A stretch of 64,000 nt of DNA, taken from contig CALWXC010000039.1 in the NCBI GenBank assembly GCA_944385415.1, forward strand, positions 1 to 64,000, given 5' to 3'. The notes under the pieces are model-generated. The model worked only from the letters and a program-made list of their open reading frames with translations. It did not search any database and was not told the DNA's origin. This DNA is from an uncultured Oscillospiraceae bacterium (GTDB taxonomy: Bacteria; Bacillota; Clostridia; Oscillospirales; Oscillospiraceae). Position numbers and translations under genes: made by a program. Shown one piece after another: positions 1 through 64,000 of the stretch. Each line of letters starts with the position of its first letter. The first letter of the stretch is position 1.

Positions 1-27
1 TTATCCTTCTTTGGCCTCTATACGCCA

Positions 28-64
28 GAAACCCGGCTTATGCTTGACGCATATGCCGGGTTTC
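28..64. terminator. Hairpin at window start
   Basis: A 10-bp perfect stem (28-37 with 55-64), extended by an ATGC/GCAT inner stem, closes on a five-base loop. It has no U-rich tail of its own but sits just before a second, stronger terminator. It probably belongs to a gene lying left of the window. Confidence 0.5.
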
Positions 65-75
65 TCGACAGACTG

Positions 76-120
76 AGCGCTGCCCATTTTGGGCAGCGCT
101 GTTCTCTTGTACGATTTTTT
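76..120 (+). terminator. Rho-independent terminator
   Basis: An 11-bp perfect stem (76-86 with 90-100) around a three-base loop is followed by a T-rich stretch ending in a run of T at 115-121. It most likely ends transcription of a gene to the left of the window. Confidence 0.7.
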
Positions 121-189
121 TGGCAGAGCGGTATACCAATGCGTACAGATATTCGGGAAGATTTACAGATTTACTATACGATTATTGCA

Positions 190-587
190 CTTTTTATACA
201 AAATACGGTTTAAAGTCTGCTCCGGGTCTGGACAGATCCGGAATTATATGATACTGTATAGCTGATATTTGGCTGCTCCGCTTCAACTATCGTTCTGGGC
301 AGATATCACAGGACCGGTGGTATAACATAGGAACAGGCCGAAAAATGGGAGGGTGGCTACGGCGTACTCCTCCCCTAATTCAGGTGCTTTGTGCACAATG
401 TGCACTGGCATATAGATTGAAGGGCTGACCGCACTCCACTCCTTGCGGCCAGTTTCTGAAATTAAAGGAGGAAATCCCGCGTTACCTGCGGTGCGGCAGT
501 GTGGAGACCTGTCGTAAAGCAGCCCGATGGACTGTATCGGCTGCGAGGCTGTTGTTTGCGGAGGCACAACAGTTAAGGTAAGTACTT
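190..587 (+). other. Long gene-free structured leader before the sugar ABC ATPase gene
   Basis: No credible gene is visible here. The stretch holds several hairpins: a stem at 519-544 and a 7-bp stem at 549-555 with 566-572 whose loop carries GGAGG. The real ribosome-binding site for the next gene looks to be AAGGT at 575-579, eight bases before the ATG. A weak possible promoter is TTGCAC at 185-190 with TTTAAA 18 bases later. I cannot assign it to a known riboswitch class. Confidence 0.4.
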
Positions 588-1757
588 ATGGCAAACCTGG
601 TTCTGAAAAACATCAAGAAGATCTACCCCAACGCCGCCGGTGGCAAGAAGGCCAAGAAGAAAAAGGACCATGTGTCTGACGAGCCCAAGGCCAACCTGCA
701 AATCACGGACGAAGGTGTCGTAGCCGTCCAGCAGTTCAGCTTGGACATTGCCGACAAGGAGTTTATCGTTCTCGTCGGTCCTTCCGGCTGCGGCAAGTCT
801 ACCACGCTGCGCATGATTGCCGGCCTGGAGGAGATTTCCGATGGCGAACTGTACATCGGCGGTAAGCTGGTTAATGACGTGGCTCCCAAGGATCGCGACA
901 TCGCCATGGTCTTCCAGAACTACGCGCTTTACCCCCACATGACCGTTTATGAAAACATGGCATTCTCCATGAAGTTGAAGAAGATGCCAAAGGACGAGAT
1001 TGATAAGAAGGTCCGTGAAGCTGCTGCAATTCTGGACATTACGCAGTATCTGGACCGCAAGCCCAAGGCTCTGTCCGGCGGCCAGCGGCAGCGTGTGGCC
1101 ATCGGCCGTGCCATCGTCCGTGAGCCCAAGGTTCTGCTGATGGACGAACCCCTGTCCAACCTGGACGCCAAGTTGCGTAACCAGATGCGTGCTGAGATCA
1201 TCAAGCTCCGCCAGCGCATCAATACCACTTTCATCTATGTTACCCACGATCAGACCGAGGCTATGACCCTGGGCGATCGCATTGTCATTATGAAAGATGG
1301 CTTCATCCAGCAGATTGGTACGCCCCAGGAGGTCTTCAACCATCCTGCCAACATCTTCGTCGCCGGTTTCATCGGTGTGCCTCAGATGAACTTCTTCAAG
1401 GATGCTAAGCTGCTTCTGGAGAATGGCCAGTACTCTGTGGAGATTTTGGGCCGTCGGTTCGTTCTGGGTGCACAGCAGCAGGAGGCGCTCAAGGCTTCCA
1501 ACCGTCAGCCCGGCGCCGTGATTGCCGGCGTCCGCCCCGTCCATGTACAGCTGAAGCATGGCGGCATCCCCGCAAATCTGGAAGTTTCCGAAATGATGGG
1601 CAGCGAGCAGCATCTCCACGTCAATGCCAACGGTACGGAGATCATCGCGATTGTCTCTACTTTGGGTACCGGCAACCACACGGATACGGTGGAGCTGGAC
1701 TTCCTGCCTGAGTGCATCCATCTGTTTGATCCCAATACGGAGAAGAACCTGATTTGA
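588..1757 (+). CDS. ugpC: Sugar ABC transporter ATP-binding protein (MsmK/UgpC/MalK family)
   Basis: This 389-residue protein is the ATPase subunit of carbohydrate ABC importers and hydrolyses ATP to drive sugar or glycerol-phosphate uptake at the inner face of the membrane. Visible are Walker A GPSGCGKST (about 64-72), signature LSGGQ (about 162-166), Walker B VLLMDE followed by the D-loop (about 182-193), the H-loop in YVTHDQTEAM, and a C-terminal TOBE-type regulatory half. A lysine-rich insert (about 18-36) precedes the first strand, which is longer than in E. coli MalK. No permease or binding-protein gene is nearby, which suggests a shared ATPase serving several transporters, as known for MsmK/MsmX. 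Which sugar it serves cannot be told. Confidence 0.93.
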   Translation: MANLVLKNIKKIYPNAAGGKKAKKKKDHVSDEPKANLQITDEGVVAVQQFSLDIADKEFIVLVGPSGCGKSTTLRMIAGLEEISDGELYIGGKLVNDVAPKDRDIAMVFQNYALYPHMTVYENMAFSMKLKKMPKDEIDKKVREAAAILDITQYLDRKPKALSGGQRQRVAIGRAIVREPKVLLMDEPLSNLDAKLRNQMRAEIIKLRQRINTTFIYVTHDQTEAMTLGDRIVIMKDGFIQQIGTPQEVFNHPANIFVAGFIGVPQMNFFKDAKLLLENGQYSVEILGRRFVLGAQQQEALKASNRQPGAVIAGVRPVHVQLKHGGIPANLEVSEMMGSEQHLHVNANGTEIIAIVSTLGTGNHTDTVELDFLPECIHLFDPNTEKNLI

Positions 1758-1780
1758 TGTAAACAGTATCATACTTACGG

Positions 1781-1820
1781 ACAGCCCGGGACATGTGTTT
1801 TATGTCCTGGGCTGTTTTGA
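1781..1820. terminator. Convergent terminator
   Basis: A 14-bp stem with one G-U pair (1781-1794 with 1802-1815) lies between convergent genes and is followed by TTTTGATATTT. It can serve the sugar ATPase gene and probably the Crp/Fnr gene on the other strand. Confidence 0.8.
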
Positions 1821-1823
1821 TAT

Positions 1824-2483
1824 TTATTGGTCGCACAGCCGCGCTAGACCAGGCATATCCGTCAGTTCCACTGTACCCCGTGTCAGCTTCACTAATCCTT
1901 CCGACTGGAAATATCGCAGCATTCGGGTGATGACCTCCCGCGCGGTTCCCAGATGATTGCCGATTATCTCATGGGTGATTTTTAACGTGGTATCTCCACA
2001 GATGGCTTGTTCCTCCAAAAGAAACTCTGCCAGACGCTTGTCAAGGCTTTTCCAAAGAATTTGCTCCACCAGCCACATGACATCGGAAAAATGGCTGGCC
2101 ATAATTTCATTGGTATAATTGGCCAACGGCGCCGATTCCTCCATTATGGCTCGATAGGTTTCCGGCGGAATGACCCACAGATCTGTCTCTTCTTCCGCTT
2201 CCACCACAATTTCAAACGCGATGCTGCGCAGCATACAGGACGCCGACAACAGGCACATATCCCGGTCGAACAGCCGGTATAGCGTCACTTCCCTACCGTC
2301 CTCTGATAGAATGTACGACCGAAGGCGGCCGCTGCGAATCAGCAGCACACCGGTGCAGGATACAGCCCCATTATGGACCGTCTCCCCTTTTTGAATTGTG
2401 CGTTCTGTGACCGTGTCCGTCAGCAACGACTGCTGTGCGGCAGTCAATTTGTCCCATACAGGAAAATATTGCGCAAATTCCAT
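1824..2483 (-). CDS. Crp/Fnr family transcriptional regulator
   Basis: This protein of about 219 residues has an N-terminal cyclic-nucleotide-binding-type beta barrel (GxLLIRSGRLR, about 40-55) and a C-terminal winged-helix domain with the recognition-helix pattern NHLGTAREVITRML (about 172-185). I see no N-terminal cysteine cluster of the Fnr [4Fe-4S] type, so the signal is unknown. The ATG at 2483 is chosen over an in-frame GTG at 2492 because the GTG lies inside the GAGGTG Shine-Dalgarno sequence. The gene is divergent from a thioredoxin-reductase-like gene, and a perfect dyad in the shared spacer is a good candidate operator. It probably controls that neighbour in response to redox or sulfur state; this is inference. 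Confidence 0.88.
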   Translation of the reverse strand: MEFAQYFPVWDKLTAAQQSLLTDTVTERTIQKGETVHNGAVSCTGVLLIRSGRLRSYILSEDGREVTLYRLFDRDMCLLSASCMLRSIAFEIVVEAEEETDLWVIPPETYRAIMEESAPLANYTNEIMASHFSDVMWLVEQILWKSLDKRLAEFLLEEQAICGDTTLKITHEIIGNHLGTAREVITRMLRYFQSEGLVKLTRGTVELTDMPGLARLCDQ

Positions 2484-2533
2484 ATGTCTCACCTCATTAC
2501 CAACCGGATTGAAAATCTGAATGTATTGCCGTT

Positions 2534-2562
2534 AGTATAAAAAAGGACTGTCTCCCTGTCAA
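2534..2562 (-). promoter_or_regulatory. Promoter of the Crp/Fnr regulator gene
   Basis: On the minus strand TTGACA (2557-2562) and TATACT (2534-2539) are separated by 17 bases, a near-perfect housekeeping promoter about 45 bases upstream of the start codon. Confidence 0.8.
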
Positions 2563-2575
2563 TGATGTGTTTGCT

Positions 2576-2619
2576 TCCGTGACAAGATCACGGATTTTTT
2601 CCCTGCGGCTGGGTATACT
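2576..2619 (+). promoter_or_regulatory. Crp/Fnr-type operator and -10 box of the trxB-like gene
   Basis: A perfect dyad TCCGTGA-N5-TCACGGA (2576-2594) is centred at 2585. A TATACT -10 box lies at 2614-2619, predicting a start near 2626, so the dyad is centred about 41 bases upstream. That is the classical class II activator position, and no good -35 box is present, as expected for an activator-dependent promoter. A T-run after the dyad gives a superficial terminator look. Confidence 0.65.
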
Positions 2620-2653
2620 GTCAATAAAAAAGCTAGAAAGTCGGGGAATCTAT

Positions 2654-3583
2654 ATGAACCACATTTATGATATTCTCATCGTTGGCGGCGGACCTGCCGG
2701 ATATACCTCCGCGCTTTATGCTGCACGTGCCGGTCTGGACGCCGTAGTTCTGGAAAAGCTGGCGCCCGGCGGACAGATGGCATTGTCCCATCAGATCGAT
2801 AACTACCCTGGTTTTGTTGATGGTATCGATGGTTTTTCTCTGGCACAGCAAATGCAGCAGGGCGCTGAACGCTTCGGTGCAAAAACGGTGATGACGGAGG
2901 TTCATTCTCTGGATTTGACTGGTGATATTAAAACCGCGCATACCAGCGACGGAGATTACCTGGGCCGAGCTGTGATTCTGGCTACCGGCGCCAATCCCAG
3001 ACCTCTGGGCGTGCCGCAGGAGCGGGAACTGGTGGGCCGCGGCGTCAGCTATTGCGCTGCCTGCGACGGCATGTTTTTCCGCAACCGTACGGTCGTTGTG
3101 GTGGGCGGCGGCAATTCGGCCGCTGCCGACGCCAAGCTGCTGTCTCGTGTGGCAAAACAGGTCATTATTATTCACCGCCGTAATACCATGCGTGCGGATC
3201 AGATTGACCAGCAGGCCTTGCAAGAAGCTGACAATGTACAGTTTCTCTGGAATTCCGTAGTGACGGAGCTGCTCCACGATGACCGTATTACCGGAGTACG
3301 CGTTCGGAATGTCGAAAGTGGACAAGAGACAGTGGTGCCCTGCGACGGTGTATTTGTCAGTATTGGCCGGAAGCCCGCCACAGAACTACTGGGCGGCCAG
3401 ATTACGTTGGACCAGAATGGCTATATCGATGCTGGAGAGTCACTGGAAACCAATGTACCGGGCGTATATGCTGTGGGGGATGTGCGCCGGAAAGATTTGC
3501 GGCAAGTGGTTACAGCGGTTTCCGATGGTGCTGCTGCAGTACACCAGATTGAAGCGTATTTGACAAAGGAGGGACAACCATGA
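2654..3583 (+). CDS. trxB: Thioredoxin reductase-like NAD(P)/FAD-dependent oxidoreductase
   Basis: This 309-residue flavoprotein has an N-terminal FAD-binding GGGPAG (about 11-16), the redox-active CAAC pair (Cys134, Cys137) inside the NADPH domain, the nucleotide-binding GGGNSA (about 153-158), and the C-terminal FAD motif with YAVGDVR. This is the order and size of bacterial thioredoxin reductase, which passes electrons from NADPH through FAD to a thioredoxin disulfide in the cytoplasm. The ATG at 2654 fits the family length; upstream in-frame codons run through the promoter. It is translationally coupled to a DUF6132 membrane protein and divergent from a Crp/Fnr regulator, so it may be a specialised paralogue serving a membrane thiol or sulfur system rather than the housekeeping enzyme. 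Confidence 0.88.
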   Translation: MNHIYDILIVGGGPAGYTSALYAARAGLDAVVLEKLAPGGQMALSHQIDNYPGFVDGIDGFSLAQQMQQGAERFGAKTVMTEVHSLDLTGDIKTAHTSDGDYLGRAVILATGANPRPLGVPQERELVGRGVSYCAACDGMFFRNRTVVVVGGGNSAAADAKLLSRVAKQVIIIHRRNTMRADQIDQQALQEADNVQFLWNSVVTELLHDDRITGVRVRNVESGQETVVPCDGVFVSIGRKPATELLGGQITLDQNGYIDAGESLETNVPGVYAVGDVRRKDLRQVVTAVSDGAAAVHQIEAYLTKEGQP

Positions 3584-3771
3584 AGTGGAATCCCAGAAAA
3601 CTACTGCGTTATGCACTTTTTCTTGGCATCGGTGCAGGAATCGGCTGGATCTATTATCGTTTCTGGGGGTGTACCAGTGGTTGCGCCATCACATCCAGCC
3701 CTGTCCGCACCATGCTCTATACTGCTATGATTGGTGGGCTTTTAGGCGTTGTTACGGAGAGAACGGCGTAG
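3580..3771 (+). CDS. DUF6132 family small membrane protein
   Basis: This 63-residue protein has two hydrophobic segments (about 8-27 and 44-58) around a conserved Cys-containing loop, GCTSGCAITSSP. That loop is the mark of the DUF6132 family, whose function is unknown. Its ATG overlaps the stop codon of the trxB-like gene (ATGA), so the two are translationally coupled and probably act together. The pair of cysteines facing one side of the membrane is compatible with a thiol or sulfur role, but that is inference. Its last 20 bases overlap the 3' end of the convergent tag gene. Confidence 0.8.
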   Translation: MKWNPRKLLRYALFLGIGAGIGWIYYRFWGCTSGCAITSSPVRTMLYTAMIGGLLGVVTERTA

Positions 3772-4312
3772 ACGGCATACCATGGAGGAAGCAGTCCGGT
3801 TCATGGGAGTTGACAATGCCGATGGCTTGGAGATACGCATAGAGGATGGTAGTCCCTACAAATTTCATTCCCCGCCGCTGCAAATCCTTTGAAAGTGCGT
3901 CGGAAAGATCCGAATGGGTCTTCCCTGTTTCCATGCGGATCAGGCCATCCCAAAAGGTTTTTAAATATGCGAGAAAGCTGCCGTGTTCTGCGATGATATC
4001 CAGGAACACGGCAGCGTTGCCGATGGCGGCCAGAATCTTCCGCCGGTTACGCACGATGCCCTCGTCCTGCATCAGCCGTTCGACTGTTTCTGCGTCATAG
4101 TTCTGGATGATCTCCGGGTCAAAACCGTCAAAAGCTTGGCGAAAGTGCTCTCGCTTGTTCAGAATACACTCCCAGGACAATCCGGCCTGAAAGGATTCCA
4201 GCACTAACATTTCAAAGAGATATCGGTCATCGAATTGTGGAACCCCCCATTCTGTATCGTGATAGGCCACATAGACTGGGTTGTGTTCATTGCACCAGAA
4301 GCACCGCTGCAT
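3752..4312 (-). CDS. tag: DNA-3-methyladenine glycosylase I
   Basis: This 186-residue protein removes 3-methyladenine from alkylated DNA as the first step of base excision repair. It starts MQRCFWC, followed by AYHDTEWGVP, the signature of the Tag family, and ends with HEPDCFLHG. The zinc-binding set known from E. coli Tag (Cys4, His17, His175, Cys179) is matched here by Cys4, His18 and the C-terminal His/Cys pair near 170-174. Length and motif order are normal. It is read alone from its own promoter and overlaps the end of the DUF6132 gene by 20 bases. Confidence 0.95.
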   Translation of the reverse strand: MQRCFWCNEHNPVYVAYHDTEWGVPQFDDRYLFEMLVLESFQAGLSWECILNKREHFRQAFDGFDPEIIQNYDAETVERLMQDEGIVRNRRKILAAIGNAAVFLDIIAEHGSFLAYLKTFWDGLIRMETGKTHSDLSDALSKDLQRRGMKFVGTTILYAYLQAIGIVNSHEPDCFLHGMPSTPFSP

Positions 4313-4348
4313 GATTGTTCACCTGCCCTACTGTTTCTGTTGTTTTTT

Positions 4349-4377
4349 AGTATAGTTCCTGCCGGTCTATCTGGCAA
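4349..4377 (-). promoter_or_regulatory. Promoter of tag
   Basis: Minus-strand TTGCCA (4372-4377) and TATACT (4349-4354) are 17 bases apart and lie about 40 bases upstream of tag. Confidence 0.65.
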
Positions 4378-4398
4378 GATATTTAGGAAAAAATACTC

Positions 4399-4427
4399 TG
4401 GACACCGATGCGTATTGGATGTATAAT
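4399..4427 (+). promoter_or_regulatory. Promoter of the MATE transporter gene
   Basis: TGGACA (4399-4404) and TATAAT (4422-4427) are 17 bases apart, with GAGGAG at 4471-4476 ahead of the chosen start. Confidence 0.7.
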
Positions 4428-4486
4428 TGGAAACCGTTGTTGTAGAGACAACATATTCCAGCATCGATAAGAGGAGACATCACCCC

Positions 4487-5860
4487 ATGCGAAAAGACCT
4501 GACCGCAGGAAAACCACTGCACTTGATTTTGACCTTTGCCATTCCAATGCTGATGGGTATGCTGTTCCAGCAATTTTACAATCTGGTGGATACCATGATT
4601 GTCGGCAAATTGCTGGGGGCCCAGGCACTGGCGGCCGTCGGATCTACCGGCGCCATCAACTTTTTGGTCATTGGCTTTTGTATGGGATTGTGTAATGGAT
4701 TTTCCATTCCGGTGGCCCAGCAGGTCGGTGCCAATGATCTGAGCACCATGCGTCGGTTTGCTGCCAATGCCGCATATCTTTCGATAGCCTTTGCCGTTGC
4801 TCTGACTACTGTAACCGCCTTCTTCTGCGACCAGATTCTGCGGTTAATGCAGACGCCATCGGATATTTTCGACAACGCCAACCGCTATATTTTTATCATT
4901 TTCCTGGGGATTCCCACCACATTTCTCTATAATCTGTTGGCCGGTATCATCCGTGCACTTGGTGACAGTAAAACACCGGTGTATTTCCTGGCGCTGTCAT
5001 CTATCCTCAATATTTTCTTGGATTTTTCTCTGATCCTCTGGTTCCACATGGGTGTAGCCGGTGCAGCTGTTGCCACAGTAGTGTCCCAGGGAATCTCAGG
5101 TATTGCCTGCTTGTTCTACATGCGGAAAAAATTCCATGTCCTGAAAATGACCGGCACAGAACGCAGAGTAGACCTCCAACTCTGCGCGAGGCTCTGCTAT
5201 ATTGGACTGCCTATGGGACTGCAGTACTCTGTCACCGCCATCGGCTCCACCATTTTGCAGACGGCTGTCAATACGCTGGGTACGCTCAGTGTGGCCGCTG
5301 TCACCGCCGGTACGAAGCTGTTTCAGCTGTTGTGCTGCCCGTTGGACGCTTTGGGCAGTACGATGGCGATCTACTGTGGCCAGAACGTGGGCGCTGGTAA
5401 ACTGGATCGTCTTGGACAGGGTCTCCGGGCCAGTGCCCTCCTGGGTTTGTGCTATTCTATTGTGGCCTTCGGAGCCATGGTCCTGTTTGCCCCGCAAGCC
5501 ACTATGCTGTTTATGGACCCCAGAGAAACAGAGCTGGACCGTATTATCTCTCTGACCAGTCAATATATTGTTACATCGACCGCGTTCTTTTTCCCATTGG
5601 CGCTTGTCAATGCGGTTCGCTTCTCTATCCAGGGAATGGGCTTCAGCGTTTTTGCTATTTTTGCCGGTCTGCTGGAAATGGTGGCTCGTACCATTATCTC
5701 TCTGTGGTTTGTCCCACAATTTGGCTTTAATGCCGTCTGCTTTGCTTCGCCTATGGCGTGGATTGCTGCGGATCTGTTCTTGATTCCGGCCAGTATGCGG
5801 TGTATTGCTGTCCTGCGCCGCCGCTTGCAGCCGTCCCCCATGCTCAGCAAAGAACAATAA
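4487..5860 (+). CDS. MATE family efflux transporter
   Basis: This 457-residue integral membrane protein has about twelve transmembrane helices in two similar halves, starting with the family-typical N-terminus MRKDLTAGKPLHLILTF and the motif FQQFYNLVDTMIVGK. MATE proteins export drugs or metabolites using a sodium or proton gradient; the substrate cannot be predicted. The ATG at 4487, ten bases after GAGGAG, is preferred to an in-frame ATG at 4427 that falls on the -10 box. It is a single-gene unit, closed by a strong terminator. Confidence 0.93.
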   Translation: MRKDLTAGKPLHLILTFAIPMLMGMLFQQFYNLVDTMIVGKLLGAQALAAVGSTGAINFLVIGFCMGLCNGFSIPVAQQVGANDLSTMRRFAANAAYLSIAFAVALTTVTAFFCDQILRLMQTPSDIFDNANRYIFIIFLGIPTTFLYNLLAGIIRALGDSKTPVYFLALSSILNIFLDFSLILWFHMGVAGAAVATVVSQGISGIACLFYMRKKFHVLKMTGTERRVDLQLCARLCYIGLPMGLQYSVTAIGSTILQTAVNTLGTLSVAAVTAGTKLFQLLCCPLDALGSTMAIYCGQNVGAGKLDRLGQGLRASALLGLCYSIVAFGAMVLFAPQATMLFMDPRETELDRIISLTSQYIVTSTAFFFPLALVNAVRFSIQGMGFSVFAIFAGLLEMVARTIISLWFVPQFGFNAVCFASPMAWIAADLFLIPASMRCIAVLRRRLQPSPMLSKEQ

Positions 5861-5863
5861 ATA

Positions 5864-5904
5864 ACCCCGGTGGAACCTTTGACTTGCAGTGGTTCCACCG
5901 GGGT
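5864..5904. terminator. Bidirectional terminator
   Basis: A 14-bp perfect stem (5864-5877 with 5891-5904) sits between the convergent MATE and lysO genes, followed by ATTTTA on the plus strand. Confidence 0.85.
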
Positions 5905-5907
5905 ATT

Positions 5908-6510
5908 TTACGCCAATTGAAAGAAGAAAGAGATTAGAATTGGTACAAAAAAAGAGCAGATAATTCCGTGGAGCACAGAAATGACCACGGTTTCTTCATT
6001 GGTGTATTTCAGCAGTACCGGCAGCGTGGTGTCTTCGCTGGTCGCACCAGCGGCAGAGATACAGGCTGCACTGTTACACCGAACCGCCAGAACTGGAATC
6101 AGGAGAAATGCAAAAATTTCCCGCATGAGATTGCTGAGAAACGCGATACTGCCCAATTCTGCGCCTCCCAGGTTACTGATGGTGGCGCCTGCCAAGCTGT
6201 ACCACCCCATGCCGCTGGCAATGGCAGCGCCGGGAACGAGCGGGAGATCCAGAATCCAGGCACAGAGAAACCCACCGGCTACAGAACCAACGATAGTTCC
6301 CAGCGGAATCATTAAAATTTTCAGACCGTAGCCGCGAATTTTTCTAATGATGCCATCGTGCATCCCGATACTGATGCCGATGGTAAACATCAAAAGATAA
6401 AGCACCAAATCAGAGTGACTGCTGATCCAGTCGATCAACCCAAGCTCCAGGCCTGACAATCCATAGACCAGACCCAGAAACAATGAGAGAATTGTAAAGA
6501 GCACCAGCAT
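5908..6510 (-). CDS. LysO family transporter, C-terminal half protein
   Basis: This 200-residue membrane protein matches the larger C-terminal part of the LysO (DUF340, YbjE) lysine exporter family: hydrophobic helices with the conserved GMGWYSLAGATISNLGG segment (about 100-116) and NLMREIFAF. In E. coli LysO is one protein; here the N-terminal part is a separate gene six bases upstream. The split form is common in clostridia. The two products presumably assemble into one exporter of lysine or a related cation. The start ATG lies just past the stop codon of the partner, with GGACGG upstream. Confidence 0.85.
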   Translation of the reverse strand: MLVLFTILSLFLGLVYGLSGLELGLIDWISSHSDLVLYLLMFTIGISIGMHDGIIRKIRGYGLKILMIPLGTIVGSVAGGFLCAWILDLPLVPGAAIASGMGWYSLAGATISNLGGAELGSIAFLSNLMREIFAFLLIPVLAVRCNSAACISAAGATSEDTTLPVLLKYTNEETVVISVLHGIICSFFVPILISFFFQLA

Positions 6511-6516
6511 ATTGTG

Positions 6517-6783
6517 TCACCGTCCCTTCAGAAAACGCCGTGTCAGCAAGTATACCAGCACTACCGACAGAGTGGTTGGTATGGCGAAAAACAGAAAACT
6601 TTGCAGGCCCAGAGTGGTCAGCTCCTGTAGAAAATTTTCTTTTCTGCCCAATAAGACACCCATACAGAAAATGAGTACGAAAGTGCTGAGCATGGAGAGA
6701 CGCTCATTCCAGGCCTTTACTTTCCGCAGCCGGTGGACACGTCCTAAGAGCATGCCGGCAATCATGACCATAAAAATTCCCAT
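6517..6783 (-). CDS. LysO family transporter, N-terminal half protein
   Basis: This 88-residue protein has three hydrophobic helices and the motif GVLLGRKENFLQELTTLG, as in the N-terminal third of LysO. The start at 6783 is chosen because AGGGG stands eight bases upstream; an in-frame extension to 6936 reads through the upstream terminator region and lacks family similarity. It is co-transcribed with the C-terminal half (six-base gap). I did not find a convincing promoter at a sensible distance. Confidence 0.8.
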   Translation of the reverse strand: MGIFMVMIAGMLLGRVHRLRKVKAWNERLSMLSTFVLIFCMGVLLGRKENFLQELTTLGLQSFLFFAIPTTLSVVLVYLLTRRFLKGR

Positions 6784-6920
6784 TGTTCTATCCCCTACTG
6801 TAGTCGTTCCGTTGACCGCTGTCAAAAGCCGCCAAAACGTCATATATTCTACCACATTTTTTTCAGGAAAGGAAGTCCAGCCGGGTGTTTTCTTCTGCGA
6901 AGGATTTGTCATAATAAAAT

Positions 6921-6956
6921 GCCGCCCGCGTCGCATGAGGGTGCGGCGCGGGCGGC
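6921..6956 (-). terminator. Terminator of the XRE/DUF3169 operon
   Basis: A 15-bp GC-rich stem with one G-U pair (6921-6935 with 6942-6956) follows the acetyltransferase gene; on the minus strand it is followed by ATTTTATTATG. Confidence 0.85.
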
Positions 6957-6960
6957 TCCA

Positions 6961-7422
6961 TTACTGCCGTCCCAGCTTTTCCATTACATAATTGACAAGG
7001 CAAATCCCCTGCCGCTCTACCTCCTGCTTCCGTACAACGCAATAGCCCCGACGGATGAAAAAAGGTTTCGCTGTGATGGAAGCGTGGGTCTGATATGTTG
7101 GCGCGGCGATCTGCTGTTCTAGTGCGTCACAGATGGCAGTAGCGATTCCAAGTTGCTGGTGGTCTTTACTGACATATAGCCGGTCCAAATATCCGGAGGC
7201 GTCCATATCGCCAAATCCGGCTAAGGTCCCGTCCCATTCTGCCACGATGGTAGTATGTTCCAACAGAGATCGGTTCCATCGATCTGCATCTTCCTGCCCA
7301 GTAGCCCAGACGTTGCACTGGATTTCGGTGTAATCTCCAAGGTTGACGCTGTGTACAGTTTCATAGAACAGCCGCAGCAGCGCCGGACAGTCTTCCGGCT
7401 GATAAGGTCTCAATTTGATCAT
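6961..7422 (-). CDS. GNAT family N-acetyltransferase (YafP-like)
   Basis: This 153-residue protein follows the GNAT fold: an N-terminal MIKLRPYQPEDCPAL strand-helix, the acetyl-CoA-binding stretch YVSKDHQQLGIATAI (motif A, about 87-101), and a C-terminal ASITAKPFFIRRGY typical of the E. coli YafP group. It transfers an acetyl group from acetyl-CoA to an unknown amine. The ATG at 7422 has AGAGGT seven bases upstream. It is the last gene of a four-gene operon led by an XRE regulator, five bases after the preceding gene. Confidence 0.88.
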   Translation of the reverse strand: MIKLRPYQPEDCPALLRLFYETVHSVNLGDYTEIQCNVWATGQEDADRWNRSLLEHTTIVAEWDGTLAGFGDMDASGYLDRLYVSKDHQQLGIATAICDALEQQIAAPTYQTHASITAKPFFIRRGYCVVRKQEVERQGICLVNYVMEKLGRQ

Positions 7423-7427
7423 ATAAA

Positions 7428-7808
7428 TTACCTCTTTGCGGCGGAAAATACCGCCGCTTCTTCCAACCATCCCAATAGCTCCTCGTCAATATCCTCTATG
7501 GAGGAAATCAGCACATGATGGGTCCAGCGATTGGGATACGGCTCTATGGCCGCATCAATACGCGGCGATTTCTTCCGATCATTCAAACCAAATGTCACGG
7601 TAAACCATACAGGAGGCCGTTCTGCTGCTCGCCGTACCGGGTTGAAGGAAACGGCGCCAAAACTCCGCCGATTGTAAAAACTGATCTGGGTTTTGGAGAC
7701 GCGAATGGTTGTGCCGGGAATTCGTTCCAAAAGCGCTTGCTCGAACTGCTCATACAAAGGCAGAGCTTCCGCGTGGCCTTGAAAAAATAACAATGTATCC
7801 GCATTCAT
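7428..7808 (-). CDS. DUF5655-like conserved protein
   Basis: This 126-residue soluble protein carries a segment (about 30-115) with RVSKTQISFYNRRSFGAVSFNP and VWFTVTFGL, resembling the small family of predicted transport/DUF5655 proteins that bind no known ligand. The start at 7808 has GAGGTG six bases upstream and leaves a ten-base gap to the previous gene. It is the third gene of the XRE-led operon. No catalytic motif was recognised; the family match is from memory and moderate. Confidence 0.7.
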   Translation of the reverse strand: MNADTLLFFQGHAEALPLYEQFEQALLERIPGTTIRVSKTQISFYNRRSFGAVSFNPVRRAAERPPVWFTVTFGLNDRKKSPRIDAAIEPYPNRWTHHVLISSIEDIDEELLGWLEEAAVFSAAKR

Positions 7809-7818
7809 AGCCGCCACC

Positions 7819-8550
7819 TCACCGCTGCCGGGCTTTGCCATGCTCTTTCTGATGCGCTGTGACCATATACACCGTTTGCTGGATCAGCCATAGAAGACCA
7901 ACCAGAAAGCAGGCAAAGGGCGTTACCATATCGAACAGAGCCAGAAGAGCCAACAATACCATGGCAACAGGATAAACACTGTTCATGATTAAAAATGTTC
8001 GATAACAGTATTGACCAATTAACTGCTGCTCTGCTTCATCACAGCTGCTGTACCAGTCTTTTGAAAATTTGGTATCCCACACGCTGCCGCGCTTTTCAGG
8101 ATACAGGACCTTGATCGCATTTATGGTTTTGGATTGAATGGTCACAGTCCAGGCGACTTCCACAATCAACAGCAGGACAGAAGGCCCAATGGGGGCGAAA
8201 TAACTCAGCGCCATGGCGACAATTGCATAAACTGACGCAATATTACTGAAGACCATAGACAGTTCCAAGAGCCGGTCAGCTGTTTGAAATTCCTCCTCTG
8301 CTTCTGTATGGGGCAGCTGCCGTTTCCCTGCCAGATAGTAGCCGGTACTGAGTACCAACAGCACTGCGCCTGGCAAGTACCACCAGGGACCAAATCCGGC
8401 CAGCAGATGCTCAAAACCAGCCATCCACTCCATCGCGCTGGTACCGGCTTTTAACCGTACCAGCCCTGCGCCGGCGCCCAACAGGGCACACACGGCAATC
8501 ACCAGAAGAAACCGAATGGCAATTTGCTTTTTTGTTCTTTCTGCTTTCAT
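7819..8550 (-). CDS. DUF3169 family membrane protein
   Basis: This 243-residue protein has about six transmembrane helices (two near 12-32 and 50-70, two near 95-135, two near 190-230) with a soluble loop between about 135 and 175 (KRGSVWDTKFSKDWYSSCDEAEQQLIGQY) characteristic of DUF3169. Function is unknown. Its ATG overlaps the stop of the XRE regulator gene (ATGA). Pairing of a small XRE repressor with a DUF3169 membrane protein is a recurrent arrangement in Bacillota and suggests a membrane sensor or immunity role, but this is inference. Confidence 0.85.
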   Translation of the reverse strand: MKAERTKKQIAIRFLLVIAVCALLGAGAGLVRLKAGTSAMEWMAGFEHLLAGFGPWWYLPGAVLLVLSTGYYLAGKRQLPHTEAEEEFQTADRLLELSMVFSNIASVYAIVAMALSYFAPIGPSVLLLIVEVAWTVTIQSKTINAIKVLYPEKRGSVWDTKFSKDWYSSCDEAEQQLIGQYCYRTFLIMNSVYPVAMVLLALLALFDMVTPFACFLVGLLWLIQQTVYMVTAHQKEHGKARQR

Positions 8551-8759
8551 ACTTCTTCCTCCCCTGTGAGATAAAAGACTTCTTCTACCGATTTTCCAAA
8601 TACCCGGGCAATTTTCAGCGCCAGTGTGATGGATGGATTATAGTCCCCGCGTTCAATGAGACTGATGGTTTGCCGGGACGCGCCCACCAGGCTCCCCAAC
8701 TCCTGCTGATTAAGGCCACCGGCTGCCCGAAACTCCTTGAGCCGATTTTCCAATGGCAT
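8547..8759 (-). CDS. XRE family transcriptional regulator
   Basis: This 70-residue protein is almost entirely a lambda-Cro type helix-turn-helix: GLNQQELGSLVGASRQTISLIERGDYNPSITLALKIARVF (about 14-53), ending with the short acidic tail usual in this subfamily. The start at 8759 follows AGGAGGG. It heads the operon XRE-DUF3169-DUF5655-GNAT. The promoter just upstream is interleaved with two perfect TTGACAA/TTGTCAA-type palindromes, so autorepression is very likely. Confidence 0.92.
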   Translation of the reverse strand: MPLENRLKEFRAAGGLNQQELGSLVGASRQTISLIERGDYNPSITLALKIARVFGKSVEEVFYLTGEEEV

Positions 8760-8792
8760 ATGCAGCCCTCCTTTGACAAATATTCTTTTCAA

Positions 8793-8852
8793 TATGACAA
8801 TTATTATTGTCATATACAGCATAGCATTGACAAAGATATTTGTCAATAGACA
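8793..8852 (-). promoter_or_regulatory. Promoter with paired operators of the XRE operon
   Basis: Minus-strand TTGACA (8841-8846) and TATGCT (8818-8823) are 17 bases apart. Two perfect 9-bp-arm palindromes with four-base spacers lie at 8793-8814 and 8826-8847, sharing the half-site TGACAA; the second covers the -35 box and the first the region just downstream of the start. A third short one (TGTC-AATA-GACA) is at 8841-8852. Confidence 0.8.
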
Positions 8853-8887
8853 AAATAAAAAATTGCAGGAGCGGCACGCTCCTGCAA
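8847..8887 (-). terminator. Terminator of the mutT/peptidase unit
   Basis: An 11-bp perfect stem (8863-8873 with 8877-8887) is followed on the minus strand by TTTTTTATTTTG. Confidence 0.88.
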
Positions 8888-8894
8888 CAAGGGA

Positions 8895-9281
8895 TTAACC
8901 GTATATGGTTTGGATTCTCTCCAAAATTTCTACATCGGCCGGACAGAATTTGTACTGTGGAATTTCAGATACAGTAATCCAGCGAATATCGTTATGCTCC
9001 AGCATTTGGGGTGTACCCTGCCGGATTGCTGCCAGAAACAGTGTCAGGTGAACTGTTAGGTCTGGGTACTGGTGCGTTACTTCCATAAAGGGTGCGCCAA
9101 CATCCAGCTCGACGTTCAATTCTTCCCGACACTCTCGAATCAATGCCTGCTCCTTTGTCTCCCCTGGCTCCACTTTGCCGCCTACAAACTCCCATAGAAG
9201 CCCACGGGCCTTGTGAGCCGGACGCTGACAAATCAAAAACCGGTCACCGTCCCAGATCAGTGCCGCTACCACTTCCACCAT
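8895..9281 (-). CDS. mutT: NUDIX hydrolase, MutT type (8-oxo-dGTP pyrophosphatase)
   Basis: This 128-residue protein carries the full Nudix box GGKVEPGETKEQALIRECREELNVEL (GX5EX7REUXEEXGU pattern, about 34-59), plus QRPAHKARGLLWEFVGGK as in MutT. It removes oxidised guanine nucleotides from the precursor pool to prevent mutation; substrate specificity is inferred from family. The ATG at 9281 is preferred to an in-frame TTG at 9299 because GGGAGG precedes it. It starts one base after the stop of the upstream zinc-peptidase gene, so the two are coupled. Confidence 0.88.
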   Translation of the reverse strand: MVEVVAALIWDGDRFLICQRPAHKARGLLWEFVGGKVEPGETKEQALIRECREELNVELDVGAPFMEVTHQYPDLTVHLTLFLAAIRQGTPQMLEHNDIRWITVSEIPQYKFCPADVEILERIQTIYG

Positions 9282-9282
9282 G

Positions 9283-9837
9283 TTACCGTAACCTCCCAAT
9301 CAGCTGTGCACCATGCTCCCGGAGCCACTGGCGATGAACCGCATACTCTGGCATAACCTGTGCCACATGCGCCCAAAATTTGGCGGAGTGGTTCATCTCC
9401 AATCGGTGGCACAATTCATGGACAACAATATAATCCGCCACGTCTGGTGGGCAAAGCATCAAAAGACAGTTGAAATTCAAATTGCCTTTGGTTGAACAGC
9501 TGCCCCACCGGGACACTTGATGGCGGATGGTGATGCATCCATAGGTGACGCCTACCAGCGGCGCGAAGTACGCTGCCCGTTCCGGCAACACCAGTTTCGC
9601 CTGCTCTGTCAGCGCCCGCAGTTCCGCTTCTGTTAAAGGCGGCGCTGTGTCCTTCTGCCGCTGCCGCGCCAGCTCCCAATGGTACTGAAGCCACGCCTGC
9701 TTTTCTTCCAAGACGTTCCGAATTTCTGCCCGTGTCGTCCCCAATGGCACCCGCATCACCACCCGCAAGTTCCGGTCTATGGTGAGGGAAATGGTTTTGC
9801 GATGGCTGGGTATGACGGTCACATTGGGCTGTTCCAT
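9283..9837 (-). CDS. M48/SprT-like zinc metallopeptidase (YgjP family)
   Basis: This 184-residue protein has the zinc motif HELCHRLEMNHSAKFW (HExxH plus a downstream NHS...W, about 140-155) and the preceding SRWGSCSTKGNLNFN, the exact pattern of the YgjP/DUF45 family, cytoplasmic predicted metallopeptidases of unknown substrate. The ATG at 9837 fits the family N-terminus (VTVIPSHRKTISLTI...). It precedes mutT in the same operon. Confidence 0.88.
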   Translation of the reverse strand: MEQPNVTVIPSHRKTISLTIDRNLRVVMRVPLGTTRAEIRNVLEEKQAWLQYHWELARQRQKDTAPPLTEAELRALTEQAKLVLPERAAYFAPLVGVTYGCITIRHQVSRWGSCSTKGNLNFNCLLMLCPPDVADYIVVHELCHRLEMNHSAKFWAHVAQVMPEYAVHRQWLREHGAQLIGRLR

Positions 9838-9871
9838 GGGTGCTGCTCCATTTCTTTTGTTATTTTGTTCT

Positions 9872-9899
9872 ATTATAGCAGATATTGCTTCCTTTTCAA
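9872..9899 (-). promoter_or_regulatory. Promoter of the YgjP-mutT unit
   Basis: Minus-strand TTGAAA (9894-9899) and TATAAT (9872-9877) are 16 bases apart, about 35 bases before the start codon. Confidence 0.65.
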
Positions 9900-9956
9900 G
9901 GGTGGATACGGTATGATGATGTTGCCAAAAGACCGAAAACAGATGTGCAGTGAGGC

Positions 9957-10388
9957 TCATTCTGCTCCCTCTGCGGTATCGAAAAGCTTGAGAAGCAGCA
10001 CCTCGTCCATGGCGATACGACTGCCGTCGGCCAGCAGCAGACAGCGATCCCAGGGGTCCACGCCTTTGACTATGCCGGTCACGGTTTGATAGGTACCGCC
10101 GCTCTTGCGGCTGTCGGGCACAAAATACGTCACCGATACCACCGGTTGTTGGGCCAGATGATCCAACAACCACTGTTGGGTTCGATCCAACTCGGCCCGG
10201 GCTTCCTCGCTGAGCTCCACGCGGCCATCTGTCAGCCGTGCTGTTTCGTCGACCTGTTCCTCATGGCCGGACAGAGCGGCGAATGGCGAAAACTGCGCTG
10301 CCCTGTCCCGCAGAGACATAGGCGAGTGGCGGGCGGATATTGGCCGGGATTGGTAGAGAATGTCGTCATATCTGCGGCTGTGATCCAT
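9957..10388 (-). CDS. YolD-like protein
   Basis: This 143-residue protein has the YolD-family features: RYDDILYQSRPISARHSPMSLRDRAAQFSPFAALSGHEE near the N-terminus and a small C-terminal beta domain (TVTGIVKGVDPWDRCLLLADG). YolD proteins usually sit beside Y-family polymerases, as here: the polymerase stop is 16 bases upstream, in one operon under an SOS box. They are thought to assist or modulate translesion synthesis, though the mechanism is not known. Start at 10388 follows GGGAGGG. Confidence 0.82.
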   Translation of the reverse strand: MDHSRRYDDILYQSRPISARHSPMSLRDRAAQFSPFAALSGHEEQVDETARLTDGRVELSEEARAELDRTQQWLLDHLAQQPVVSVTYFVPDSRKSGGTYQTVTGIVKGVDPWDRCLLLADGSRIAMDEVLLLKLFDTAEGAE

Positions 10389-10404
10389 GCTGTGGGCCCT
10401 CCCT

Positions 10405-11910
10405 TTATGCCCGATGCCCACCGATCTGCCCGTTCCGTTCCCTAGCGGTGGCGCCTTCTCCATAGCTCATGCCTTTGAGAACCGCGTTTTTACCGTATCG
10501 CTTTCGGATAGCAACCAGCGCCTGCTGCATCCGACGCTCCCGTTCCCGCGCCGCCTGCCGCACCATCTCCGCCTGTCGGTCGGAAAACAAATCCAGCTGA
10601 ATATCCGTTGCCTGCCGGATCACATCTTGCTCCGCCAACAGATGATTGGCGGTGACGCTCATGCGTCGGACCAGCAGAGACGGGTCTACAATGCGGTTGT
10701 ATAGCTCCATGACGGCTCCAATCATCTCTCTGGTAGAAGAGGTATGCCCATTGAGATTGACTGAGCCATTGGCCTGTTTGGGGACCTGACGGCCATATCC
10801 ATCGGTGGTAACCGGCCCGGTATAGTGCCGCCGCCGCTCCGGGTTCTTGAGGTTTTCGATATCATATCCCACCGTCAGCACCAACTGATCGGTCACCAGA
10901 CCCTTTTCCACCAGCTCTAAACTCAATGCGTCGGTCATCTCTCGAACTACCAGCGCTGCTTGATTACTGGGATAGGGACAGGTCAGCACTTGTCCAGAGA
11001 CGGTACTGTGGTTTTCTGGCTGATAGGAGCGGATATCCGCCAGAGTGCAGGGCTCACAGCCCCAGGCGTGATCAATCAGCAGCTCTGCCTGAATGCCGAA
11101 AAGCCGGTACAGCAGCTCCTCGTTATAAAAATCTGCGGGTCCGCCCAGCGAACAGCGGGCGATATCGCCCATAGTAAACAACCGATGCCGTTCCAGTTTT
11201 TTGGCATAGCCGCGGCCAATTCGCCAGAAGTCTGTCAAAGGCCGGTGCGCCCACAGCGTCCGGCGGTAGCTGAGTTCGTCCAACTCCGCAATGCGGACAC
11301 CGTACCGGTCGGCAGGCATCCGCTTGGCCACGATATCCATGGCGATTTTGGCCAGATACAGGTTGGTACCGATACCGGCGGTGGCGGTAATTCCAGTGGT
11401 TTCCAGAACATCTTTCAATATTTTTTGCGCCAGCTGCCGGGGCGTCAGACCGTAAAGCCCCATGTAATGGGTCACGTCTATAAAGACTTCGTCAATGGAA
11501 TAGATGTGAATATCCTCCGGGGCTACATATTTGAGATAGACCTGATAGATGCGGGTACTGTATTCCAGATAATGAGCCATCCGGGGCGGGGCCACAATGT
11601 ACTCCAGCGCCAGAGAAGGATTCGCTTTCAACTGCCGGTCATCACTGGATGCGCCGCACAGCTTTCGCCCAGGAGCCAGCCATTGGCGGCGGGTGTTGAT
11701 CTCTGTCACCTTCTGGACCACCTCAAACAGCCGGGCCCGGCCGGAAATTCCATATGATTTCAGAGACGGGCTGACGGCCAGACAGATGGTTTTTTCTGTT
11801 CGGGAATCGTCGGCCACCACCAGATTGGTGGTCATGGGGTCCAGGTCCCGTTCCCGGCATTCCACGGAAGCATAAAAGGATTTCAAGTCAATGGCAAGAT
11901 AGCTGGGCAC
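10405..11910 (-). CDS. Y-family DNA polymerase (UvrX/UmuC/DinB type)
   Basis: This 501-residue protein is an error-prone translesion polymerase. Catalytic carboxylates appear in YLAIDLKSFYASVECRERDLDP (about 3-24) and in IYSIDEVFIDVTHYMG (about 127-142); GIGTNLYLAKIAMDIVAKR and the little-finger domain follow. The chosen GTG at 11910 has AAGGAGG eight bases upstream; the family N-terminus starts there. The operon also encodes a YolD protein, and a LexA-type SOS box lies in the promoter, so expression should rise after DNA damage. It is longer than E. coli DinB and closer to the Gram-positive UvrX group. Confidence 0.92.
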   Translation of the reverse strand: MPSYLAIDLKSFYASVECRERDLDPMTTNLVVADDSRTEKTICLAVSPSLKSYGISGRARLFEVVQKVTEINTRRQWLAPGRKLCGASSDDRQLKANPSLALEYIVAPPRMAHYLEYSTRIYQVYLKYVAPEDIHIYSIDEVFIDVTHYMGLYGLTPRQLAQKILKDVLETTGITATAGIGTNLYLAKIAMDIVAKRMPADRYGVRIAELDELSYRRTLWAHRPLTDFWRIGRGYAKKLERHRLFTMGDIARCSLGGPADFYNEELLYRLFGIQAELLIDHAWGCEPCTLADIRSYQPENHSTVSGQVLTCPYPSNQAALVVREMTDALSLELVEKGLVTDQLVLTVGYDIENLKNPERRRHYTGPVTTDGYGRQVPKQANGSVNLNGHTSSTREMIGAVMELYNRIVDPSLLVRRMSVTANHLLAEQDVIRQATDIQLDLFSDRQAEMVRQAARERERRMQQALVAIRKRYGKNAVLKGMSYGEGATARERNGQIGGHRA

Positions 11911-11952
11911 AGTACGGTCCTCCTTTCCGCAGGTCTTCCAAATACCATCTCC

Positions 11953-11981
11953 ATAATAGAACATTTGTTCAATATTATCAA
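11953..11981 (-). promoter_or_regulatory. SOS-controlled promoter of the polymerase operon
   Basis: Minus-strand TTGATA (11976-11981) and TATTAT (11953-11958) are 17 bases apart. The spacer contains GAACATTTGTTC (11959-11970), a perfect match to the Gram-positive LexA site GAAC-N4-GTTC, so LexA would block this promoter. Confidence 0.88.
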
Positions 11982-12070
11982 GCAGAAATTTTTGCTACCA
12001 ATACTGTAACGATGCCCGTCTTCATGGCGCTTATTGGGGTGAAGAGACAGAGTGAAAGGAGGAACATACC

Positions 12071-12631
12071 ATGGAAGACGCACAGATCGTGGAGCTGTAC
12101 CTGCATCGGGATGAATCAGCTATTTATTACACTGGTGAAAAATACGGTGTCCGCCTGCGGGGACTGGCATTGGGTATGGTAAGAGACCTCGGTGCGGCAC
12201 AGGAGTGTGAAAATGACACCTACTGGGAAGCGTGGCGTTCTATACCACCCCATGAACCAAGAGACTATCTCTATGCCTATCTGGCCAGAATCACCCGCCA
12301 TCTGGCATTAAGCTGCTGCCGACACCGCAGCCGTCTCAAACGCAGCGCGGAAATCTGCACTCTCAGCGCCGAGCTGGAACAGTGTATTCCCGCCCCCGAC
12401 GATGCAGCCTGCCGCTTGAAAGATACGGTACTGCGGCAAAGCCTCAACGGCTATCTGGCTACATTGAACGAGGAAAAACGCTATATGTTTCTGAGACGCT
12501 ACTGGTATTTGGATGACATTGCATCCATTGCCGCCGCGTTGCACTGTACCGAGAGCAAAGTCAAAACCGCGCTATTTCGCTGCCGCCGACAGCTGCGGCA
12601 GTATCTGCAAAAGGAGGGCTATGAACTATGA
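12071..12631 (+). CDS. ECF-type RNA polymerase sigma factor
   Basis: This 186-residue protein has a region 2 (about 10-85, with ALGMVRDLGAAQECENDTYWEAW and AYLARITRHLALSCCR) and a region 4 helix-turn-helix (about 125-180, MFLRRYWYLDDIASIAAALHCTESKVKTALFRCRRQL). It directs RNA polymerase to a small regulon, normally including its own operon. The ATG at 12071 follows AAAGGAGG. The next gene overlaps by four bases and encodes a membrane protein likely to act as its anti-sigma partner. TGTAAC at 12005-12010 could be part of an autoregulated -35 element. Confidence 0.9.
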   Translation: MEDAQIVELYLHRDESAIYYTGEKYGVRLRGLALGMVRDLGAAQECENDTYWEAWRSIPPHEPRDYLYAYLARITRHLALSCCRHRSRLKRSAEICTLSAELEQCIPAPDDAACRLKDTVLRQSLNGYLATLNEEKRYMFLRRYWYLDDIASIAAALHCTESKVKTALFRCRRQLRQYLQKEGYEL

Positions 12632-13938
12632 GAGGCAGCGAATTACTGGATAAGCTGTCCTTGGTGGACAGTGCCTATGTGGAGGCCGCTGCTGCAATCC
12701 CCCGTCAACCGGCCCGCCCCAATCACCGCTGGGCCGCTATTGCAGCTTGTATTGCCCTGCTGGCCGCCGTCGGCAGTCTCTGGCTGGGACAAGTTCCAAC
12801 GCCCGGCCAGTCTGTGCCGCCCAACGGCACAGAAGGCGGGCTACCGCCCGTTACGACACAGGATGCGGAAGATACACAGAATAAAGACGCGGAGGGACCG
12901 GCACCCCAGTGGGATTTCTACTACAATGACATGGACACGGACTATATGGTGGTGGATGCAGCACGGCGGAACATTCCCGGCTATTTCCGGGAGGCGCTAA
13001 ATCAAACGGAATTGGACGCTGTGCAACCAGGTATGTGGCTGGAATGGATGAACTTCTCCGGTGAAGCCGGTTTCGATGGCGAAGGTAATTTGCTGGAAGT
13101 AATTCTGTGGGTGACTACTTCCCAACCGGACACGGCTGCTACGGTCACCCTGTCTACAGACGGGATTACCCCCTGCTTCCTACTGCCGGAGGACGCGGTT
13201 CCCTCTATGTGCGGCGATGTGGAATACCGCCTGGGGCGATGGGTAGACCCATCCGGCGGCGTCAGCCTGTTGGCGGAATCGCAGCTGTACGGTATTTGGT
13301 TTACCTTCTCCCTGCGTACGACAGCTGCCGCGGAAACACAGGCCCGTGCCGACTTTGAGGACATCCTGGAATGCTTCACATGCTATGAGCAAGGCAGGCC
13401 AAACCTTTCCGCCGTTACGGCTGCGGAAATTCCAACATGGCAGGACAAGAACCTGTCCCAGACGGAGGCGCTGGCGGACCCGGACTTTGGTGCTTGGTTC
13501 CTACCGACTGCACCATCTGGTTTTGCAGAAGAATCCATCCGCCGGTATCAAGATCAGAATACCAACGCCCTCTGGGGTCTCTGGACCAGAGAATATGATC
13601 AGTTGCGCTGGGAGGTTCGATATCTGACAACGGAGGATGCAGACAATCTGGTTGATATCTCTGAACCGGAAACATATGACCTGTCCCGCTATCCCATTCC
13701 CAGAGCCGAGTCCGTACCAGAGCAGTTAAGGGATACCGTTGACCGGCCGATTTTTAACGCGGAAGAGCTGACCTGGGAGGTGTTGTCCACCCGAGCTGAT
13801 ACTGCCGTGGACACCGGTGACAGTGACGGCGTCCGTATGAACTTTGGAGTTCGATATGGTAATATCATCGTGGAAATCCAGTCCAAGGGCGTGGATACCC
13901 AATGGATTTACGAACAACTGATGGCCTTACGGCCCTGA
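12628..13938 (+). CDS. Membrane-anchored putative anti-sigma factor
   Basis: This 436-residue protein has a short N-terminal cytoplasmic part (about 1-33, MRGSELLDKLSLVDSAYVEAA), one transmembrane helix (about 34-54) and a large extracytoplasmic domain with no recognised motif. The N-terminal helix plus single helix is the layout of anti-sigma factors that hold an ECF sigma at the membrane. The start overlaps the sigma stop codon (ATGA), supporting a functional pair. The signal sensed and the fold of the outer domain are unknown. Confidence 0.75.
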   Translation: MRGSELLDKLSLVDSAYVEAAAAIPRQPARPNHRWAAIAACIALLAAVGSLWLGQVPTPGQSVPPNGTEGGLPPVTTQDAEDTQNKDAEGPAPQWDFYYNDMDTDYMVVDAARRNIPGYFREALNQTELDAVQPGMWLEWMNFSGEAGFDGEGNLLEVILWVTTSQPDTAATVTLSTDGITPCFLLPEDAVPSMCGDVEYRLGRWVDPSGGVSLLAESQLYGIWFTFSLRTTAAAETQARADFEDILECFTCYEQGRPNLSAVTAAEIPTWQDKNLSQTEALADPDFGAWFLPTAPSGFAEESIRRYQDQNTNALWGLWTREYDQLRWEVRYLTTEDADNLVDISEPETYDLSRYPIPRAESVPEQLRDTVDRPIFNAEELTWEVLSTRADTAVDTGDSDGVRMNFGVRYGNIIVEIQSKGVDTQWIYEQLMALRP

Positions 13939-13948
13939 ACAGTCAGGA

Positions 13949-14176
13949 CCCCCGGCTAAGCCGGGGGCTTGAGTAAGCCCTAGAAGGGCATCGTGCCGGC
14001 AAGCCTCTCAAGAGGCACTGAAAAATCTACCACTTGCGTCACTTGCCCCACAGTCCGTAAACGGACGCTTAACGCATTAAAGCGACTCTTACGTTATAAG
14101 AAGATCGTTATTATTTTTCTCGCTTCGCTCGATACTTGAAGCTAAAGCTTTTTTACTCTCCCCAGCAGAGCTGGGG
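13949..14176. repeat. Hairpin array, possible non-autonomous IS200/IS605-like remnant
   Basis: No gene is seen. Perfect small stems follow one another: 13949-13967 (8-bp GC stem), 13965-13980, 14003-14016, 14053-14066, 14087-14101, 14140-14149 and 14160-14176 (7-bp GC stem). The outer pair are similar GC-rich hairpins (CCCCCGGC and CCCCAGC arms). Bounding subterminal hairpins and no target duplication resemble IS200/IS605-type ends, but no transposase remains, so the assignment is tentative. Confidence 0.4.
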
Positions 14177-14203
14177 GTTCTCATTTCGCTAAAGCATACA
14201 ACG

Positions 14204-14242
14204 GAAACGCCGGTTTGAGAATTTTCCTCAAACCGGCGTTTC
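14204..14242 (+). terminator. Strong hairpin, likely old terminator
   Basis: A 16-bp perfect stem (14204-14219 with 14227-14242) with loop AATTTTC. The T-tail is weak. Class C group II introns insert next to such terminators, and an intron 3' fragment follows 50 bases later. Confidence 0.55.
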
Positions 14243-14289
14243 GTGTAGATTTGTTACTGAACAGCAATTTGCCGAAGCATGATGGTAAA

Positions 14290-14466
14290 CTCATTGGATT
14301 GGGAGTGGACAGTCATTATGCGGCAACAATAGCCTATGATCGCAAAGGATACTGGTTCAATGCAGGAAACAAGGCGGTCAACTGGGCGCTAAATAAAGAA
14401 AGACTGATAAACTGGGGCTTTTATGATTTAGCCACAGCTTATCAGTCTCTGCACTTAAACTATTGA
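14290..14466 (+). pseudogene. C-terminal fragment of a group II intron reverse transcriptase/maturase
   Basis: Only the last 58 or so residues remain: LIGLGVDSHYAATIAYDRKGYW followed by ALNKERLINWGFYDLATAYQSLH and a stop. The RKGYW and NxRLxxxGF/Y patterns are typical of the maturase/DNA-binding C-terminus of intron-encoded proteins. It ends exactly where intron domain V begins, as in intact introns. The reverse transcriptase domains and the intron 5' end are missing, consistent with 5'-truncated retrohoming or later deletion. It is non-functional alone. Confidence 0.75.
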
Positions 14467-14537
14467 AACCGCCGTGTACCGAACGGTACGCACGGTGGTG
14501 TGAGAGGACGGGGGCTAATCACCCCCTCCTACTCGAT
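14466..14537 (+). mobile_element. 3' end of a group II intron (domains V and VI)
   Basis: Domain V is seen at about 14467-14499: a nine-base lower stem (ACCGCCGTG with CACGGTGGT), a two-base CG bulge and an upper TACC/GGTA stem with a four-base loop. Domain VI follows with a GGGGG/CCCCC stem and a bulged A in TCCTACTC, seven bases before the 3' end GAT at 14537. The intron end falls on the last base of the stop codon of the convergent ClpE-type gene. Confidence 0.85.
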
Positions 14538-16834
14538 TATGATACGGACAGCTGAATTTTCTCCTCTCCAGCTTGCAGCGCAATGGCATGAATGGGATGC
14601 TGGAAGCTGTCGATAATGGCTTCGGCGATGGGGTCCTCGATCTCCTTCTGAATGGTGCGGCGGAGATTTCTGGCGCCGTATGTGGCGGAATAGGATTTTT
14701 TTGTCAGCCAGGTCATCACATCGTCAGACCAAGTCAGCGCCACACCGCGATCCTCCAGGGCCGTCTTCAATTCACCCAGCATAATGGCGGCAATGGCCTG
14801 GAAGTTCTCCTCCGTCAAACGGTTGAAGCAGATGATCTCATCCACTCGATTGAGGAACTCGGGCCGCAGGAAGTCGCTGAGGGCTTTCATAGCCTTATCG
14901 CGGCTTTGATCGGTCAGTGTCCGGTCAAAGCCCAAGGAACCACCCTTGCGCTCAGAACCGGCATTAGAAGTCATGACAATGATGGTGTTTTCAAAGTTGA
15001 CCACACGCCCCTGGGCGTCGGTAATGCGGCCGTCATCCAGAATTTGCAGCAGGATATTCAGCACATCGGGATGGGCCTTTTCCAACTCATCGAACAGAAT
15101 CACCGAATAGGGCTTGCGGCGGATTTTCTCCGTCAGCTGCCCGGCTTCATCATAGCCTACATAGCCGGGAGGCGAACCGATGATTTTGGAAACCGAGTGC
15201 TTTTCCATATATTCGGACATATCCAGACGAATCAGCGATTCGGTGGAGTCAAAGAGCTGATCGGCCAGACAACGAACCAGCTCCGTCTTACCTACGCCGG
15301 TAGAACCGACAAAAATAAAGGAAACGGGGCGTTTTTTCACTGCAATACCGACACGGCTGCGGCGAATGGCGGCAGAAACGGCGGCAATTGCTTCATCCTG
15401 TCCGATGATACGGGTCTTGAGCCGGTCTTCCAAACTCTTGAGTTGCTCATACTCCTGGGCCTGAATTTTGCTGGCGGGAATCTTGGTCCACAATTCGATG
15501 ATACGGGCCAGATTTTCCATGGTCAGCTGTGGCCGGGGCTGAGCGGCCAGTTCATTGAGTTCGGCTTCCACCTGCAAACACTTGCTGCGCAGGGTCGCCA
15601 ATCGCTCATAGTTTTCCTCTTCAGCCTGCTCGGTCAGCATGGAAATCTCCAGATTCAAATCGTCCCGTTCCTTCCGCAGCTCTCCCATGCGGCTGATGGT
15701 TTTGCTGCGCAGATTTAAATCGGAGCAGGCTTCGTCCAGCAGATCGATGGCTTTGTCAGGCAGGAACCGGTCGGTGATATACCGCTCCGAGAGAATTACC
15801 GTCTGGCGGGCGATCTCCGCCGGAATTTCCACCCCGTGGTACTGCTCATAGTAGTGGGCAATGCCGCGGATGATGGCAATGGCCTCTTCCATGGTGGGCT
15901 CGTTAACTGTCACCGGCTGGAAGCGGCGCTCCAGGGCTGAATCCTTTTCAATATACTTGCGATACTCATTGAATGTGGTGGCGCCGATGACCTGAATTTC
16001 TCCACGGGACAGGGCGGGCTTGAGGATGTTAGCGGCGTTCATGGAGCCTTCCGCATCGCCTGCCCCCACCAGATTATGGACCTCATCAATGACCAGAATG
16101 ATATTGCCGGTCTTTTTGATCTCTTCAATGAGACTCTTCATACGGCTTTCAAACTGACCGCGGAACTGGGTTCCGGCCACCAGGGCCGTTAGATCCAGCA
16201 GGTAAACCTCTTTATCCCGCAGCTTAAAGGGGACATCACCACTGACAATCTTCTGCGCCAGACCCTCGGCAATGGCTGTTTTACCAACGCCAGGCTCACC
16301 GATGAGACAGGGATTGTTCTTCTGACGGCGGTTGAGAATCTGGATGACCCGCTCGGTCTCCACCTGCCGTCCCACAATTTGATCCAGGCCGCCGTCCCGT
16401 GCCTTCTGAGTCAGGTTCAAACAATAGCTGTCCAGGAACTTGCGCTTTTTGTCCCGGCGTCCGGCGGAAGGCTTCTCCTTGGGCTGCTCCGGCTCCACCG
16501 GCTGAGCCAGCTGGTCACCACGCTCGCCGCCGAACAGCTTATTCAGAAACGGGAAAGTGGCTGTACGGCTGTCGGACTCGTCATCCTCTGCCTGGTCTGA
16601 CAGCTCGCTGGGATTTTGTGCGCTGCCCATCATGTGCATCATTTCGTCAGACAGGGTTTCCAAGTCTTCATCCGTGACTCCCATCTGCTTCATAATATCG
16701 TCTACCGGTTTGATGCCCAGCTGTCTGGCGCACTTGAGACAGAGACCATCATTGACCGTTTTGCCATTTTCTATTTTTGTGATAAAAATGACTGCAACAT
16801 TTTTCTTACAGTTGGAACATAAGGTCGGGTGCAT
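14537..16834 (-). CDS. clpE: ClpE/ClpC-type ATP-dependent protease ATPase subunit with N-terminal zinc finger
   Basis: This 765-residue AAA+ unfoldase feeds substrates to ClpP. The N-terminus has a four-cysteine zinc finger (Cys6, Cys9, Cys32, Cys35) as in ClpE, not the Clp_N repeat of ClpC. The first AAA+ module has GEPGVGKT (about 179-186) and [12 protein letters not shown]; a UVR-like coiled coil (about 390-440) follows; the second module has GSTGVGKT and [13 protein letters not shown]. The C-terminus is ClpB-D2-small type. The stop codon shares its last base with the end of an inserted group II intron fragment, so the natural C-terminus may have been altered by a few residues. No CtsR box was recognised upstream. 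Confidence 0.92.
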
Positions 16835-16870
16835 ATTACTATCTCCTTATTGAAGGATTCCATGGTTCAT

Positions 16871-16898
16871 ACTATACTACGGCTGCTCAAAAATGCAA
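16871..16898 (-). promoter_or_regulatory. Promoter of the clpE-like gene
   Basis: Minus-strand TTGCAT (16893-16898) and TATAGT (16871-16876) are 16 bases apart; AAGGAG precedes the start codon. Confidence 0.6.
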
Positions 16899-16905
16899 TG
16901 AAATT

Positions 16906-18087
16906 TTACGGCAGGAACAGCGACGCATGGTTCGCCGCCACCAGAACAGCCGTTCCATCCTCCCGCATGAGGACCTGGGTGACCCCCAGGATGTCATCGG
17001 TTTGCGCGTAGAGCTGCAGGTCGGATGTGTAAATTTGCAGCTCCGAAGCTGTTAAAACAGCCACATAATCCCCGGCAGCCGACAGGTGCAGGACCTCCTG
17101 ACCCAAAGCAAGACTGCTCCGCTCCTGTCCATCGTAGTCTACCGTTTTCAGAACATATTGGGAGCCGGTCTGGTAGGGATTCAATGCCAATGCCAAAAAG
17201 CCGTCGCCGTTGATATCATATTTCATCAGGTGTTCTCCATTGTATCCATAGGTGCCATAGATTTCCCCAGTGGTACGCAGCAGCTGCAAGCTGGTCTCCC
17301 CTACGGCACAGAGATACCGATCCTGCAAATAGTCCAGTTCATAGATCAGCTGATTGCCCAACGCAATCTGCACCAGCTCCTGGTCCTCCACCGTAGGGTC
17401 CAGCAGCAGCAGACTACTGGTAAATGCGCCCTGATCCTGCCCCAGCGCAATCGCTGCCAGTTGGGTGCCGCCGTTATTTACTGCGCAGAGCGGCAAATAC
17501 TGGGCGGACGAATACCATTTGAATCGCTCCTGCGTCTGGTTGTCCATCATGGTCAACATGGTGCGGTAGCCGTCGGTACCGCTGGCAAAGACCATATCGC
17601 CGTTGGCAGACAAATCCACATCGAGAATGGCATGGTCCAGCGCTCGGTTCAGGTGTTCTTCCCCGTTGCGTACAGCACAGAGAGTTGTGCCGCCAATATC
17701 CCATGCTGCGGCGTAATTTCCCGCCACATTCACATTGGGATTCTCCATAGCAGCGCTCACATCTGTTAAGGGGCTGCCGGTTTCATCATAGAGCATGAGG
17801 CCGCTGCTGGTGGCAACCAACAGACCGTTTTCATAAACCGCATAGACATTGCTATCATAGGCCGGAAATTGGTAATTGCCGTAGGTCCCATCCGGTTCCA
17901 CGCCCATATATGTCACCCAGCGCCGAAAACGGTCAAAGTTCAGGTCCCGCCAAAACAAAGCCAAGGCCAGGGCTGCCAGCACAACGACGGTCACAATGAT
18001 CAGCCACCGCAGACGCCGGCGAAACCGTCGCCGCCGGAACCGATCCGGGTGGAGCGGGGTGACTTTGGAGGTATCCCACTCAGACAT
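16906..18087 (-). CDS. DUF5711 family membrane-anchored beta-propeller protein
   Basis: This 393-residue protein has a basic N-terminus (RRRRFRRRLRW), one transmembrane helix (about 27-46) and a long outer domain of repeated beta-rich units with DYD/GNY turns, as in DUF5711. The family is common in Oscillospiraceae and has no known function; a propeller scaffold or sensor is likely. It is the last gene of the leftward ecfA1-ecfA2-ecfT-truA unit and its start overlaps the end of truA by eight bases. Confidence 0.85.
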   Translation of the reverse strand: MSEWDTSKVTPLHPDRFRRRRFRRRLRWLIIVTVVVLAALALALFWRDLNFDRFRRWVTYMGVEPDGTYGNYQFPAYDSNVYAVYENGLLVATSSGLMLYDETGSPLTDVSAAMENPNVNVAGNYAAAWDIGGTTLCAVRNGEEHLNRALDHAILDVDLSANGDMVFASGTDGYRTMLTMMDNQTQERFKWYSSAQYLPLCAVNNGGTQLAAIALGQDQGAFTSSLLLLDPTVEDQELVQIALGNQLIYELDYLQDRYLCAVGETSLQLLRTTGEIYGTYGYNGEHLMKYDINGDGFLALALNPYQTGSQYVLKTVDYDGQERSSLALGQEVLHLSAAGDYVAVLTASELQIYTSDLQLYAQTDDILGVTQVLMREDGTAVLVAANHASLFLP

Positions 18088-18841
18088 GGAATTTCACCTG
18101 CCCGTCATCGTACCACAGATGGGTCATATAGAGACCGCCCGGCGGCACAGTTGGCCCGGCGGCGGTTCGGTCTCCCCGTTCCAGCAGCGCACCGATTTCC
18201 TCCGGGGCAATTTTACCCTCGGCGCAATAGACCACAGTACCAGCCATGGCACGGGCCATATTGTAGAGAAAACCGTCAGCACAGACCCGCAGATAAATCA
18301 GGTCTCCCTGCCGCTCCACATCGTAATAGTACACAGTACGGACCGTGGTTTTGGTCACTGTACCCACGCTGCGGACGGCTGCAAAATCATGGGTGCCTAC
18401 AAACTGGGATGCAGCCTGCTGCATAATGGTTTCATCCAAATGCTTGGGATAAAACCAGGCCCGGTTGACATAGAAGGGGTCACCGATACGGGAATTGTAG
18501 ATTAGATAGGTGTATTCCTTCCGAACACAGGAGCCGATGGCATTAAAACCGTTGTGAACCTCCATGGCATCTGTCACCACGATGTCCTCCGGTAAATGGG
18601 TGTTGAGGGCATAGGGCAGCCGGTCTACCGGAATGCGGGAGGTGGTGCGGAAGTTGGCCACATACCGTTTGGCATGGACACCGGCATCGGTGCGGCCGCA
18701 TCCGGTCATCTTGACCTTGTGGCCCACCACTGCCGCCGTGGCCTTTTCCATAGTCTCCCCAACGGTAATGTCGTTTTTCTGCACCTGCCAGCCGTGATAG
18801 GCCGTGCCCAGATAAGTCAAAAATAATGCGATATTTCGCAT
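18080..18841 (-). CDS. truA: tRNA pseudouridine synthase A
   Basis: This 253-residue enzyme converts U38-U40 of tRNA anticodon stems to pseudouridine. The catalytic aspartate is in GCGRTDAGVHA (about 50-60), followed by typical FxxxxxxxYxY and DGFLYNMARAMAGT motifs. The start at 18841 has GGAGG nine bases upstream. It follows ecfT, a gene order seen in many Bacillota where the ECF module and truA are joined. Confidence 0.96.
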   Translation of the reverse strand: MRNIALFLTYLGTAYHGWQVQKNDITVGETMEKATAAVVGHKVKMTGCGRTDAGVHAKRYVANFRTTSRIPVDRLPYALNTHLPEDIVVTDAMEVHNGFNAIGSCVRKEYTYLIYNSRIGDPFYVNRAWFYPKHLDETIMQQAASQFVGTHDFAAVRSVGTVTKTTVRTVYYYDVERQGDLIYLRVCADGFLYNMARAMAGTVVYCAEGKIAPEEIGALLERGDRTAAGPTVPPGGLYMTHLWYDDGQVKFHV

Positions 18842-18864
18842 ATACGGTTTCCTCCAGGAATAAA

Positions 18865-19668
18865 TCAGATTCCCACTACGCGCAGAACGATCATGGCCGC
18901 CACCAACAGAACCCCGAGCACCAAGGTGATATAGTCCCGCCCAGCGAAACGCAGCCGTTTCATGCGGGTCCGGCCTTTGCCGCCCTGATAGCAGCGGCAC
19001 TCCATGGCCACCGCCAGTTCGTCGGCGCGGCGCAGAGCACTGACGAACAGCGGTACCAGAATGGGAATCAGCGCCTTGGCCCGCTGCAAAATGCTGCCAG
19101 TCTCAAAATCGGCGCCCCGAGCCTTCTGGGCCGACATGATCTTGTCGGTTTCCTCAATCAGGGTGGGGATAAACCGCAGGGCAATGCTCATCATCATGGC
19201 CAGTTCATGGACTGGGACTTTGATGCGCTTGAGGGGGTTCAGAAGCAGCTCCAGACCATCGGTAAGGGCGATGGGCGATGTGGTATAGGTCAGCATAAAC
19301 GTGCCGGTAATCAGCATCAGAATCCGCCAAATCATAAAGAGGGCGCTGAAAATGCCCTCCTGGGTGATGGTGAGGACCCAAAATTTGACCACAGGAGTAC
19401 CAGGTGTATAAAACAGGTTCAGAAGGCCAGTCAGGCAGATGATGACCACCAGGGGCTTCAGACCCTTAAGAATGGTACGAGGCGGGATTCTGGACAACCC
19501 CACCGCAACACCGAGAAACAGGAAGACTGTGAGGTAAGCAATGGGACCCTCTGCCGTAAACAGCGCCACAATGAACAAAATCACCATCAACAGCTTTGTG
19601 CGGGGGTCCAGCCGGTGCACCACAGTGCTGCCGGGAAAATATTGTCCCAGAGTGATATCTTTCAGCAC
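18865..19668 (-). CDS. ecfT: Energy-coupling factor transporter transmembrane protein EcfT
   Basis: This 267-residue protein is the membrane scaffold that couples the EcfA ATPases to vitamin-binding S components. It has five to six hydrophobic helices and two conserved coupling-helix motifs of the form A-R-G (AQKARGADFETGS at about 161-173 and ECRCYQGGKGRTRMK at about 224-238). No S component is encoded in the window, so it is the general type that serves several S proteins elsewhere. The order ecfA1-ecfA2-ecfT is standard. Confidence 0.95.
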   Translation of the reverse strand: MLKDITLGQYFPGSTVVHRLDPRTKLLMVILFIVALFTAEGPIAYLTVFLFLGVAVGLSRIPPRTILKGLKPLVVIICLTGLLNLFYTPGTPVVKFWVLTITQEGIFSALFMIWRILMLITGTFMLTYTTSPIALTDGLELLLNPLKRIKVPVHELAMMMSIALRFIPTLIEETDKIMSAQKARGADFETGSILQRAKALIPILVPLFVSALRRADELAVAMECRCYQGGKGRTRMKRLRFAGRDYITLVLGVLLVAAMIVLRVVGI

Positions 19669-19669
19669 C

Positions 19670-20527
19670 TTATGCCCCTCCCCTCAAAGCCTCAAGGGCT
19701 GCTACAGCCTGTTCTACCGTGTACACGCTGGGGTCCACGTCAAAGCCCAATTCCTGTAGACGGTGAAAAATGGTCGTGACCACCGGCACATCCAATCCCA
19801 TTTCCGTCAGTTCCTGCGCATGGGCAAAAATCTCCCTGGGCGTGCCGGTCATGGCCACTGTGCCGTGATTCATCACATACAGCCGGTCCACATTGGCGGC
19901 TACCTCTTCCATGGAATGGCTGACCATGAGAATTGTAGCATTTTGAGCCCGCTGATAATCGCGAATATTCTGCAAAACAATTTCTCTTGCATTGGGGTCC
20001 AGGCCGGCCGTGGGCTCGTCCAGGATCAATACATCCGGCTCCATGGCAATGACACCGGCAATGGCCACCCGACGTTTCTGACCGCCGGACAAATCAAAGG
20101 GAGAACGATCCAGATCGGACTCCTCCAGACCAACAAATCCAGCAGCACGCAGAACCCGACGGCGCACTTCCTCTTCATCCAGTCCCATATTCTTGGGGCC
20201 AAAAGCGATATCGGCAAATACCGTTTCCTCAAAAAGCTGGTATTCTGGGTATTGAAATACCAACCCTACTTTGAAGCGAATCTGATGAGTGAACTGCTTG
20301 TCCTTCCAGATATCCTCTCCACGGAACAAAACCTGGCCACTGGAGGGCCGCAGCAGACCATCCAGATGTTGAATAAATGTGGACTTGCCGGAGCCTGTAT
20401 GGCCAATCAGACCGATAAATTCCCCTGGATTGGCGTAAAAATCCACCGATTGCAGGGCGTGCCGTTCAAAGGGCGTGCCAACACCGTAGGCATGGCACAG
20501 CTGTTTTGTTTCAATAATGGGCTCCAC
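19670..20527 (-). CDS. ecfA2: Energy-coupling factor transporter ATPase EcfA2
   Basis: This 285-residue ATPase has Walker A GHTGSGKST (about 42-50), the Q-loop VFQYPEYQLFEETV typical of EcfA2, signature LSGGQKRR and Walker B LILDEPTAGLDP. It pairs with EcfA1 to power vitamin uptake. It begins three bases after the ecfA1 stop and ends one base before ecfT. Confidence 0.95.
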   Translation of the reverse strand: MEPIIETKQLCHAYGVGTPFERHALQSVDFYANPGEFIGLIGHTGSGKSTFIQHLDGLLRPSSGQVLFRGEDIWKDKQFTHQIRFKVGLVFQYPEYQLFEETVFADIAFGPKNMGLDEEEVRRRVLRAAGFVGLEESDLDRSPFDLSGGQKRRVAIAGVIAMEPDVLILDEPTAGLDPNAREIVLQNIRDYQRAQNATILMVSHSMEEVAANVDRLYVMNHGTVAMTGTPREIFAHAQELTEMGLDVPVVTTIFHRLQELGFDVDPSVYTVEQAVAALEALRGGA

Positions 20528-20530
20528 GTC

Positions 20531-21400
20531 TCACTTCTCCTTCGATGCCGTACCGGCTCCAAAGGCCCGGTAAATGGCCTGTACGCATTCCTCCACCGAC
20601 AGGGCATCCAGCGGCACATCCACGCCTTGCTGCTGCAGGGCGTACAGTAGTTGGGTTGTCTCCGGTACAGTCAGCTGGGCCGACTGGAGCAGCTCTACCT
20701 GGGAAAAGACCTGCCGTGGTGTACCGTCGGCCAGGATTTTGCCGCCGCTCATGACAATAACCCGGTCGGCGTCCACGGCTTCCCGCATATGGTGGGTAAT
20801 TAGAATCACGGTAATATCCCGTTCCCGGTTGAGACGGTGCACCGTCTCCAATACTTCCCGCCGTCCCTGGGGGTCCAGCATGGCCGTGGGTTCGTCCAGC
20901 ACAATGCATTTGGGCAGCATGGCAATGACACCGGCAATGGCCACCCGCTGCTTTTGGCCGCCGGACAACAGATGGGGTGCATGCTTTCGAAATTCGTACA
21001 TACCCACCATACGCAATGCTTCGTCCACCCGACGCCGGATTTCTTCCGGTTCTACGCCCAGATTCTCCGGTGCAAAGGCCACATCCTCCTCTACGACGTT
21101 GGAGACAATCTGATTGTCGGGATTCTGAAACACCATACCCACGGCCCGCCGGATGGCGATGAGTTCTTCTTCCACCGTGGTGTCCTTTCCATAGACCCAC
21201 ACCTTGCCGCCACTGGGCAGCAAAATGGCGTTAAAGTGCTTGGCCAGGGTGGATTTGCCGCAGCCGTTGTGTCCCAGAATGGCCACAAAGCTGCCCTGCT
21301 CAATATTCAAATCCAGACCAGAAAAGACCTCCGTCTCTCGTGTGTCCTCTTGCTTCGGGTAGCGGTACGTCAGGTTGTCCACGCGGATTGCTTGTTCCAT
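20531..21400 (-). CDS. ecfA1: Energy-coupling factor transporter ATPase EcfA1
   Basis: This 289-residue ATPase shows Walker A GHNGCGKST (about 40-48), Q-loop VFQNPDNQIVSNVVEEDVAFAPENLG typical of EcfA1, signature LSGGQKQR and Walker B IVLDEPTAMLDP. It forms the nucleotide-binding pair with EcfA2. The ATG at 21400 is preferred to an in-frame GTG at 21436 that lies within the end of the preceding methyltransferase gene. Confidence 0.95.
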   Translation of the reverse strand: MEQAIRVDNLTYRYPKQEDTRETEVFSGLDLNIEQGSFVAILGHNGCGKSTLAKHFNAILLPSGGKVWVYGKDTTVEEELIAIRRAVGMVFQNPDNQIVSNVVEEDVAFAPENLGVEPEEIRRRVDEALRMVGMYEFRKHAPHLLSGGQKQRVAIAGVIAMLPKCIVLDEPTAMLDPQGRREVLETVHRLNRERDITVILITHHMREAVDADRVIVMSGGKILADGTPRQVFSQVELLQSAQLTVPETTQLLYALQQQGVDVPLDALSVEECVQAIYRAFGAGTASKEK

Positions 21401-21420
21401 AGGCTTCGTTCTCTTTTCTT

Positions 21421-22284
21421 TCAATCTTTGGTCCACCGGCCTGTGGCGCCGCAGGGCAGCGTCAGCCCTGTGTCCGTAACAGGCAAGCCCAGCTCGTCAC
21501 ATTCCGTATGACCGCCGTATTTGGACGACACAATGGTGTCCAGTAGATAGCCCAGAACCGACGGGGCCAGACCGGTTGTATAGGAATTAATGATGAAGAA
21601 GGCTGGGTCATCGGACAGCACACCGGATACCAGCTGTAAGAAAGGATAGAGATCCTTCTCCAGCTTCCAGATTTCTCCGGAGGGACCGCGGCCGTAGGAA
21701 GGCGGGTCCATAATGATGGCATCATATCGGCGTCCACGGCGGATTTCCCGCTCTACAAATTTAGCACAGTCATCCACAATCCACCGGATGGGCGCACTCT
21801 CCAGTCCTGAGGACTTGGCATTCTCCTTGGCCCAGGCAACCATGCCCTTGGCAGCATCCACATGGCAAACCGAGGCACCGGCAGCAGCGGCGGCCAAGGT
21901 GGCGCCGCCGGTATAGGCGAACAGATTCAGCACATTGAGGGGCCGCCCAGCCTTGCCAATCTGTTTCTGAATGAAATCCCAGTTGGCCGCCTGTTCCGGG
22001 AAGACGCCGGTATGCTTGAAGTTCATAGGCTTGACGTTGAATGTCAATGTCCCGTAACGTACTTGCCAACGCTCCGGCAAGCGGTTGGCATTCCATTTGC
22101 CACCGCCGCTGTTGCTTCTGGCGTATCGGGCGTCGTAGTGTTTCCACAAAGGATTTTTCTTCGGCGTATTCCAGATCACCTGGGGGTCGGGGCGAACCAA
22201 GGTAAATTTCCCCCAGCGTTCCAGCTTTTCACCGTCCGAGGTATCAATGACCTCATAATCCTTCCAATTTTCCGCTCTCCACAT
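21421..22284 (-). CDS. Class I SAM-dependent methyltransferase (RlmI-like, COG1092)
   Basis: This 287-residue protein has a SAM-binding Rossmann core: VLNLFAYTGGATLAAAAAGASVCHVDAAKG (about 117-146) and the DPPSYGRGP motif (about 190-198). This combination is shared with the RlmI/RlmK 23S rRNA cytosine methyltransferase group, but the N-terminal PUA domain is short or absent. Its likely substrate is RNA. It starts the transcription unit with the ECF genes or is read with the PBP gene 30 bases upstream. Confidence 0.85.
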   Translation of the reverse strand: MWRAENWKDYEVIDTSDGEKLERWGKFTLVRPDPQVIWNTPKKNPLWKHYDARYARSNSGGGKWNANRLPERWQVRYGTLTFNVKPMNFKHTGVFPEQAANWDFIQKQIGKAGRPLNVLNLFAYTGGATLAAAAAGASVCHVDAAKGMVAWAKENAKSSGLESAPIRWIVDDCAKFVEREIRRGRRYDAIIMDPPSYGRGPSGEIWKLEKDLYPFLQLVSGVLSDDPAFFIINSYTTGLAPSVLGYLLDTIVSSKYGGHTECDELGLPVTDTGLTLPCGATGRWTKD

Positions 22285-22314
22285 GGAAAATTCCTCACTC
22301 TGTCTATAGTATCA

Positions 22315-24945
22315 TTAATCGTCGGGGACCACGCCGCCGTTGGCCGGGTCCTCCCAACCGTGGTACGGCGGATCTGTTGTACCGTCTTCCCCATCAGGCG
22401 TTTCCGGGTTCGGGTCGATGGGCTGGTTGGGATCCACAGGAGCGTTGGGGTCCACCGGCTGGTTGGGGTCTGTAGGGTTCATTGGATCCGTTGGATTTGT
22501 CGGGTCCTCCGGTATCTCCGGCTCTTCCGGCGGCAGGCTCTCCTCCGTATGCACTGTGCACGTCTGTCCCATGCTGGTGCCAGTCGGGCTGAGCGCCGGA
22601 TAATAGCCGCTGGGAATAGAGCCACTGTAAATGGCATACTGCTGATCGGCCACTGTGATGCCGGATATGGGGAAACTGCGGTTCAAGTTCAGCAACGCAA
22701 CCGTATGGGTACCGTTACCCTCTACTTGACTACAGTATTCATTGGCTACCTGGTTCGTTTCATCGCACAGTTCCACATAGGTGTGTACATCGCAGTATTC
22801 CGTCGGCGCGTCATCCATAGCCAAGGAGCCTTTCACGATACGGGAACCGCGCGGGTCGCTCTTACAGGCGTCGGTGGCCAGCAAGCCGCTGTCGCGACAG
22901 TACCACACCTCCACCACATCCGTGGGCTGCTGGAAGGTTGCCGACGGCAGTTCCGCATGGACCTGAGCCATTACCTTTTGCCAGAGATACGCGGCAGGGT
23001 TGGTGGAGGAGTCGGTCAGATTGACCTCCTCCGGCACATCGTAGCCGCACCAGACGGCGGCGGAGTAGTAAGGCGTATAACCGCAGAACCAGCGGTCGAA
23101 ATCGCTGGTGGTGGTACCGGTTTTACCGGCTACCGCCATATTTTCGATTTGGGCCGGGGAACCGGTGCCGTGCTCCACGGCGTATTGCAGCATGTCGGTC
23201 ATATACCACGCCGCTTTGGTGCTGACCGCTGTAACCGTATCCTGGGTGTTGTTGAGCACCGTCTCTTCCCGATTGTCCACCATTCTGGTTACTTTGGTAT
23301 AGGTGCGCGGTTCCCGGTATACGCCGCCATTGGCGTAAGTGGCGTATCCTGCTGCCATATCCTCAATGGTGACGCCGTGGGTCAGACCGCCCATGGCCAG
23401 AGGTGCCAGGTTGACATCGGAATACGTCTTGCCGCCGATGACCTCCTGCTCCACCAGCGTATCCATACCCAGCTTCTCCACGGCAAACTGATAGCTGTAG
23501 GCCGGTGTCAGGTCTGCCAGGACTTTGACAGCCACCGTGTTGGTGGACATGCTGATGGCGGAGCGAATGGTTATCAGACCGGAATAGCTGCGGTTGGTAT
23601 TCTTGGGCCAGGCGCCGCCCTCAAAAGAATAGGGCGTATCGTCATATACGGTGGCTGGGGTGATAATACCCTTGTCAAAAGCTGGACCATACACAGTCAA
23701 GGGTTTGATGGTGGAGCCAGGCGACAGCAGGGCCTGGGTGGCACGGTTGAAAGTCAAACTGCCGGTTTTCTCACCGACGCCGCCGGAAACAGCCACCAGA
23801 TCACCGGTTTTATTGTCAATGATGGCGATGCCCGATTGCAGCTGCTGGGCACTGTCGGTTTTTGGGATGTTCTCCAGATTCTCATATACCTCGTCCACCA
23901 CCGACTGGACATCCGGGTTCATGGTGCAGTAGATGGAGAGACCGCCGGAGCGCACCACCTGCTCCGCGATTTCCTCCGTATAGTTGTATGTTTTGCACAG
24001 GTCTTCCGTCACATCACGGATTACCTGGTCCACGAAATAAGAATAATACTCGCTGTCATCGTCGTAGCCTTCTGTCTCCTGGCCGCTGGAGTTGATAAAC
24101 ACCATCTCCTGGTTGACAGCTTCCCGGTAGGCTTCTTCTGTCAGAATGTAGCCCTGGTCGTACATCTCCCACAGAATCGTCAGCTGCCGCTCCCGGTTGG
24201 CTTCCGGGTTGATATACGGATCATAATAGGACGGATTCTTGGTAATGCCGATCAAACTGGCACACTCGGCCGTGGTCAGCTCCGACACATCCTTGCCGAA
24301 GTAGACACGGGCGGCGCTTTGAACGCCGTAACAGCCTTCGCCCAAATAGATGGTGTTGAGGTACCAAGTCATGATCTCCTGCTTGGAATGGTCTTTTTCA
24401 AATTCCAGGGCGCTGACGATTTCCAGCAATTTTCTGCGGACGGTCACCTCATCCCGTTCGGTGAGGTTTTTGATCAGCTGCTGGGTAATGGTGGACGCGC
24501 CATAGGTGGAGTCGCCGCCAAGAAACATATTGGCGCTGGCGCTGGCGGTGCGCAACCAGTCCACACCTTGGTGCTCTTCGAACCGTTTATCTTCAATGGC
24601 AATGGCAGCATTGACCAAATCTCTGGGAATCTTGTCGTAGGTGACCCAGGTACGGTTCTCCTTGCCGTAGAGCCGCTGCAGCTCTACCGCCTCTCCTGTA
24701 TCGGGGTCAGTATAATAGATGACACTGGTCTGATCCAGTGTAAAGTTTTCCAGGGGGACATCGGACTGCGGAATCAGAACCTCCTGAACGTATTTTGCAA
24801 AAATACAACCGAAGATCAATCCTGTCAGCAGACCCACCAGCAGCAGTGTACCCAGAATTTTGCCTAAAACGGCAAAAAATTTGCCGATGGCACCAAAAAT
24901 CCGGCGGACGGCCGAAGGCTTGTGCATCTCGGGATTGGACGCCAT
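22315..24945 (-). CDS. Bifunctional penicillin-binding protein 1A (transglycosylase/transpeptidase)
   Basis: This 876-residue class A PBP polymerises and cross-links peptidoglycan outside the membrane. A short basic tail and one transmembrane helix (about 15-42) are followed by a GT51 domain (EDKRFEEHQGVDW at about 117-129, STITQQLIKN, and the YLNTIYLGEGCYGVQSAA box) and a transpeptidase domain with SPGSTIKP (active-site Ser near 414), SMSTN and KTGT. The C-terminal tail (about 795-876) is a low-complexity stretch built on repeated NPTDP/DPNQP units, probably a flexible wall-spanning linker. Length and motif order are normal. Confidence 0.95.
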   Translation of the reverse strand: MASNPEMHKPSAVRRIFGAIGKFFAVLGKILGTLLLVGLLTGLIFGCIFAKYVQEVLIPQSDVPLENFTLDQTSVIYYTDPDTGEAVELQRLYGKENRTWVTYDKIPRDLVNAAIAIEDKRFEEHQGVDWLRTASASANMFLGGDSTYGASTITQQLIKNLTERDEVTVRRKLLEIVSALEFEKDHSKQEIMTWYLNTIYLGEGCYGVQSAARVYFGKDVSELTTAECASLIGITKNPSYYDPYINPEANRERQLTILWEMYDQGYILTEEAYREAVNQEMVFINSSGQETEGYDDDSEYYSYFVDQVIRDVTEDLCKTYNYTEEIAEQVVRSGGLSIYCTMNPDVQSVVDEVYENLENIPKTDSAQQLQSGIAIIDNKTGDLVAVSGGVGEKTGSLTFNRATQALLSPGSTIKPLTVYGPAFDKGIITPATVYDDTPYSFEGGAWPKNTNRSYSGLITIRSAISMSTNTVAVKVLADLTPAYSYQFAVEKLGMDTLVEQEVIGGKTYSDVNLAPLAMGGLTHGVTIEDMAAGYATYANGGVYREPRTYTKVTRMVDNREETVLNNTQDTVTAVSTKAAWYMTDMLQYAVEHGTGSPAQIENMAVAGKTGTTTSDFDRWFCGYTPYYSAAVWCGYDVPEEVNLTDSSTNPAAYLWQKVMAQVHAELPSATFQQPTDVVEVWYCRDSGLLATDACKSDPRGSRIVKGSLAMDDAPTEYCDVHTYVELCDETNQVANEYCSQVEGNGTHTVALLNLNRSFPISGITVADQQYAIYSGSIPSGYYPALSPTGTSMGQTCTVHTEESLPPEEPEIPEDPTNPTDPMNPTDPNQPVDPNAPVDPNQPIDPNPETPDGEDGTTDPPYHGWEDPANGGVVPDD

Positions 24946-25091
24946 AAAAGCACCTCCAAAGTTCTCTTTTTATGGGATAAACAGAAAAACATCCTGTATT
25001 TCAGACGTATTTCTTCATCGGAAAGCCATACGGTTCCAGCGTATGACTTATTATATCACATCTGTCAAATTCTTGTGTTACAAAATTTTTA

Positions 25092-25109
25092 CGGTGATAG
25101 AAATCACCG
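25092..25109 (+). other. Short palindrome upstream of the exported protein gene
   Basis: CGGTGAT-N4-ATCACCG is a perfect 7-bp dyad 33 bases before the start codon. It could be an operator or a small leader hairpin; I cannot tell which. Confidence 0.35.
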
Positions 25110-25141
25110 GCATGGGATACACTGTCCATGAGGTGATCGAC

Positions 25142-25417
25142 ATGAAGCTGCATACCGTTTTTTTGCGGCGGCTTGCTGTTTCCGCGCTGCTGCTTTGCTC
25201 TGCGATTCCCACTGCTCAGGCTGCAGCCCCTGCCTATACTATGACCATCGCAGATGGATTTATCGCTGTCTGGGACCATGCCGCCGGGGATTGGCATCTG
25301 CGTTCTGCTATTCCTGCCGCCATGCTTACAGAACAGGACCGGCAATTGCTGCAGCAGGGATTGGAGCTGCCTGACAGCGCCGCGCTGACGCGGGCTTTGG
25401 AAGATTTTTGCTCCTGA
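25142..25417 (+). CDS. Small exported protein, unknown function
   Basis: This 91-residue protein has a clear signal peptide (basic HTVFLRRL, hydrophobic core to about 22, AQA-A cleavage near 26-28) and a short mature domain of about 64 residues. I do not recognise the family. The mature part begins YTMTIADGFIAVWDHAAGDW, a beta-like start with two tryptophans, then a helical end. The ATG at 25142 is preferred over longer in-frame starts because GAGGTG stands six bases upstream. It is divergent from PBP1A and ahead of a DUF1292 gene. Confidence 0.65.
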   Translation: MKLHTVFLRRLAVSALLLCSAIPTAQAAAPAYTMTIADGFIAVWDHAAGDWHLRSAIPAAMLTEQDRQLLQQGLELPDSAALTRALEDFCS

Positions 25418-25440
25418 AGAAAATCTATGTGATTTTCCTC

Positions 25441-25469
25441 TTGATTTTCTCCGTCTCTCCGTTTAAAAT
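25441..25469 (+). promoter_or_regulatory. Promoter of the DUF1292 gene
   Basis: TTGATT (25441-25446) and TAAAAT (25464-25469) are 17 bases apart; a 7-bp hairpin at 25419-25437 may end the previous gene. Confidence 0.6.
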
Positions 25470-25501
25470 AACGGTATCAAGAACAGGTACGGAGGAACCC
25501 C

Positions 25502-25786
25502 ATGGATCAGCAGTTCGGTGACAATCTGATCACCATTACCGACGAGGATGGCCGCTCCTATGAATTGGAGATCCTGGCACAGTTTGAATATAAGGATGCG
25601 GAGTATCTGGCGCTGATTCCTGCCGACGCCGATGACACTGGCGATATAGAGGTCAGCATCCTGAAGTCCTCCGAAGTGGACGGCGAGGAAATGCTCCTGG
25701 CCATCGAGGACGAAAAAGAATTGGAAGAGGTCTACAACGCCATGATGGACCTGCTTTACGACGATGAGGAAACCGAACTTCAATAA
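25502..25786 (+). CDS. DUF1292 domain-containing protein
   Basis: This 94-residue acidic protein matches the DUF1292 (YrzB-like) pattern: ITDEDGRSYELEILAQFEYKDAEYLALIPAD followed by VSILK and an acidic C-terminal helix. Function is unknown. In many Bacillota DUF1292 genes sit beside ruvX; here ruvX is 4 kb downstream on the other strand. The start has ACGGAGG upstream. Confidence 0.9.
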   Translation: MDQQFGDNLITITDEDGRSYELEILAQFEYKDAEYLALIPADADDTGDIEVSILKSSEVDGEEMLLAIEDEKELEEVYNAMMDLLYDDEETELQ

Positions 25787-25796
25787 CCACCGCCAT

Positions 25797-25995
25797 ATTC
25801 CCTGCTTGGTGCGTGATGGATTCTTTTAAACCCACATTTTTTCCTAGGGACGCTGGAAAACTTTCTGCGTGGATTGCAGGCCTCCCGTTCCGGCTTTGAC
25901 CGGCAATGGAAGTTGGAAGCAGTGAAGCGCAGAAGAGGCGACCCACCTGCCGAGACGTGCAGGTTATAACTGGATCCACACGGCTGAAGCGGGGT
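25797..25995 (+). ncRNA. ssrS: 6S RNA candidate
   Basis: This gene-free stretch folds end to end: CCCTGCTT near 25799-25806 pairs with AAGCGGGG near 25988-25995, and GTGATGGATTC pairs with GGATCCACAC, leaving a large central bubble around TTTTAAACCCACATTTTTT and CCTAGGGAC. A long rod of about 200 bases with an open centre is the hallmark of 6S RNA, which binds the housekeeping RNA polymerase. A good terminator follows at 26023. The family call rests on shape and remembered clostridial sequences, not on a covariance search. Confidence 0.65.
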
Positions 25996-26022
25996 TTCTT
26001 CTTATTGAAGAATGCCTTGTGT

Positions 26023-26058
26023 GAAACACCGCAGTGATTGCGGTGTTTCTTTTTTATT
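26023..26058 (+). terminator. Terminator of the 6S RNA candidate
   Basis: An 11-bp perfect stem (26023-26033 with 26039-26049) is followed by TTTTTTATTT. Confidence 0.9.
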
Positions 26059-26100
26059 TGTAAACTTTTTGCCCCGGCAGTTCACATTTTCAGAAAAAAC

Positions 26101-26129
26101 TTGCATACATCGGGGAAATGTCCTATAAT
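26101..26129 (+). promoter_or_regulatory. Promoter of the PpiC-type isomerase gene
   Basis: TTGCAT (26101-26106) and TATAAT (26124-26129) are 17 bases apart, giving an 80-base leader. Confidence 0.75.
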
Positions 26130-26217
26130 AAATGCCGCTATATGGCTGTGAGAGTTTTAGGGATTGTTGTCCTTTACTTCCACAGCAGTAAGTACTATGA
26201 GAGGATTGATCTAACGT

Positions 26218-27702
26218 ATGAGCGCTTCCCAGCAGAAAAAGCGGCGGCAGAACCAAGCTCCCGCCGCCGCTTCCCAAAATGATTCCAGCAGCCGCGGCGC
26301 ATGGATTGCGGGCAGTATCGGCGTAGCCGTATTGGTGGTACTGGCCATCTTCTTCGCCATTCTCAACTCCGGCCTGCTGCAAAACCACACCACAGCCGCC
26401 ACGGTCGGCTCCCATGAGCTGTCGCCGGTGATGTATAACTACTTCTATAAAGATGTATATACGCAGAGCCTTGCCGGATATATGACAGATCCCAATAAAT
26501 CCCTGGCCGATCAGGTGTATGACACGACCACCGGACAGAGCTGGGCTGACTTTCTCAGCCAGGAAACCAACAGCCTGATTGCCGAGACCTATGGCGTCTA
26601 TGATGCTGCTATGGAGGCTGGCTACACCATGACGGAGGATGATACCGCCACGGTGGATGAGTATATGGCCAGCCTTTCTTCCCAGGCTGCCTCCCAGGGG
26701 GTCTCTGCCAATGCCTATCTGGCCAGCGCCTATGGTACCGGTAGCAATACCGACAATTTCCGTGAATATCGCGAGCTGCTGCAGGTAGCCACTTCTTATC
26801 AGTCCGTCTATTCCGACAGTCTGACCTATACGGCCGAGGACATTGCCGCATACTATAGTGAGCACAAGGAAGAACTGGACGTTTACGACTATCGTTCTTT
26901 CACCTGCTCCGTAGATAGCACCGAGACTGACGAAGAAGGCAATACGATCGTAGACAGCGCCGCTTCTGAAGAACAGGCCAAGGAAATGGCGGAGGCTGTC
27001 CAGGGCGATGAGACTGCCTTCGCTGAGCAGGCCCGTGACAATGCTCCTGAGGACCAGAAGAGTAACTATGCGGATGACGATGCTACGCTGACTTCCCAAG
27101 CTACTGCCAACAACCTGCCCGAAAATATAAAAGAGTGGCTCACCGATACGTCCCGCGCCTATGGCGATACCACAACCATTGAGAATGAGGACGGCTCCTG
27201 GAAGGTGGTCATGTTCGTCAGCGGCCCTGAGAAGTTTGACGTCAACACCCGTACAGTTCGCCATATCCTGATTGAGGCGACGGAAACTGATGACGAGGCT
27301 GTGGCAAATACAGAGGCTGAGATCCGTGCCCAGGAGATTCTGGACGAGTATTTGGCCGGTGACCAGACGGAAGATGCGTTCGCTGCTTTGGCTGTTGAGC
27401 ACTCCGCTGACAGCACTGCTGCTGATGGCGGCCTCATCGTAAACATCTGCCCCGGCGATATGGTGGAGCCCTTTGAGGATTGGTGCTTTGATGAATCCCG
27501 GAAGCCCGGCGATACGGGCATTGTGGAGTCGGACTACGGTTACCACGTCATGTACTATGTTGGCGAGGGCGGTAACGCGATGGACTACCGCACGGAAACT
27601 GATATGCGTTCCAACGATGTCAGCAACTGGGTTGTGGAGCTGGGCGAAGCTCAGACTGTAACGACTCACAGTTTCGGTATGTTTTTTACCGACGCCGACT
27701 AA
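26218..27702 (+). CDS. PpiC/parvulin-type peptidyl-prolyl isomerase, PrsA/SurA-like
   Basis: This 494-residue protein has a basic, Gln/Ala-rich cytoplasmic start, one transmembrane helix (about 28-50) and a large extracytoplasmic part with a SurA-type helical N-domain and a C-terminal parvulin domain (about 345-460, with VRHILIEAT, LAVEHSADSTAADGG and ESDYGYHVMYY). It probably helps fold exported proteins at the outer face of the membrane. There is no lipobox, so it is membrane-anchored and not a PrsA lipoprotein. It stands alone between a 6S RNA candidate and tcdA. Confidence 0.88.
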   Translation: MSASQQKKRRQNQAPAAASQNDSSSRGAWIAGSIGVAVLVVLAIFFAILNSGLLQNHTTAATVGSHELSPVMYNYFYKDVYTQSLAGYMTDPNKSLADQVYDTTTGQSWADFLSQETNSLIAETYGVYDAAMEAGYTMTEDDTATVDEYMASLSSQAASQGVSANAYLASAYGTGSNTDNFREYRELLQVATSYQSVYSDSLTYTAEDIAAYYSEHKEELDVYDYRSFTCSVDSTETDEEGNTIVDSAASEEQAKEMAEAVQGDETAFAEQARDNAPEDQKSNYADDDATLTSQATANNLPENIKEWLTDTSRAYGDTTTIENEDGSWKVVMFVSGPEKFDVNTRTVRHILIEATETDDEAVANTEAEIRAQEILDEYLAGDQTEDAFAALAVEHSADSTAADGGLIVNICPGDMVEPFEDWCFDESRKPGDTGIVESDYGYHVMYYVGEGGNAMDYRTETDMRSNDVSNWVVELGEAQTVTTHSFGMFFTDAD

Positions 27703-27714
27703 TTTAACCCAATA

Positions 27715-27750
27715 CAAGAGGCGGACTCCCCTGTCCGCCTCTTGCTTGAC
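27715..27750 (+). terminator. Terminator after the isomerase gene
   Basis: A 12-bp perfect stem (27715-27726 with 27733-27744). The tail CTTGACTTTT is only moderately T-rich. Confidence 0.65.
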
Positions 27751-27767
27751 TTTTCGGAGGTTTTTCT

Positions 27768-28490
27768 ATGAATCCAGCATTTTTGCGGGAGGCGATGATC
27801 CTGGGGCCTGACGGTCTGAAGCGGCTGCAAGGCTGCCATGTAATCGTGTTTGGCATTGGCGGCGTGGGCAGTTACTGCGCTGAGGCATTGGTCCGGGCCG
27901 GAATTGGCCGTCTCACCTTTGTGGACAATGATACGGTCGGTGAGACCAACCTGAACCGCCAGCTCATTGCTCTCCGTTCCACCTTGGGCCAGTACAAGTC
28001 TGATGTCATGGCTCGCCGTGCTTTGGATATCAACCCCCAGTGCCAGGCAATTTCCATCCCTGAACTGTACAACGCCGAGACCAAGGGACGATTCTTTGAC
28101 CATGCCGACTATGATTATATTGTGGATGCCATTGATTTGGTGTCCTGCAAACTGAGTTTAATCGAAACAGCACGGCAGCTGGGTATTCCCTGTATCAGCT
28201 CCATGGGTACCGGCAACAAGTTGGACCCGTCCCGCTTTGTCATCACCGACATTGCCAAGACCACCGGCTGTCCCCTGGCCCGCGTCATGCGCAAGGAATT
28301 ACGCAATCGCGGCATTGAGCACCATACAGTGCTGTTCAGTGAGGAACCGCCGGCTAAGCCGCTGGAACTGGAGACGCCGCCACCGGGCCGCCGCAGTATT
28401 CCTGCTTCTGTGTCCTGGGTCCCCTCCGTAGCCGGATTGATGATCGCCGGTCATGTGGTCCGGGAATTGCTGCAAATTGCACCGGTGTAA
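27768..28490 (+). CDS. tcdA: tRNA threonylcarbamoyladenosine dehydratase
   Basis: This 240-residue ThiF/E1-like enzyme cyclises t6A37 of tRNA to ct6A using ATP. It has the nucleotide-binding GIGGVGSYCAEALVRAGI (about 27-44), the DNDTVGETNLNRQ segment (about 51-63), and a second half with SSMGTGNKLDPSRF. The start has TTCGGAGG seven bases upstream. Length is slightly shorter than E. coli TcdA. It is followed by a terminator-like hairpin that overlaps the ribosome-binding site of the next gene. Confidence 0.92.
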   Translation: MNPAFLREAMILGPDGLKRLQGCHVIVFGIGGVGSYCAEALVRAGIGRLTFVDNDTVGETNLNRQLIALRSTLGQYKSDVMARRALDINPQCQAISIPELYNAETKGRFFDHADYDYIVDAIDLVSCKLSLIETARQLGIPCISSMGTGNKLDPSRFVITDIAKTTGCPLARVMRKELRNRGIEHHTVLFSEEPPAKPLELETPPPGRRSIPASVSWVPSVAGLMIAGHVVRELLQIAPV

Positions 28491-28498
28491 ACTGTATA

Positions 28499-28544
28499 AA
28501 AAATCCCTCCGCTGCCCAAACTGATGGGGAATGGAGGGATTTTT
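28499..28544 (+). terminator. Terminator-like hairpin that sequesters the next gene's ribosome-binding site
   Basis: A 12-bp perfect stem pairs AAAAATCCCTCC (28499-28510) with GGAGGGATTTTT (28533-28544). The right arm contains the GGAGGG Shine-Dalgarno of the next gene, whose ATG is at 28545, and the T-run that would end tcdA transcripts. Folding would both stop transcription and hide the start site. Confidence 0.7.
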
Positions 28545-28901
28545 ATGCAACGTATTACATGGCGTGCCGCCCTGTCCGGCGCTGCGGCCGGAACCATTAA
28601 CGGCTTGCTGGGGGCAGGCGGCGGTATGGTTCTGGTTCCCATGCTCATTGGCTGGTGCGGCTTATCGGACAAACATGCGTTCGCCACTGCCATCAGCATC
28701 ATACTGCCGTTGTGCATTGTGTCTGTTGTGGTTTATGGCTTCCACACTCCCCTGCCCTTGGCGGAATCACTTCCCTATCTGATCGGTGGTGCTGTGGGCG
28801 GTGTCATCGGCGGCCTACTGTTTCGTCGGGTCTCCGCTGGAATATTGCACAAACTGCTGGGTGCTTTGATTCTCTGGGGTGGCATCCGGCTTTTGGTATG
28901 A
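28545..28901 (+). CDS. TauE/SafE family half-size permease, first half
   Basis: This 118-residue membrane protein has about four helices and the motif GTINGLLGAGGGMVLVPML near the N-terminus, matching one repeat of the TauE/SafE sulfite/anion exporter family. Full-length members are about 250 residues with two such repeats. Here the second repeat is a separate gene overlapping by four bases (ATGA), so the two halves are translationally coupled and likely form a heterodimer. Substrate is probably a sulfur-containing anion; this is family-based inference. Confidence 0.85.
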   Translation: MQRITWRAALSGAAAGTINGLLGAGGGMVLVPMLIGWCGLSDKHAFATAISIILPLCIVSVVVYGFHTPLPLAESLPYLIGGAVGGVIGGLLFRRVSAGILHKLLGALILWGGIRLLV

Positions 28902-29257
28902 GCTGGGGCGCGGCGGCAGCCGGGACGGTCTGCGGCATTCTGTCGGCTTTCGGTATCGGCGGTGGTTCTCTTCTGATGATCTGGATGACTGCCATTCTGG
29001 GCATGGAGCAGCAAACGGCACAGGCCATCAATCTCCTTTACTTTCTGCCAGCGGCCTCTGTCAGCCTGATTTTCCACATTCACAACCGACAGATCTGCTG
29101 GAGGGCTGCCGTTCCGGCCATTCTGGCCGGTGTAGTGACCGCAGCACTCAGCGCCTGGGCGGCTTCCTGCCTGGAGGCGGCGCTGCTGCGAAAGGCGTTT
29201 GGCGTATTTTTGCTGGTGATTGGCGTCTTAGAGTTAAAGAAAAAGCCTAAGCATTAA
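28898..29257 (+). CDS. TauE/SafE family half-size permease, second half
   Basis: This 119-residue protein has the matching repeat motif GTVCGILSAFGIGGGSLLMIWM and four hydrophobic helices, ending in a basic KKKPKH tail. It is the second half of the split TauE/SafE permease; its ATG lies inside the stop of the first half. The two ORFs are in different frames, but each is complete with its own family repeat, so I read this as a genuine two-gene permease and not as a frameshift, though a fusion is the ancestral or alternative state. Confidence 0.82.
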   Translation: MSWGAAAAGTVCGILSAFGIGGGSLLMIWMTAILGMEQQTAQAINLLYFLPAASVSLIFHIHNRQICWRAAVPAILAGVVTAALSAWAASCLEAALLRKAFGVFLLVIGVLELKKKPKH

Positions 29258-29272
29258 ATTGTGGGTTCCTGG

Positions 29273-29310
29273 AAATGCTATTGTGTCAGCGACTTGGCAC
29301 AATAGCATTT
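29273..29310. terminator. Convergent terminator
   Basis: A 13-bp perfect stem (29273-29285 with 29298-29310) lies between the TauE halves and the convergent PH-domain gene. Confidence 0.7.
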
Positions 29311-29732
29311 TAAGTGCTTGCCTGACTGCTTTTTACTTCTTCCAGCGCTTCTGTAATCTCCTCATAAATATCATGGGCGTTCTCAACCGTTACGCAAAAC
29401 TCCAATGTTTCCTTCATAGAATCGACTATGATAAATCCATGGAGAGGGCCGGTTCTTAGCGAGATGTCATTGATGTTTTTATGGTATATACTTCTTATGT
29501 TGGAACCTAAGAGCCCCTTTTTCGCAATGATAATTCGTGTTGTAGTAATTGCGATTGCATGATTATACCCGCCAATCAACCCAGTAAATGCTGTCAAGGC
29601 ATATTCGCCATCTTTTAATGCGTTTTCAATCATTTTGAAATGTGCCAGATTTCTGTTAAACACCGTACCGGCGGTTAGCATATACCTGGTACAATACTGT
29701 AACATTTGAGTTGCTTTATACATTTTTTCCAT
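29310..29732 (-). CDS. Bacterial PH domain-containing protein (YokE-like)
   Basis: This 140-residue protein has an N-terminal helical part and a PH-like beta domain (about 40-110): GEYALTAFTGLIGG, AITTTRIIIAKKGLLGSNIRSIYHKNINDISLRTG, then FCVTVENAHDIYEEITEAL as the closing helix. This matches the YokE-type bacterial PH family, whose role is unknown. Its base composition is more AT-rich than its neighbours, a possible sign of transfer. AGAGGAG stands before the ATG at 29732. Confidence 0.8.
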   Translation of the reverse strand: MEKMYKATQMLQYCTRYMLTAGTVFNRNLAHFKMIENALKDGEYALTAFTGLIGGYNHAIAITTTRIIIAKKGLLGSNIRSIYHKNINDISLRTGPLHGFIIVDSMKETLEFCVTVENAHDIYEEITEALEEVKSSQAST

Positions 29733-29769
29733 GATTTACTCCTCTTTTCTCTTTTTTAGAAAATTATCT

Positions 29770-30183
29770 TTATCTGTTACGAAACGCTAAGTACCCCTCC
29801 AGGATCAATGAAGCGGCTACGGCGTCCACAGTGGCCTTGCGCTTTTTGCCGTGGCGGTTGTTGTCTGACAGAATACGGTGAGCATCCACTGTAGTGCGCC
29901 GTTCATCCCAGAGTACCGGCTCCAGCCCTGTGGCCTCCTGCAGCAGCCCGGCAAATTCCCGGTACAGCGCTGCACGGGGGCCCTCCGTCCCGTCCATGTT
30001 CTTGGGAAATCCCATGACCAATTCTGTAACGCCGTGCTGCTCCACCAGCTCCTTGAGCTGGGATAGGGTTTTCTCCCGGTTGTAGGACGGGACCACCAGG
30101 GTCGTACCCACGATGGAACCAGTCAGGTCGGAAATGGCTACGCCCGTTCTGGCGTCGCCGTAATCGATTGCCATAATTCGCAT
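29770..30183 (-). CDS. ruvX: Putative Holliday junction resolvase / pre-16S rRNA nuclease RuvX (YqgF)
   Basis: This 137-residue RNase H-fold protein has MRIMAIDYGDARTGVAISD at the N-terminus, VMGFPKNMDGTEGPRA in the middle and WDERRTTVDAHRIL, all typical of YqgF. In E. coli the enzyme finishes 16S rRNA 5' ends; a resolvase role is also proposed. The ATG at 30183 follows AGGAGGT. An open reading extension to 30405 runs over the rpmG promoter and is rejected. Confidence 0.94.
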   Translation of the reverse strand: MRIMAIDYGDARTGVAISDLTGSIVGTTLVVPSYNREKTLSQLKELVEQHGVTELVMGFPKNMDGTEGPRAALYREFAGLLQEATGLEPVLWDERRTTVDAHRILSDNNRHGKKRKATVDAVAASLILEGYLAFRNR

Positions 30184-30267
30184 TAGCCTGTATACCTCCT
30201 GCGTTTTTCTCCATTGTATCACAGACGTCAACCGGCGAAAACGGCGGGAATTTTTTATATTTTGTGC

Positions 30268-30296
30268 TTGACCGGCTGCATTCCCTGTGATAGAAT
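30268..30296 (+). promoter_or_regulatory. Promoter of rpmG-secE-nusG
   Basis: TTGACC (30268-30273) and TAGAAT (30291-30296) are 17 bases apart. The 125-base leader holds a small hairpin at 30352-30365. Confidence 0.7.
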
Positions 30297-30426
30297 AAAT
30301 CCACCTGTGAAAAAGAGGTTTATTTTTTATGCCCTTTTTCAGTCCCGGACCGACGGTACGCCGTCCTCTAAATTTGCGATAGCCGGAGATGATACAGGGA
30401 GGCAATATTTAAGGAGGTGCCGAAAC

Positions 30427-30576
30427 ATGCGTGTAAAGATTACCCTTCGTTGTTCTGAGTGCAAGCAGAGAAACTACAACACCATGAAGAACAAGAAGAA
30501 CGACCCCGATCGTCTGGAGATGCGGAAGTACTGCAAGTTCTGCAGAAAGCATACCATCCACAACGAGACGAAGTAA
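30427..30576 (+). CDS. rpmG: 50S ribosomal protein L33
   Basis: This 49-residue protein keeps both CxxC pairs (CSEC and CKFC), so it is the zinc-binding (C+) form of L33. It binds 23S rRNA near the E site. TAAGGAGG precedes the ATG. It is followed by secE and nusG, the normal order in Bacillota. Confidence 0.96.
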
Positions 30577-30611
30577 TGCAGTGATTCTGCACTGCTGAAA
30601 GGGTGTAAACT

Positions 30612-30848
30612 ATGGCAGAAGCAAGCAAAAAGGAAAACTTTTTTGTCCGCGTCGGTTCCAGAACCAAGCGCTTCTTCCGCGAGCTCAGAAGCGAGCTGAA
30701 AAAGGTCGTATGGCCTACTAAGCAGCAGATGATCAACAACACCATTATTGTGCTGTTCTGCGTGTTGCTGGTAGGCGTCTTCATTTGGGCGTTTGACGCC
30801 GTGGCCGGTCTGGTCGTCAACGGCATCATCTCCCTGGTCAAGGGTTAA
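30612..30848 (+). CDS. secE: Preprotein translocase subunit SecE
   Basis: This 78-residue protein has an amphipathic segment (ELRSELKKVVWPTKQQMINNT, about 26-46) and one transmembrane helix (about 47-70), the minimal SecE layout. It clamps the SecY channel. It lies between rpmG and nusG. Confidence 0.96.
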   Translation: MAEASKKENFFVRVGSRTKRFFRELRSELKKVVWPTKQQMINNTIIVLFCVLLVGVFIWAFDAVAGLVVNGIISLVKG

Positions 30849-30857
30849 GGTGTTCTC

Positions 30858-31385
30858 ATGGCGGATACTGCAAAATGGTATGTGGTCCACACATACTCCG
30901 GCTATGAAAATACCGTAAAGGCCACCATCGAAAAGACGGTGGAAAACCGCCATCTGGAGAATCTGATCCATGAGGTTTCGATTCCACTGGAGACGGTCAC
31001 CGAACTCACCGAAAAGGGCCCCAAGACCTATGAGCGCAAAGTCTTCCCCGGTTATGTGCTGGTGAAGATGGTCATGTCCGATGAGTCCTGGTATGTGATT
31101 AAAAACGTCCGCGGCGTCACGGGCTTTGTCGGCTCCGGCACCAAGCCCACTCCCCTTACCGATGAGGAAGTGGCTCAGATGGGCGTAGAAAAGCACGAGG
31201 TTGTTGTCTCCTACGGTGTAGGCGACCGCGTCACCATCGTAGACGGTACACTGAGCAATTTTACCGGCACGGTCGAATCCATCGACATCCCCGGCAACAA
31301 GGTGCGCGTGATTGTCACCATGCTCGGACGTGAAACACCTGTCGAGCTGGATCTGGAACAGGTCGAACTGCTCGACGAAACATAA
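30858..31385 (+). CDS. nusG: Transcription termination/antitermination protein NusG
   Basis: This 175-residue protein has the NGN domain (WYVVHTYSGYENTVKATIE at about 6-24, VFPGYVLVKM) and a C-terminal KOW domain (VGDRVTIVDGTLSNFTGTVESID). It binds RNA polymerase and modulates elongation, pausing and coupling to ribosomes. Nine bases separate it from secE. Confidence 0.97.
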   Translation: MADTAKWYVVHTYSGYENTVKATIEKTVENRHLENLIHEVSIPLETVTELTEKGPKTYERKVFPGYVLVKMVMSDESWYVIKNVRGVTGFVGSGTKPTPLTDEEVAQMGVEKHEVVVSYGVGDRVTIVDGTLSNFTGTVESIDIPGNKVRVIVTMLGRETPVELDLEQVELLDET

Positions 31386-31492
31386 GTACTCGCCGCATTT
31401 GACGGCAAGGAACGTGGGAGGGGTCCCAAACCCCGCCAATGTACGCCAAACGGGCGTACCAATACCACATTTTCTTCAGGAGGTGCTCTGTA

Positions 31493-31918
31493 ATGGCACA
31501 GAAAGTTACAGGTTATATCAAACTGCAGATCCCGGCAGCAAAGGCTACCGCCTCTCCCCCTGTCGGCCCCGCTCTCGGCCAGCACGGCGTGAACATCGCG
31601 CAGTTCATCAAGGAGTTCAACGAGCGCACCAAGGATCAGGCCGGTTTCAAGATTCCCGTTGTGATCACCGTTTACGCCGACCGCAGCTTCACCTTTATTA
31701 CTAAGACGCCCCCCACCCCTGCGCTGATCATGAAGGCTATCAGCTTAGAGAAGGGTTCCGGCGTTCCCAATAAGGATAAGGTTGGCACCATCACCATGGC
31801 TCAGGTTCGTGAGATCGCTGAGAAGAAGATGCCCGACCTCAACGCCCCCAGCATTGAGGCTGCCATGTCTCAGGTTGCCGGCACCTGCCGCAGCATGGGC
31901 GTTACGGTTGTCGAGTAA
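31493..31918 (+). CDS. rplK: 50S ribosomal protein L11
   Basis: This 141-residue protein starts [25 protein letters not shown] and has the proline-rich hinge and RNA-binding C-domain of L11, part of the GTPase centre. CAGGAGG lies upstream. A hairpin GTACGCC/GGCGTAC at 31441-31459 stands in the nusG-rplK spacer and may be a leader or processing element. Confidence 0.97.
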
Positions 31919-32007
31919 ATTGCTGACCGAGGCCATACGGCATTTGCTGCCGTGCCTCAAAATGTGGGAGGATTATTCCGCATCACCACTTTAAGGAGGA
32001 TATTACA

Positions 32008-32697
32008 TTGTTCAGAGGTAAAAAATATACCGACAGCGCTAAGCTGATCGACCGCAGCGTTCAGTATGACGTTGCCGAGGCCATGGGCCTCGTTGTCAAG
32101 TCCGCCACCGCCAAGTTTGACGAGACCGTCGAGATCCACATCAAGCTCGGCGTTGACTCCCGTCACGCTGACCAGCAGGTCCGCGGTGCCATCGTTCTGC
32201 CCAACGGTACCGGCAAGACCCGCAAGGTTCTGGTGTTCGCCAAGGACGCCAAGGTGGACGAGGCCAAAGAGGCTGGCGCTGACTATGTCGGCGGCATGGA
32301 GCTGGTGGAGAAGATCACCAAGGAGAACTGGTTCGATTTCGACGTCGTCGTTGCTACCCCCGATATGATGGGTGTTGTCGGCCGTCTCGGTAAGGTCCTG
32401 GGCCCCAAGGGCTTGATGCCCTCCCCCAAGGCCGGCACCGTGACCCCCAACGTGGCCGCTGCCGTCAAGGAGATCAAGGCTGGTAAGATCGAGTACCGTC
32501 TCGACAAGACCAACATCATTCACTGCCCCATCGGCAAGGTTTCTTTCGGCGCTGAGAAGCTGACCGAGAACTTCGAGGCCCTGATCAACGCTGTTATCAA
32601 GGCCAAGCCCTCCGCTGCCAAGGGCCAGTATATCAGAAGCTGCGTCCTGGCTTCCACCATGGGCCCCGGCGTGAAGGTTTCTACCAGCAAGTACTAA
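32008..32697 (+). CDS. rplA: 50S ribosomal protein L1
   Basis: This 229-residue protein has the L1 signature [26 protein letters not shown]1 forms the mobile stalk at the ribosomal E site and in many bacteria represses its own operon by binding mRNA. The start codon is TTG at 32008, supported by AAGGAGG at 31992-31998 and by the N-terminus [15 protein letters not shown]; no ATG is available nearby. A rare start codon may keep L1 yield low. Confidence 0.95.
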
Positions 32698-32724
32698 GAG
32701 ATTCTTTCCATCAGAATCCCCTTC

Positions 32725-32751
32725 CCCGCCGGTTTCTGACCGGCGGGTTTT
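32725..32751 (+). terminator. Terminator after rplA
   Basis: A 9-bp perfect GC-rich stem (32725-32733 with 32739-32747) followed by TTTT separates the rplKA and rplJL units. Confidence 0.85.
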
Positions 32752-32799
32752 CGTGAGACTGTGCGCCGCCATGGTTTTTCGATTTTTTTGAAAAAGTGC

Positions 32800-32828
32800 T
32801 TGACATTTTATCAGCTGCAAGCTATAAT
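32800..32828 (+). promoter_or_regulatory. Promoter of rplJ-rplL
   Basis: TTGACA (32800-32805) and TATAAT (32823-32828) are 17 bases apart: a perfect consensus promoter, as expected for a ribosomal operon. Confidence 0.92.
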
Positions 32829-32834
32829 AATCAA

Positions 32835-32953
32835 GCTGCCAAAGACAGCAGGAGGCTATGCCGTAATGGGAGATCCCATCCTGCCGAGGTGATTGCACAG
32901 TATATGCTTTTTCTGTGTCCTCACGTCTTTTGGCGCGAGGACACTTTATTTTT
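32835..32953 (+). promoter_or_regulatory. Ribosomal protein L10 leader with attenuator
   Basis: The leader contains AGACAGCAGGAGGC, TAATGGGAGATCCCATCCTGCCGAGG, the conserved L10 leader core with its kink-turn-like parts, followed by an 8-bp terminator stem (32915-32922 with 32937-32944) and a TTTATTTTT tail. When L10(L12)4 is in excess it binds the core and favours termination. GGAGGTG for rplJ follows immediately. Confidence 0.88.
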
Positions 32954-32970
32954 CGGAGGTGACACTTCAA

Positions 32971-33501
32971 ATGCCCAACGCAAAGGTACTGGAAAGCAAG
33001 AAGGCTGCCGTCGACGCTCTGGCTGAGAAGCTGCAGGGTGCTACCGCCGCCGTCTTTGTGGACTACAAGGGTATTACGGTTGCTCAGGACACTGAGCTGC
33101 GTAACCAGTTCCGTGCTGCCGGTGTGGAGTACACGGTTGTCAAGAACACTCTGACTCGATTTGCCGCCAACAAGATTGGCTACAACCAGTTTGATGAGCT
33201 GCTCAACGGCACCACTTCCCTGGCCTGCACCACCGGCGATCCCATCGCCCCTGCTCGTATTATCTGCGAGTTTGCCAAGAAGAACAAGGATCTGCTGAAG
33301 ATCAAGGGCGGCATCATCGAAGGCAGTGTGCTGTCTGCTGAAGAGCTGAACGCTTTCGGCGAACTGCCCTCCAAGGACGCTCTGCTGTCTCAGGTTCTGG
33401 GTACCTTCCTGGCTCCCATCACCAGCCTGGCCGTCGTGCTCGACCAGATCTGCAAGGCCCAGGGCGGCGACACTGCTGCTGCTGAGACCACTGAAGGCTA
33501 A
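32971..33501 (+). CDS. rplJ: 50S ribosomal protein L10
   Basis: This 176-residue protein starts [21 protein letters not shown] and ends in the helical tail that binds L7/L12 dimers. It anchors the ribosomal stalk. The start at 32971 follows GGAGGTG in the leader; an upstream in-frame extension falls in the leader RNA. Confidence 0.97.
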
Positions 33502-33539
33502 TTTGCGATTCTAAACTACATTTTAGGAGGATATTTACA

Positions 33540-33920
33540 ATGGCTAGCGAAAAAGTTTTGGCTATGATCGAGGAAGTTAAGGCTCTGTCCGTTCTGGAGC
33601 TGTCCGAGCTGGTTCATGCTCTGGAAGAGGCTTTCGGCGTTTCCGCCGCTGCCGCCGCTGTTGCTGCTCCCGCTGCCGGTGCTGCTGCTGGTGCCGCTGC
33701 TGAGGAGAAGACCGAGTTCGACGTCGAGCTGAAGAGCGCCGGCGCCAACAAGATCGCTGTTATCAAGGTTGTCCGTGAGGCTACCGGCCTGGGCCTGAAG
33801 GAAGCCAAGGCTATGGTTGACGGCGCTCCTGCTAAGGTCAAGGAGGCTATGTCCAAGGATGACGCCGAGGCTCTGGTTGCCAAGCTGAAGGAAGCTGGCG
33901 CCGACGCCGAGGCCAAGTAA
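33540..33920 (+). CDS. rplL: 50S ribosomal protein L7/L12
   Basis: This 126-residue protein has the N-terminal dimerisation helices, an Ala-rich hinge (about 37-58) and the C-terminal domain [39 protein letters not shown] that recruits translation factors. TTAGGAGG precedes the start. Confidence 0.97.
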
Positions 33921-33946
33921 GAAATTCTTACTTGACAGTTGTGCGC

Positions 33947-33979
33947 AAAGAGCTGCAGAGTGATCTGCAGCTCTTTTTT
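33947..33979 (+). terminator. Terminator of rplJL
   Basis: A 13-bp stem (33947-33959 with 33964-33976) around loop GTGA, followed by TTTT. Confidence 0.9.
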
Positions 33980-33991
33980 AACCATCATAAG

Positions 33992-34030
33992 GTGGGCGGT
34001 CTGCAAGTATCATACTTGCAGACCGCCCAC
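33992..34030. terminator. Long perfect hairpin between convergent genes
   Basis: An 18-bp perfect stem (33992-34009 with 34013-34030) with a three-base loop just after the DeoR gene's stop. No clear T-tail on the minus strand, so it may block rather than cleanly terminate transcription, or protect 3' ends. Confidence 0.6.
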
Positions 34031-34037
34031 TTCCCTA

Positions 34038-34805
34038 TCACTCCGTTGGATAGATACATTGCACTTGTCGCTGCTCCAGCAGCTGTAAAAAAGATTTCTC
34101 TGGCGGCCGATTTGTCACAATACAGTCAATTTGCTCTAGGTCCGCAATTTTCACAAAGGAGACTTTCTCAAATTTGGAAGAATCCACCGCCAAAATCCGC
34201 GTGTTGGCACCGCGCATCATGGTCTGTTTGGTCGATGCGTGATCTTCGCTGGAATCGGTAATGCCAGAGACAGAGTCCACGCCTTTACAGGACATGATCG
34301 CTTTGTCCACATGGTAGTTCTGCAACATCTGATGGCACTGGGAGCCTACCAGCGCCATGGTATCCCGTTTGAGACGTCCACCGGTGAGCAGAATATTCCA
34401 GCCCTCCACATCGCTGAGCTCTACTACAATCTCTACAGAGTTGGTAATGACGGTCAGCTCTTTTTTATCCTTCAACTGTTTGGCGATATACAGAGAAGTG
34501 GAGCTGTCATCCAGCATGATATGGTCTCCATCGACAATCTGACTGCACACCAGTTTTGCAATGGTTCGTTTGGCCTCTACATTGGTCTTGTTGCGGATGG
34601 TATAGGACAAGTCCGTCTTGGTGCTGTTGCCCCAGATGGCGCCGCCATATGTCTTGGTGGCGTAGCCCTCCTTTTCCAGCTTGTCCAGATCCCGGCGAAT
34701 GGTTTCTTCGGTCACACCGTAGTGTGCAGCCAGTTGGCTTACCAGCACCCGTTGTTCCAGCCGTAGCTTATTGAGAATCTCGTTTTTTCGTTCGATTGCA
34801 AGCAT
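34038..34805 (-). CDS. DeoR/GlpR family transcriptional regulator
   Basis: This 255-residue protein has an N-terminal winged helix (RVLVSQLAAHYGVTEETIRRDLDKLEKEG, about 18-46) and a DeoRC sensor domain with DGDHIMLDDSSTSLYIAKQL and the sugar-phosphate-binding style CKGVDSVSGITDSSEDHASTKQTM. The family represses sugar-catabolism genes and is released by phosphosugars. No sugar operon adjoins it, so its targets are probably elsewhere. It is divergent from the MBOAT gene across a 354-base AT-rich spacer. Confidence 0.9.
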   Translation of the reverse strand: MLAIERKNEILNKLRLEQRVLVSQLAAHYGVTEETIRRDLDKLEKEGYATKTYGGAIWGNSTKTDLSYTIRNKTNVEAKRTIAKLVCSQIVDGDHIMLDDSSTSLYIAKQLKDKKELTVITNSVEIVVELSDVEGWNILLTGGRLKRDTMALVGSQCHQMLQNYHVDKAIMSCKGVDSVSGITDSSEDHASTKQTMMRGANTRILAVDSSKFEKVSFVKIADLEQIDCIVTNRPPEKSFLQLLEQRQVQCIYPTE

Positions 34806-34861
34806 ATGGTCCCACCTTATCCTGTGCGGATCGAATTCCCGCAGATTGTTTTCTCCTTTTC

Positions 34862-34889
34862 ATTATATCCGGCAATCTAAAAAAATCAA
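34862..34889 (-). promoter_or_regulatory. Promoter of the DeoR gene
   Basis: Minus-strand TTGATT (34884-34889) and TATAAT (34862-34867) are 16 bases apart. Confidence 0.65.
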
Positions 34890-35159
34890 GTTTTATGTTG
34901 GATTACATTGTTTTAATTGGTTTCTTTTAAGAGCTGTAGCTTTTTTTAATTTTTTTCAGCTGGTGTTGTCACCTTTTTTTCTTTTGTCACTCTTTTGTTG
35001 CTTTTGGCCCATTAAACCGTAATTTACTGGGGAATATCGTAAATTTCTACGAAAAAAATCTAAATTGATAGTTGCTTTTTTCGTCATACTTTGATAGCAT
35101 AGAGTTCAGCAGCCCCCTTTGGTCTGTGATTATGTAAATTTGTGAAGGGACGGGCGTCC
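34890..35159. other. AT-rich spacer between deoR-type and MBOAT genes
   Basis: About 270 bases, distinctly richer in T than the flanks and with no gene. Apart from the MBOAT promoter at 35072-35100 I see only T-runs, which may bend DNA or bind a nucleoid protein. Confidence 0.4.
35072..35100 (+). promoter_or_regulatory. Candidate promoter of the MBOAT-DHHW pair
   Basis: TTGCTT (35072-35077) and TAGCAT (35095-35100) are 17 bases apart, 60 bases before the start codon. Confidence 0.5.
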
Positions 35160-36578
35160 ATGGTTTTCTCCAGTTTGATATTTTTATTTCTTTTTTTGCC
35201 AGCCTGTGTTTTGCTGTATTTTGCTAGACCTTCCATTTCCTATAAAAATTGGGTGCTTGTAGCATTCAGTTTATTTTTCTACGCATGGGGCGAGCCGTTG
35301 TATGTGCTGCTTTTGCTCTTTTCTACATTTATAAACTATTTGATCGGAAGGCTGATTGGCGGCCCGGACAACCCCCGTGGCAAGCTATGGATGATTCTCT
35401 CCGTTATTTTTAACCTATCATTGCTGGGTTATTTTAAATACATTGGTTTTTTGGTGGAAAACCTGAATCTTCTGGGGCTCCATTTGTCTGCCCCGCAAGT
35501 CTCTTTGCCTATTGGTATTTCCTTCTACACATTTCAGACCCTTTCCTATGTCGTTGACATTTACCGGGGGCAGGTGGCGGTTCAGCGTTCCTACCGAAAT
35601 TTCCTGTTGTACGTTTCCCTGTTCCCACAGCTGATTGCAGGCCCCATTGTCCGGTACTCAGAGATTGAGCCCCAGCTGTCCCAGCGGAAAATTAACTATG
35701 CCAGTATTTTCTACGGCCTGCTACGTTTCTGCATTGGCTTGGCCAAAAAAGTTCTTCTCGCCAATTATGCAGGCCAGGTCGCCACACAGCTTCTGGGCGG
35801 TACGCTGTCGGCTACCACCACGTTGGGCGGTTGGTTGGGAATCCTGATGTATACATTTCAGATCTATTTCGACTTCTCTGGCTACTCGGATATGGCCATT
35901 GGTTTGGGCCGTGTATTCGGTTTCCGCTACTCAGAAAACTTTGACCTGCCCTACATGTCCCGCTCGATTACAGAATTCTGGCGCCGCTGGCATATATCCC
36001 TGGGCAGTTTCTTCCGGGACTATGTGTACATCCCATTGGGAGGCAATCGCCGTCACCACGTCCTCAACCTGCTCGTCGTTTGGACGCTGACGGGGCTGTG
36101 GCACGGTGCCAGTTGGAACTTTGCCCTGTGGGGCCTGTACTTCTTTGTCCTGCTGTATATTGAAAAATCCATTCCCCATGTACTGGGGAAGATTCCGGCG
36201 GTTCTGCGGTGCCTGGGAACCTTCTTCCTGGTGGTTTTGGGCTGGGTCCTGTTCTACTGCACGAATTTGACCCAACTGGGCCAAACCTTTGGACTGCTCT
36301 TTGGACAGGTGGGTACCGGCTTCACTAACACGCAGATGAATATTACATTGCTGAACAATCTGCCGCTGTTGCTGGTCTGTATCCTGGGCAGCACGCCCAT
36401 TCCACGCTTTATTGGTATGATTTTCAGTGGCCTTTGCGCGGAAAACCCCAAAGCCAAACCGAAAAAGCGTATTGTATACACCTTTGTTGTCTATGTATTT
36501 GATCTGGTACTGCTGGGCCTGTCGGTGGTCTCCCTTATTGGTTCCAGCTTCAACCCATTCCTCTATTTCCGCTTCTGA
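35160..36578 (+). CDS. MBOAT family O-acyltransferase (AlgI/PatA-like)
   Basis: This 472-residue protein has about ten transmembrane helices and the MBOAT core: PIGISFYTFQTLSYVVDIYRG (about 119-139), SEFWRRWHISLGSFFRDYVYIPLGGNR and the WHGASWNFALWG stretch with the catalytic His. It moves an acyl, usually acetyl, group across the membrane for attachment to an extracellular polysaccharide. The ATG at 35160 follows GAAGGGA. The next gene encodes a DHHW protein, the usual AlgJ-like partner that makes the final transfer outside the cell. Confidence 0.93.
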   Translation: MVFSSLIFLFLFLPACVLLYFARPSISYKNWVLVAFSLFFYAWGEPLYVLLLLFSTFINYLIGRLIGGPDNPRGKLWMILSVIFNLSLLGYFKYIGFLVENLNLLGLHLSAPQVSLPIGISFYTFQTLSYVVDIYRGQVAVQRSYRNFLLYVSLFPQLIAGPIVRYSEIEPQLSQRKINYASIFYGLLRFCIGLAKKVLLANYAGQVATQLLGGTLSATTTLGGWLGILMYTFQIYFDFSGYSDMAIGLGRVFGFRYSENFDLPYMSRSITEFWRRWHISLGSFFRDYVYIPLGGNRRHHVLNLLVVWTLTGLWHGASWNFALWGLYFFVLLYIEKSIPHVLGKIPAVLRCLGTFFLVVLGWVLFYCTNLTQLGQTFGLLFGQVGTGFTNTQMNITLLNNLPLLLVCILGSTPIPRFIGMIFSGLCAENPKAKPKKRIVYTFVVYVFDLVLLGLSVVSLIGSSFNPFLYFRF

Positions 36579-36592
36579 CGGGAGGTGTTCCC

Positions 36593-38008
36593 ATGAAAAA
36601 ACTGTATATCTGCCTGATGGGGGCTCTGCTGGCGGTGCTGACCGCTGTCGGCGCCATTTCCCTGCTGGATACGGACCCTACGGTTTTGGCCGATGAAAAC
36701 CGCAAGATTGAAAAGCCAAAATTCTCCTGGGGTGCGCTGCTGGACGGTTCCTATGTACAGCAGTTGGAGTCTTACTATACGGATACATTTCCGTTCCGGG
36801 AAAAGTTGATGCCGTTGAATCAGGAGCTGAACAAGTTCTATTACTACTCTGGCGTAGGTGACAGCAACTATCTGGCCATCAATTTCGACGGTGGCGCGGA
36901 ACAGGGCGGTGAGTCCCTCCATGATGTGGAGAATGCCCTAAACAATCCTGAAGGTACCGGCAACACCTCTGCTCCAGAGACCACAGATCCTTCGACTGAT
37001 ACATCGGAACAGCAAACGCCCTCTACCGATAATGCTGAGAATGAAACCACAACGCCGCCAGAGATCAATGTTCCTGATGAGAATCAAGGTACGGCCATTG
37101 GCACAATCTATATTGATGGTGACAACGCCATGGATATCCCTACGGCAAACAATGAGGTCATTGACTCCTATGCCGATGCGGTCAACAACCTGTCCCAGGC
37201 ATTGGGGTCCGATGTGCGGACTATTTCCCTGGTGACGCCTAACTCTGGCGAATTCTACTCCCCGGAAAGCTTCCACACCGGGTCCCACTCCCAAAAGGAA
37301 ATGATTGAGCGGTGCTATGGCGCTATGAACGATAATATTGTGACAGTGGACGCTTACTCAGCGTTGCGGAACCATGCCGACGAGTACATCTGTTTCCGTA
37401 CCGATCATCACTGGACTGCATTAGGTGCGTATTATGCCTATATCCAGTACTGCAAGGCTACGGGCTTCGACCCGGTTCCGCTGGAGCAGTTTGAGACCGG
37501 TACCTATGAGAATTTCCTGGGTTCCATGTACACCTATACGCAGAAGTACCCTCAGAGCCAGGCCCTCAAGGACAACCCCGACACACTGACCTATTATTTG
37601 CCCATTGTGGAGACCCACGCCAAATATTATTCCGATGCCACGTTGTCGGATGGAATTGCCATCAGCGTTGTCTACACCAAACTGGCGGAAAATGTGTCCA
37701 ACAAGTATCTTTGCTTCATCGGTGGCGATACGCCGGTCTGCATCGTGGAGACAGCTGTTGAGGATGGCCCGGTCTGCATGGTGCTGAAAGAGTCCTACGG
37801 CAATGCTTTTGTTCCCTTCCTCACCAGCCATTACAGCAAGATCATTGTCATTGACCCCCGGCAGTTTAACCAGGACGGGAAACCAAGTCTGGATTTGCCC
37901 GCTTTTGCCAAGGAACAGGGTGTGGATGATCTGCTGGTGATTAACTATCCCTTTATGATCAATAACTCTTATTATGTCAGCTTGCTGAATCGCCTGATTC
38001 CTTCCTGA
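36593..38008 (+). CDS. DHHW family (AlgJ/AlgX-like) extracytoplasmic acetyl-transfer protein
   Basis: This 471-residue protein has an N-terminal transmembrane/signal segment (about 3-23), a Thr/Glu/Asn/Pro-rich low-complexity insert (about 115-165), and an SGNH-hydrolase-like domain with the diagnostic FRTDHHWTALGAYYAY (about 265-280) and VLKESYGNAFVPFL near the end. It likely receives acyl groups from the MBOAT partner 14 bases upstream and transfers them to a surface glycan. The acceptor is unknown. Confidence 0.9.
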   Translation: MKKLYICLMGALLAVLTAVGAISLLDTDPTVLADENRKIEKPKFSWGALLDGSYVQQLESYYTDTFPFREKLMPLNQELNKFYYYSGVGDSNYLAINFDGGAEQGGESLHDVENALNNPEGTGNTSAPETTDPSTDTSEQQTPSTDNAENETTTPPEINVPDENQGTAIGTIYIDGDNAMDIPTANNEVIDSYADAVNNLSQALGSDVRTISLVTPNSGEFYSPESFHTGSHSQKEMIERCYGAMNDNIVTVDAYSALRNHADEYICFRTDHHWTALGAYYAYIQYCKATGFDPVPLEQFETGTYENFLGSMYTYTQKYPQSQALKDNPDTLTYYLPIVETHAKYYSDATLSDGIAISVVYTKLAENVSNKYLCFIGGDTPVCIVETAVEDGPVCMVLKESYGNAFVPFLTSHYSKIIVIDPRQFNQDGKPSLDLPAFAKEQGVDDLLVINYPFMINNSYYVSLLNRLIPS

Positions 38009-38013
38009 CAACA

Positions 38014-38045
38014 AAAAACGCTCGACCACTAGGCCGAGCGTTTTT
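38014..38045. terminator. Bidirectional terminator
   Basis: An 11-bp stem AAAAACGCTCG/CGAGCGTTTTT (38014-38024 with 38035-38045) with T-runs on both strands, between convergent DHHW and radA genes. Confidence 0.9.
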
Positions 38046-38050
38046 GCTGC

Positions 38051-39409
38051 TTATAGTGCAATTTCGATGGCTTCCCGAATGTTTCGGACTCGCAGCAGTT
38101 CCATGCCCTTCGGTGCAATCAGCTGCTCTGTGCCCTGCCGTGGAATGATACACTGGGTAAAGCCCAACCGGGCAATCTCCCCCAACCGCTGCTGCAGATT
38201 GGATACAGATCGGATTTCACCAGTTAGACCCACCTCCCCCACTGCCGCCAGGGCGTCCGAGATGGGACTGTCCCGAAAGCTGGAAGCTACCGCCAGGATT
38301 ACCGGCAAATCTGCCGCCGGCTCATCAAGACGCAGGCCACCGATGACGTTGACATAGGCATCGCAGGACGACAAATTCATCCCGCCGCGCTTTTCCATAA
38401 CGGCCAGCAGCAACGCCGCCCGGTTATAGTCGAAGCCGTCTGTGGTTCGACGAGGTACATTGAAAGTGGTCGCCGTCACCAACGCCTGAACCTCCGCCAG
38501 CACCGGACGTGTCCCCTCCATGGCACAGGCCACGCAAGTACCAGGGGTATTCAGCGGACGGCCCGCCAACAACATCTCCGAGGGATTGGGGACTTCTTTT
38601 AATCCCGTGTCGTTCATTTCAAAGACACCCAGTTCATTGGTGGAGCCAAAACGGTTTTTTTCTGCCCGCAAAAGACGATAGTTGGTGCTACGGTCCCCTT
38701 CAAAATACAGGACGCAGTCTACCATATGTTCCAGAACTTTTGGACCGGCAATGGCGCCCTCTTTATTGACATGGCCCACCACAAATACCGTGATGCCATA
38801 TGATTTGGACAGCCGCATCAACGACATAGTGCAGTCCTTTACCTGGGAAATACTGCCTGGCGCGGAAGTGCTGTCAGCGTCATACAAGGTCTGAATGGAA
38901 TCGGCAATGAGAATGTCGGGCTGTACCTCACTGACAGCGCTGAGAATTTCTCCCATACTGGTTTCCGACAAAACCAGCAGCTTTTCACTGTCCACAGCCA
39001 ATCGCTGTGCCCGCATTTTCAGCTGCCGCTCACTTTCTTCGCCGGAGACATACAGTACAGTGTGCTCTTGGCAAACATAGCGGCAGATTTGCAGCAATAA
39101 AGTGGATTTTCCGATGCCCGGTGCACCGCCCACCAAGACCAGAGAACCTTTGACCGCTCCTCCGCCCAATACTCGATCCAACTCGGGAGAACCGGTGGAA
39201 AACCGAATTTCATCGGTACTCTCCACTTCGGCCAGGGTCCGGGGTTTCCGAACTGTCCCACGGACAGGAGAAGCTGCTTTGGGCATAGGCGATTTCTGTT
39301 CCTTATATTCCTCAATGGAATTCCACGCGCCGCAAGCTGGACACCGCCCCTGCCACTTCATGGTCTCATTGCCGCAGCTGGTACAAAAATAAATGGTTTT
39401 AGACTTCAC
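38051..39409 (-). CDS. radA: DNA repair protein RadA
   Basis: This 452-residue protein promotes branch migration in recombination. It has a four-cysteine zinc finger (CTSCG...CPACG, near 9-27), a RecA-like core with GGAPGIGKST and the RadA-specific KNRFG motif, and a Lon-protease-like C-terminal domain without a catalytic need. The GTG at 39409 is chosen because GAGGAG lies ten bases upstream and the zinc finger follows at once. It overlaps the 3' end of cwlD by 11 bases, so the genes are coupled. Confidence 0.95.
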   Translation of the reverse strand: MKSKTIYFCTSCGNETMKWQGRCPACGAWNSIEEYKEQKSPMPKAASPVRGTVRKPRTLAEVESTDEIRFSTGSPELDRVLGGGAVKGSLVLVGGAPGIGKSTLLLQICRYVCQEHTVLYVSGEESERQLKMRAQRLAVDSEKLLVLSETSMGEILSAVSEVQPDILIADSIQTLYDADSTSAPGSISQVKDCTMSLMRLSKSYGITVFVVGHVNKEGAIAGPKVLEHMVDCVLYFEGDRSTNYRLLRAEKNRFGSTNELGVFEMNDTGLKEVPNPSEMLLAGRPLNTPGTCVACAMEGTRPVLAEVQALVTATTFNVPRRTTDGFDYNRAALLLAVMEKRGGMNLSSCDAYVNVIGGLRLDEPAADLPVILAVASSFRDSPISDALAAVGEVGLTGEIRSVSNLQQRLGEIARLGFTQCIIPRQGTEQLIAPKGMELLRVRNIREAIEIAL

Positions 39410-40130
39410 GTTCGTTCTGCTCCTCGATAGCCCAGCCGTTGACACCGACGCCAATGGCCAGGGCCAGTTTCTTTTGGTAATCCCCGTCCTGTAACAGCAG
39501 ATCCTCTGCTTCATTGGAAAGAAATCCACATTCAATGAGGATGCCGGGGCACTGGATATGATTCATCAGATAGACGGTCTCCGCCGGTTTGGTCTGTCGC
39601 TGGTTATCCGGAGCCACTGCACTGCGCAGCGTCTCCTGCATCCGTTCCGCTAATTCCTGGCTGGATTCTGTTGCGGCGTAAAACACCTGTGCGCCGGAAT
39701 AGCGGCCGTCTTCAAACATATTTTGATGGATGCTGACCAGAACGGCTCCCGGCGTTTGATTGGCAATTTGAACCCGGTTTTTGAGATCGGATGCTTTCTT
39801 TTCGCTGATGGTTTCCGCTGTGGCATCATAGATAGCGGTATCGCTTTCCCGGATCATTTTCGTGTTGAAGCCCAGAAAGGCCAGAAACGCGTCCGTTCGG
39901 CGGGCAATTTCCAGGTTGATCTGGCTCTCCTGTACACCGGAAATGGACGTGGCGCCGCCGTCCTCCCCGCCGTGACCGGCATCTACCACCACCGTAAAAC
40001 CATCTGCCGTATTACCCAGGACAGCTGCCATGCCGCTGCGGGTGGTACGGCTGCCGGAATGCAGTCCAGCCAGCGTCAGACTGATAAACAATATCAGGCA
40101 TCCAAGCCATAGAGCCAGTGGTTTCTTCAT
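39399..40130 (-). CDS. cwlD: N-acetylmuramoyl-L-alanine amidase CwlD
   Basis: This 243-residue protein has an N-terminal membrane/signal helix (about 5-24) and an Amidase_3 zinc domain: VVVDAGHGGEDGGA (first His), NLEIAR, SIHQN and ILIECGFLSN with the catalytic Glu. CwlD with PdaA forms muramic delta-lactam in the spore cortex, needed for germination. Its presence supports that the organism makes spores, in line with the divergent cotJ operon. Confidence 0.9.
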   Translation of the reverse strand: MKKPLALWLGCLILFISLTLAGLHSGSRTTRSGMAAVLGNTADGFTVVVDAGHGGEDGGATSISGVQESQINLEIARRTDAFLAFLGFNTKMIRESDTAIYDATAETISEKKASDLKNRVQIANQTPGAVLVSIHQNMFEDGRYSGAQVFYAATESSQELAERMQETLRSAVAPDNQRQTKPAETVYLMNHIQCPGILIECGFLSNEAEDLLLQDGDYQKKLALAIGVGVNGWAIEEQNEREV

Positions 40131-40269
40131 TCATATCACCCCTCTACAGCATACGGTCCTCTGGCGCAGATATGCCAAAAGCTGCTGCCGTTGGAACGCG
40201 TCGAAAGCCGTTGGCATAGACTGCATCGTGGGGAACTCCCCAGCAGTATGACAGAAGGAGGAATTTTCA
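40131..40269 (+). promoter_or_regulatory. cwlD-cotJ divergent spacer
   Basis: No housekeeping promoter is evident ahead of cotJ. CATAGACT at 40215-40222 resembles the -10 box of mother-cell sigma-E promoters (CATACAMT), but I cannot find a matching -35, so this is weak. AAGGAGG at 40254-40260 is the ribosome-binding site of the cotJ fusion. Confidence 0.35.
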
Positions 40270-40728
40270 TTGGATACCACTGTGATCCGACCGGCTACCG
40301 CCTGTAACGATAAAAACGGCTGTCTGCCGGCTTGTGCGCCCCTGGCAAACCCCTTTGTTCCCTTTCAACGGGAGAACTCTGAGACCTATCAAGCCCCCAA
40401 AGCCCTGATCCGGGGAACACTGTTTCCCGGACTGGATTTGCCCTTTATGGGGTTGGTCAACCGAACGGAGAAGAACACGCCCCTGGGTGAACTGATGGCA
40501 CTAAGCTTCGCCATGCACGAACTGGGACTCTACCTGGATACCCATCAAAATGATGCAGAGGCCACCAAACTGTTCCAGCAGTATACCGATCTCTATGAGC
40601 AGGGCCGCCGGACCTATGAAGCAAAGTACGGTCCTTTGCAGCAAAGTGACGGCGTTTCAGACGGAAAATACGTCTGGCTGCAAGACCCCTGGCCTTGGGA
40701 TTATGTGAAGGATGGAGGTACTAAGTAA
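40270..40728 (+). CDS. cotJB: CotJA-CotJB fusion spore coat protein
   Basis: This 152-residue protein joins two coat proteins that are separate in B. subtilis. Residues about 18-65 match CotJA (NPFVPFQRENSETYQAPKALIRGTLFPGLDLPF) and about 76-148 match CotJB (LMALSFAMHELGLYLDTH, KYVWLQDPWPWDYV). The linker is only about ten residues, shorter than two complete proteins would give. The start is TTG at 40270, supported by AAGGAGG. The stop overlaps the cotJC start by one base (TAATG), so cotJC is coupled. The operon should be expressed in the mother cell. Confidence 0.88.
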   Translation: MDTTVIRPATACNDKNGCLPACAPLANPFVPFQRENSETYQAPKALIRGTLFPGLDLPFMGLVNRTEKNTPLGELMALSFAMHELGLYLDTHQNDAEATKLFQQYTDLYEQGRRTYEAKYGPLQQSDGVSDGKYVWLQDPWPWDYVKDGGTK

Positions 40729-41024
40729 TGTTCGTCTATGAGAAAAAGCTTCAATACCCGGTACGTATCGCCCATACCAATCCAGACCTGGCTACCATCA
40801 TATTGACCCAATACGGTGGCCCAGACGGTGAGCTCGGCGCTTCTCTGCGCTATCTGTCCCAACGGTATTCCATGCCCTTCCCAGAGCTGAAAGGTTTGCT
40901 GACCGACATCGGTACAGAAGCATCAAAAAGGGACCCTACAGGCGTCCAGGCTGGGCTTATGCAAAGATACTGTAGCACAAAAAAGCAGTTTATTCAACAT
41001 ATAAGCCCTTATTCCGTAAAGTAG
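40728..41024 (+). CDS. cotJC: cotJC segment 1 of 3 (manganese catalase-like coat protein, interrupted)
   Basis: Residues 1-64 (to 40920) match the N-terminus of CotJC: MFVYEKKLQYPVRI, ILTQYGGPDGELGASLRYLSQRYSMPFPELKGLLTDIGTE. After GTE the frame enters element 1 and continues with 34 unrelated residues to a stop at 41022-41024. The break falls inside the conserved ELGHLE metal-binding motif of the catalase fold. In the unexcised state a truncated 98-residue product would be made. Joining 40920 to 45729 restores the frame. Confidence 0.93.
   Translation: MFVYEKKLQYPVRIAHTNPDLATIILTQYGGPDGELGASLRYLSQRYSMPFPELKGLLTDIGTEASKRDPTGVQAGLMQRYCSTKKQFIQHISPYSVK
40909..40920. repeat. Left attachment core of element 1
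   Basis: TCGGTACAGAAG, identical to 45717-45728. It lies in the codons for I-G-T-E of cotJC. TCAAAAAGGG begins two bases to the right and is one dyad arm of the reconstituted attP; the other arm, CCATTTTGA, is at 45700-45708. Confidence 0.9.
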
Positions 41025-42532
41025 AACACCTGCGTCAAATGCTGTAAACGCAGCTCCATATGACGGTCATTCCAAACAGTCAGCTGCTCCAGAACGGATT
41101 TGCAGAATATGTCGCTCTCTGTTTCCACGCACAGGATGGATTGAAGTTTTACTGTAATCTCTGCTTTTCGCTGCTCCAAGTTTTGCCCAGCTGCTTGCAG
41201 CAGTTGGACCTGTTCCAGCCGCAGTTTCAACTGCTTTAGTTGCTGTGCGTACCGATGCTGTATGATGTTGAGATCCTCCATGGTAATTTGCCCCGAAAAA
41301 CAAGCATCCATAGCGGCCTCTTTTTTGCGTTGAATTTGTGTTATCTCCGCTTCCAATCGCTTCGGGTCTTCTGATAGTTCCTGCTTATCGGCACGAATCC
41401 CTTCCAAGGCCAGCGCTGTTACATGAGCAATTATGGCATCGCGGTCCATGGACAACTGCATCAGAGCAGTGCGCAGCATGTGCATGGCATCATCATCCCG
41501 AACCAACTTTCCCACAGAACAAGCAGCCGAGCCGTCTCTTGCTGCCGTATTGCAGCACCATCGACGCGTTTTTATGCCATCCTTGGTATATCGGAATCTT
41601 CCTACAAACACACCGCCGCATTGGCCGCAGTGGATTTTCCCGGAAAAAATGTATCGGTTAGACTGTCCGCTGCTGCCGGTCTGCTTCCGGTTTTTTGCCA
41701 TTCGCGCCTGGGCCATATTCCAAAGTTCGCGGCCAACTATGGGCGTATGGTGATTTTCTATGCGGATGAACGGTATTTCTCCGGTATTTCTCCGCTTTTC
41801 ATGGGTCAGATAATCCGGTGTATAGGTCTTTTTCTGCACCAAATCTCCCACGTATTTTTCATTTTTTAGAATTTTAAGTACACCATTGGCTGTCCATTTT
41901 TCATTGCCGTGATGTGTCAGATGTCCCTCTCGGGTCAAAATTCGTGCAATTTCTGCTGTGCTGATTTGCTCCACGGCATACAGTTCAAAAATTCGCCGGA
42001 CCAATTCCGCACCGTCTGGCTCTACAGTCAATCTTCCTTGGTGTACGGTATAACCCAACAGAGAATGGCCAAAAACCACACCCTTTTCCATTTGTCGGGT
42101 TTGCCCCCAAGTCACCCGGCTGGAGGTCTTGCGGCTTTCCTCCTGAGCCATGGAGGCCATAATGGATAGATAGAGTTCTGCGTCGGAATCCAACGTACAG
42201 ATTCCATCCAACAAAAAGCGAACGCCGACCCCCAATGCTTTCAGCTCCCGGGTATAGGCGATAGTATCGAGGATATTGCGGGAAAACCGACTGACCTCTT
42301 TGGTCAAAATTAATTGAAATTTCCCGGCGTAAGCATCTTCGATCATTCGATTGAATTGGGTGCGTTTTTTTGTGCTGGTACCAGTGATGCCCTCATCAGC
42401 ATAGACAGCATACAATTCCCAATCAGGGTGGTGCTGGATATAATCTCGAAAATACCGCTGCTGTGATGCAAAAGAGTTGTGCTGGTCTTCCTGATCGGTG
42501 GACACCCGGCAATAACTGGCGACGTAGATCAT
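41009..42532 (-). CDS. Large serine recombinase (element 1)
   Basis: This 507-residue protein has the resolvase catalytic domain with nucleophile Ser11 in YVASYCRVSTD and the SRFSRNILDT active-site helix, a Recombinase domain (about 155-260), a zinc beta-ribbon (CGQCG...CCN...C, about 305-345) and a coiled coil (about 385-470). All parts of an active large serine integrase are present. It reads towards the left attachment site. The ATG at 42532 overlaps the stop of the 71-residue gene (ATGA) and follows AGGAG, which beats the ATG at 42538. It is the obvious candidate for excising element 1. Confidence 0.93.
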   Translation of the reverse strand: MIYVASYCRVSTDQEDQHNSFASQQRYFRDYIQHHPDWELYAVYADEGITGTSTKKRTQFNRMIEDAYAGKFQLILTKEVSRFSRNILDTIAYTRELKALGVGVRFLLDGICTLDSDAELYLSIMASMAQEESRKTSSRVTWGQTRQMEKGVVFGHSLLGYTVHQGRLTVEPDGAELVRRIFELYAVEQISTAEIARILTREGHLTHHGNEKWTANGVLKILKNEKYVGDLVQKKTYTPDYLTHEKRRNTGEIPFIRIENHHTPIVGRELWNMAQARMAKNRKQTGSSGQSNRYIFSGKIHCGQCGGVFVGRFRYTKDGIKTRRWCCNTAARDGSAACSVGKLVRDDDAMHMLRTALMQLSMDRDAIIAHVTALALEGIRADKQELSEDPKRLEAEITQIQRKKEAAMDACFSGQITMEDLNIIQHRYAQQLKQLKLRLEQVQLLQAAGQNLEQRKAEITVKLQSILCVETESDIFCKSVLEQLTVWNDRHMELRLQHLTQVFYFTE

Positions 42533-42744
42533 ACCCATTCTCCTGGCACCGGTCTGGTTGAACTGCGCTGCTGCCGCGCCAAGCGGTCACAGGCCACGCG
42601 GCATTGCATGGCATTGAGCTGTCCTTGCTCTTTTAAGGCCAACAGCAATGCTTTTTTCAGGTGGTATAAAAAGGCCGCATCTGTCTCCGGCGTAATGGGA
42701 TGGTCCTGGAGAATCTGTTCCAGCTTTGCAAATTGTTTGGCCAT
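42529..42744 (-). CDS. Small helical protein coupled to the recombinase
   Basis: This 71-residue basic, mostly helical protein (AKLEQILQDHPITPETDAAFLYHLKKALLLALKEQGQL) is not recognised. It precedes and overlaps the recombinase by four bases, so both are made together. A small protein in this place could be a recombination directionality factor, like SprB for SprA, but there is no sequence proof. AAAGGAGG precedes the start at 42744. Confidence 0.65.
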   Translation of the reverse strand: MAKQFAKLEQILQDHPITPETDAAFLYHLKKALLLALKEQGQLNAMQCRVACDRLARQQRSSTRPVPGEWV

Positions 42745-42791
42745 GTCCCCTGCCTCCTTTCGGTTCAATCTATGCCGCTTAGCCGTCCAAA

Positions 42792-42834
42792 TTGACCGAA
42801 AAGGCTAGCCGATATAGTATGCTATCCTATACTA
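42792..42834. promoter_or_regulatory. Divergent promoter region with dyad in element 1
   Basis: Plus strand: TTGACC (42792-42797) and TAGTAT (42815-42820), 17 bases apart, for the 56-residue membrane proteins. A perfect dyad TAGTAT-N8-ATACTA (42815-42834) covers that -10 box. Minus strand: CATACTATA (42813-42821) matches the CATA-N3-TA -10 pattern of sigma-K and 7 of 8 of sigma-E, 69 bases before the recombinase operon start; no matching -35 is seen. Confidence 0.5.
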
Positions 42835-42914
42835 AAACCACTGATCTTCTTGCAAAAACCGTAAATTGTGTTATGATGTTGACATGAGTATTTCAAGTTC
42901 AGGAGGCGTAACCC

Positions 42915-43085
42915 ATGGAAGAGTCTAAACAACATACAGTCCGCAAAACTGTCAAAACTGGCATATCCTTTGGCAGTGCCCTGGCTATGGTTATTAGCTA
43001 TACCTCGTGGCATTCTGTTGGATGGGCAATTTTCCATGGGCTGCTCAGTTGGGTTTATGTGATCTACTTTGTGCTGAAATACTGA
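42915..43085 (+). CDS. Small membrane protein (56 aa)
   Basis: MEESKQHTVRKTVKTG is followed by a hydrophobic stretch (about 18-52) with SALAMVISYTSWHSVGWAIFH and SWVYVIYFVL, giving one or two membrane helices. A good ribosome-binding site (AGGAGG) and a promoter precede it. It resembles short conserved clostridial proteins of unknown role. It is followed after 27 bases by another 56-residue membrane protein, and the pair forms a small operon inside element 1. Confidence 0.7.
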   Translation: MEESKQHTVRKTVKTGISFGSALAMVISYTSWHSVGWAIFHGLLSWVYVIYFVLKY

Positions 43086-43112
43086 ACTTACCAGCCAGAA
43101 AGGAGCATCTTA

Positions 43113-43283
43113 GTGCGAATTTATTCCACGCTTTTATCTTCTCTTGGCGTCATTGGCGGCGCTGACGGTCCAACTGCTGTCTTTGTAACCGGCCAAAAAG
43201 AACTGATGCTGTTTGTGTTGGCTCTTGTAGGAAGTGCTGTGCTGATTGCGCTGGCGGTTCGGTTTCTGCGCCGTCGAAAATAA
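43113..43283 (+). CDS. Small membrane protein with IGGADGPT motif (56 aa)
   Basis: The product MRIYSTLLSSLGVIGGADGPTAVFVTG... contains GGADGPT, a motif otherwise known from the beta subunit of sodium-pumping oxaloacetate decarboxylase, then one hydrophobic helix (about 31-50) and a basic end RFLRRRK. The start is GTG at 43113 with AAGGAG upstream. It is far too short to be a decarboxylase subunit. Function unknown; a membrane peptide partnering the upstream 56-residue protein is plausible. Confidence 0.7.
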   Translation: MRIYSTLLSSLGVIGGADGPTAVFVTGQKELMLFVLALVGSAVLIALAVRFLRRRK

Positions 43284-43290
43284 CTATAAA

Positions 43291-43325
43291 AACCGGCTCT
43301 GCCATAGGGCAGAGTCGGTTTCCTA
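43291..43325. terminator. Convergent terminator in element 1
   Basis: A 13-bp stem with one G-U pair (43291-43303 with 43308-43320), with T-rich sequence on the minus strand side, serves both the small-protein operon and the alcohol dehydrogenase gene. Confidence 0.8.
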
Positions 43326-43341
43326 TCTATATCATTCTAAA

Positions 43342-44391
43342 TCAGCTGCATTGAATTGCCACTTTGATGACGCCGTCCCGCCGCGCTTCAAACAGTGCAT
43401 AGGCCTGTTCAATTTCAGCCAGTGGGAATTGGTGTGTGATCAGCGGCGTGGTATCCAGCTTACCCTCCGCAATCAGCGACAAGGCTTCCTGACAATGGCA
43501 ACCATCTACTCCACCTGTTTTAAACGTCAGATTTTTGCCGTACATCTCCGGCAATGGCAACATTTGCGGCCCATCATACAAGGCCACTACTGTGACGATG
43601 CCATTGGGGCGAGCAGTTTCCCAAGCCATATGGAACGTATCAGGGCTGCCCGCCACTTCCAGTACCACATCTGCGCCGCCATGTGCGCTGTACTGTCGGA
43701 CTGCCGATGGCAACTCTTCCGGCAATACGGCAATTACATCCGGATAGTGGCGGCGCACAAAGGCCAATCGCTCCACGTCTTTGTCACACACAAGGATACA
43801 ATGAGGATGGCGAAGCCGGACGCATTGCAATGTACAAAGCCCGGTAGGACCTGCGCCCAAGATCAACACCGTATCCTGGGGCTGTATCTCCGAAATCTGT
43901 GCGGCCCAATAGCCGGTGGCCAATACATCGCCCACCAACAAAGCTTGGAGATCCGTTACGCTGTCAGGAATTTTTGTCAACCCCTGATCTGCATAGGGCA
44001 CCCGCACATATTCTGCCTGCCCGCCGTCAATCCGGCAGCCCAGCGCCCAACCGCCGTTGGGGTCCGTACAGTTGTTGACCCAGCCATGCTGGCAGAAAAA
44101 GCAGTGGCCGCAGAACGTCTCTACATTGACTGCCACACGGTCTCCAGGACGGAGCGTGGTTACTGCACTGCCCACCTGCTCTACTATGCCAACCATCTCA
44201 TGACCTACAGTGATACCCGGAACCGCCCGGGGAACAGAACCATGTTTAATGTGCAGATCGCTGGTGCAAATGCTGCTGAGCGTCACCCGCACAATGGCGT
44301 CCCGGTCCTGCTCCAGCACGGGCGTGGGTTTTTGCTGCAATGCAAATTCCCCTTGCCGGATATAGGTATATGTAAGCATTTCATTTTTCAT
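43342..44391 (-). CDS. Zinc-binding alcohol/polyol dehydrogenase (MDR family)
   Basis: This protein of about 349 residues has the catalytic zinc ligands Cys in SSICTSDLHIKHG (about 38-50) and His-Glu in GHEMVGIV (about 61-68), the structural zinc set CGHCFFCQHGWVNNC (about 91-105), and a Rossmann motif VLILGAGPTGLCTLQ (about 169-183). It oxidises an alcohol or polyol with NAD(P); the substrate is unknown. Its 5' end overlaps the KTSC gene by 11 bases. A divergent LysR regulator probably controls it. It is cargo unrelated to element mobility. Confidence 0.9.
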   Translation of the reverse strand: MKNEMLTYTYIRQGEFALQQKPTPVLEQDRDAIVRVTLSSICTSDLHIKHGSVPRAVPGITVGHEMVGIVEQVGSAVTTLRPGDRVAVNVETFCGHCFFCQHGWVNNCTDPNGGWALGCRIDGGQAEYVRVPYADQGLTKIPDSVTDLQALLVGDVLATGYWAAQISEIQPQDTVLILGAGPTGLCTLQCVRLRHPHCILVCDKDVERLAFVRRHYPDVIAVLPEELPSAVRQYSAHGGADVVLEVAGSPDTFHMAWETARPNGIVTVVALYDGPQMLPLPEMYGKNLTFKTGGVDGCHCQEALSLIAEGKLDTTPLITHQFPLAEIEQAYALFEARRDGVIKVAIQCS

Positions 44392-44602
44392 ATCGATACC
44401 GTACCACTCTGTTGATATATGCATTTAATCCATAGCCCTGGGCTGCCAGCTGCTTCATGGTTTCCACATGGCTTTCTCCAGCTGAGGAATAGGAATACCG
44501 ATAGACTCTGGCAGAATTGTGAAATTTGACATCAATATACGTTGGAGCAATTTCAAAGGCTGCCACATCGGAAACACCACTGATATTGCCGTACTGCTGC
44601 AT
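44381..44602 (-). CDS. KTSC domain-containing protein
   Basis: This 73-residue protein matches the KTSC domain: a short beta-rich part (VAAFEIAPTYIDVKFHNSARVYRYS) then a helix ending GYGLNAYINRVV. The domain is named for a conserved residue pattern and occurs in phage, mobile-element and lysyl-tRNA-synthetase-linked proteins; its function is not known. Start at 44602 follows GGGAGTG. It is translated ahead of and coupled to the alcohol dehydrogenase. Confidence 0.8.
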   Translation of the reverse strand: MQQYGNISGVSDVAAFEIAPTYIDVKFHNSARVYRYSYSSAGESHVETMKQLAAQGYGLNAYINRVVRYRYEK

Positions 44603-44643
44603 TCTGATCACTCCCTTTTTTCATCCGGTGGGTTCACACCAAT

Positions 44644-44672
44644 AGTATAGCAGATTCTTCGTGGATTGTAAA
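44644..44672 (-). promoter_or_regulatory. Promoter of KTSC-alcohol dehydrogenase
   Basis: Minus-strand TTTACA (44667-44672) and TATACT (44644-44649) are 17 bases apart. Confidence 0.7.
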
Positions 44673-44711
44673 ACAAAATGAGGTGCGCTTGGAACGGCCG
44701 GTATGTCTATC

Positions 44712-44740
44712 TTGTCAGTCTGGGACAAAGACGGTATACT
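44712..44740 (+). promoter_or_regulatory. Promoter of the LysR gene
   Basis: TTGTCA (44712-44717) and TATACT (44735-44740) are 17 bases apart, 25 bases before the start codon; the divergent spacer is the natural place for a LysR site. Confidence 0.75.
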
Positions 44741-44764
44741 GAAAACGAGAAGGAGGCGATATCC

Positions 44765-45649
44765 ATGGAATTACGGGTTTTACAGTATTTTTTGGCGGTA
44801 GCCCGAGAGCAGAGTATTTCGGCGGCGGCTCAATCGCTGCACCTGACGCAGCCCACCCTTTCCCGGCAGCTCAAGGATTTGGAAGAAACGTTAGGCAAGC
44901 AGTTGATGATTCGAGGCGGCCGTACCATCACTCTGACCGAGGAGGGACTGCATCTTCGGAAGCGGGCGCAGGAAATTCTGGACCTAGTGGGACGAACGGA
45001 AAAGGAGATCATGCAGTCTCCGGAAACCGTCAGTGGCGATATCTATATTGGCACCGGGGAAACCGACGGTGTTCGACAGCTTGCAAGAGCTGCCCGTTGC
45101 CTGCAAGAGCAATATCCGGCGGTACAATTTCATATCGTCAGCGACGACGCCGCAGATGTCTGCGAACAACTAGACAAGGGATTGCTGGATTTTGGCATGC
45201 TCTTGGGCGATATTGATAAAACAAAATATCACTATCTGGAACTTCCCATGCGGGACACCTGGGGGGTTTTAATGCGGCGCGACAGTCCATTAGCGCAAAA
45301 ACCATTTGTTACTCCCGAAGACCTTTGGGATCAACCATTGATTCTGTCCCGTCAAGTGGATAATAAGAGTGGACTGTTTCGGTGGCTGCGGCGAGAACCG
45401 TCGGAACTGCATACCGTTGCCACCTATAATCTGATTTTCAATGCTTCACTGATGGTGGATGAGGGCATGGGGTACGCTTTCGCCTTGGATAAGCTCATCA
45501 ATACTATCGGCAGTAGCCTCTGCTTTCGGCCATTGGAACCCCGTTTGGAACTGGGCATGTATCTGGTTTGGAAGAGGTCCCAACTGTTCTCCAAGCCAGC
45601 GGAATTACTGTTGCAGCAGCTGCAACAACAGCTACACCTGGCAGAGTGA
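44765..45649 (+). CDS. LysR family transcriptional regulator
   Basis: This 294-residue protein has the LysR helix-turn-helix MELRVLQYFLAVAREQSISAAAQSLHLTQPTLSRQLKDLEETLG (1-44) and a substrate-binding domain with the usual two-lobed pattern. The family activates a divergent operon when its inducer binds; here that would be KTSC-alcohol dehydrogenase. Start at 44765 follows AAGGAGG. It is the last gene of element 1, ending 67 bases from the right attachment core. Confidence 0.92.
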   Translation: MELRVLQYFLAVAREQSISAAAQSLHLTQPTLSRQLKDLEETLGKQLMIRGGRTITLTEEGLHLRKRAQEILDLVGRTEKEIMQSPETVSGDIYIGTGETDGVRQLARAARCLQEQYPAVQFHIVSDDAADVCEQLDKGLLDFGMLLGDIDKTKYHYLELPMRDTWGVLMRRDSPLAQKPFVTPEDLWDQPLILSRQVDNKSGLFRWLRREPSELHTVATYNLIFNASLMVDEGMGYAFALDKLINTIGSSLCFRPLEPRLELGMYLVWKRSQLFSKPAELLLQQLQQQLHLAE

Positions 45650-45672
45650 CCCTTAGCTGCATTCTACCAGCA

Positions 45673-45695
45673 ACCATACCATTGAAAAGTATGGT
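45673..45695 (+). terminator. Hairpin at the right end of element 1
   Basis: A 7-bp stem ACCATAC/GTATGGT (45673-45679 with 45689-45695) between the LysR stop and the attachment arm. It may end LysR transcription or be part of the recombination site. Confidence 0.45.
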
Positions 45696-45716
45696 GGTTC
45701 CATTTTGAACCGTTTG

Positions 45717-45728
45717 TCGGTACAGAAG
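45717..45728. repeat. Right attachment core of element 1
   Basis: TCGGTACAGAAG, identical to 40909-40920. To its right cotJC resumes in the codons for E-L-G-H-L-E. Confidence 0.9.
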
Positions 45729-46096
45729 AACTGGGACACCTGGAGATGATTGGCACTATCGTCCATCAACTGACTCGTAATCTCACAGAGGAACAGATCA
45801 AATCCAAGGGCTTTGCCCCCTATTTTGTGGACCATACTGCCGCCGTCTACCCTGCCGCAGCCTCTGGCACTCCCTGGAGCGCTGCCGGCATGCAGTGCAG
45901 TGGCGACCCTATTGCCGATTTGTCGGAAGATATGGCAGCAGAGCAGAAAGCCCGGAAAACCTATGACAATATTCTGCGGCTGTCCGATGATCCCGATGTG
46001 AACGACGCTATCAAGTTCCTGCGGGAGCGGGAAATTGTTCACTTCCAGCGCTTCGGCGAAGCGAACCATACGAAGTTAAGTAAGCGATTGCCATGA
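45729..46096 (+). CDS. cotJC: cotJC segment 2 of 3 (manganese catalase-like, interrupted at both ends)
   Basis: From 45729 to 46064 the sequence encodes the middle of CotJC: ELGHLEMIGTIVHQLTRNL, FVDHTAAVYPAAASGTPWS, DLSEDMAAEQKARKTYDNILRLSDDPDVNDAIKFLREREIVHFQRFGEA. It contains the expected metal ligands of the Mn-catalase fold (Glu/His in the first motif, Glu in AAEQKAR, Glu/His in REREIVHF). It has no start codon of its own at the segment start; the first in-frame ATG is 45746. After GEA it enters element 2 and stops at 46094-46096 after ten unrelated residues. No frameshift or nonsense codon is present within it. Confidence 0.93.
46058..46064. repeat. Left attachment core of element 2
   Basis: GAAGCGA, repeated at 55316-55322; TTCGG just before it is also shared. 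TTAAGT at 46076-46081 is one dyad arm of the reconstituted attP; its partner ACTTAA is at 55295-55300. Confidence 0.8.
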
Positions 46097-46113
46097 AAAT
46101 TTTGGCATTGGTC

Positions 46114-46141
46114 TTGCACATTACTGATTTTGCGATATAAT
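46114..46141 (+). promoter_or_regulatory. Promoter of the SprA-related gene
   Basis: TTGCAC (46114-46119) and TATAAT (46136-46141) are 16 bases apart. Confidence 0.7.
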
Positions 46142-46205
46142 GAAACTACAAAAAGAACAGACACAGCAGGCGAAAGTCTGCTGGCCCCGAAAGGAGGTGC
46201 AGAAT

Positions 46206-46865
46206 ATGCTTGGTCTATATGGAGTTGGTTGGGGTGCGTCCAGTGCCTATTGGGGAAGGACTGCCGCAGCTGGACAGACCACCGTTGTGTCCCGTGCACA
46301 GCCTCGCGCCACAGATCAGCCGGTTACCCCGGTGACACCCGCCCCTGCTGTAAGCCGGGACCAGCCCAGCGCCGTTACATTGACGGGTGCGGCAGCTGTC
46401 TCCAATTACCGGGAAGGCGCCGACCCTGTTGAGATGGCGGTACGCGGCCGCATCCAATATCTCAGCGAAGAAGAACTGAATGCGGAAGTGGAACAGTCTA
46501 AATCTGCCCAGGAGATCATGAAGGAAAGCGAGTGCCAGACCTGCAAGGAGCGGAAATATCAGGACGGCTCCAACGATCCGGGAGTCTCCTTCAAGACGCC
46601 CACCAACGTGGCACCGGAGCAGGCGGCGGCAGCCGTGCGGGGCCATGAGCAGGAGCATGTGGTTCGGGAACAGGACAAGGCCCAACGGGAGGATCGGGAG
46701 GTTGTCTCTCAATCGGTGACCTATCACACGGCCATTTGTCCGGAGTGCGGCAAGGTTTACGTGTCCGGTGGTACCACCCGTACCAGCACCCGTGCGGCCC
46801 AGGAGCAGCCAGCTCAAGATCCCACTAATCAGGGGAAACAAACCCCATTCTTTGCTGTAGCATAA
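46206..46865 (+). CDS. SprA-related family putative metalloprotease
   Basis: This 219-residue protein has CQTCKERKYQDGSNDPGVSFKTPT (about 115-138), then AAAAVRGHEQEHVVREQDKA (HExEH-like zinc motif near 147-153) and a second CPECG pair. That order is the SprA-related family, predicted zinc peptidases of unknown role, often chromosomal in Firmicutes and Proteobacteria. The N-terminal 70 residues are low-complexity (PVTPVTPAPAV). Start at 46206 follows AAAGGAGG. It is the first gene inside the left end of element 2. Confidence 0.85.
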   Translation: MLGLYGVGWGASSAYWGRTAAAGQTTVVSRAQPRATDQPVTPVTPAPAVSRDQPSAVTLTGAAAVSNYREGADPVEMAVRGRIQYLSEEELNAEVEQSKSAQEIMKESECQTCKERKYQDGSNDPGVSFKTPTNVAPEQAAAAVRGHEQEHVVREQDKAQREDREVVSQSVTYHTAICPECGKVYVSGGTTRTSTRAAQEQPAQDPTNQGKQTPFFAVA

Positions 46866-46871
46866 AACAAT

Positions 46872-46898
46872 AGCCCAGGGAGATATGCTCCTTGGGCT
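46872..46898 (+). terminator. Terminator after the SprA-related gene
   Basis: An 11-bp stem with one G-U pair (46872-46882 with 46888-46898), tail CTCGTTTT. Confidence 0.75.
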
Positions 46899-46918
46899 CT
46901 CGTTTTGCGCAGGCAAAC

Positions 46919-46950
46919 GTAGTCCAGAGGGCAAACGCTCTCTGGACTAC
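46919..46950. terminator. Second hairpin in the convergent spacer
   Basis: An 11-bp perfect stem (46919-46929 with 46940-46950) with an eight-base loop; no clear T-tail. Confidence 0.45.
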
Positions 46951-47003
46951 GTCAGCTAATACATGAAATTTCCTCTCCTCAAGTGTGGAGATATATCCCT
47001 TTA

Positions 47004-47525
47004 TTATGCCCAAGCAGAAAACGGCTCTTTTACATAAAAGTTGTAATCTTCCATGGTAAAGTCGGCGGGCAGCCCCACCAAATGAGCTTCACCTGTCTGG
47101 ATATGGCTTTTGTTAATTTGCAGCCATACCGCAAACATTTCCGGGTCATTTTGCCGTTTATCCTCCACCCATTTCTGACCTTCTTCTTTCAGAAATGTCA
47201 GCCGGTCACCAAAGGAGAGATTCTTCCTGTCCGCTTCCTCTAGGCTCCATTGCAGGTGATCGTTAAAACTTTCCATTGTTTCACCCATAATGGTCCATGC
47301 CCTTGGAATCTCACAGGTAATTTCATCAGACACATCCAATGTGACTTGGCTCTGCTCCTGTGACAGTTCCAGTTTGTCGTACCGAGAGGTCTGTTCCGTG
47401 GCTTGTGTGTCTTGGGAAATTGTCTGCAAGCAGGTTCCGTCGGAAAGCCGGTTGGAGGCAGTAAACTTCGTATAGGATTGTATGGCGCCAGCATAGGCGT
47501 CAGTTACAATATTCAGCATTTGCAT
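47004..47525 (-). CDS. Hypothetical protein, unknown
   Basis: This 173-residue soluble, acidic protein is not recognised. It starts MQMLNIVTDAYAGAIQSY, has a SRYDKLELSQEQ stretch near residue 50 and is otherwise helical, with Trp-rich spots. It has no signal peptide. It follows a 432-residue unknown protein that has a comparable RDRVELSGS motif near its N-terminus, and the 32-base gap suggests one operon. The shared xDxxELS motif hints at a common partner or export mode. Confidence 0.6.
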   Translation of the reverse strand: MQMLNIVTDAYAGAIQSYTKFTASNRLSDGTCLQTISQDTQATEQTSRYDKLELSQEQSQVTLDVSDEITCEIPRAWTIMGETMESFNDHLQWSLEEADRKNLSFGDRLTFLKEEGQKWVEDKRQNDPEMFAVWLQINKSHIQTGEAHLVGLPADFTMEDYNFYVKEPFSAWA

Positions 47526-47557
47526 TCACATCCTTACATTTTACTTCTTTTCCAGTG

Positions 47558-48856
47558 TCATTTCGCCATGGAAAATGCCAGATATACATCCTCACGGTTG
47601 ATATACTCGGTCCGAATCAAACCGGCTTGCCAAGGGTTTTGGGCAACCCGATCCCGGTTGTGGTCGATCTTTGCATCCAGTGCATCCAGGTATTTTCCAA
47701 TAAACGGCTCAAAGGAATTCTTCAACAGATCAGAAAGTTGCGTGCTGATACCTGCTTTCTCCATGTGCTCCGTCAGGGATTGGTATTGCTGGGCAAGATA
47801 AATACCCAGATCAGTGTCGCTCTCCTTCGTTTCATAGGTGTCCCACTCCGGCTTTTTAACCTGATTTGAAAGGTCCTTGGCATAGGAGGCTACAAATGCC
47901 AGATCATCGGCGCTGTATGGAGCGGAATCATTGACAGTCTGGACAGAAGACGATTCCACCGGCGATGCAGCGGCACTTTCCCGCAATTTGGCTGCCATAT
48001 AGCCGTCATCCTGCTTTAGCCATTGCTTGCTGGGATCGGTGATGTCCGCATAAATGTCGTTTTCCGCAAGGTATGCGCTGTATTGCTCCGCCTTGCCATC
48101 GATGGCCGCCAGAACACTCTCCCGCATATCCCCAGAGGCTCCTGCTTGTCCCAGTTCCTCATAAAACCCGCCGATGTTGGCAGCATAGGAATCTGCCAGT
48201 TCCTCCTTGGCCTTAGTGTACAAATCGTCCAGCGTCTGCATTTCCTGTTCCAGCTTATCCCCAGTGTACTGGGTTTGAATGCGGTCCTTCAACACCGCAT
48301 AGCGAGAGGCCAGATAGTCCACCTTTGTTTCAAAACGCTGTGCATTGTCGAAACGCAGGTCCATATTCAAGAAATCCTCCTGCACGCCCCGCCAGTCGAT
48401 TTCCTCTCCCAGCCCGTTTTCCTCCAGCTGGGCCCGGAATGCATCCAGGCTCTCCTGGCTGACCTGACCTTCTGTCATCAGCTTTACCGGTTTGGAGGGA
48501 TCCAGTTCAAAAGAATCCCCAATTTTGACAAAGTCCAGACGGTACTGCTTCATGTACTGATTCATCAGTGCATCTTCTTCGGTGTACTGTTCCTTCTCCG
48601 AAGCAGGGCGAAGATCTGCCGCCAAATCCAGTTTGGCATTGACCGGCGTAGCTTCCGGCACTTCCAGCACTTGCATCCGATTGGGCAGATAAGGATACGA
48701 GCCGCTCAGCTCTACCCGATCCCGATTTGTATTATTCGTCCTTGCCTGGGTCTGGGAACGGACCGCAGACCCGATCTGACTGCTCTGATGGAAGCCCATC
48801 TGGTTACTCCAGGCTGTTTTGAACCAAGGGTTTGTACCTATTTGACCGATATACAT
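47558..48856 (-). CDS. Hypothetical protein, unknown (432 aa)
   Basis: This 432-residue acidic, largely helical protein is not recognised. It begins MYIGQIGTNPWFKTAW, has RDRVELSGSYPYLPNRMQ near residue 45-62 and a long helical body with many Asp/Glu/Gln, ending LAFSMAK. There is no signal peptide or membrane helix. The start is three bases from the end of the preceding gene. It may be secreted or surface-located by a non-classical path, but nothing proves this. Confidence 0.6.
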   Translation of the reverse strand: MYIGQIGTNPWFKTAWSNQMGFHQSSQIGSAVRSQTQARTNNTNRDRVELSGSYPYLPNRMQVLEVPEATPVNAKLDLAADLRPASEKEQYTEEDALMNQYMKQYRLDFVKIGDSFELDPSKPVKLMTEGQVSQESLDAFRAQLEENGLGEEIDWRGVQEDFLNMDLRFDNAQRFETKVDYLASRYAVLKDRIQTQYTGDKLEQEMQTLDDLYTKAKEELADSYAANIGGFYEELGQAGASGDMRESVLAAIDGKAEQYSAYLAENDIYADITDPSKQWLKQDDGYMAAKLRESAAASPVESSSVQTVNDSAPYSADDLAFVASYAKDLSNQVKKPEWDTYETKESDTDLGIYLAQQYQSLTEHMEKAGISTQLSDLLKNSFEPFIGKYLDALDAKIDHNRDRVAQNPWQAGLIRTEYINREDVYLAFSMAK

Positions 48857-48859
48857 GGT

Positions 48860-49297
48860 TTATGCCTCCCGCAGAATGCCTTGCATCCACTGATCTTTAT
48901 ATAGTATTATCGGCCAAATAATGGAAAAGTTAAGATTCATCCGTGATGCGAGAATTTTAATGGGGCTGCTGCAAAATTTTGCAACAGCCCCATACGTGCT
49001 ATCATCGGCCATGGGGCCTTCCACGATATCGTAATCATGAGGCTTCCCCAACCGGCAGGCAACGATAAAATCCAACCACTCCTCCGACATCTCCGGAAAC
49101 TGCTTGATTTTCAGGCTGTCATCTAGCGTATAGCAATACTCATTCAAATATCCAACCCCATCAAAACGGATGGCCCAGCGAATGGCCTGTTCCGGGAACA
49201 GCGTGCAGTAAAAGCCAAAATAGAAATCCTTATTGTACTTTTGAATCCGGATTTCCGGAGACTCCACGATGGTTTTGCTTCTGCGATATAGGATCAT
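48860..49297 (-). pseudogene. C-terminally truncated DUF3990 protein gene
   Basis: The first 100 residues match DUF3990: MILYRRSKTIVESPEIRIQKYNKDFYFGFYCTLFPEQAIRWA...DFIVACRLGKPHDYDIVEGPMADD. DUF3990 proteins are ADP-ribosyltransferase-like. After MADD the expected IFNYVQNF... C-terminal part is missing and the frame runs through a terminator-like hairpin (48962-48992) into unrelated residues. It is therefore probably non-functional or strongly altered; the break may mark an old deletion. Confidence 0.7.
48962..48992. terminator. Terminator-like hairpin inside the DUF3990 remnant
   Basis: A 14-bp near-perfect stem GGGGCTG-x-TGCAAAA/TTTTGCA-x-CAGCCCC. It is unusual inside a reading frame and supports that the frame downstream is not genuine coding sequence. 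Confidence 0.6.
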
Positions 49298-49373
49298 GTC
49301 TTATCCTCCCGCATGTGGCCGTCTGTGCCTAAATTGTAGCCCACGAACCTATTTTCTGTCAAGATGAATGGCA

Positions 49374-49420
49374 GCAGTCAAAAAACAAACCGTCGGGGCC
49401 TGAATGCCCTGACGGTTTGC
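49374..49420 (-). terminator. Terminator of the element 2 recombinase
   Basis: A stem with CAAACCGTC/GACGGTTTG arms (49386-49394 with 49411-49419) plus an inner GGC/GCC, followed on the minus strand by TTTTTTGAC. It abuts the recombinase stop codon. Confidence 0.85.
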
Positions 49421-50946
49421 TATAGGTTCCAGATGATCTGTATGCTGCCATCTTTCCGGATCAGGATCTTATGTATCACAATCATGGCAACGGCCTTCTT
49501 TCGCTGGTAGTCAGCGGTTTGCCAGGAGTTTGCCAGATTGATCACAACATCCGTTTCCTCTTTCCGGCTGCTTAACTCCTCCATCCGTGCATACAGAGTC
49601 AGACGGTCCTGCTTGAGCTGCGTTGCCTTCTGGTTGGCAATGGTCAGAAGCGCATCATTGAATCCACCGGTCAGCATCGTGTCCAGCAACTGCTTTTCCT
49701 GCTGCTCGATCGCCTTGATCTTCAGCTTCAGATCATTGATTTCCCCACGTTCCACGTTTCGGCTGTGATGCCCGGTTTGCTTCAGATCTGCCAGTTTTTC
49801 CGCAATGCACTCGTCAACCATATTCTCCAGATCCTCCGCATAGACCGAACCCTGTGGGCCGGGACAGATCTTCTTATGAGATTTGCCAGTACAGTTGAAG
49901 TACCGCCGTACCTCACCGGATTGCGTGGGCTTTCCCTTGATGGTGGTCATGGTATGTCCGCACTGCTCGCATATCACTTTCCCAGCCAGCCAGCTGGTGG
50001 GGTTGCTGTAGCTGTTGGTGATTTGTCGGTTCTTCTCCAGCTTTCTCTGGCATTTGAGCCAGATATCGGAACCCACCAGACCGGGATGGGTCAGCAACAC
50101 CAGCTTCATGTCCGACCAGTCGGAATTGGCAGAATCGTGCTTGGTGTGGCCGTACAGCTGGGCCCCATACTCCCCGGTGAACAGAGAGAGGTCTGTGGTA
50201 ATCTGTGTTCCATGCCTGTCGTAATAGTCGTAAATATCAGAATCGGCTCTGACGTAGATGGGATTTCTCAGCAGCGTGGAAAGCTTTGCTGTGGTCCAGT
50301 GGCTTTCGTTCACTGGCTGCTTGCCCTCCGCAATCAGAAGATCCTGTAATCTCCTCAGCGACATAGTTTCCTGCGCATAGACTTCGAAGATATATCGCAC
50401 CTGCTCGGCCTCGGCAGGAATGGGATTGAGCTTTTTTGTTTTGACATTGTGGATGATGGCAGGCACCAATTCAAATCCATACGGTCTGCGGCCTCCCATA
50501 TAGAAACCCATCTCGCTGCGGTGCGCATAGGCCTGGGTAACACGATTGATAATGGAAGTCCGCTCAAATTCCGCAAATACCATCAGGATCTTAACAATCA
50601 GTTCCCCATAGGGAGAAGAGGTGTCAAATGATTCCTGAGAGGATACAAACTCCACTTTATGTTCCTTGAATTCTTGCAGGATATTCATAAAGTCAGACAG
50701 AGAGCGGCTGATTCGGTCCAGCTTATAGACGATGACCTTGCTGACTTTCCCCTGGCGGACTAGCTTCATCATATTCTGAAAGCCATCTCGATTGATATTA
50801 CCGCCAGAAAAGCCATTGTCTACAAAAATCTCGACCTTTTCGCCCCGTTCCTCGGGTTTCATCATCATTTTGCAGTATTCAATCTGCGTCTCACAGCTGA
50901 TGCTGTTTTCCCGCTCTACTGATTTGCGTGCATACAGAACGATCAT
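49420..50946 (-). CDS. Large serine recombinase (element 2)
   Basis: This 508-residue protein has the catalytic domain with nucleophile Ser9 in MIVLYARKSVE and YKLDRISRSLSDF, a Recombinase domain (about 160-270), a zinc ribbon (CEQCG...FNC...C, about 330-375) and a coiled coil (about 400-460). It is clearly different in sequence from the element 1 enzyme. The ATG at 50946 follows GGAGGTG. All active-site parts look intact. It lies in the middle of element 2 rather than near an end, which is unusual and could mean element 2 is composite. Confidence 0.93.
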   Translation of the reverse strand: MIVLYARKSVERENSISCETQIEYCKMMMKPEERGEKVEIFVDNGFSGGNINRDGFQNMMKLVRQGKVSKVIVYKLDRISRSLSDFMNILQEFKEHKVEFVSSQESFDTSSPYGELIVKILMVFAEFERTSIINRVTQAYAHRSEMGFYMGGRRPYGFELVPAIIHNVKTKKLNPIPAEAEQVRYIFEVYAQETMSLRRLQDLLIAEGKQPVNESHWTTAKLSTLLRNPIYVRADSDIYDYYDRHGTQITTDLSLFTGEYGAQLYGHTKHDSANSDWSDMKLVLLTHPGLVGSDIWLKCQRKLEKNRQITNSYSNPTSWLAGKVICEQCGHTMTTIKGKPTQSGEVRRYFNCTGKSHKKICPGPQGSVYAEDLENMVDECIAEKLADLKQTGHHSRNVERGEINDLKLKIKAIEQQEKQLLDTMLTGGFNDALLTIANQKATQLKQDRLTLYARMEELSSRKEETDVVINLANSWQTADYQRKKAVAMIVIHKILIRKDGSIQIIWNL

Positions 50947-50984
50947 ATAGGACACCTCCTCTCCTGCTCATAGAATGATTTTGC

Positions 50985-51137
50985 TCAGGCCGGCATTTTT
51001 GTTCCCTTGGCCAATACGTGGGTCAGTTCCTCCATCATCTTCTCCTTATGGATCTGATCTTCCTGGGGAAGTGTAATATGCTCCACCCGATGCCTGACTG
51101 ATTTGACATCAGTATACTCTTCCAGCAGCTTTGCCAT
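50985..51137 (-). CDS. Small basic/acidic helical protein (50 aa) upstream of the recombinase
   Basis: MAKLLEEYTDVKSVRHRVEH...LTHVLAKGTKMPA, 50 residues, no membrane helix, not recognised. AGGAGGTG stands six bases before the ATG. It lies between a 235-residue unknown gene and the recombinase, in one leftward operon. Like the 71-residue gene of element 1 it is a candidate accessory or directionality protein; no motif proves it. Confidence 0.65.
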   Translation of the reverse strand: MAKLLEEYTDVKSVRHRVEHITLPQEDQIHKEKMMEELTHVLAKGTKMPA

Positions 51138-51148
51138 CTCAACACCTC

Positions 51149-51856
51149 CTAAATTGCCCCGCACAGAGGGGTGTGGTTGGAATCAAGATCGACTCCGTCC
51201 GTTACCACAATATGCGTAAAATCACAGCATATTTCATGGTTAAGCAAGGTTAAAATGCCCTGTTTTGTGTAAGGAAAGAAACAACTGATCAGCATAGGTG
51301 GCATGACCTGATGTTCCTGTCGTCTGTACTGCCGGTCGTAGTAACAACACTGTTTGACAACTCCTTGTCCCTCCTTGTAGTAGGCCAATTCTACATAGAT
51401 TGACCGATGGAGCTTATTTTTCAGACGTGTGCGTAACCGAATCGGCAGGTCATTGTGACGCTCCCCTTCTCCTACCATAATCAGAAAGCGGTATTTGCGG
51501 TTTTTCTGCTCTGCTTTTTTCTGGATATAGGCATCCATCGGCAAGCCGGTGTTTTCATCCAAGGTATATATGACGCCATAGAATTTTTTGTCCAGCTCAG
51601 CTTCAATGACTGATAGCAGCTGTTCCGCCGAAAATTGGATGGTTCGGAGCATTTTAGGTCTGGCACTATACCGTGCAGGCCCCGCCCGTCCCTGATTGCG
51701 ATCCAGATAGAAGCAGTCCTGTATGGTACAGTATGAATCGTGGAGTTGCACGGACAGGAAAACTACTCTGCCATGACGAGTTTTAAAGATTGTCCGAAAT
51801 TGATCATCGTTTCCGCTACTGTGATCCAATTGCATGGTTAAAATACTTTTCTGCAT
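51149..51856 (-). CDS. Hypothetical protein of element 2 (235 aa)
   Basis: This 235-residue basic soluble protein is not recognised. It starts MQKSILTMQLDHSSGNDDQFRTIFK and has several Tyr-rich segments (VELAYYKEGQGVVKQCCYYDRQYRR) and a beta-rich feel. No catalytic motif is evident. The chosen ATG at 51856 follows GAGGTG. It ends 11 bases before the 50-residue gene, so it is likely in the same operon as the recombinase. Confidence 0.65.
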   Translation of the reverse strand: MQKSILTMQLDHSSGNDDQFRTIFKTRHGRVVFLSVQLHDSYCTIQDCFYLDRNQGRAGPARYSARPKMLRTIQFSAEQLLSVIEAELDKKFYGVIYTLDENTGLPMDAYIQKKAEQKNRKYRFLIMVGEGERHNDLPIRLRTRLKNKLHRSIYVELAYYKEGQGVVKQCCYYDRQYRRQEHQVMPPMLISCFFPYTKQGILTLLNHEICCDFTHIVVTDGVDLDSNHTPLCGAI

Positions 51857-51919
51857 GATACTCACCTCACAAAGAGGATATATATCCGTTTTGTGGGATG
51901 ATTCGGCCGCTGCCGATCA

Positions 51920-52333
51920 TTATTCCAGCAAAGCATCGTTGTCCTCATGAATGACCAAACCATCCTTGCAGTTCCGCGCACGGAATCTTGCTGCGATATC
52001 CTCCTCAGAAAAACCGCAGGCAAGCAAATGTGCAAGTATCTTCTGCGGCAGCTCCTCCATAGAGGCAATCAGGACCGTTCTGGGGAGATTCCCAAGTGGC
52101 TCTGACACGATCCCCGCCTGGCAGAGCTCTTTCATAATATCCCTCGCCCGATTTCCCATGAAAAATTGGGATTTAAGGCCACTGATTGTAAGCCTATCCC
52201 GCCCCAGCGCCCATATGACTACCTCTGCAAACTCTTTCTGTTCCTTTGTAATCACTTGTCTTTTCAGCATCCCATCCGATGCAGCTGCTCCCTCAGGCTC
52301 CGCTTCCGTACATACCTCTGGTATGATATTCAT
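51920..52333 (-). CDS. FtsK-gamma-like winged-helix protein
   Basis: This 137-residue protein contains, at about 30-95, QKEFAEVVIWALGRDRLTISGLKSQFFMGNRARDIMKELCQAGIVSE...PRTVLIASMEEL, matching the FtsK gamma DNA-binding winged helix (the KOPS-reading domain) but without any motor domain. The C-terminus adds a small helical extension. It may bind DNA at element or host sites. Its start is uncertain: the ATG at 52333 overlaps the previous gene by 41 bases, and an internal ATG at 52270 is possible. Confidence 0.7.
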   Translation of the reverse strand: MNIIPEVCTEAEPEGAAASDGMLKRQVITKEQKEFAEVVIWALGRDRLTISGLKSQFFMGNRARDIMKELCQAGIVSEPLGNLPRTVLIASMEELPQKILAHLLACGFSEEDIAARFRARNCKDGLVIHEDNDALLE

Positions 52334-52676
52334 GCAAATCTTCTTCTGTTTCTGTCGCTTTCCTGCGCTTGGTCAATACACTCTCAATAAATTTGATCGT
52401 ATATCCTCCAGCTCTTGCGATTTTCGCACGCTCTCGACGCTCTGGAGTCTGACTGACCAGATCCGCAATATAGTCCGGACGATACAGTCTCATCGGACAT
52501 TCAATCTTATCGCCACGGAAATACTTGAATAACTTCAGCATGGCATCCCGTCCAATCAGCCCATAGAGCTCCAGATAACTGTCATTCAGCGCTTCTGACT
52601 CGTTTCCTTCCACACGAAACGCCTCATAAACACCTTCCTCATTCAAATTATCCAGATCAATCGTCATAGTAGTCAC
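52293..52676 (-). CDS. Mor/phage-regulator-like DNA-binding protein
   Basis: This 127-residue protein has an acidic N-terminal part (IDLDNLNEEGVYEAFRVEG) and a C-terminal part with LKLFKYFRGDKIECPMRLYRPDYIADLVSQTPERRERAKIARAGGYTIKFIESVLTKRRK, resembling middle-operon (Mor) regulators of phage type. The GTG at 52676 is used because GGGGAGGTG stands just upstream; ATG at 52667 is the alternative. It would regulate element 2 genes. Family match moderate. Confidence 0.6.
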   Translation of the reverse strand: MTTMTIDLDNLNEEGVYEAFRVEGNESEALNDSYLELYGLIGRDAMLKLFKYFRGDKIECPMRLYRPDYIADLVSQTPERRERAKIARAGGYTIKFIESVLTKRRKATETEEDLHEYHTRGMYGSGA

Positions 52677-52712
52677 ATTAGCACCTCCCCTGCTACATCC
52701 TGAAATACACCA

Positions 52713-52742
52713 ATTATAGCGGTTGCTGCATTCGTATATCAA
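52713..52742 (-). promoter_or_regulatory. Promoter of the Mor-like/FtsK-gamma/recombinase operon
   Basis: Minus-strand TTGATA (52737-52742) and TATAAT (52713-52718) are 18 bases apart. Confidence 0.65.
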
Positions 52743-52981
52743 ATCATGTCAGGGAACGTTTTTATCCCCTTTTTTGGCTCCTTTTTAGGAACCTTATAAC
52801 GGTGCTTTTTATTCCTTAGCTTGACACATGACGTACACATACTTGTGACCTCCAAATAAAAGGATAACCCAGAGAGCAAGAGCTCCCTGGGCTTCGTAGT
52901 TATAATATACAGATTAAGATGAGGCAGATTCGGATCAGAACGCTTTTGATTGATCAGTGCGGCATAACCCCTCATAACCCC
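52743..52981. other. Divergent spacer in element 2
   Basis: No gene seen. A hairpin with CCCAG...CTGGG arms lies at 52868-52891. The rest shows no clear structure. Confidence 0.35.
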
Positions 52982-53010
52982 TTGAACCTGAGACAATGAT
53001 GGGGTATAAT
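52982..53010 (+). promoter_or_regulatory. Promoter of the AAA ATPase gene
   Basis: TTGAAC (52982-52987) and TATAAT (53005-53010) are 17 bases apart. Confidence 0.75.
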
Positions 53011-53031
53011 AAAAACAACAGGAGGTGCAAC

Positions 53032-54843
53032 ATGGACGAGCGAAAGAGACAGGAAATGATTCTGGAATTAGAGCGACAGATTGCAGATCTGCCGATTGGG
53101 TATATCTCAAAGAAAACGATCAATGGCAAGGTTCAATACTATCACCAGTGGACAGAGAACGGAAAAAAGCGCAGCCAATACCTTCGAAATGGAGAAATGG
53201 AACCACTGCGGGAACAGATCGAACAGCGCAAGATCCTGCAAGCGCAGTTGAAAGAGTTGCGTTCTGGAATGCCAAAAGTACGTCAGCCTAATCTGAATTT
53301 TGAAACCAATGTGATCGTTGGGACGGGATTGGAGGCCATGTCACAGGGGGTCAAAAACTGGGGCCTCCGTGACTGCTTTGACCAGATGGAAGGATATCTC
53401 TATGGGAAGGAGTATGACCGGGTTTGTCTAGTCTTTGGTCTGCGCCGAACCGGTAAGACCACCATGATTCGTCAGGCAATTGGCAGAATGACAAAAGAGA
53501 ATTTGAGCCGTGCTGCCTACATCAAAGCCCGCAAAGGTGACAACATGGCGATGATGAACCGGGATCTCAAGAAGCTGTTCGATGCCGGATTCCGATATGT
53601 GTTCATTGATGAAGTCACTTTAATGGAGGATTTTATTGACTCGGCGGCACTCTTTTCTGATGTATTTGCTACCATGGGAATGAAAATTGTCCTCTCAGGA
53701 ACCGATTCTCTTGGTTTCTGGCTGGCAATGGATCAGGAATTGTATGATCGGGCAAAGCCCATCCATACGACCTTTATCCCGTACCGTGAATACAGCCGCT
53801 TGCTTGGAATTAACAGTATCGACGAGTATATTCGTTACGGTGGTACACTGCGTGCAGGTGAGCTAGCCTTCGATGACCAAGATGTGAATGCTCAGGATGC
53901 GTCCTTTCGGGATGATGAATCCACCCGAAGATACATTGACACAGCAATTTGCAGAAACATCCAACATTCTCTTGCCTGCTATGAAGCGGGCGGTCACTTC
54001 CGACACCTGCACTCTCTGTATGAGGCTGGAGAACTGACCAGTGCCATCAACCGAATCATTGAAGATATGAACCATCGGTTTTTAATCTCTGTGTTGACAG
54101 ATGATTTTCGCTCACATGATCTACGGCTCACTGCCGCGAATCTTCGGAAAGAGCGGAATCCTGAAAAGCGCACGGATGTATTGGACCATATTGATACCCA
54201 AGCTGTTACTCAACGCTTGATGGAGCTACTGGATATTCGTAACAAAGAAGAGCAATCCATCGGCATCACATCGTCCCACATCACAGAAATCAAACAGTAT
54301 CTCTCCGCATTGGAGTTAATTGTAGACTGCCCCATCGAAACCGCCGAGCCTGGAACGAAGCCATTGGAACACATTCTCTTCACACAGCCTGGGATGCGGT
54401 ACTGTCAGGCACAGGCGCTCGTACACGCACTGCTAAAGGACCCGCAGTTCTCAGCACTCAGCGAATATGAAAAAACTCAGGTTACAGATCGCATTCTCGA
54501 AGAAGTTCGTGGCCGGATGATGGAAGATATTGTACTCCTGGAAACCATGAAGGCAGCCGACAAGAATCACCGTGTTTTCAAATTGCAATTTGAGGCCGGC
54601 GAATTTGATATGGTCATCTATGATCAAAAAGAAAACTGCTGTGAGATTTTTGAAATCAAACACAGCAGTGAACAGGTCCCCCTTCAATACAGGCATCTCA
54701 TTGACGAGGACAAATGCCGGAGAACAGAACGGCGGTTTGGTCCAATCCAGAGGCGATATGTCCTCTATCGAGGTGAGGATATTCAATTGGAAAACGGGGT
54801 GCAGTATCGAAACGTAGAAGCATTCTTGAAAGGACTTCGATAA
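53032..54843 (+). CDS. AAA family ATPase with C-terminal DUF4143-like/nuclease-like domain
   Basis: This 603-residue protein has an N-terminal coiled segment, a P-loop GLRRTGKTTMIRQA (Walker A, about 135-148), a Walker B RYVFIDEVTLMEDF (about 184-197), sensor-like VLSGTDSLGF, and a C-terminal region with FDMVIYDQKENCCEIFEIKHS (about 535-555), like the PD-(D/E)xK-type pattern of AAA_14/DUF4143 proteins. These are widespread, mobile ATPases of unclear function, sometimes linked to toxin-antitoxin or defence. It has its own promoter and a clear Shine-Dalgarno (GGAGGTG). It is the rightmost intact gene of element 2. Confidence 0.85.
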   Translation: MDERKRQEMILELERQIADLPIGYISKKTINGKVQYYHQWTENGKKRSQYLRNGEMEPLREQIEQRKILQAQLKELRSGMPKVRQPNLNFETNVIVGTGLEAMSQGVKNWGLRDCFDQMEGYLYGKEYDRVCLVFGLRRTGKTTMIRQAIGRMTKENLSRAAYIKARKGDNMAMMNRDLKKLFDAGFRYVFIDEVTLMEDFIDSAALFSDVFATMGMKIVLSGTDSLGFWLAMDQELYDRAKPIHTTFIPYREYSRLLGINSIDEYIRYGGTLRAGELAFDDQDVNAQDASFRDDESTRRYIDTAICRNIQHSLACYEAGGHFRHLHSLYEAGELTSAINRIIEDMNHRFLISVLTDDFRSHDLRLTAANLRKERNPEKRTDVLDHIDTQAVTQRLMELLDIRNKEEQSIGITSSHITEIKQYLSALELIVDCPIETAEPGTKPLEHILFTQPGMRYCQAQALVHALLKDPQFSALSEYEKTQVTDRILEEVRGRMMEDIVLLETMKAADKNHRVFKLQFEAGEFDMVIYDQKENCCEIFEIKHSSEQVPLQYRHLIDEDKCRRTERRFGPIQRRYVLYRGEDIQLENGVQYRNVEAFLKGLR

Positions 54844-55315
54844 GCTGCGCATGGCATGTACCTCCGTTGTAGTCCAGCACATCTGTGAAGCCTCAGTCCA
54901 TCTGGTAGGCCTCGCCAGGCGCTGTGATGTAACGGCACCCTCGGTTTCCTTGGGGTGCGACCTATTGCTGCTTGGCCGGGATGAGATGCTCTGCTCCTGG
55001 CACCAGACCGCCGCCATTCTGGAGGCCGGAGAGATCTCTCAGGAGGACTATAACCGCTGGCGTTACCACTATCCCGAATTTGATACATCCCAAAATCAAG
55101 ATAGGGCTCAGCAGCAATGGCTTTGGCAATAGCATCATTTTTGCCACAATGATCATGCTTCAATTTTTGAGTTTTCCAGTTTTATCCTTTATAATAATTC
55201 TATATGGGCCTTTACGCTACCAAGGTAGCCGTGTGGGGGGATTCCTGTGCGATTTTTAATGAGTTAGGAAGGTATTAAAAATAAAGTACCCTCTACTTAA
55301 ATTGCCCGTTTCGGT
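54844..55315 (+). other. Decayed right end of element 2
   Basis: No intact gene is credible. A 94-residue frame (54851-55132) ends in ILEAGEISQEDYNRWRYHYPEFD, which looks like a genuine C-terminal fragment of a small protein of unknown family, without an own start signal. The last 180 bases are AT-rich and lead into the attachment arm ACTTAA (55295-55300). Confidence 0.45.
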
Positions 55316-55322
55316 GAAGCGA
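55316..55322. repeat. Right attachment core of element 2
   Basis: GAAGCGA, identical to 46058-46064, followed by the last codons of cotJC. Confidence 0.8.
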
Positions 55323-55390
55323 TGCAGCTGCTCCGGGAAAAGCTGGACCAGAAAAACATTTATTTTATGAACCCTGCCATCGATTTATAA
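55323..55390 (+). CDS. cotJC: cotJC segment 3 of 3 (C-terminal codons)
   Basis: After the core the frame reads (E-A-)MQLLREKLDQKNIYFMNPAIDL-stop. This is the expected CotJC C-terminus, which in other clostridia reads ...EALRxVQExLDSKNxYxFNPSFD. It has no start of its own and is followed six bases later by a strong terminator, as befits the true end of the cotJ operon. Joined to segments 1 and 2 it gives 199 codons (193 + 336 + 68 bases) in one frame, 198 residues. Confidence 0.9.
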
Positions 55391-55395
55391 GCAAC

Positions 55396-55440
55396 AAAAA
55401 ACACGGGAGCCTTGCCGGTATGGCAACTCCCGTGTTTTTA
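55396..55440 (+). terminator. Terminator of the cotJ operon
   Basis: A 13-bp stem AAAAACACGGGAG/CTCCCGTGTTTTT (about 55397-55409 with 55427-55439) with an inner TTGCC/GGCAA stem. It follows cotJC segment 3 directly and may also serve the convergent FUSC gene. Confidence 0.9.
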
Positions 55441-55513
55441 TTGTATGAATTATGGCTGTTTATAAAAGGGTGCTGCTACACATAGACAGCTTAATTTTAA
55501 TACCATTCTGATT

Positions 55514-56580
55514 TTATCGCTCTCCACTGCATTTTTGCATCAACCTAACAGCCGCCAGTCGGTGGAAGACCACCGCTAATATCAAACCAAACGTCACTCC
55601 TAAAAGAGTATCTACAATGCGCAGAATTACAGCACCCTGGAGGCCATAAATTCCGGTTGCCAGCATCAGGGCGCCAAAACAGTTCATAGCTGTCTTATAT
55701 CGATAGTCCACGCAGAAACCCAGGCACAGGCCGCCCAACGGGCCCATTAGTGAATGAAACGCATCAGGTGTCACCAGATACAGCACCAGAAAGGCACAGG
55801 AACCGGCTACCGCCCCGACAAGACGCTGCCAGAAACGGGTTATTGCACTGCCGGAATACGGATATTCTGACAACAGTGATGCACAGGCAAAGCCCATCCA
55901 CATAAACCGCTCCACATGGAACACCTGCCCAACTGTCAGCACCAAACTGACCCCCAGGGCCATACGTAGCTGCCACAAGTTGACCGGCGCGGAAAGATCA
56001 AAGTTCCGGATTACATGGGAAAAACGTGTTGTTTTGTGTTGATGCCGGTGTTTAACAAAGAGAATCGCACCGCAGATCAAATAGCCTACCAATGCCAACA
56101 GCCCACGGCGCAGCAGCGCCTCTCCAACCACTGGATTTCCTGTCAGATAGATGTAAGCAAAGCTATACAGGCCGCCGTTCCCCATTTCCGGCCGCTGGGT
56201 AGTCAAATACAGCAGAACAAAAAAGCTGCAAAGTGCATTGGGACCAGCAAAAGCGGCGGTAGCACCGTCGCTGCCGTAGGGGCCAGCACCAGAATGGTCA
56301 GCACAGCTGCCAGTGCCACAAGGGAATCACCAATGCAGTATTCAAAATTAACAAACCGAATGCCCAACATCATACAAAACAAAGCCACGGCCAGTGGCGT
56401 GTTATCGGCACCGAATACCTTGGACAGCAGACTGATAAATACGATGGCAAATGCAACGATTAGAACCGAGCGCGTCGCCATGGCAAGCCAATAATACCGC
56501 TTTTCCCGTTTGGTGTCACAGGCGTCGATTTTTCGTTTCAGAATGGCTGGGTCCAGCTGCAACGCATCATAAAATCTCAT
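55514..56580 (-). pseudogene. FUSC family exporter gene with a one-base frameshift
   Basis: The N-terminal part (56580 down to about 56220, MRFYDALQLDPAILKRKIDAC...) and the rest (from 56206, TTQRPEMGNGGLYSFAYIYLTGNP...) lie in different frames. The shift is at a run of six A (56219-56224; T on the coding strand); one more base would fuse them into a normal FUSC protein of about 355 residues with two sets of membrane helices. FUSC proteins export aromatic acids or similar small acids. Either the gene is newly inactivated, phase-variable, or this is a sequencing error at a homopolymer. It is controlled by the MarR gene that overlaps its start by 14 bases. Confidence 0.85.
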
Positions 56581-57007
56581 GGTCCTGCCCCCTCCCTTTC
56601 TCAATGTGTTCAGCCAACCGGTCTGCATAATACACGAACGCCTCAAAATCTTCTTTGGAAGCACGCCAAAGGTCATAAAAGGGCTGCAAAATGCTTTCAT
56701 ACCCCTGTTTCAATTCAGCAAGTCCCGTTTCCGTCATAAATAGCTGATAGCTGCGCTCATCTGATGTCTGCCGTTGCTTACGGATACAGTTTTTTTCATA
56801 GAGCGATTTCAAGCAGCGGCTTACCGCCTCTTTTTTCATACCGCTACCCTGGCTGAGCAATACAGGCGTATTTTCTTCCGGCTTCAAATACAAGTGTGCC
56901 AGTAGTTCACACTCGCTGGCTGTCAATGCGGACTTACGAACGGGCATCAGGCAGCGCATGATTTTTTGCATCTGCTGTTGGTGGTGCATCATATCTGTCC
57001 ATTCCAT
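56567..57007 (-). CDS. MarR family transcriptional regulator
   Basis: This 146-residue protein has the MarR layout: N-terminal dimer helices, a winged helix (TASECELLAHLYLKPEENTPVLLSQGSGMKKEAVSRCLKSLYEKNCIRKQRQTSDERSYQL, about 29-88) and C-terminal helices. It likely represses itself and the FUSC exporter, being released by an aromatic compound. The ATG at 57007 or GTG at 57016 may start it; neither has a strong ribosome-binding site. A perfect 18-bp palindrome covers its promoter. Confidence 0.9.
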   Translation of the reverse strand: MEWTDMMHHQQQMQKIMRCLMPVRKSALTASECELLAHLYLKPEENTPVLLSQGSGMKKEAVSRCLKSLYEKNCIRKQRQTSDERSYQLFMTETGLAELKQGYESILQPFYDLWRASKEDFEAFVYYADRLAEHIEKGRGQDHEIL

Positions 57008-57019
57008 GGGAATCACGGT

Positions 57020-57074
57020 CTTTCGTTATATAATTAAATTTGTTAATTATATAACGAAAGTCAGACTATGTCAA
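57020..57074 (-). promoter_or_regulatory. Consensus promoter with large MarR palindrome
   Basis: Minus-strand TTGACA (57069-57074) and TATAAT (57046-57051) are 17 bases apart, a perfect consensus. A perfect inverted repeat with 18-bp arms (57020-57037 and 57043-57060, loop ATTTG) overlaps the -10 box and start point, an ideal operator for autorepression. Confidence 0.88.
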
Positions 57075-57155
57075 GCATCTTACCATAGACAGGACTACCA
57101 TTTATCAGATGCACCGGATATTCAGCTCGCGCATATCCTGGAAATTCTTCTGCGA

Positions 57156-57190
57156 TAAAAAGGGACAGGCGAACCGCCTGTCCCCTTTTT
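57156..57190. terminator. Terminator of the UDP-ManNAc dehydrogenase gene
   Basis: Arms near 57157-57171 and 57175-57190 (AAAAGGGACAGGCG with CGCCTGTCCCCTTTT, one bulged base) with T-runs on both sides. Confidence 0.8.
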
Positions 57191-57206
57191 GCAATTTACT
57201 CCGGAT

Positions 57207-58406
57207 TCAACGCATCAGACCGACACAGTCGTAATACGGCTTGGTAGCAATCAAATCCTTCTTTTCTTTAAATTCGTTATGAGCCAAGGTGATGACAGCA
57301 TAGTCACACTGCGCCATAGCATCCTCCAGAGAGTGGTTGGCAAAGCCGGCCACCTCATGTGAAATATAGGGCTCACAGGCCAGCACCTCATAGCCCCGCT
57401 GCTGCAGAATATTGGCAAACTCCACAGAGGGGCTCTCTCTGATATCGTCAATGTTGGCCTTAAAGCTCATACCCAGCACGGCAACTTTGGCGCCGGGAGC
57501 CACATCCTTTTCAATGCGGTCGGCAACCCAGGCAGGCTTACCATCGTTGATCACACGGGCTTCATAGATCAGCGGTGTGATATCCTCAAACTTCTCATGA
57601 ATAAACCATGGGTCCACAGCAATACAGTGGCCGCCGACACCGACGCCGGGGGTGTGTACGTTGACACGGGGATGGCAGTTGGCCAGCTGAATCAGGTTGA
57701 ATACATCGATACCCAGCCGATCACAAACCTTGCTCAGCTCGTTTGCATAGGCAATGTTGATATCCCGGAAGGTGTTTTCCGTCAGCTTGCACATTTCCGC
57801 GGTCAGATCATCGGTGGTGCGTATGGTGCCTTTGGTGACAACCGGCGTATAGATTTCCTTGGCGTATTCTGCCGATTCAGGACGGTTGGAGCCAATAATA
57901 CGGTCGTTTTCCCGCAGCTCAATGAGCATTCTGCCGGGAATGATGCGTTCCGGACAGTGGGCCGTCATAAAATTTTCAGCGGGAATGCCACTGACTTCGG
58001 AGACAATCGACTCCACCAGTCGGGTGGAATACGGAGGCGAGGTGGACTCTAACACACACAAGCCGCCGGGACGGATGACCTGTCCGACGCTGCGGGCGGC
58101 CGATTCCACATACTTCATATCCGAAACCCGCTTCCCTTCCGGCGTATCCCGGTGGGGGGTCTGCACGGCGATGATAAACACATCGGCAGGTTCGGGCTTG
58201 GCCGTAAAGTGCAGGCGGCCGGTAGCCATAGCCTGGTCCATAGCCTCCTGCAGACCCGGTTCTACAATATGGATCTTTCCCTCGTTGAGGGTCTTGACCA
58301 CACTCTCCTGAATGTCAAAGCCGCAAACTTCATAGCCGGCCAGTGTAAATGTAATGGCTGTGGGCAGACCGATATAGCCGCAACCCATGATCTCAATTTT
58401 TTTCAT
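57207..58406 (-). CDS. wecC: UDP-N-acetyl-D-mannosamine dehydrogenase (WecC-like nucleotide sugar dehydrogenase)
   Basis: This 399-residue enzyme oxidises UDP-ManNAc to the uronic acid with two NAD. It has the NAD motif GCGYIGLPTA (about 8-17), the UDPGP_MGDH middle and the catalytic Cys in GVGVGGHCIAVDPWF (about 255-269), and GMSFKANIDDIRESPS near the end. It would supply ManNAcA for a surface polysaccharide. No other glycan gene adjoins it. Specificity is inferred from similarity to WecC rather than UDP-glucose dehydrogenase. Confidence 0.88.
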   Translation of the reverse strand: MKKIEIMGCGYIGLPTAITFTLAGYEVCGFDIQESVVKTLNEGKIHIVEPGLQEAMDQAMATGRLHFTAKPEPADVFIIAVQTPHRDTPEGKRVSDMKYVESAARSVGQVIRPGGLCVLESTSPPYSTRLVESIVSEVSGIPAENFMTAHCPERIIPGRMLIELRENDRIIGSNRPESAEYAKEIYTPVVTKGTIRTTDDLTAEMCKLTENTFRDINIAYANELSKVCDRLGIDVFNLIQLANCHPRVNVHTPGVGVGGHCIAVDPWFIHEKFEDITPLIYEARVINDGKPAWVADRIEKDVAPGAKVAVLGMSFKANIDDIRESPSVEFANILQQRGYEVLACEPYISHEVAGFANHSLEDAMAQCDYAVITLAHNEFKEKKDLIATKPYYDCVGLMR

Positions 58407-58459
58407 TTGTTACGCCCTTTCAGACTAAGGATCGGCAAAATACGATCCAGAATATAGCC

Positions 58460-58488
58460 ATTATATCACATCAGACACACGCAAGCAA
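58460..58488 (-). promoter_or_regulatory. Promoter of the wecC-like gene
   Basis: Minus-strand TTGCTT (58483-58488) and TATAAT (58460-58465) are 17 bases apart. The -35 box lies in the last codons of metK. Confidence 0.65.
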
Positions 58489-59628
58489 TTCTTCTTTGCG
58501 ATTTGTTTTCTCCCAGGGCAGATCCAGGTCCAGACGGCCGAAGTGGCCATAGGCAGCAGTCTGCTGGTAGATGGGACGGCGCAGGTCCAGTGCCTTGATG
58601 ATGGCGGCGGGGCGCAGGTCAAAGCAGCGGCGGACGATTTCGCCCAACTGCAAATCGCTGACCTTGCCGGTACCGTAAGTATCCACCAGGACCGACACGG
58701 GCTGGGCCACGCCGATGGCATAGGCCAGCTCAATCTGGCACTTTTTGGCCAGACCGGCTGCAACGATATTCTTTGCGATATACCGCGCCATATACGCGGC
58801 GCTGCGGTCCACCTTGGTGGGGTCCTTGCCAGAGAAGGCGCCGCCGCCATGGGCAGCGTAGCCGCCATAGGTATCAACGATGATCTTCCGGCCAGTCAAA
58901 CCGCTGTCGCCCACGGGGCCGCCGATGACAAACCGGCCGGTGGGATTGACGTAGAATTTGGTTTCTCCATCAATGAGTTCGGTGGGAAGCGTGGGTTTGA
59001 TGACCTGCTCGATGACTGCTTCCCGCAGATCACCGATGGCGATATCCGGGCTGTGCTGGGTGGAAACAACCACAGTGTCAATGCGCTCCACGCTGCCGTC
59101 CTCACCGTACTGGACAGATACCTGGCTCTTACCGTCGGGGCGCAGCCAATTGAGATGGCCGGACTTGCGCTCGTCGGTGAGCTTCTTGGACAGCTTGTGG
59201 GCCAGAGAAATGGGAGCGGGCATCAGCTCGGGCGTTTCATCACAGGCATAACCGAACATCATACCCTGGTCACCAGCGCCGATCTCAGCGGCGTCATCAT
59301 AAGAGCTGTTGACACCCATGGCGATGTCGCCGGACTGCTCATCGATGGCCGTCAAAATGGCGCAGGTCTTATAGTCAAAGCCACAGGTTTCGTCATATCC
59401 AATTTTCTCGATAGTCTGGCGGGCCACATGGGGGATATCCACATAGCAATTGGTGGAAATCTCACCCATCACCAGTACCATACCGGTGGTGGTGGCACAC
59501 TCACAGGCCACGCGAGCCATGGGGTCCTGGGCCAGAATGGCGTCCAAAACGCCGTCGGAAATCTGGTCACAAACTTTGTCGGGATGTCCTTCAGTGACAG
59601 ACTCGGAAGTAAAGATTCTCTTTGCCAT
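58471..59628 (-). CDS. metK: S-adenosylmethionine synthetase
   Basis: This 385-residue enzyme makes SAM from methionine and ATP. It has [17 protein letters not shown] (about 14-30), [12 protein letters not shown] (about 116-127) and [19 protein letters not shown] (about 258-276), the standard MetK motifs. It is controlled by an S-box leader and is preceded by ahcY, so the two steps of the methyl cycle sit side by side. Confidence 0.97.
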
Positions 59629-59663
59629 AGTAAATCGATCCTTTCTGATGGGGAGTGACGAAA

Positions 59664-59798
59664 AAGCACGCTCCGACAGGCGAAGCGTGCTGAGTAGTCT
59701 ATTTCCTCATCTTTCGATTCGCACCGCCGGATTTGGCACCTTACAAAAAGCAGGTTGCCGGACTTCATCGGGCCGTTCCCTCCGTCACTCTTGATAAG
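59664..59798 (-). promoter_or_regulatory. SAM-I (S-box) riboswitch of metK
   Basis: The leader on the minus strand begins CTTATCAAGAG (P1 5' side, 59793-59798 region) and contains GGAGGGA, GGCCCGATGAAGTCCGGCAACC and GGTGCCAAATCC, the conserved SAM-I core, and closes with GATGAG (59706-59711) as the P1 3' side. An 11-bp terminator stem (59665-59675 with 59681-59691) with a TTTT tail follows. SAM binding would favour the terminator and switch metK off. Confidence 0.95.
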
Positions 59799-59818
59799 TG
59801 TTGTTCAATTATGTCGTT

Positions 59819-59847
59819 ATTATAGAGATAGAACCGGAACCTGTCAA
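59819..59847 (-). promoter_or_regulatory. Promoter of the metK S-box leader
   Basis: Minus-strand TTGACA (59842-59847) and TATAAT (59819-59824) are 17 bases apart, a perfect consensus promoter ending just upstream of the aptamer. A 10-bp palindrome at 59851-59872 touches the ahcY stop codon. Confidence 0.9.
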
Positions 59848-59871
59848 GTGATTTTCTGAATTTTCAGAAAA

Positions 59872-61116
59872 TTACACTTCCCAGCCGCTCATATACGCTT
59901 CCTGCTCGGGTGTCAGCGTATCAATTTTCAGACCGTTGCCCTCCAATTTCAGCAGAGATACGGCGTCATCGATGGCTTTGGGCACTTCATGGACGTTCTT
60001 CTCCAGCTTAGCGCCGTTGTGGAGCATATACTCCAGGGACAGAGACTGGATGGCAAAGCTGGTATCCATGATCTCCGCCGGATGCCCATTGCCGGAGGCC
60101 AGATTGACGAGACGGCCCTCTGCCAGCAGATTCAGAGTGCGGCCGTCGGCCAACTCATAGCCCATAATCTCATTGCGGCGGGGATAGACGCGGACAGCCA
60201 GCGCCGCCAGATCGTCGCCGTTGACCTCCACATTGAAGTGGCCCGCGTTGGAGAGGAACGCATTGTCCTTCATCTTCTCCATGTGACGGCGAACAATAAC
60301 GTCCTTGCAGCCGGTGGTGGTCACAAAGATATCACCTTCCGATGCGGCGTCGTCCATTGGCATCACGCGGCAACCGTCCATGGTGGCCTCTAGCGCCTTG
60401 ATGGGGTCAATTTCCGTTACAATGACGTTGGCCCCCATACCTTTGGCCCGCATGGCCACGCCTCGGCCACAGTAGCCGTAACCGGCCACAACCACGGTCT
60501 TACCGGCCACCAGCAGATTCGTGGTGTGCATGATGGCGTCCCACACGGACTGACCAGTGCCGTACTTATTGTCGTAATAATGTTTGCACTTGGCATCGTT
60601 GACATTCATCATGGGGAACGGCAGCTTTCCAGCGGCGGCTCTGGCCTTGAGACGGTGGATACCGGTGGTGGTCTCCTCACAGCCGCCGATGATATTTTCA
60701 CCCAATTCAGCACATTTGCCGCTGAGCAGGTCTAAAAGGTCACCGCCGTCGTCAATAATCAGATGAGGACGGCAGGAAAGCGCGGCAATGAGATGGGATT
60801 CATACTCTTCCGGAGTAGCGCCGTGCCAGCAATAGACATTGACGCCCATGGAAGCCAAACCGGCAGCCACATCGTCCTGAGTGGACAGCGGGTTGCAGCC
60901 GGTGGCATGGACTTCCGCACCGCCAGCAGCCAGACACAGGGCCAGATACGCGGTTTTGGCTTCCATATGGATGGACATGGTGATCTTTTTGCCAGCAAAA
61001 GGTTTCTCCTTTTCAAACCGGGCGCGAATGGCGGACAGGGCCGGCATAAAATCCTGGACCCAGGCGATTTTCATACGGCCATACTCGGCCAGGGACATAT
61101 CTCTGACAATACTCAT
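59872..61116 (-). CDS. ahcY: Adenosylhomocysteinase
   Basis: This 414-residue NAD-dependent enzyme splits S-adenosylhomocysteine to adenosine and homocysteine, recycling the product of methyl transfer. It shows EAKTAYLALCLAAGGAEVHATGCNPLSTQDD (about 53-83), ETTTGIHRL, NVNDAKCKHYYDNKYGTGQS and the NAD motif GYGYCGRGVA (about 218-227). It lacks the long insertion of some plant and archaeal forms, as in other clostridia. It is upstream of metK in the same direction but each has its own promoter. Confidence 0.96.
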   Translation of the reverse strand: MSIVRDMSLAEYGRMKIAWVQDFMPALSAIRARFEKEKPFAGKKITMSIHMEAKTAYLALCLAAGGAEVHATGCNPLSTQDDVAAGLASMGVNVYCWHGATPEEYESHLIAALSCRPHLIIDDGGDLLDLLSGKCAELGENIIGGCEETTTGIHRLKARAAAGKLPFPMMNVNDAKCKHYYDNKYGTGQSVWDAIMHTTNLLVAGKTVVVAGYGYCGRGVAMRAKGMGANVIVTEIDPIKALEATMDGCRVMPMDDAASEGDIFVTTTGCKDVIVRRHMEKMKDNAFLSNAGHFNVEVNGDDLAALAVRVYPRRNEIMGYELADGRTLNLLAEGRLVNLASGNGHPAEIMDTSFAIQSLSLEYMLHNGAKLEKNVHEVPKAIDDAVSLLKLEGNGLKIDTLTPEQEAYMSGWEV

Positions 61117-61145
61117 GGGATGGCTCCTTTACAATGTTTTTTTCT

Positions 61146-61174
61146 ATCATAGCAAATCTTACATTCAATTACAA
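61146..61174 (-). promoter_or_regulatory. Promoter of ahcY
   Basis: Minus-strand TTGTAA (61169-61174) and TATGAT (61146-61151) are 17 bases apart. Confidence 0.7.
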
Positions 61175-61212
61175 TCATTCCATGAAAAATTGGAGAATTC
61201 ACAATTCGTCTA

Positions 61213-61241
61213 TGGACACTGCCGTTTTTTTCCGATACAAT
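61213..61241 (+). promoter_or_regulatory. Promoter of the rhomboid-like gene
   Basis: TGGACA (61213-61218) and TACAAT (61236-61241) are 17 bases apart. Confidence 0.65.
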
Positions 61242-61272
61242 AAATTGAATTACCGAAAGGGAGGCAATCTGC

Positions 61273-62133
61273 TTGAAAAAGCTGCAACGTTCCATCACCC
61301 GCTTTTTTTTCAACAATCGAAACCGAGGCATCCCCAATCTGATGCTCTATATCGGTCTGGGCAATCTTCTGGTCTATATCTTCAGCCTGGCAGACCCTAG
61401 TGGCGCTCTGACCTATGCACTCTCATTCAGCAAGAGCAAGATTTTTGACGGGCAAATCTGGCGGCTGTTTTCCTACATTTTTATTCCCGATGTGGGGGGC
61501 AACGCCCTGATGCAGCCGTTGTTTTTGGCCATCATGTTCTTCTTCTACTTCCAGATCGGCCGGATTCTGGAGGCCCGCTGGGGCGTTATGAAGTTCAACT
61601 GTTACTATCTATGCGGCGTTGTTTTTATGGATATTGCCGCGCTGATTCTGGGTGTATCGGCTACCGCTTATTATCTGAATCTTTCTTTGATTCTCGCCTT
61701 TGCCACCATGTGCCCGGAAGATCGGGTATTGCTGTTTTACGTTATCCCCTTTAAAATGAAGTGGCTGGCTTGGTTCTATTTGGGTTCGGTAGTCCTGAGT
61801 TTCTTTACATTGGCGTTTCCTTACTGCCTGTTCCCAGTAGTTGCCCTGCTCAACTACTTCCTGTTTTTCGGCAAAGAGGTTCAAAACGTTCTGCCCCGCA
61901 TGGGCTCTTACCACCGCAGCTATACGTCGTCTCGGCAAACTGCGGCTCCCAATCCCCAATGGGCCGACCGTTACCGCGGCAAAGATGGTCAAAAGCCGTA
62001 CCGTCATAAGTGCACCGTCTGCGGCCGTACCGACGCCGACTATCCCGATTTGGAATTTCGGTATTGCAGCCGCTGCAAGGGATACTATTGCTATTGCAGT
62101 GACCACATCAATAATCACGCACACATTCAGTAA
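61273..62133 (+). CDS. Rhomboid-like membrane protein with C-terminal zinc ribbon
   Basis: This 286-residue protein has six or so membrane helices (about 22-42, 80-110, 112-133, 135-150, 160-185, 186-198) with a rhomboid-type WRLFSYIFIP and LEARWGVMKFNCYYLCG. The catalytic Ser (GxSG) and its partner His of active rhomboids are not seen, so it is probably an inactive relative. After residue 250 a cytoplasmic tail holds CTVCGRTDADYPDLEFRYCSRCKGYYCYCSDH, a zinc-ribbon-like cluster of Cys and His. The start is TTG at 61273 with GGGAGG upstream. Function unknown. Confidence 0.8.
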   Translation: MKKLQRSITRFFFNNRNRGIPNLMLYIGLGNLLVYIFSLADPSGALTYALSFSKSKIFDGQIWRLFSYIFIPDVGGNALMQPLFLAIMFFFYFQIGRILEARWGVMKFNCYYLCGVVFMDIAALILGVSATAYYLNLSLILAFATMCPEDRVLLFYVIPFKMKWLAWFYLGSVVLSFFTLAFPYCLFPVVALLNYFLFFGKEVQNVLPRMGSYHRSYTSSRQTAAPNPQWADRYRGKDGQKPYRHKCTVCGRTDADYPDLEFRYCSRCKGYYCYCSDHINNHAHIQ

Positions 62134-62141
62134 ATCCTGTC

Positions 62142-62180
62142 ACGGCGTTTCCCAAAGAATGGGGGAAACGCCGTTTTTCT
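62142..62180 (+). terminator. Terminator after the rhomboid-like gene
   Basis: A 12-bp stem ACGGCGTTTCCC/GGGAAACGCCGT (62142-62153 with 62163-62174) followed by TTTTTCTCTT. Confidence 0.9.
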
Positions 62181-62181
62181 C

Positions 62182-62210
62182 TTGTCAATGCTGGGAGAAT
62201 ATACTAAAAT
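62182..62210 (+). promoter_or_regulatory. Promoter of the SRAP gene
   Basis: TTGTCA (62182-62187) and TAAAAT (62205-62210) are 17 bases apart. No GAAC-N4-GTTC LexA site is visible here. Confidence 0.65.
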
Positions 62211-62247
62211 AAAGAAAAGAAGTATTTTCTATGAGGGGGTATTCCCA

Positions 62248-62832
62248 ATGTGCGGACGCTTTCAGTTTTCCGTAAACCAGTGCCCGGCTTTGCAGCCCAT
62301 CCGCAGCAGGCTGGCCCAGCAGCAGGCACTCCCCTGCTGGCCCGATGATCAGATTGCACCATCAGACCGAGCGCCGGTGCTGGTGGCTGGTGCGGCGGAG
62401 CCGACGCCGGCGCTGATGACCTGGGGATTCCCTTGGCCGGGGCGTCAACCTGTGATTCATGCCCGGGCGGAAACATTGCTGGAACGGCCCATGTTCCGGG
62501 ATGCCGCCGTACAGCGGCGCTGTATTGTACCGGCGTCTGCATTCTATGAGCGGGATCATGCCCGTCAACAGTTCCGTTTTTCCATGCAAGACCGCCAACC
62601 GCTGTATATGGCGGCAGTCTGGGACAAGCGGAGCGGTATGGACTGTTTCTGCATTATTACTACTGAGGCTAATGACTCTGTCCGCCCCACCCATGGCCGT
62701 ATGCCTTTGCTGCTTCCACCGGACCGGTTGGCGTTGTGGCTGCTGGACAGCGCTTCTGTGCCGGCACTACTCCACGCCACGCAGCCTTCCCTGGAAAGTA
62801 CGCGGGCCGATGGGCAGCTACAGTTGTGGTAA
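62248..62832 (+). CDS. SOS response-associated peptidase (SRAP, YedK/HMCES family)
   Basis: This 194-residue protein starts MCGRF, exposing Cys2, which forms a thiazolidine cross-link with abasic sites in single-stranded DNA. Further family marks are HARAETLLERPMFRDA (about 71-86), RRCIVPASAFYE (catalytic Glu) and RPTHGRMPLLLP (active His). It protects abasic sites at stalled forks. GAGGGGG precedes the ATG at 62248, the only start giving Cys at position 2. Confidence 0.93.
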   Translation: MCGRFQFSVNQCPALQPIRSRLAQQQALPCWPDDQIAPSDRAPVLVAGAAEPTPALMTWGFPWPGRQPVIHARAETLLERPMFRDAAVQRRCIVPASAFYERDHARQQFRFSMQDRQPLYMAAVWDKRSGMDCFCIITTEANDSVRPTHGRMPLLLPPDRLALWLLDSASVPALLHATQPSLESTRADGQLQLW

Positions 62833-63039
62833 AAAACGTTTAAAATTTGTTATTGATCCGTTCATGATCTGTTCATGGCCTGGCGGTAAGATAAACTTGT
62901 CCAAAAGGACAGCGGCAATCAGGACATTGGCCGAATGGTCTGGTCGCCAAATGCTTTTTCATTTTCAACCTCCCTTTCTCTTTTCTTTTTTCACAACCGG
63001 CAGACCGCCCGCTCTCACAAGAGAGCGGGCGGTTCCCTT
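62833..63039. other. Spacer between SRAP and addA genes with convergent terminator
   Basis: No gene seen. A 13-bp perfect stem ACCGCCCGCTCTC/GAGAGCGGGCGGT (63004-63016 with 63021-63033), followed by TCCCTTTT, is a terminator for SRAP. The preceding part is T-rich without other clear signals. Confidence 0.7.
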
Positions 63040-64000
63040 TTAATCTGTAATTTCCTGTATCTGACCCGTAGTCAGAAAATACAGAACTTTTCGCCGTACC
63101 GGCATTTGATAAATGCGGCTGATGGCCATGGCATAGGTTTGCAGCTGACGGGCATAGACAGCGGCCCGTTCGGCCTCCCGTCCCGGCTGAACGCGGTCGG
63201 TCTTAAAATCGATAACGGTAATACCATCCTCTTCCAGCAACATACAGTCAATGACACCCTGGAGCATCACCTGTTCCCCGGCAGCGATCGGATCATAAAT
63301 CGTGCCGTCCACCAGCAGGGAGAATTTCAGCTCCCGCACCACCTGTGGACAATGCAAAATCTGTTGTCCCAACGCAGATTGAAACAGCTGTACCATATGG
63401 TCCACGCAAACAGCGGCGGCCTGTTCCGGTGTGAGAAATTCCTGACGGAGCATACGCTGCAATTCTGCGCCAACACCTTCCGGCGTTTGGCAGGCGGCAT
63501 AGTCGGCAAATTGTAAAAACAGATGATTGGCCGTGCCCCGCTCAGTAGGCGACAAGCCTCGATCTGCCGTTACAAAATTAGGATGCCGGAGTTTCCGATG
63601 GGACACAGGTAAGAAACTCTCCGCCTGCTCCGTTACCTCCTGGTCCAAAGGCCGACCCTTGAGCTGGGTGGCGGTCACCTTGGACGGTACTGCAGCCGCA
63701 GCGGCAAAAGGATATTGATATTCCAGTGTAGCAGACAGGTCCTTGTATGCAGGAAGCGACTGCGCTGCCGATGTCGGTTCTTCCACAACATCAACTGCTG
63801 CGGTATCGTCCAGAGCTTCCGGGCTATGGCAGCGAATAGTCCAGGGAATGTCTGATACCTGTACCTGACGGGAGTATCCCCCTACAGCAAAGAGTGCGCC
63901 CGCTTCGCTGCGCGTCATAGCGGCGGCAAGGACCCACATGCCGGGATTCTTGACCGTACCGGCAAACTGTGGCGAAACCGGCCGGTCGGCGGCAGCGGCC
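63040..64000 (-). CDS. addA: ATP-dependent helicase/nuclease subunit AddA, C-terminal part (runs off window)
   Basis: The open frame continues past the right edge of the window, so only about 320 C-terminal residues are seen. They hold the RecB-family nuclease: GTANHLFLQFAD (His), GVIDCMLLEEDGITVIDFKTDRV (D...DxK catalytic residues) and ERAAVYARQLQTYAMAI (QxxxY). AddAB processes double-strand breaks for recombination in Bacillota. The end YFLTTGQIQEITD is normal. A start within the window (for example 63939) is not genuine. Confidence 0.9.
   Translation of the reverse strand, partial: AAAADRPVSPQFAGTVKNPGMWVLAAAMTRSEAGALFAVGGYSRQVQVSDIPWTIRCHSPEALDDTAAVDVVEEPTSAAQSLPAYKDLSATLEYQYPFAAAAAVPSKVTATQLKGRPLDQEVTEQAESFLPVSHRKLRHPNFVTADRGLSPTERGTANHLFLQFADYAACQTPEGVGAELQRMLRQEFLTPEQAAAVCVDHMVQLFQSALGQQILHCPQVVRELKFSLLVDGTIYDPIAAGEQVMLQGVIDCMLLEEDGITVIDFKTDRVQPGREAERAAVYARQLQTYAMAISRIYQMPVRRKVLYFLTTGQIQEITD

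Follow-up and report, generated by a model that had tools for sequence, protein, structure and literature searches.

In the genome of an uncultured Oscillospiraceae bacterium, the mother-cell spore-coat gene cotJC (PF05067) lies in three pieces with two mobile elements between them, which raises the question of whether the gene is a relic, a docking site, or a gene that is rebuilt when the cell sporulates. The window analysed here is a stretch of 64,000 nucleotides from one contig (CALWXC010000039.1). Segment 1 (40728–40920, + strand; residues 1–64 plus the element-1 core) covers PF05067 positions 1–65, and its protein is identical in the sister species G006. Segment 2 (45729–46064, + strand) runs up to RFGEA and covers positions 62–193, while segment 3 (55323–55390, + strand), recognised from the healed frame and from uninterrupted genes of the same genus, supplies MQLLREKLDQKNIYFMNPAIDL and the stop codon. 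All pieces are open frames, and removal of 46065–55322, together with element 1 at its own core, leaves a single cotJC of 198 codons. The genome also has spoIVA; PF05067 matches nothing in it beyond the two larger cotJC fragments, and no second copy of the gene was found. The cotJC homologues of C. difficile belong to the sigma-K regulon (PMC3789822). We consider it likely that element 2, between segments 2 and 3, is a skin-like serine-integrase island that is excised at sporulation from a fixed cotJC codon, one of two such elements in the gene.

Borders of element 2 and the predicted healed frame

Between its two crossover points (46058–55315) element 2 spans 9,258 bp, as defined by its core repeats, by empty sites and by identical borders in relatives. 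The earlier note had set its borders at two copies of GAAGCGA, and these are exact to the base. The left copy (attL, 46058–46064) lies within TTCGGCGAAGCGA (46052–46064) and the right copy (attR, 55316–55322) within TTCGGTGAAGCGA (55310–55322), a 13-base match with one difference. When the host ends are joined, the sequence reads CGC TTC GGC GAA GCG ATG CAG CTG, that is RFGEA-MQLLREKLDQKN, and the frame is restored as had been predicted. We looked for empty-site genes lacking the RFGEA-MQLL join; G004 and G005 both have it, reading RFGEAMQLLREKLDQKN, and the uninterrupted cotJC of G003 reads RFGEALQLLREKL at this site. These three genomes belong to the same genus (cotJC is whole in G003 and G005, and residues 26–198 lie on a single contig in G004), and all three genes, which read RFGEA-(M/L)QLLREKL here, align with the predicted healed gene without a gap.

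When the element ends are joined into a circle, ACTTAA and TTAAGT stand 33 bases apart, centred on A46059, which is the attP dyad first described from the sequence of the window. Its arms, ACTTAAATT (55295–55303) and AAGTTAAGT (46073–46081), hold fixed positions and are conserved in the elements of group D1 (the window type, see below). An equally good and equally centred dyad appeared in 62 of 5000 flank shuffles (1.2%), which makes it moderately unlikely alone, so comparison with relatives was needed to decide, and the arms recur in these. In D1 elements, and in a second group (D2), the left and right copies both have GA but can diverge in the bases before or after it (before in L075; after in G193, L068 and L074), so the crossover can be narrowed from the 7-base core to this dinucleotide, and would fall at 46058–46059 (equivalent to 55316–55317), the dyad centre. 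In the attP of element 2, the inverted arms thus flank a crossover dinucleotide that is not palindromic, as in large serine integrase att systems.

Element 1 (40909–45728; 4,808 bp) carries its 12-bp core twice, at 40909–40920 and 45717–45728, and encodes a large serine recombinase (LSR; 41009–42538, − strand) identified by its LSR domains. The earlier note had argued that the two cores differ in keeping with different recombinases, and both parts hold: the core of element 1 is TCGGTACAGAAG and that of element 2 is TTCGGYGAAGCGA, and the two LSRs are distinct, at 23% identity. The genome is in 43 contigs, and an assembly artefact might be suspected from this, but both insertions are also present in G006, cotJC is likewise split in the single-contig genomes G103 and G369, and a related LSR occupies this cotJC site in the complete chromosome of Anaerocolumna sp. 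MB42-C2. The artefact is refuted for practical purposes, and we give it next to no credence.

Insertion sites in cotJC, recombinases and their putative control

PF05067 matches were found in 318 of 400 genomes of the family, and cotJC is broken in 109 of the 318 (about a third), with part of the breaks coinciding with contig ends. The breaks fall at discrete positions of the PF05067 model: site A at ~28–33 (32 genomes), site B, that of element 1, at ~61–66 (60 genomes), site C at ~147–152 (25 genomes) and site D, that of element 2, at ~188–193 (at least 12 genomes), with a minor site near 50 (four genomes); 24 genomes have two break sites. The count leaves out genomes interrupted at D alone, because their PF05067 match still looks nearly whole. 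For the control gene spoIVA, surveyed across these 400 genomes, partial matches numbered 7 of 329 (about 2%, our own count from the table).

The LSR of element 2 (511 aa; 49420–50955, − strand) has Pfam Resolvase, Recombinase and zinc-ribbon domains, and related LSRs occur at this site of cotJC in other genomes. A genome-wide scan with 16 aligned LSR relatives supplied 80 loci, and by our own count 49 of these best 80 relatives flank cotJC at the element-2 codon. The clade at this site has hosts in the Oscillospiraceae, Lachnospiraceae, Butyricicoccaceae and Acutalibacteraceae. Among cultivated bacteria, Acetatifactor muris DSM 23669 and Anaerocolumna sp. MB42-C2 have an LSR of this family beside cotJC. 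In group D1 the LSRs are 52–80% identical and the attP arms read TTACTTAA...TTAAGTAA or near variants; in group D2 the LSRs are 35–40% identical and the arms, also fixed, have another sequence, TCCATCTTGTACGCTT...AAGCGTACAAGATGGA. The maximum-likelihood tree places the LSRs of sites A, B, C and D1 in one group each (support 100/94 or better), and those of D2 require three label changes. Both insertions recur in the sister species G006, where the element-2 recombinase is 97% identical and the element-2 cargo differs. G193, from another genus, carries a 70%-identical recombinase at exactly the element-2 codon and is without element 1; the N-terminus of its cotJC is located on a separate contig.

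Thirty bp before the LSR lies a 50-aa ORF (50985–51137, − strand; MAKLLEEYTDVK...), smaller than the usual ORF size cut-off, which was detected in 21 of the 24 D1 elements examined. Its copies align well, with YTD, H and EL invariant. Its place, size and linkage to the LSR suggest that the product is a directionality factor. Neither sequence nor fold gave the protein a recognisable relative, an AlphaFold model (mean pLDDT 80; two short strands and one helix) returning no significant fold match.

Conserved upstream of this small-ORF/LSR operon is a block, GAAATATGCTGTGATTTTACGCATATTGT (51207–51235, − strand), that we interpret as a sigma-E-type promoter. Sigma-E promoters of C. difficile have ATA at −35 and a CATA-type −10 (PMC3789822), and the block fits this consensus, with a spacing of 15 after ATA that is slightly under the 16–18 termed classical in that study. 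The block is overlapped by the 3′ end of a 238-aa ORF upstream of the module (51149–51865, − strand), present in many, not all, D1 elements. The conserved C-terminus of this ORF was considered as a short directionality-factor domain. We attribute the conservation mainly to the promoter DNA instead, since the block is still there in L068, L080 and L086, which have lost the ORF, and since L085 has a like motif beyond the end of its intact ORF.

Searching within 400 bp of the LSR for ATA-N14-17-CATANNNT, we found the motif in 19 of 24 D1 loci (1.0 expected) and 29 of 36 D2 loci (1.8 expected), counts that are not independent, as the loci within each group are related. Five of the D1 loci lack the motif by this pattern, and in G193 a weaker version lies elsewhere. 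A first control of related LSRs, none with a cotJC fragment detected in the vicinity, gave 1 of 21, and since that set was partly nearly clonal, a more diverse set of LSR loci away from cotJC was used instead (2 of 51). Recombinases at the other cotJC sites have the motif in just 2 of 13, so it is not general there, and alignment of their upstream DNA gave no clear block. The block of D1 is unlike that of D2 in sequence, suggesting either that the two were gained separately or that they diverged strongly under a shared constraint. Neither the attP-like nor the promoter-block patterns had an exact match in viral_contigs.

Cargo, selection and the probable fate of the interrupted gene

The cargo of element 2 includes a 241-aa protein with an HEQEH motif (46140–46865, + strand) and a 615-aa AAA_14 ATPase recognised by Pfam (52996–54843, + strand). 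A PHROGs scan of eight element-2 ORFs found no phage structural gene, the matches being confined to the integrase and, weakly, to two regulator-like ORFs, and the nearest phage integrases among the matches listed have <30% identity. The phage structural or replication genes expected of a prophage are thus not seen in these ORFs, and its gene content makes element 2 a genomic island or integrative element rather than a prophage. The 28.7 kb element of G193 at the same site encodes Lamassu LmuB, a type IV restriction-like helicase, an OLD-family nuclease, YqaJ and a VirD4-like coupling protein, and that of L075, at just 4.0 kb, retains the small ORF, the LSR and an apparent toxin–antitoxin pair.

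Island-like cargo, with a coupling protein and defence genes in G193, would suit an ordinary integrative island for which cotJC is no more than a conserved docking site; such an island would excise only for transfer, not in time with sporulation, and its host would do without cotJC or rely on rare excision. Other LSRs reported in the literature target housekeeping genes (PMC10083194), and the junctions of the circle and of the healed gene are both absent from the organism's own assembly. The synonymous divergence between the genome of the window (G000) and G006 also fits such an island: dS is 0.09–0.36 for element-2 genes, low enough to indicate that element 2 moved, or was exchanged, apparently laterally, at a later time. 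Host neighbours have a dS of 0.45–0.67, most element-1 cargo 0.43–0.54 and the element-1 LSR 0.86; from the similarity to the host neighbours, element 1 was probably present before the two species split, with the gene conserved while interrupted.

The coat gene itself argues against a mere docking site. Across segments 1 and 2, G000 and G006 differ by ~44 synonymous changes and, within cotJC itself, by no amino-acid change (dS 0.45, dN/dS ~0.006), and on this comparison the cotJC exons are under extreme purifying selection although interrupted. Sigma-E-type blocks in two divergent groups at the site, rare in other LSRs, and the strong concentration of breaks on a spore-coat gene relative to spoIVA also count against it, and we hold the docking-site reading to be unlikely. 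That cotJC is dead in this lineage and its pieces are decaying remnants might be supposed from a gene in three parts whose intact second copy was not found in the genome; the open frames and the lack of any amino-acid change in the two compared pieces at that dS refute it unless the insertions are very recent, which element 1 is not, and we judge it very improbable.

Under the preferred reading, that of a sporulation-excised island, the sigma-E-type promoter inside element 2 would at sporulation drive the putative 50-aa directionality factor and the recombinase. Together these would recombine attL with attR at the GA dinucleotide and release a 9,258-bp circle carrying attP. Along with an independent excision of element 1, this would give the mother cell its 198-codon cotJC back, while the forespore would retain the interrupted gene. 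Element 2 is one of many cotJC insertions across gut Clostridia, a precise island that is probably excised at sporulation.

We lean, with some reservation, towards a wider reading in which cotJC is a family-wide hub for sporulation-timed islands. It would offer at least four fixed attB sites, each colonised by a separate recombinase lineage, and islands would occupy them in about one in three Oscillospiraceae species that have a matching gene, as well as in the Lachnospiraceae. The two divergent lineages at the element-2 site, each with its own sigma-E-type promoter, would then be islands, some with anti-phage defence, that are kept in the germline and leave the terminal mother cell, and a gene with two elements would require two independent excisions to yield its coat enzyme. 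If this is true, programmed excision in sporulation genes, previously a set of scattered single cases, would be a recurrent trait of gut spore-formers, predictable and focused on a single gene. It would provide dozens of natural LSR, att and directionality-factor sets for a few sites, and make it testable whether mobile elements gain by excising in a cell without descendants. Annotators would also be warned that a cotJC gene which looks 'truncated' is in many cases probably complete in the mother cell.

Comparison with known systems

Interrupted sporulation genes described in the literature are sigK, spsM, spoVFB, spoVR, gerE and yabG (PMC4191935, PMC5595907, PMC5025042, PMC10747680). An interruption of cotJC was not found in the open-access full texts searched, and one may be described in a subscription paper. 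New here are the conserved 50-aa ORF, the sigma-E-type motif, the cotJC hotspot and the purifying selection on interrupted exons.

Element 2 has the structural traits of skin in sigK (B. subtilis, C. difficile), in that an LSR element with its own recombinase interrupts a mother-cell sporulation gene and short core repeats allow exact restoration of the frame. The skin directionality factor of C. difficile is controlled by sigma-E and SpoIIID (PMC5025042). Unlike skin, element 2 interrupts a gene for a coat enzyme, not a sigma factor, and shares that gene with a second element; its LSR falls outside the skin lineage by every test made, and it has the small ORF and the LSR in what looks like a single operon. 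SPbeta in spsM, vfbin in spoVFB, vrin in spoVR and yin in yabG also leave sporulation genes that are restored by excision (PMC4191935, PMC10747680), but these are prophages or prophage-like, whereas the element-2 ORFs scanned include no phage structural gene. A further known element is gin in gerE of B. cereus, which is likewise non-phage, with a serine recombinase, a short core and a small extra factor, GirX (PMC5595907), although gin is 28.6 kb with three recombinases, and element 2 is 9.3 kb with one LSR, in another gene and host group. The site-specific LSR families surveyed by Durrant et al., whose main text makes no mention of cotJ, also show diverse LSRs converging on one gene (PMC10083194); cotJC differs from these in having at least four sites, separate LSR clades and sporulation-type promoters.

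Age of element 1, breaks in cotJC and possible breaks in spoIVA

Element 1, a 4.8 kb insertion at site B of the spore-coat gene cotJC (window 40909–45728), contains an alcohol-dehydrogenase-like gene and a gene for a LysR-type regulator. Because the dS of these two genes to the sister species genome (G006) equals that of the host genes, element 1 is probably an old insertion that has been kept vertically. Across the family survey, cotJC is broken in 109 of 318 genomes, with the breaks falling at sites A, B, C and D and at a minor site near position 50. The control sporulation gene spoIVA gave two partial or weaker matches each in G052, G170, G211, G321 and G337, and may itself be interrupted there.

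Cargo and borders of site-D elements

The smallest element at site D (locus L075, 4.0 kb) carries a toxin-antitoxin-like pair (L075:11712–12255) that by eye looks like the RelBE type. In G193, the cargo of the 28.7 kb site-D element (L040 and L052; G193:C112) includes Lamassu LmuB, an OLD-family nuclease, a type IV restriction-like helicase and a VirD4-like coupling protein. A 241-residue protein with an HEQEH motif is encoded within the left end of element 2 (window 46140–46865), whereas its 56% identical homologue in G193 (L052:17649–18296) lies outside the element, immediately beyond the right end.

Putative promoter signals upstream of the recombinase

In L124, a large serine recombinase (LSR) locus from a Butyricicoccus MAG, the LSR at 10001 is preceded, at a distance of ∼320 bp, by a sigma-E-like motif. 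The locus yielded no cotJC fragment, and the LSR possibly has a different sporulation target. In D1, the site-D LSR group of the window type, the promoter blocks have a GTAAC-containing stretch directly downstream of the −10 (window ∼51206–51195, minus strand). SpoIIID input at these blocks is possible from the sequence; the stretch resembles the C. difficile SpoIIID box KRTAACARK and, as judged by eye, matches it in full in L069.
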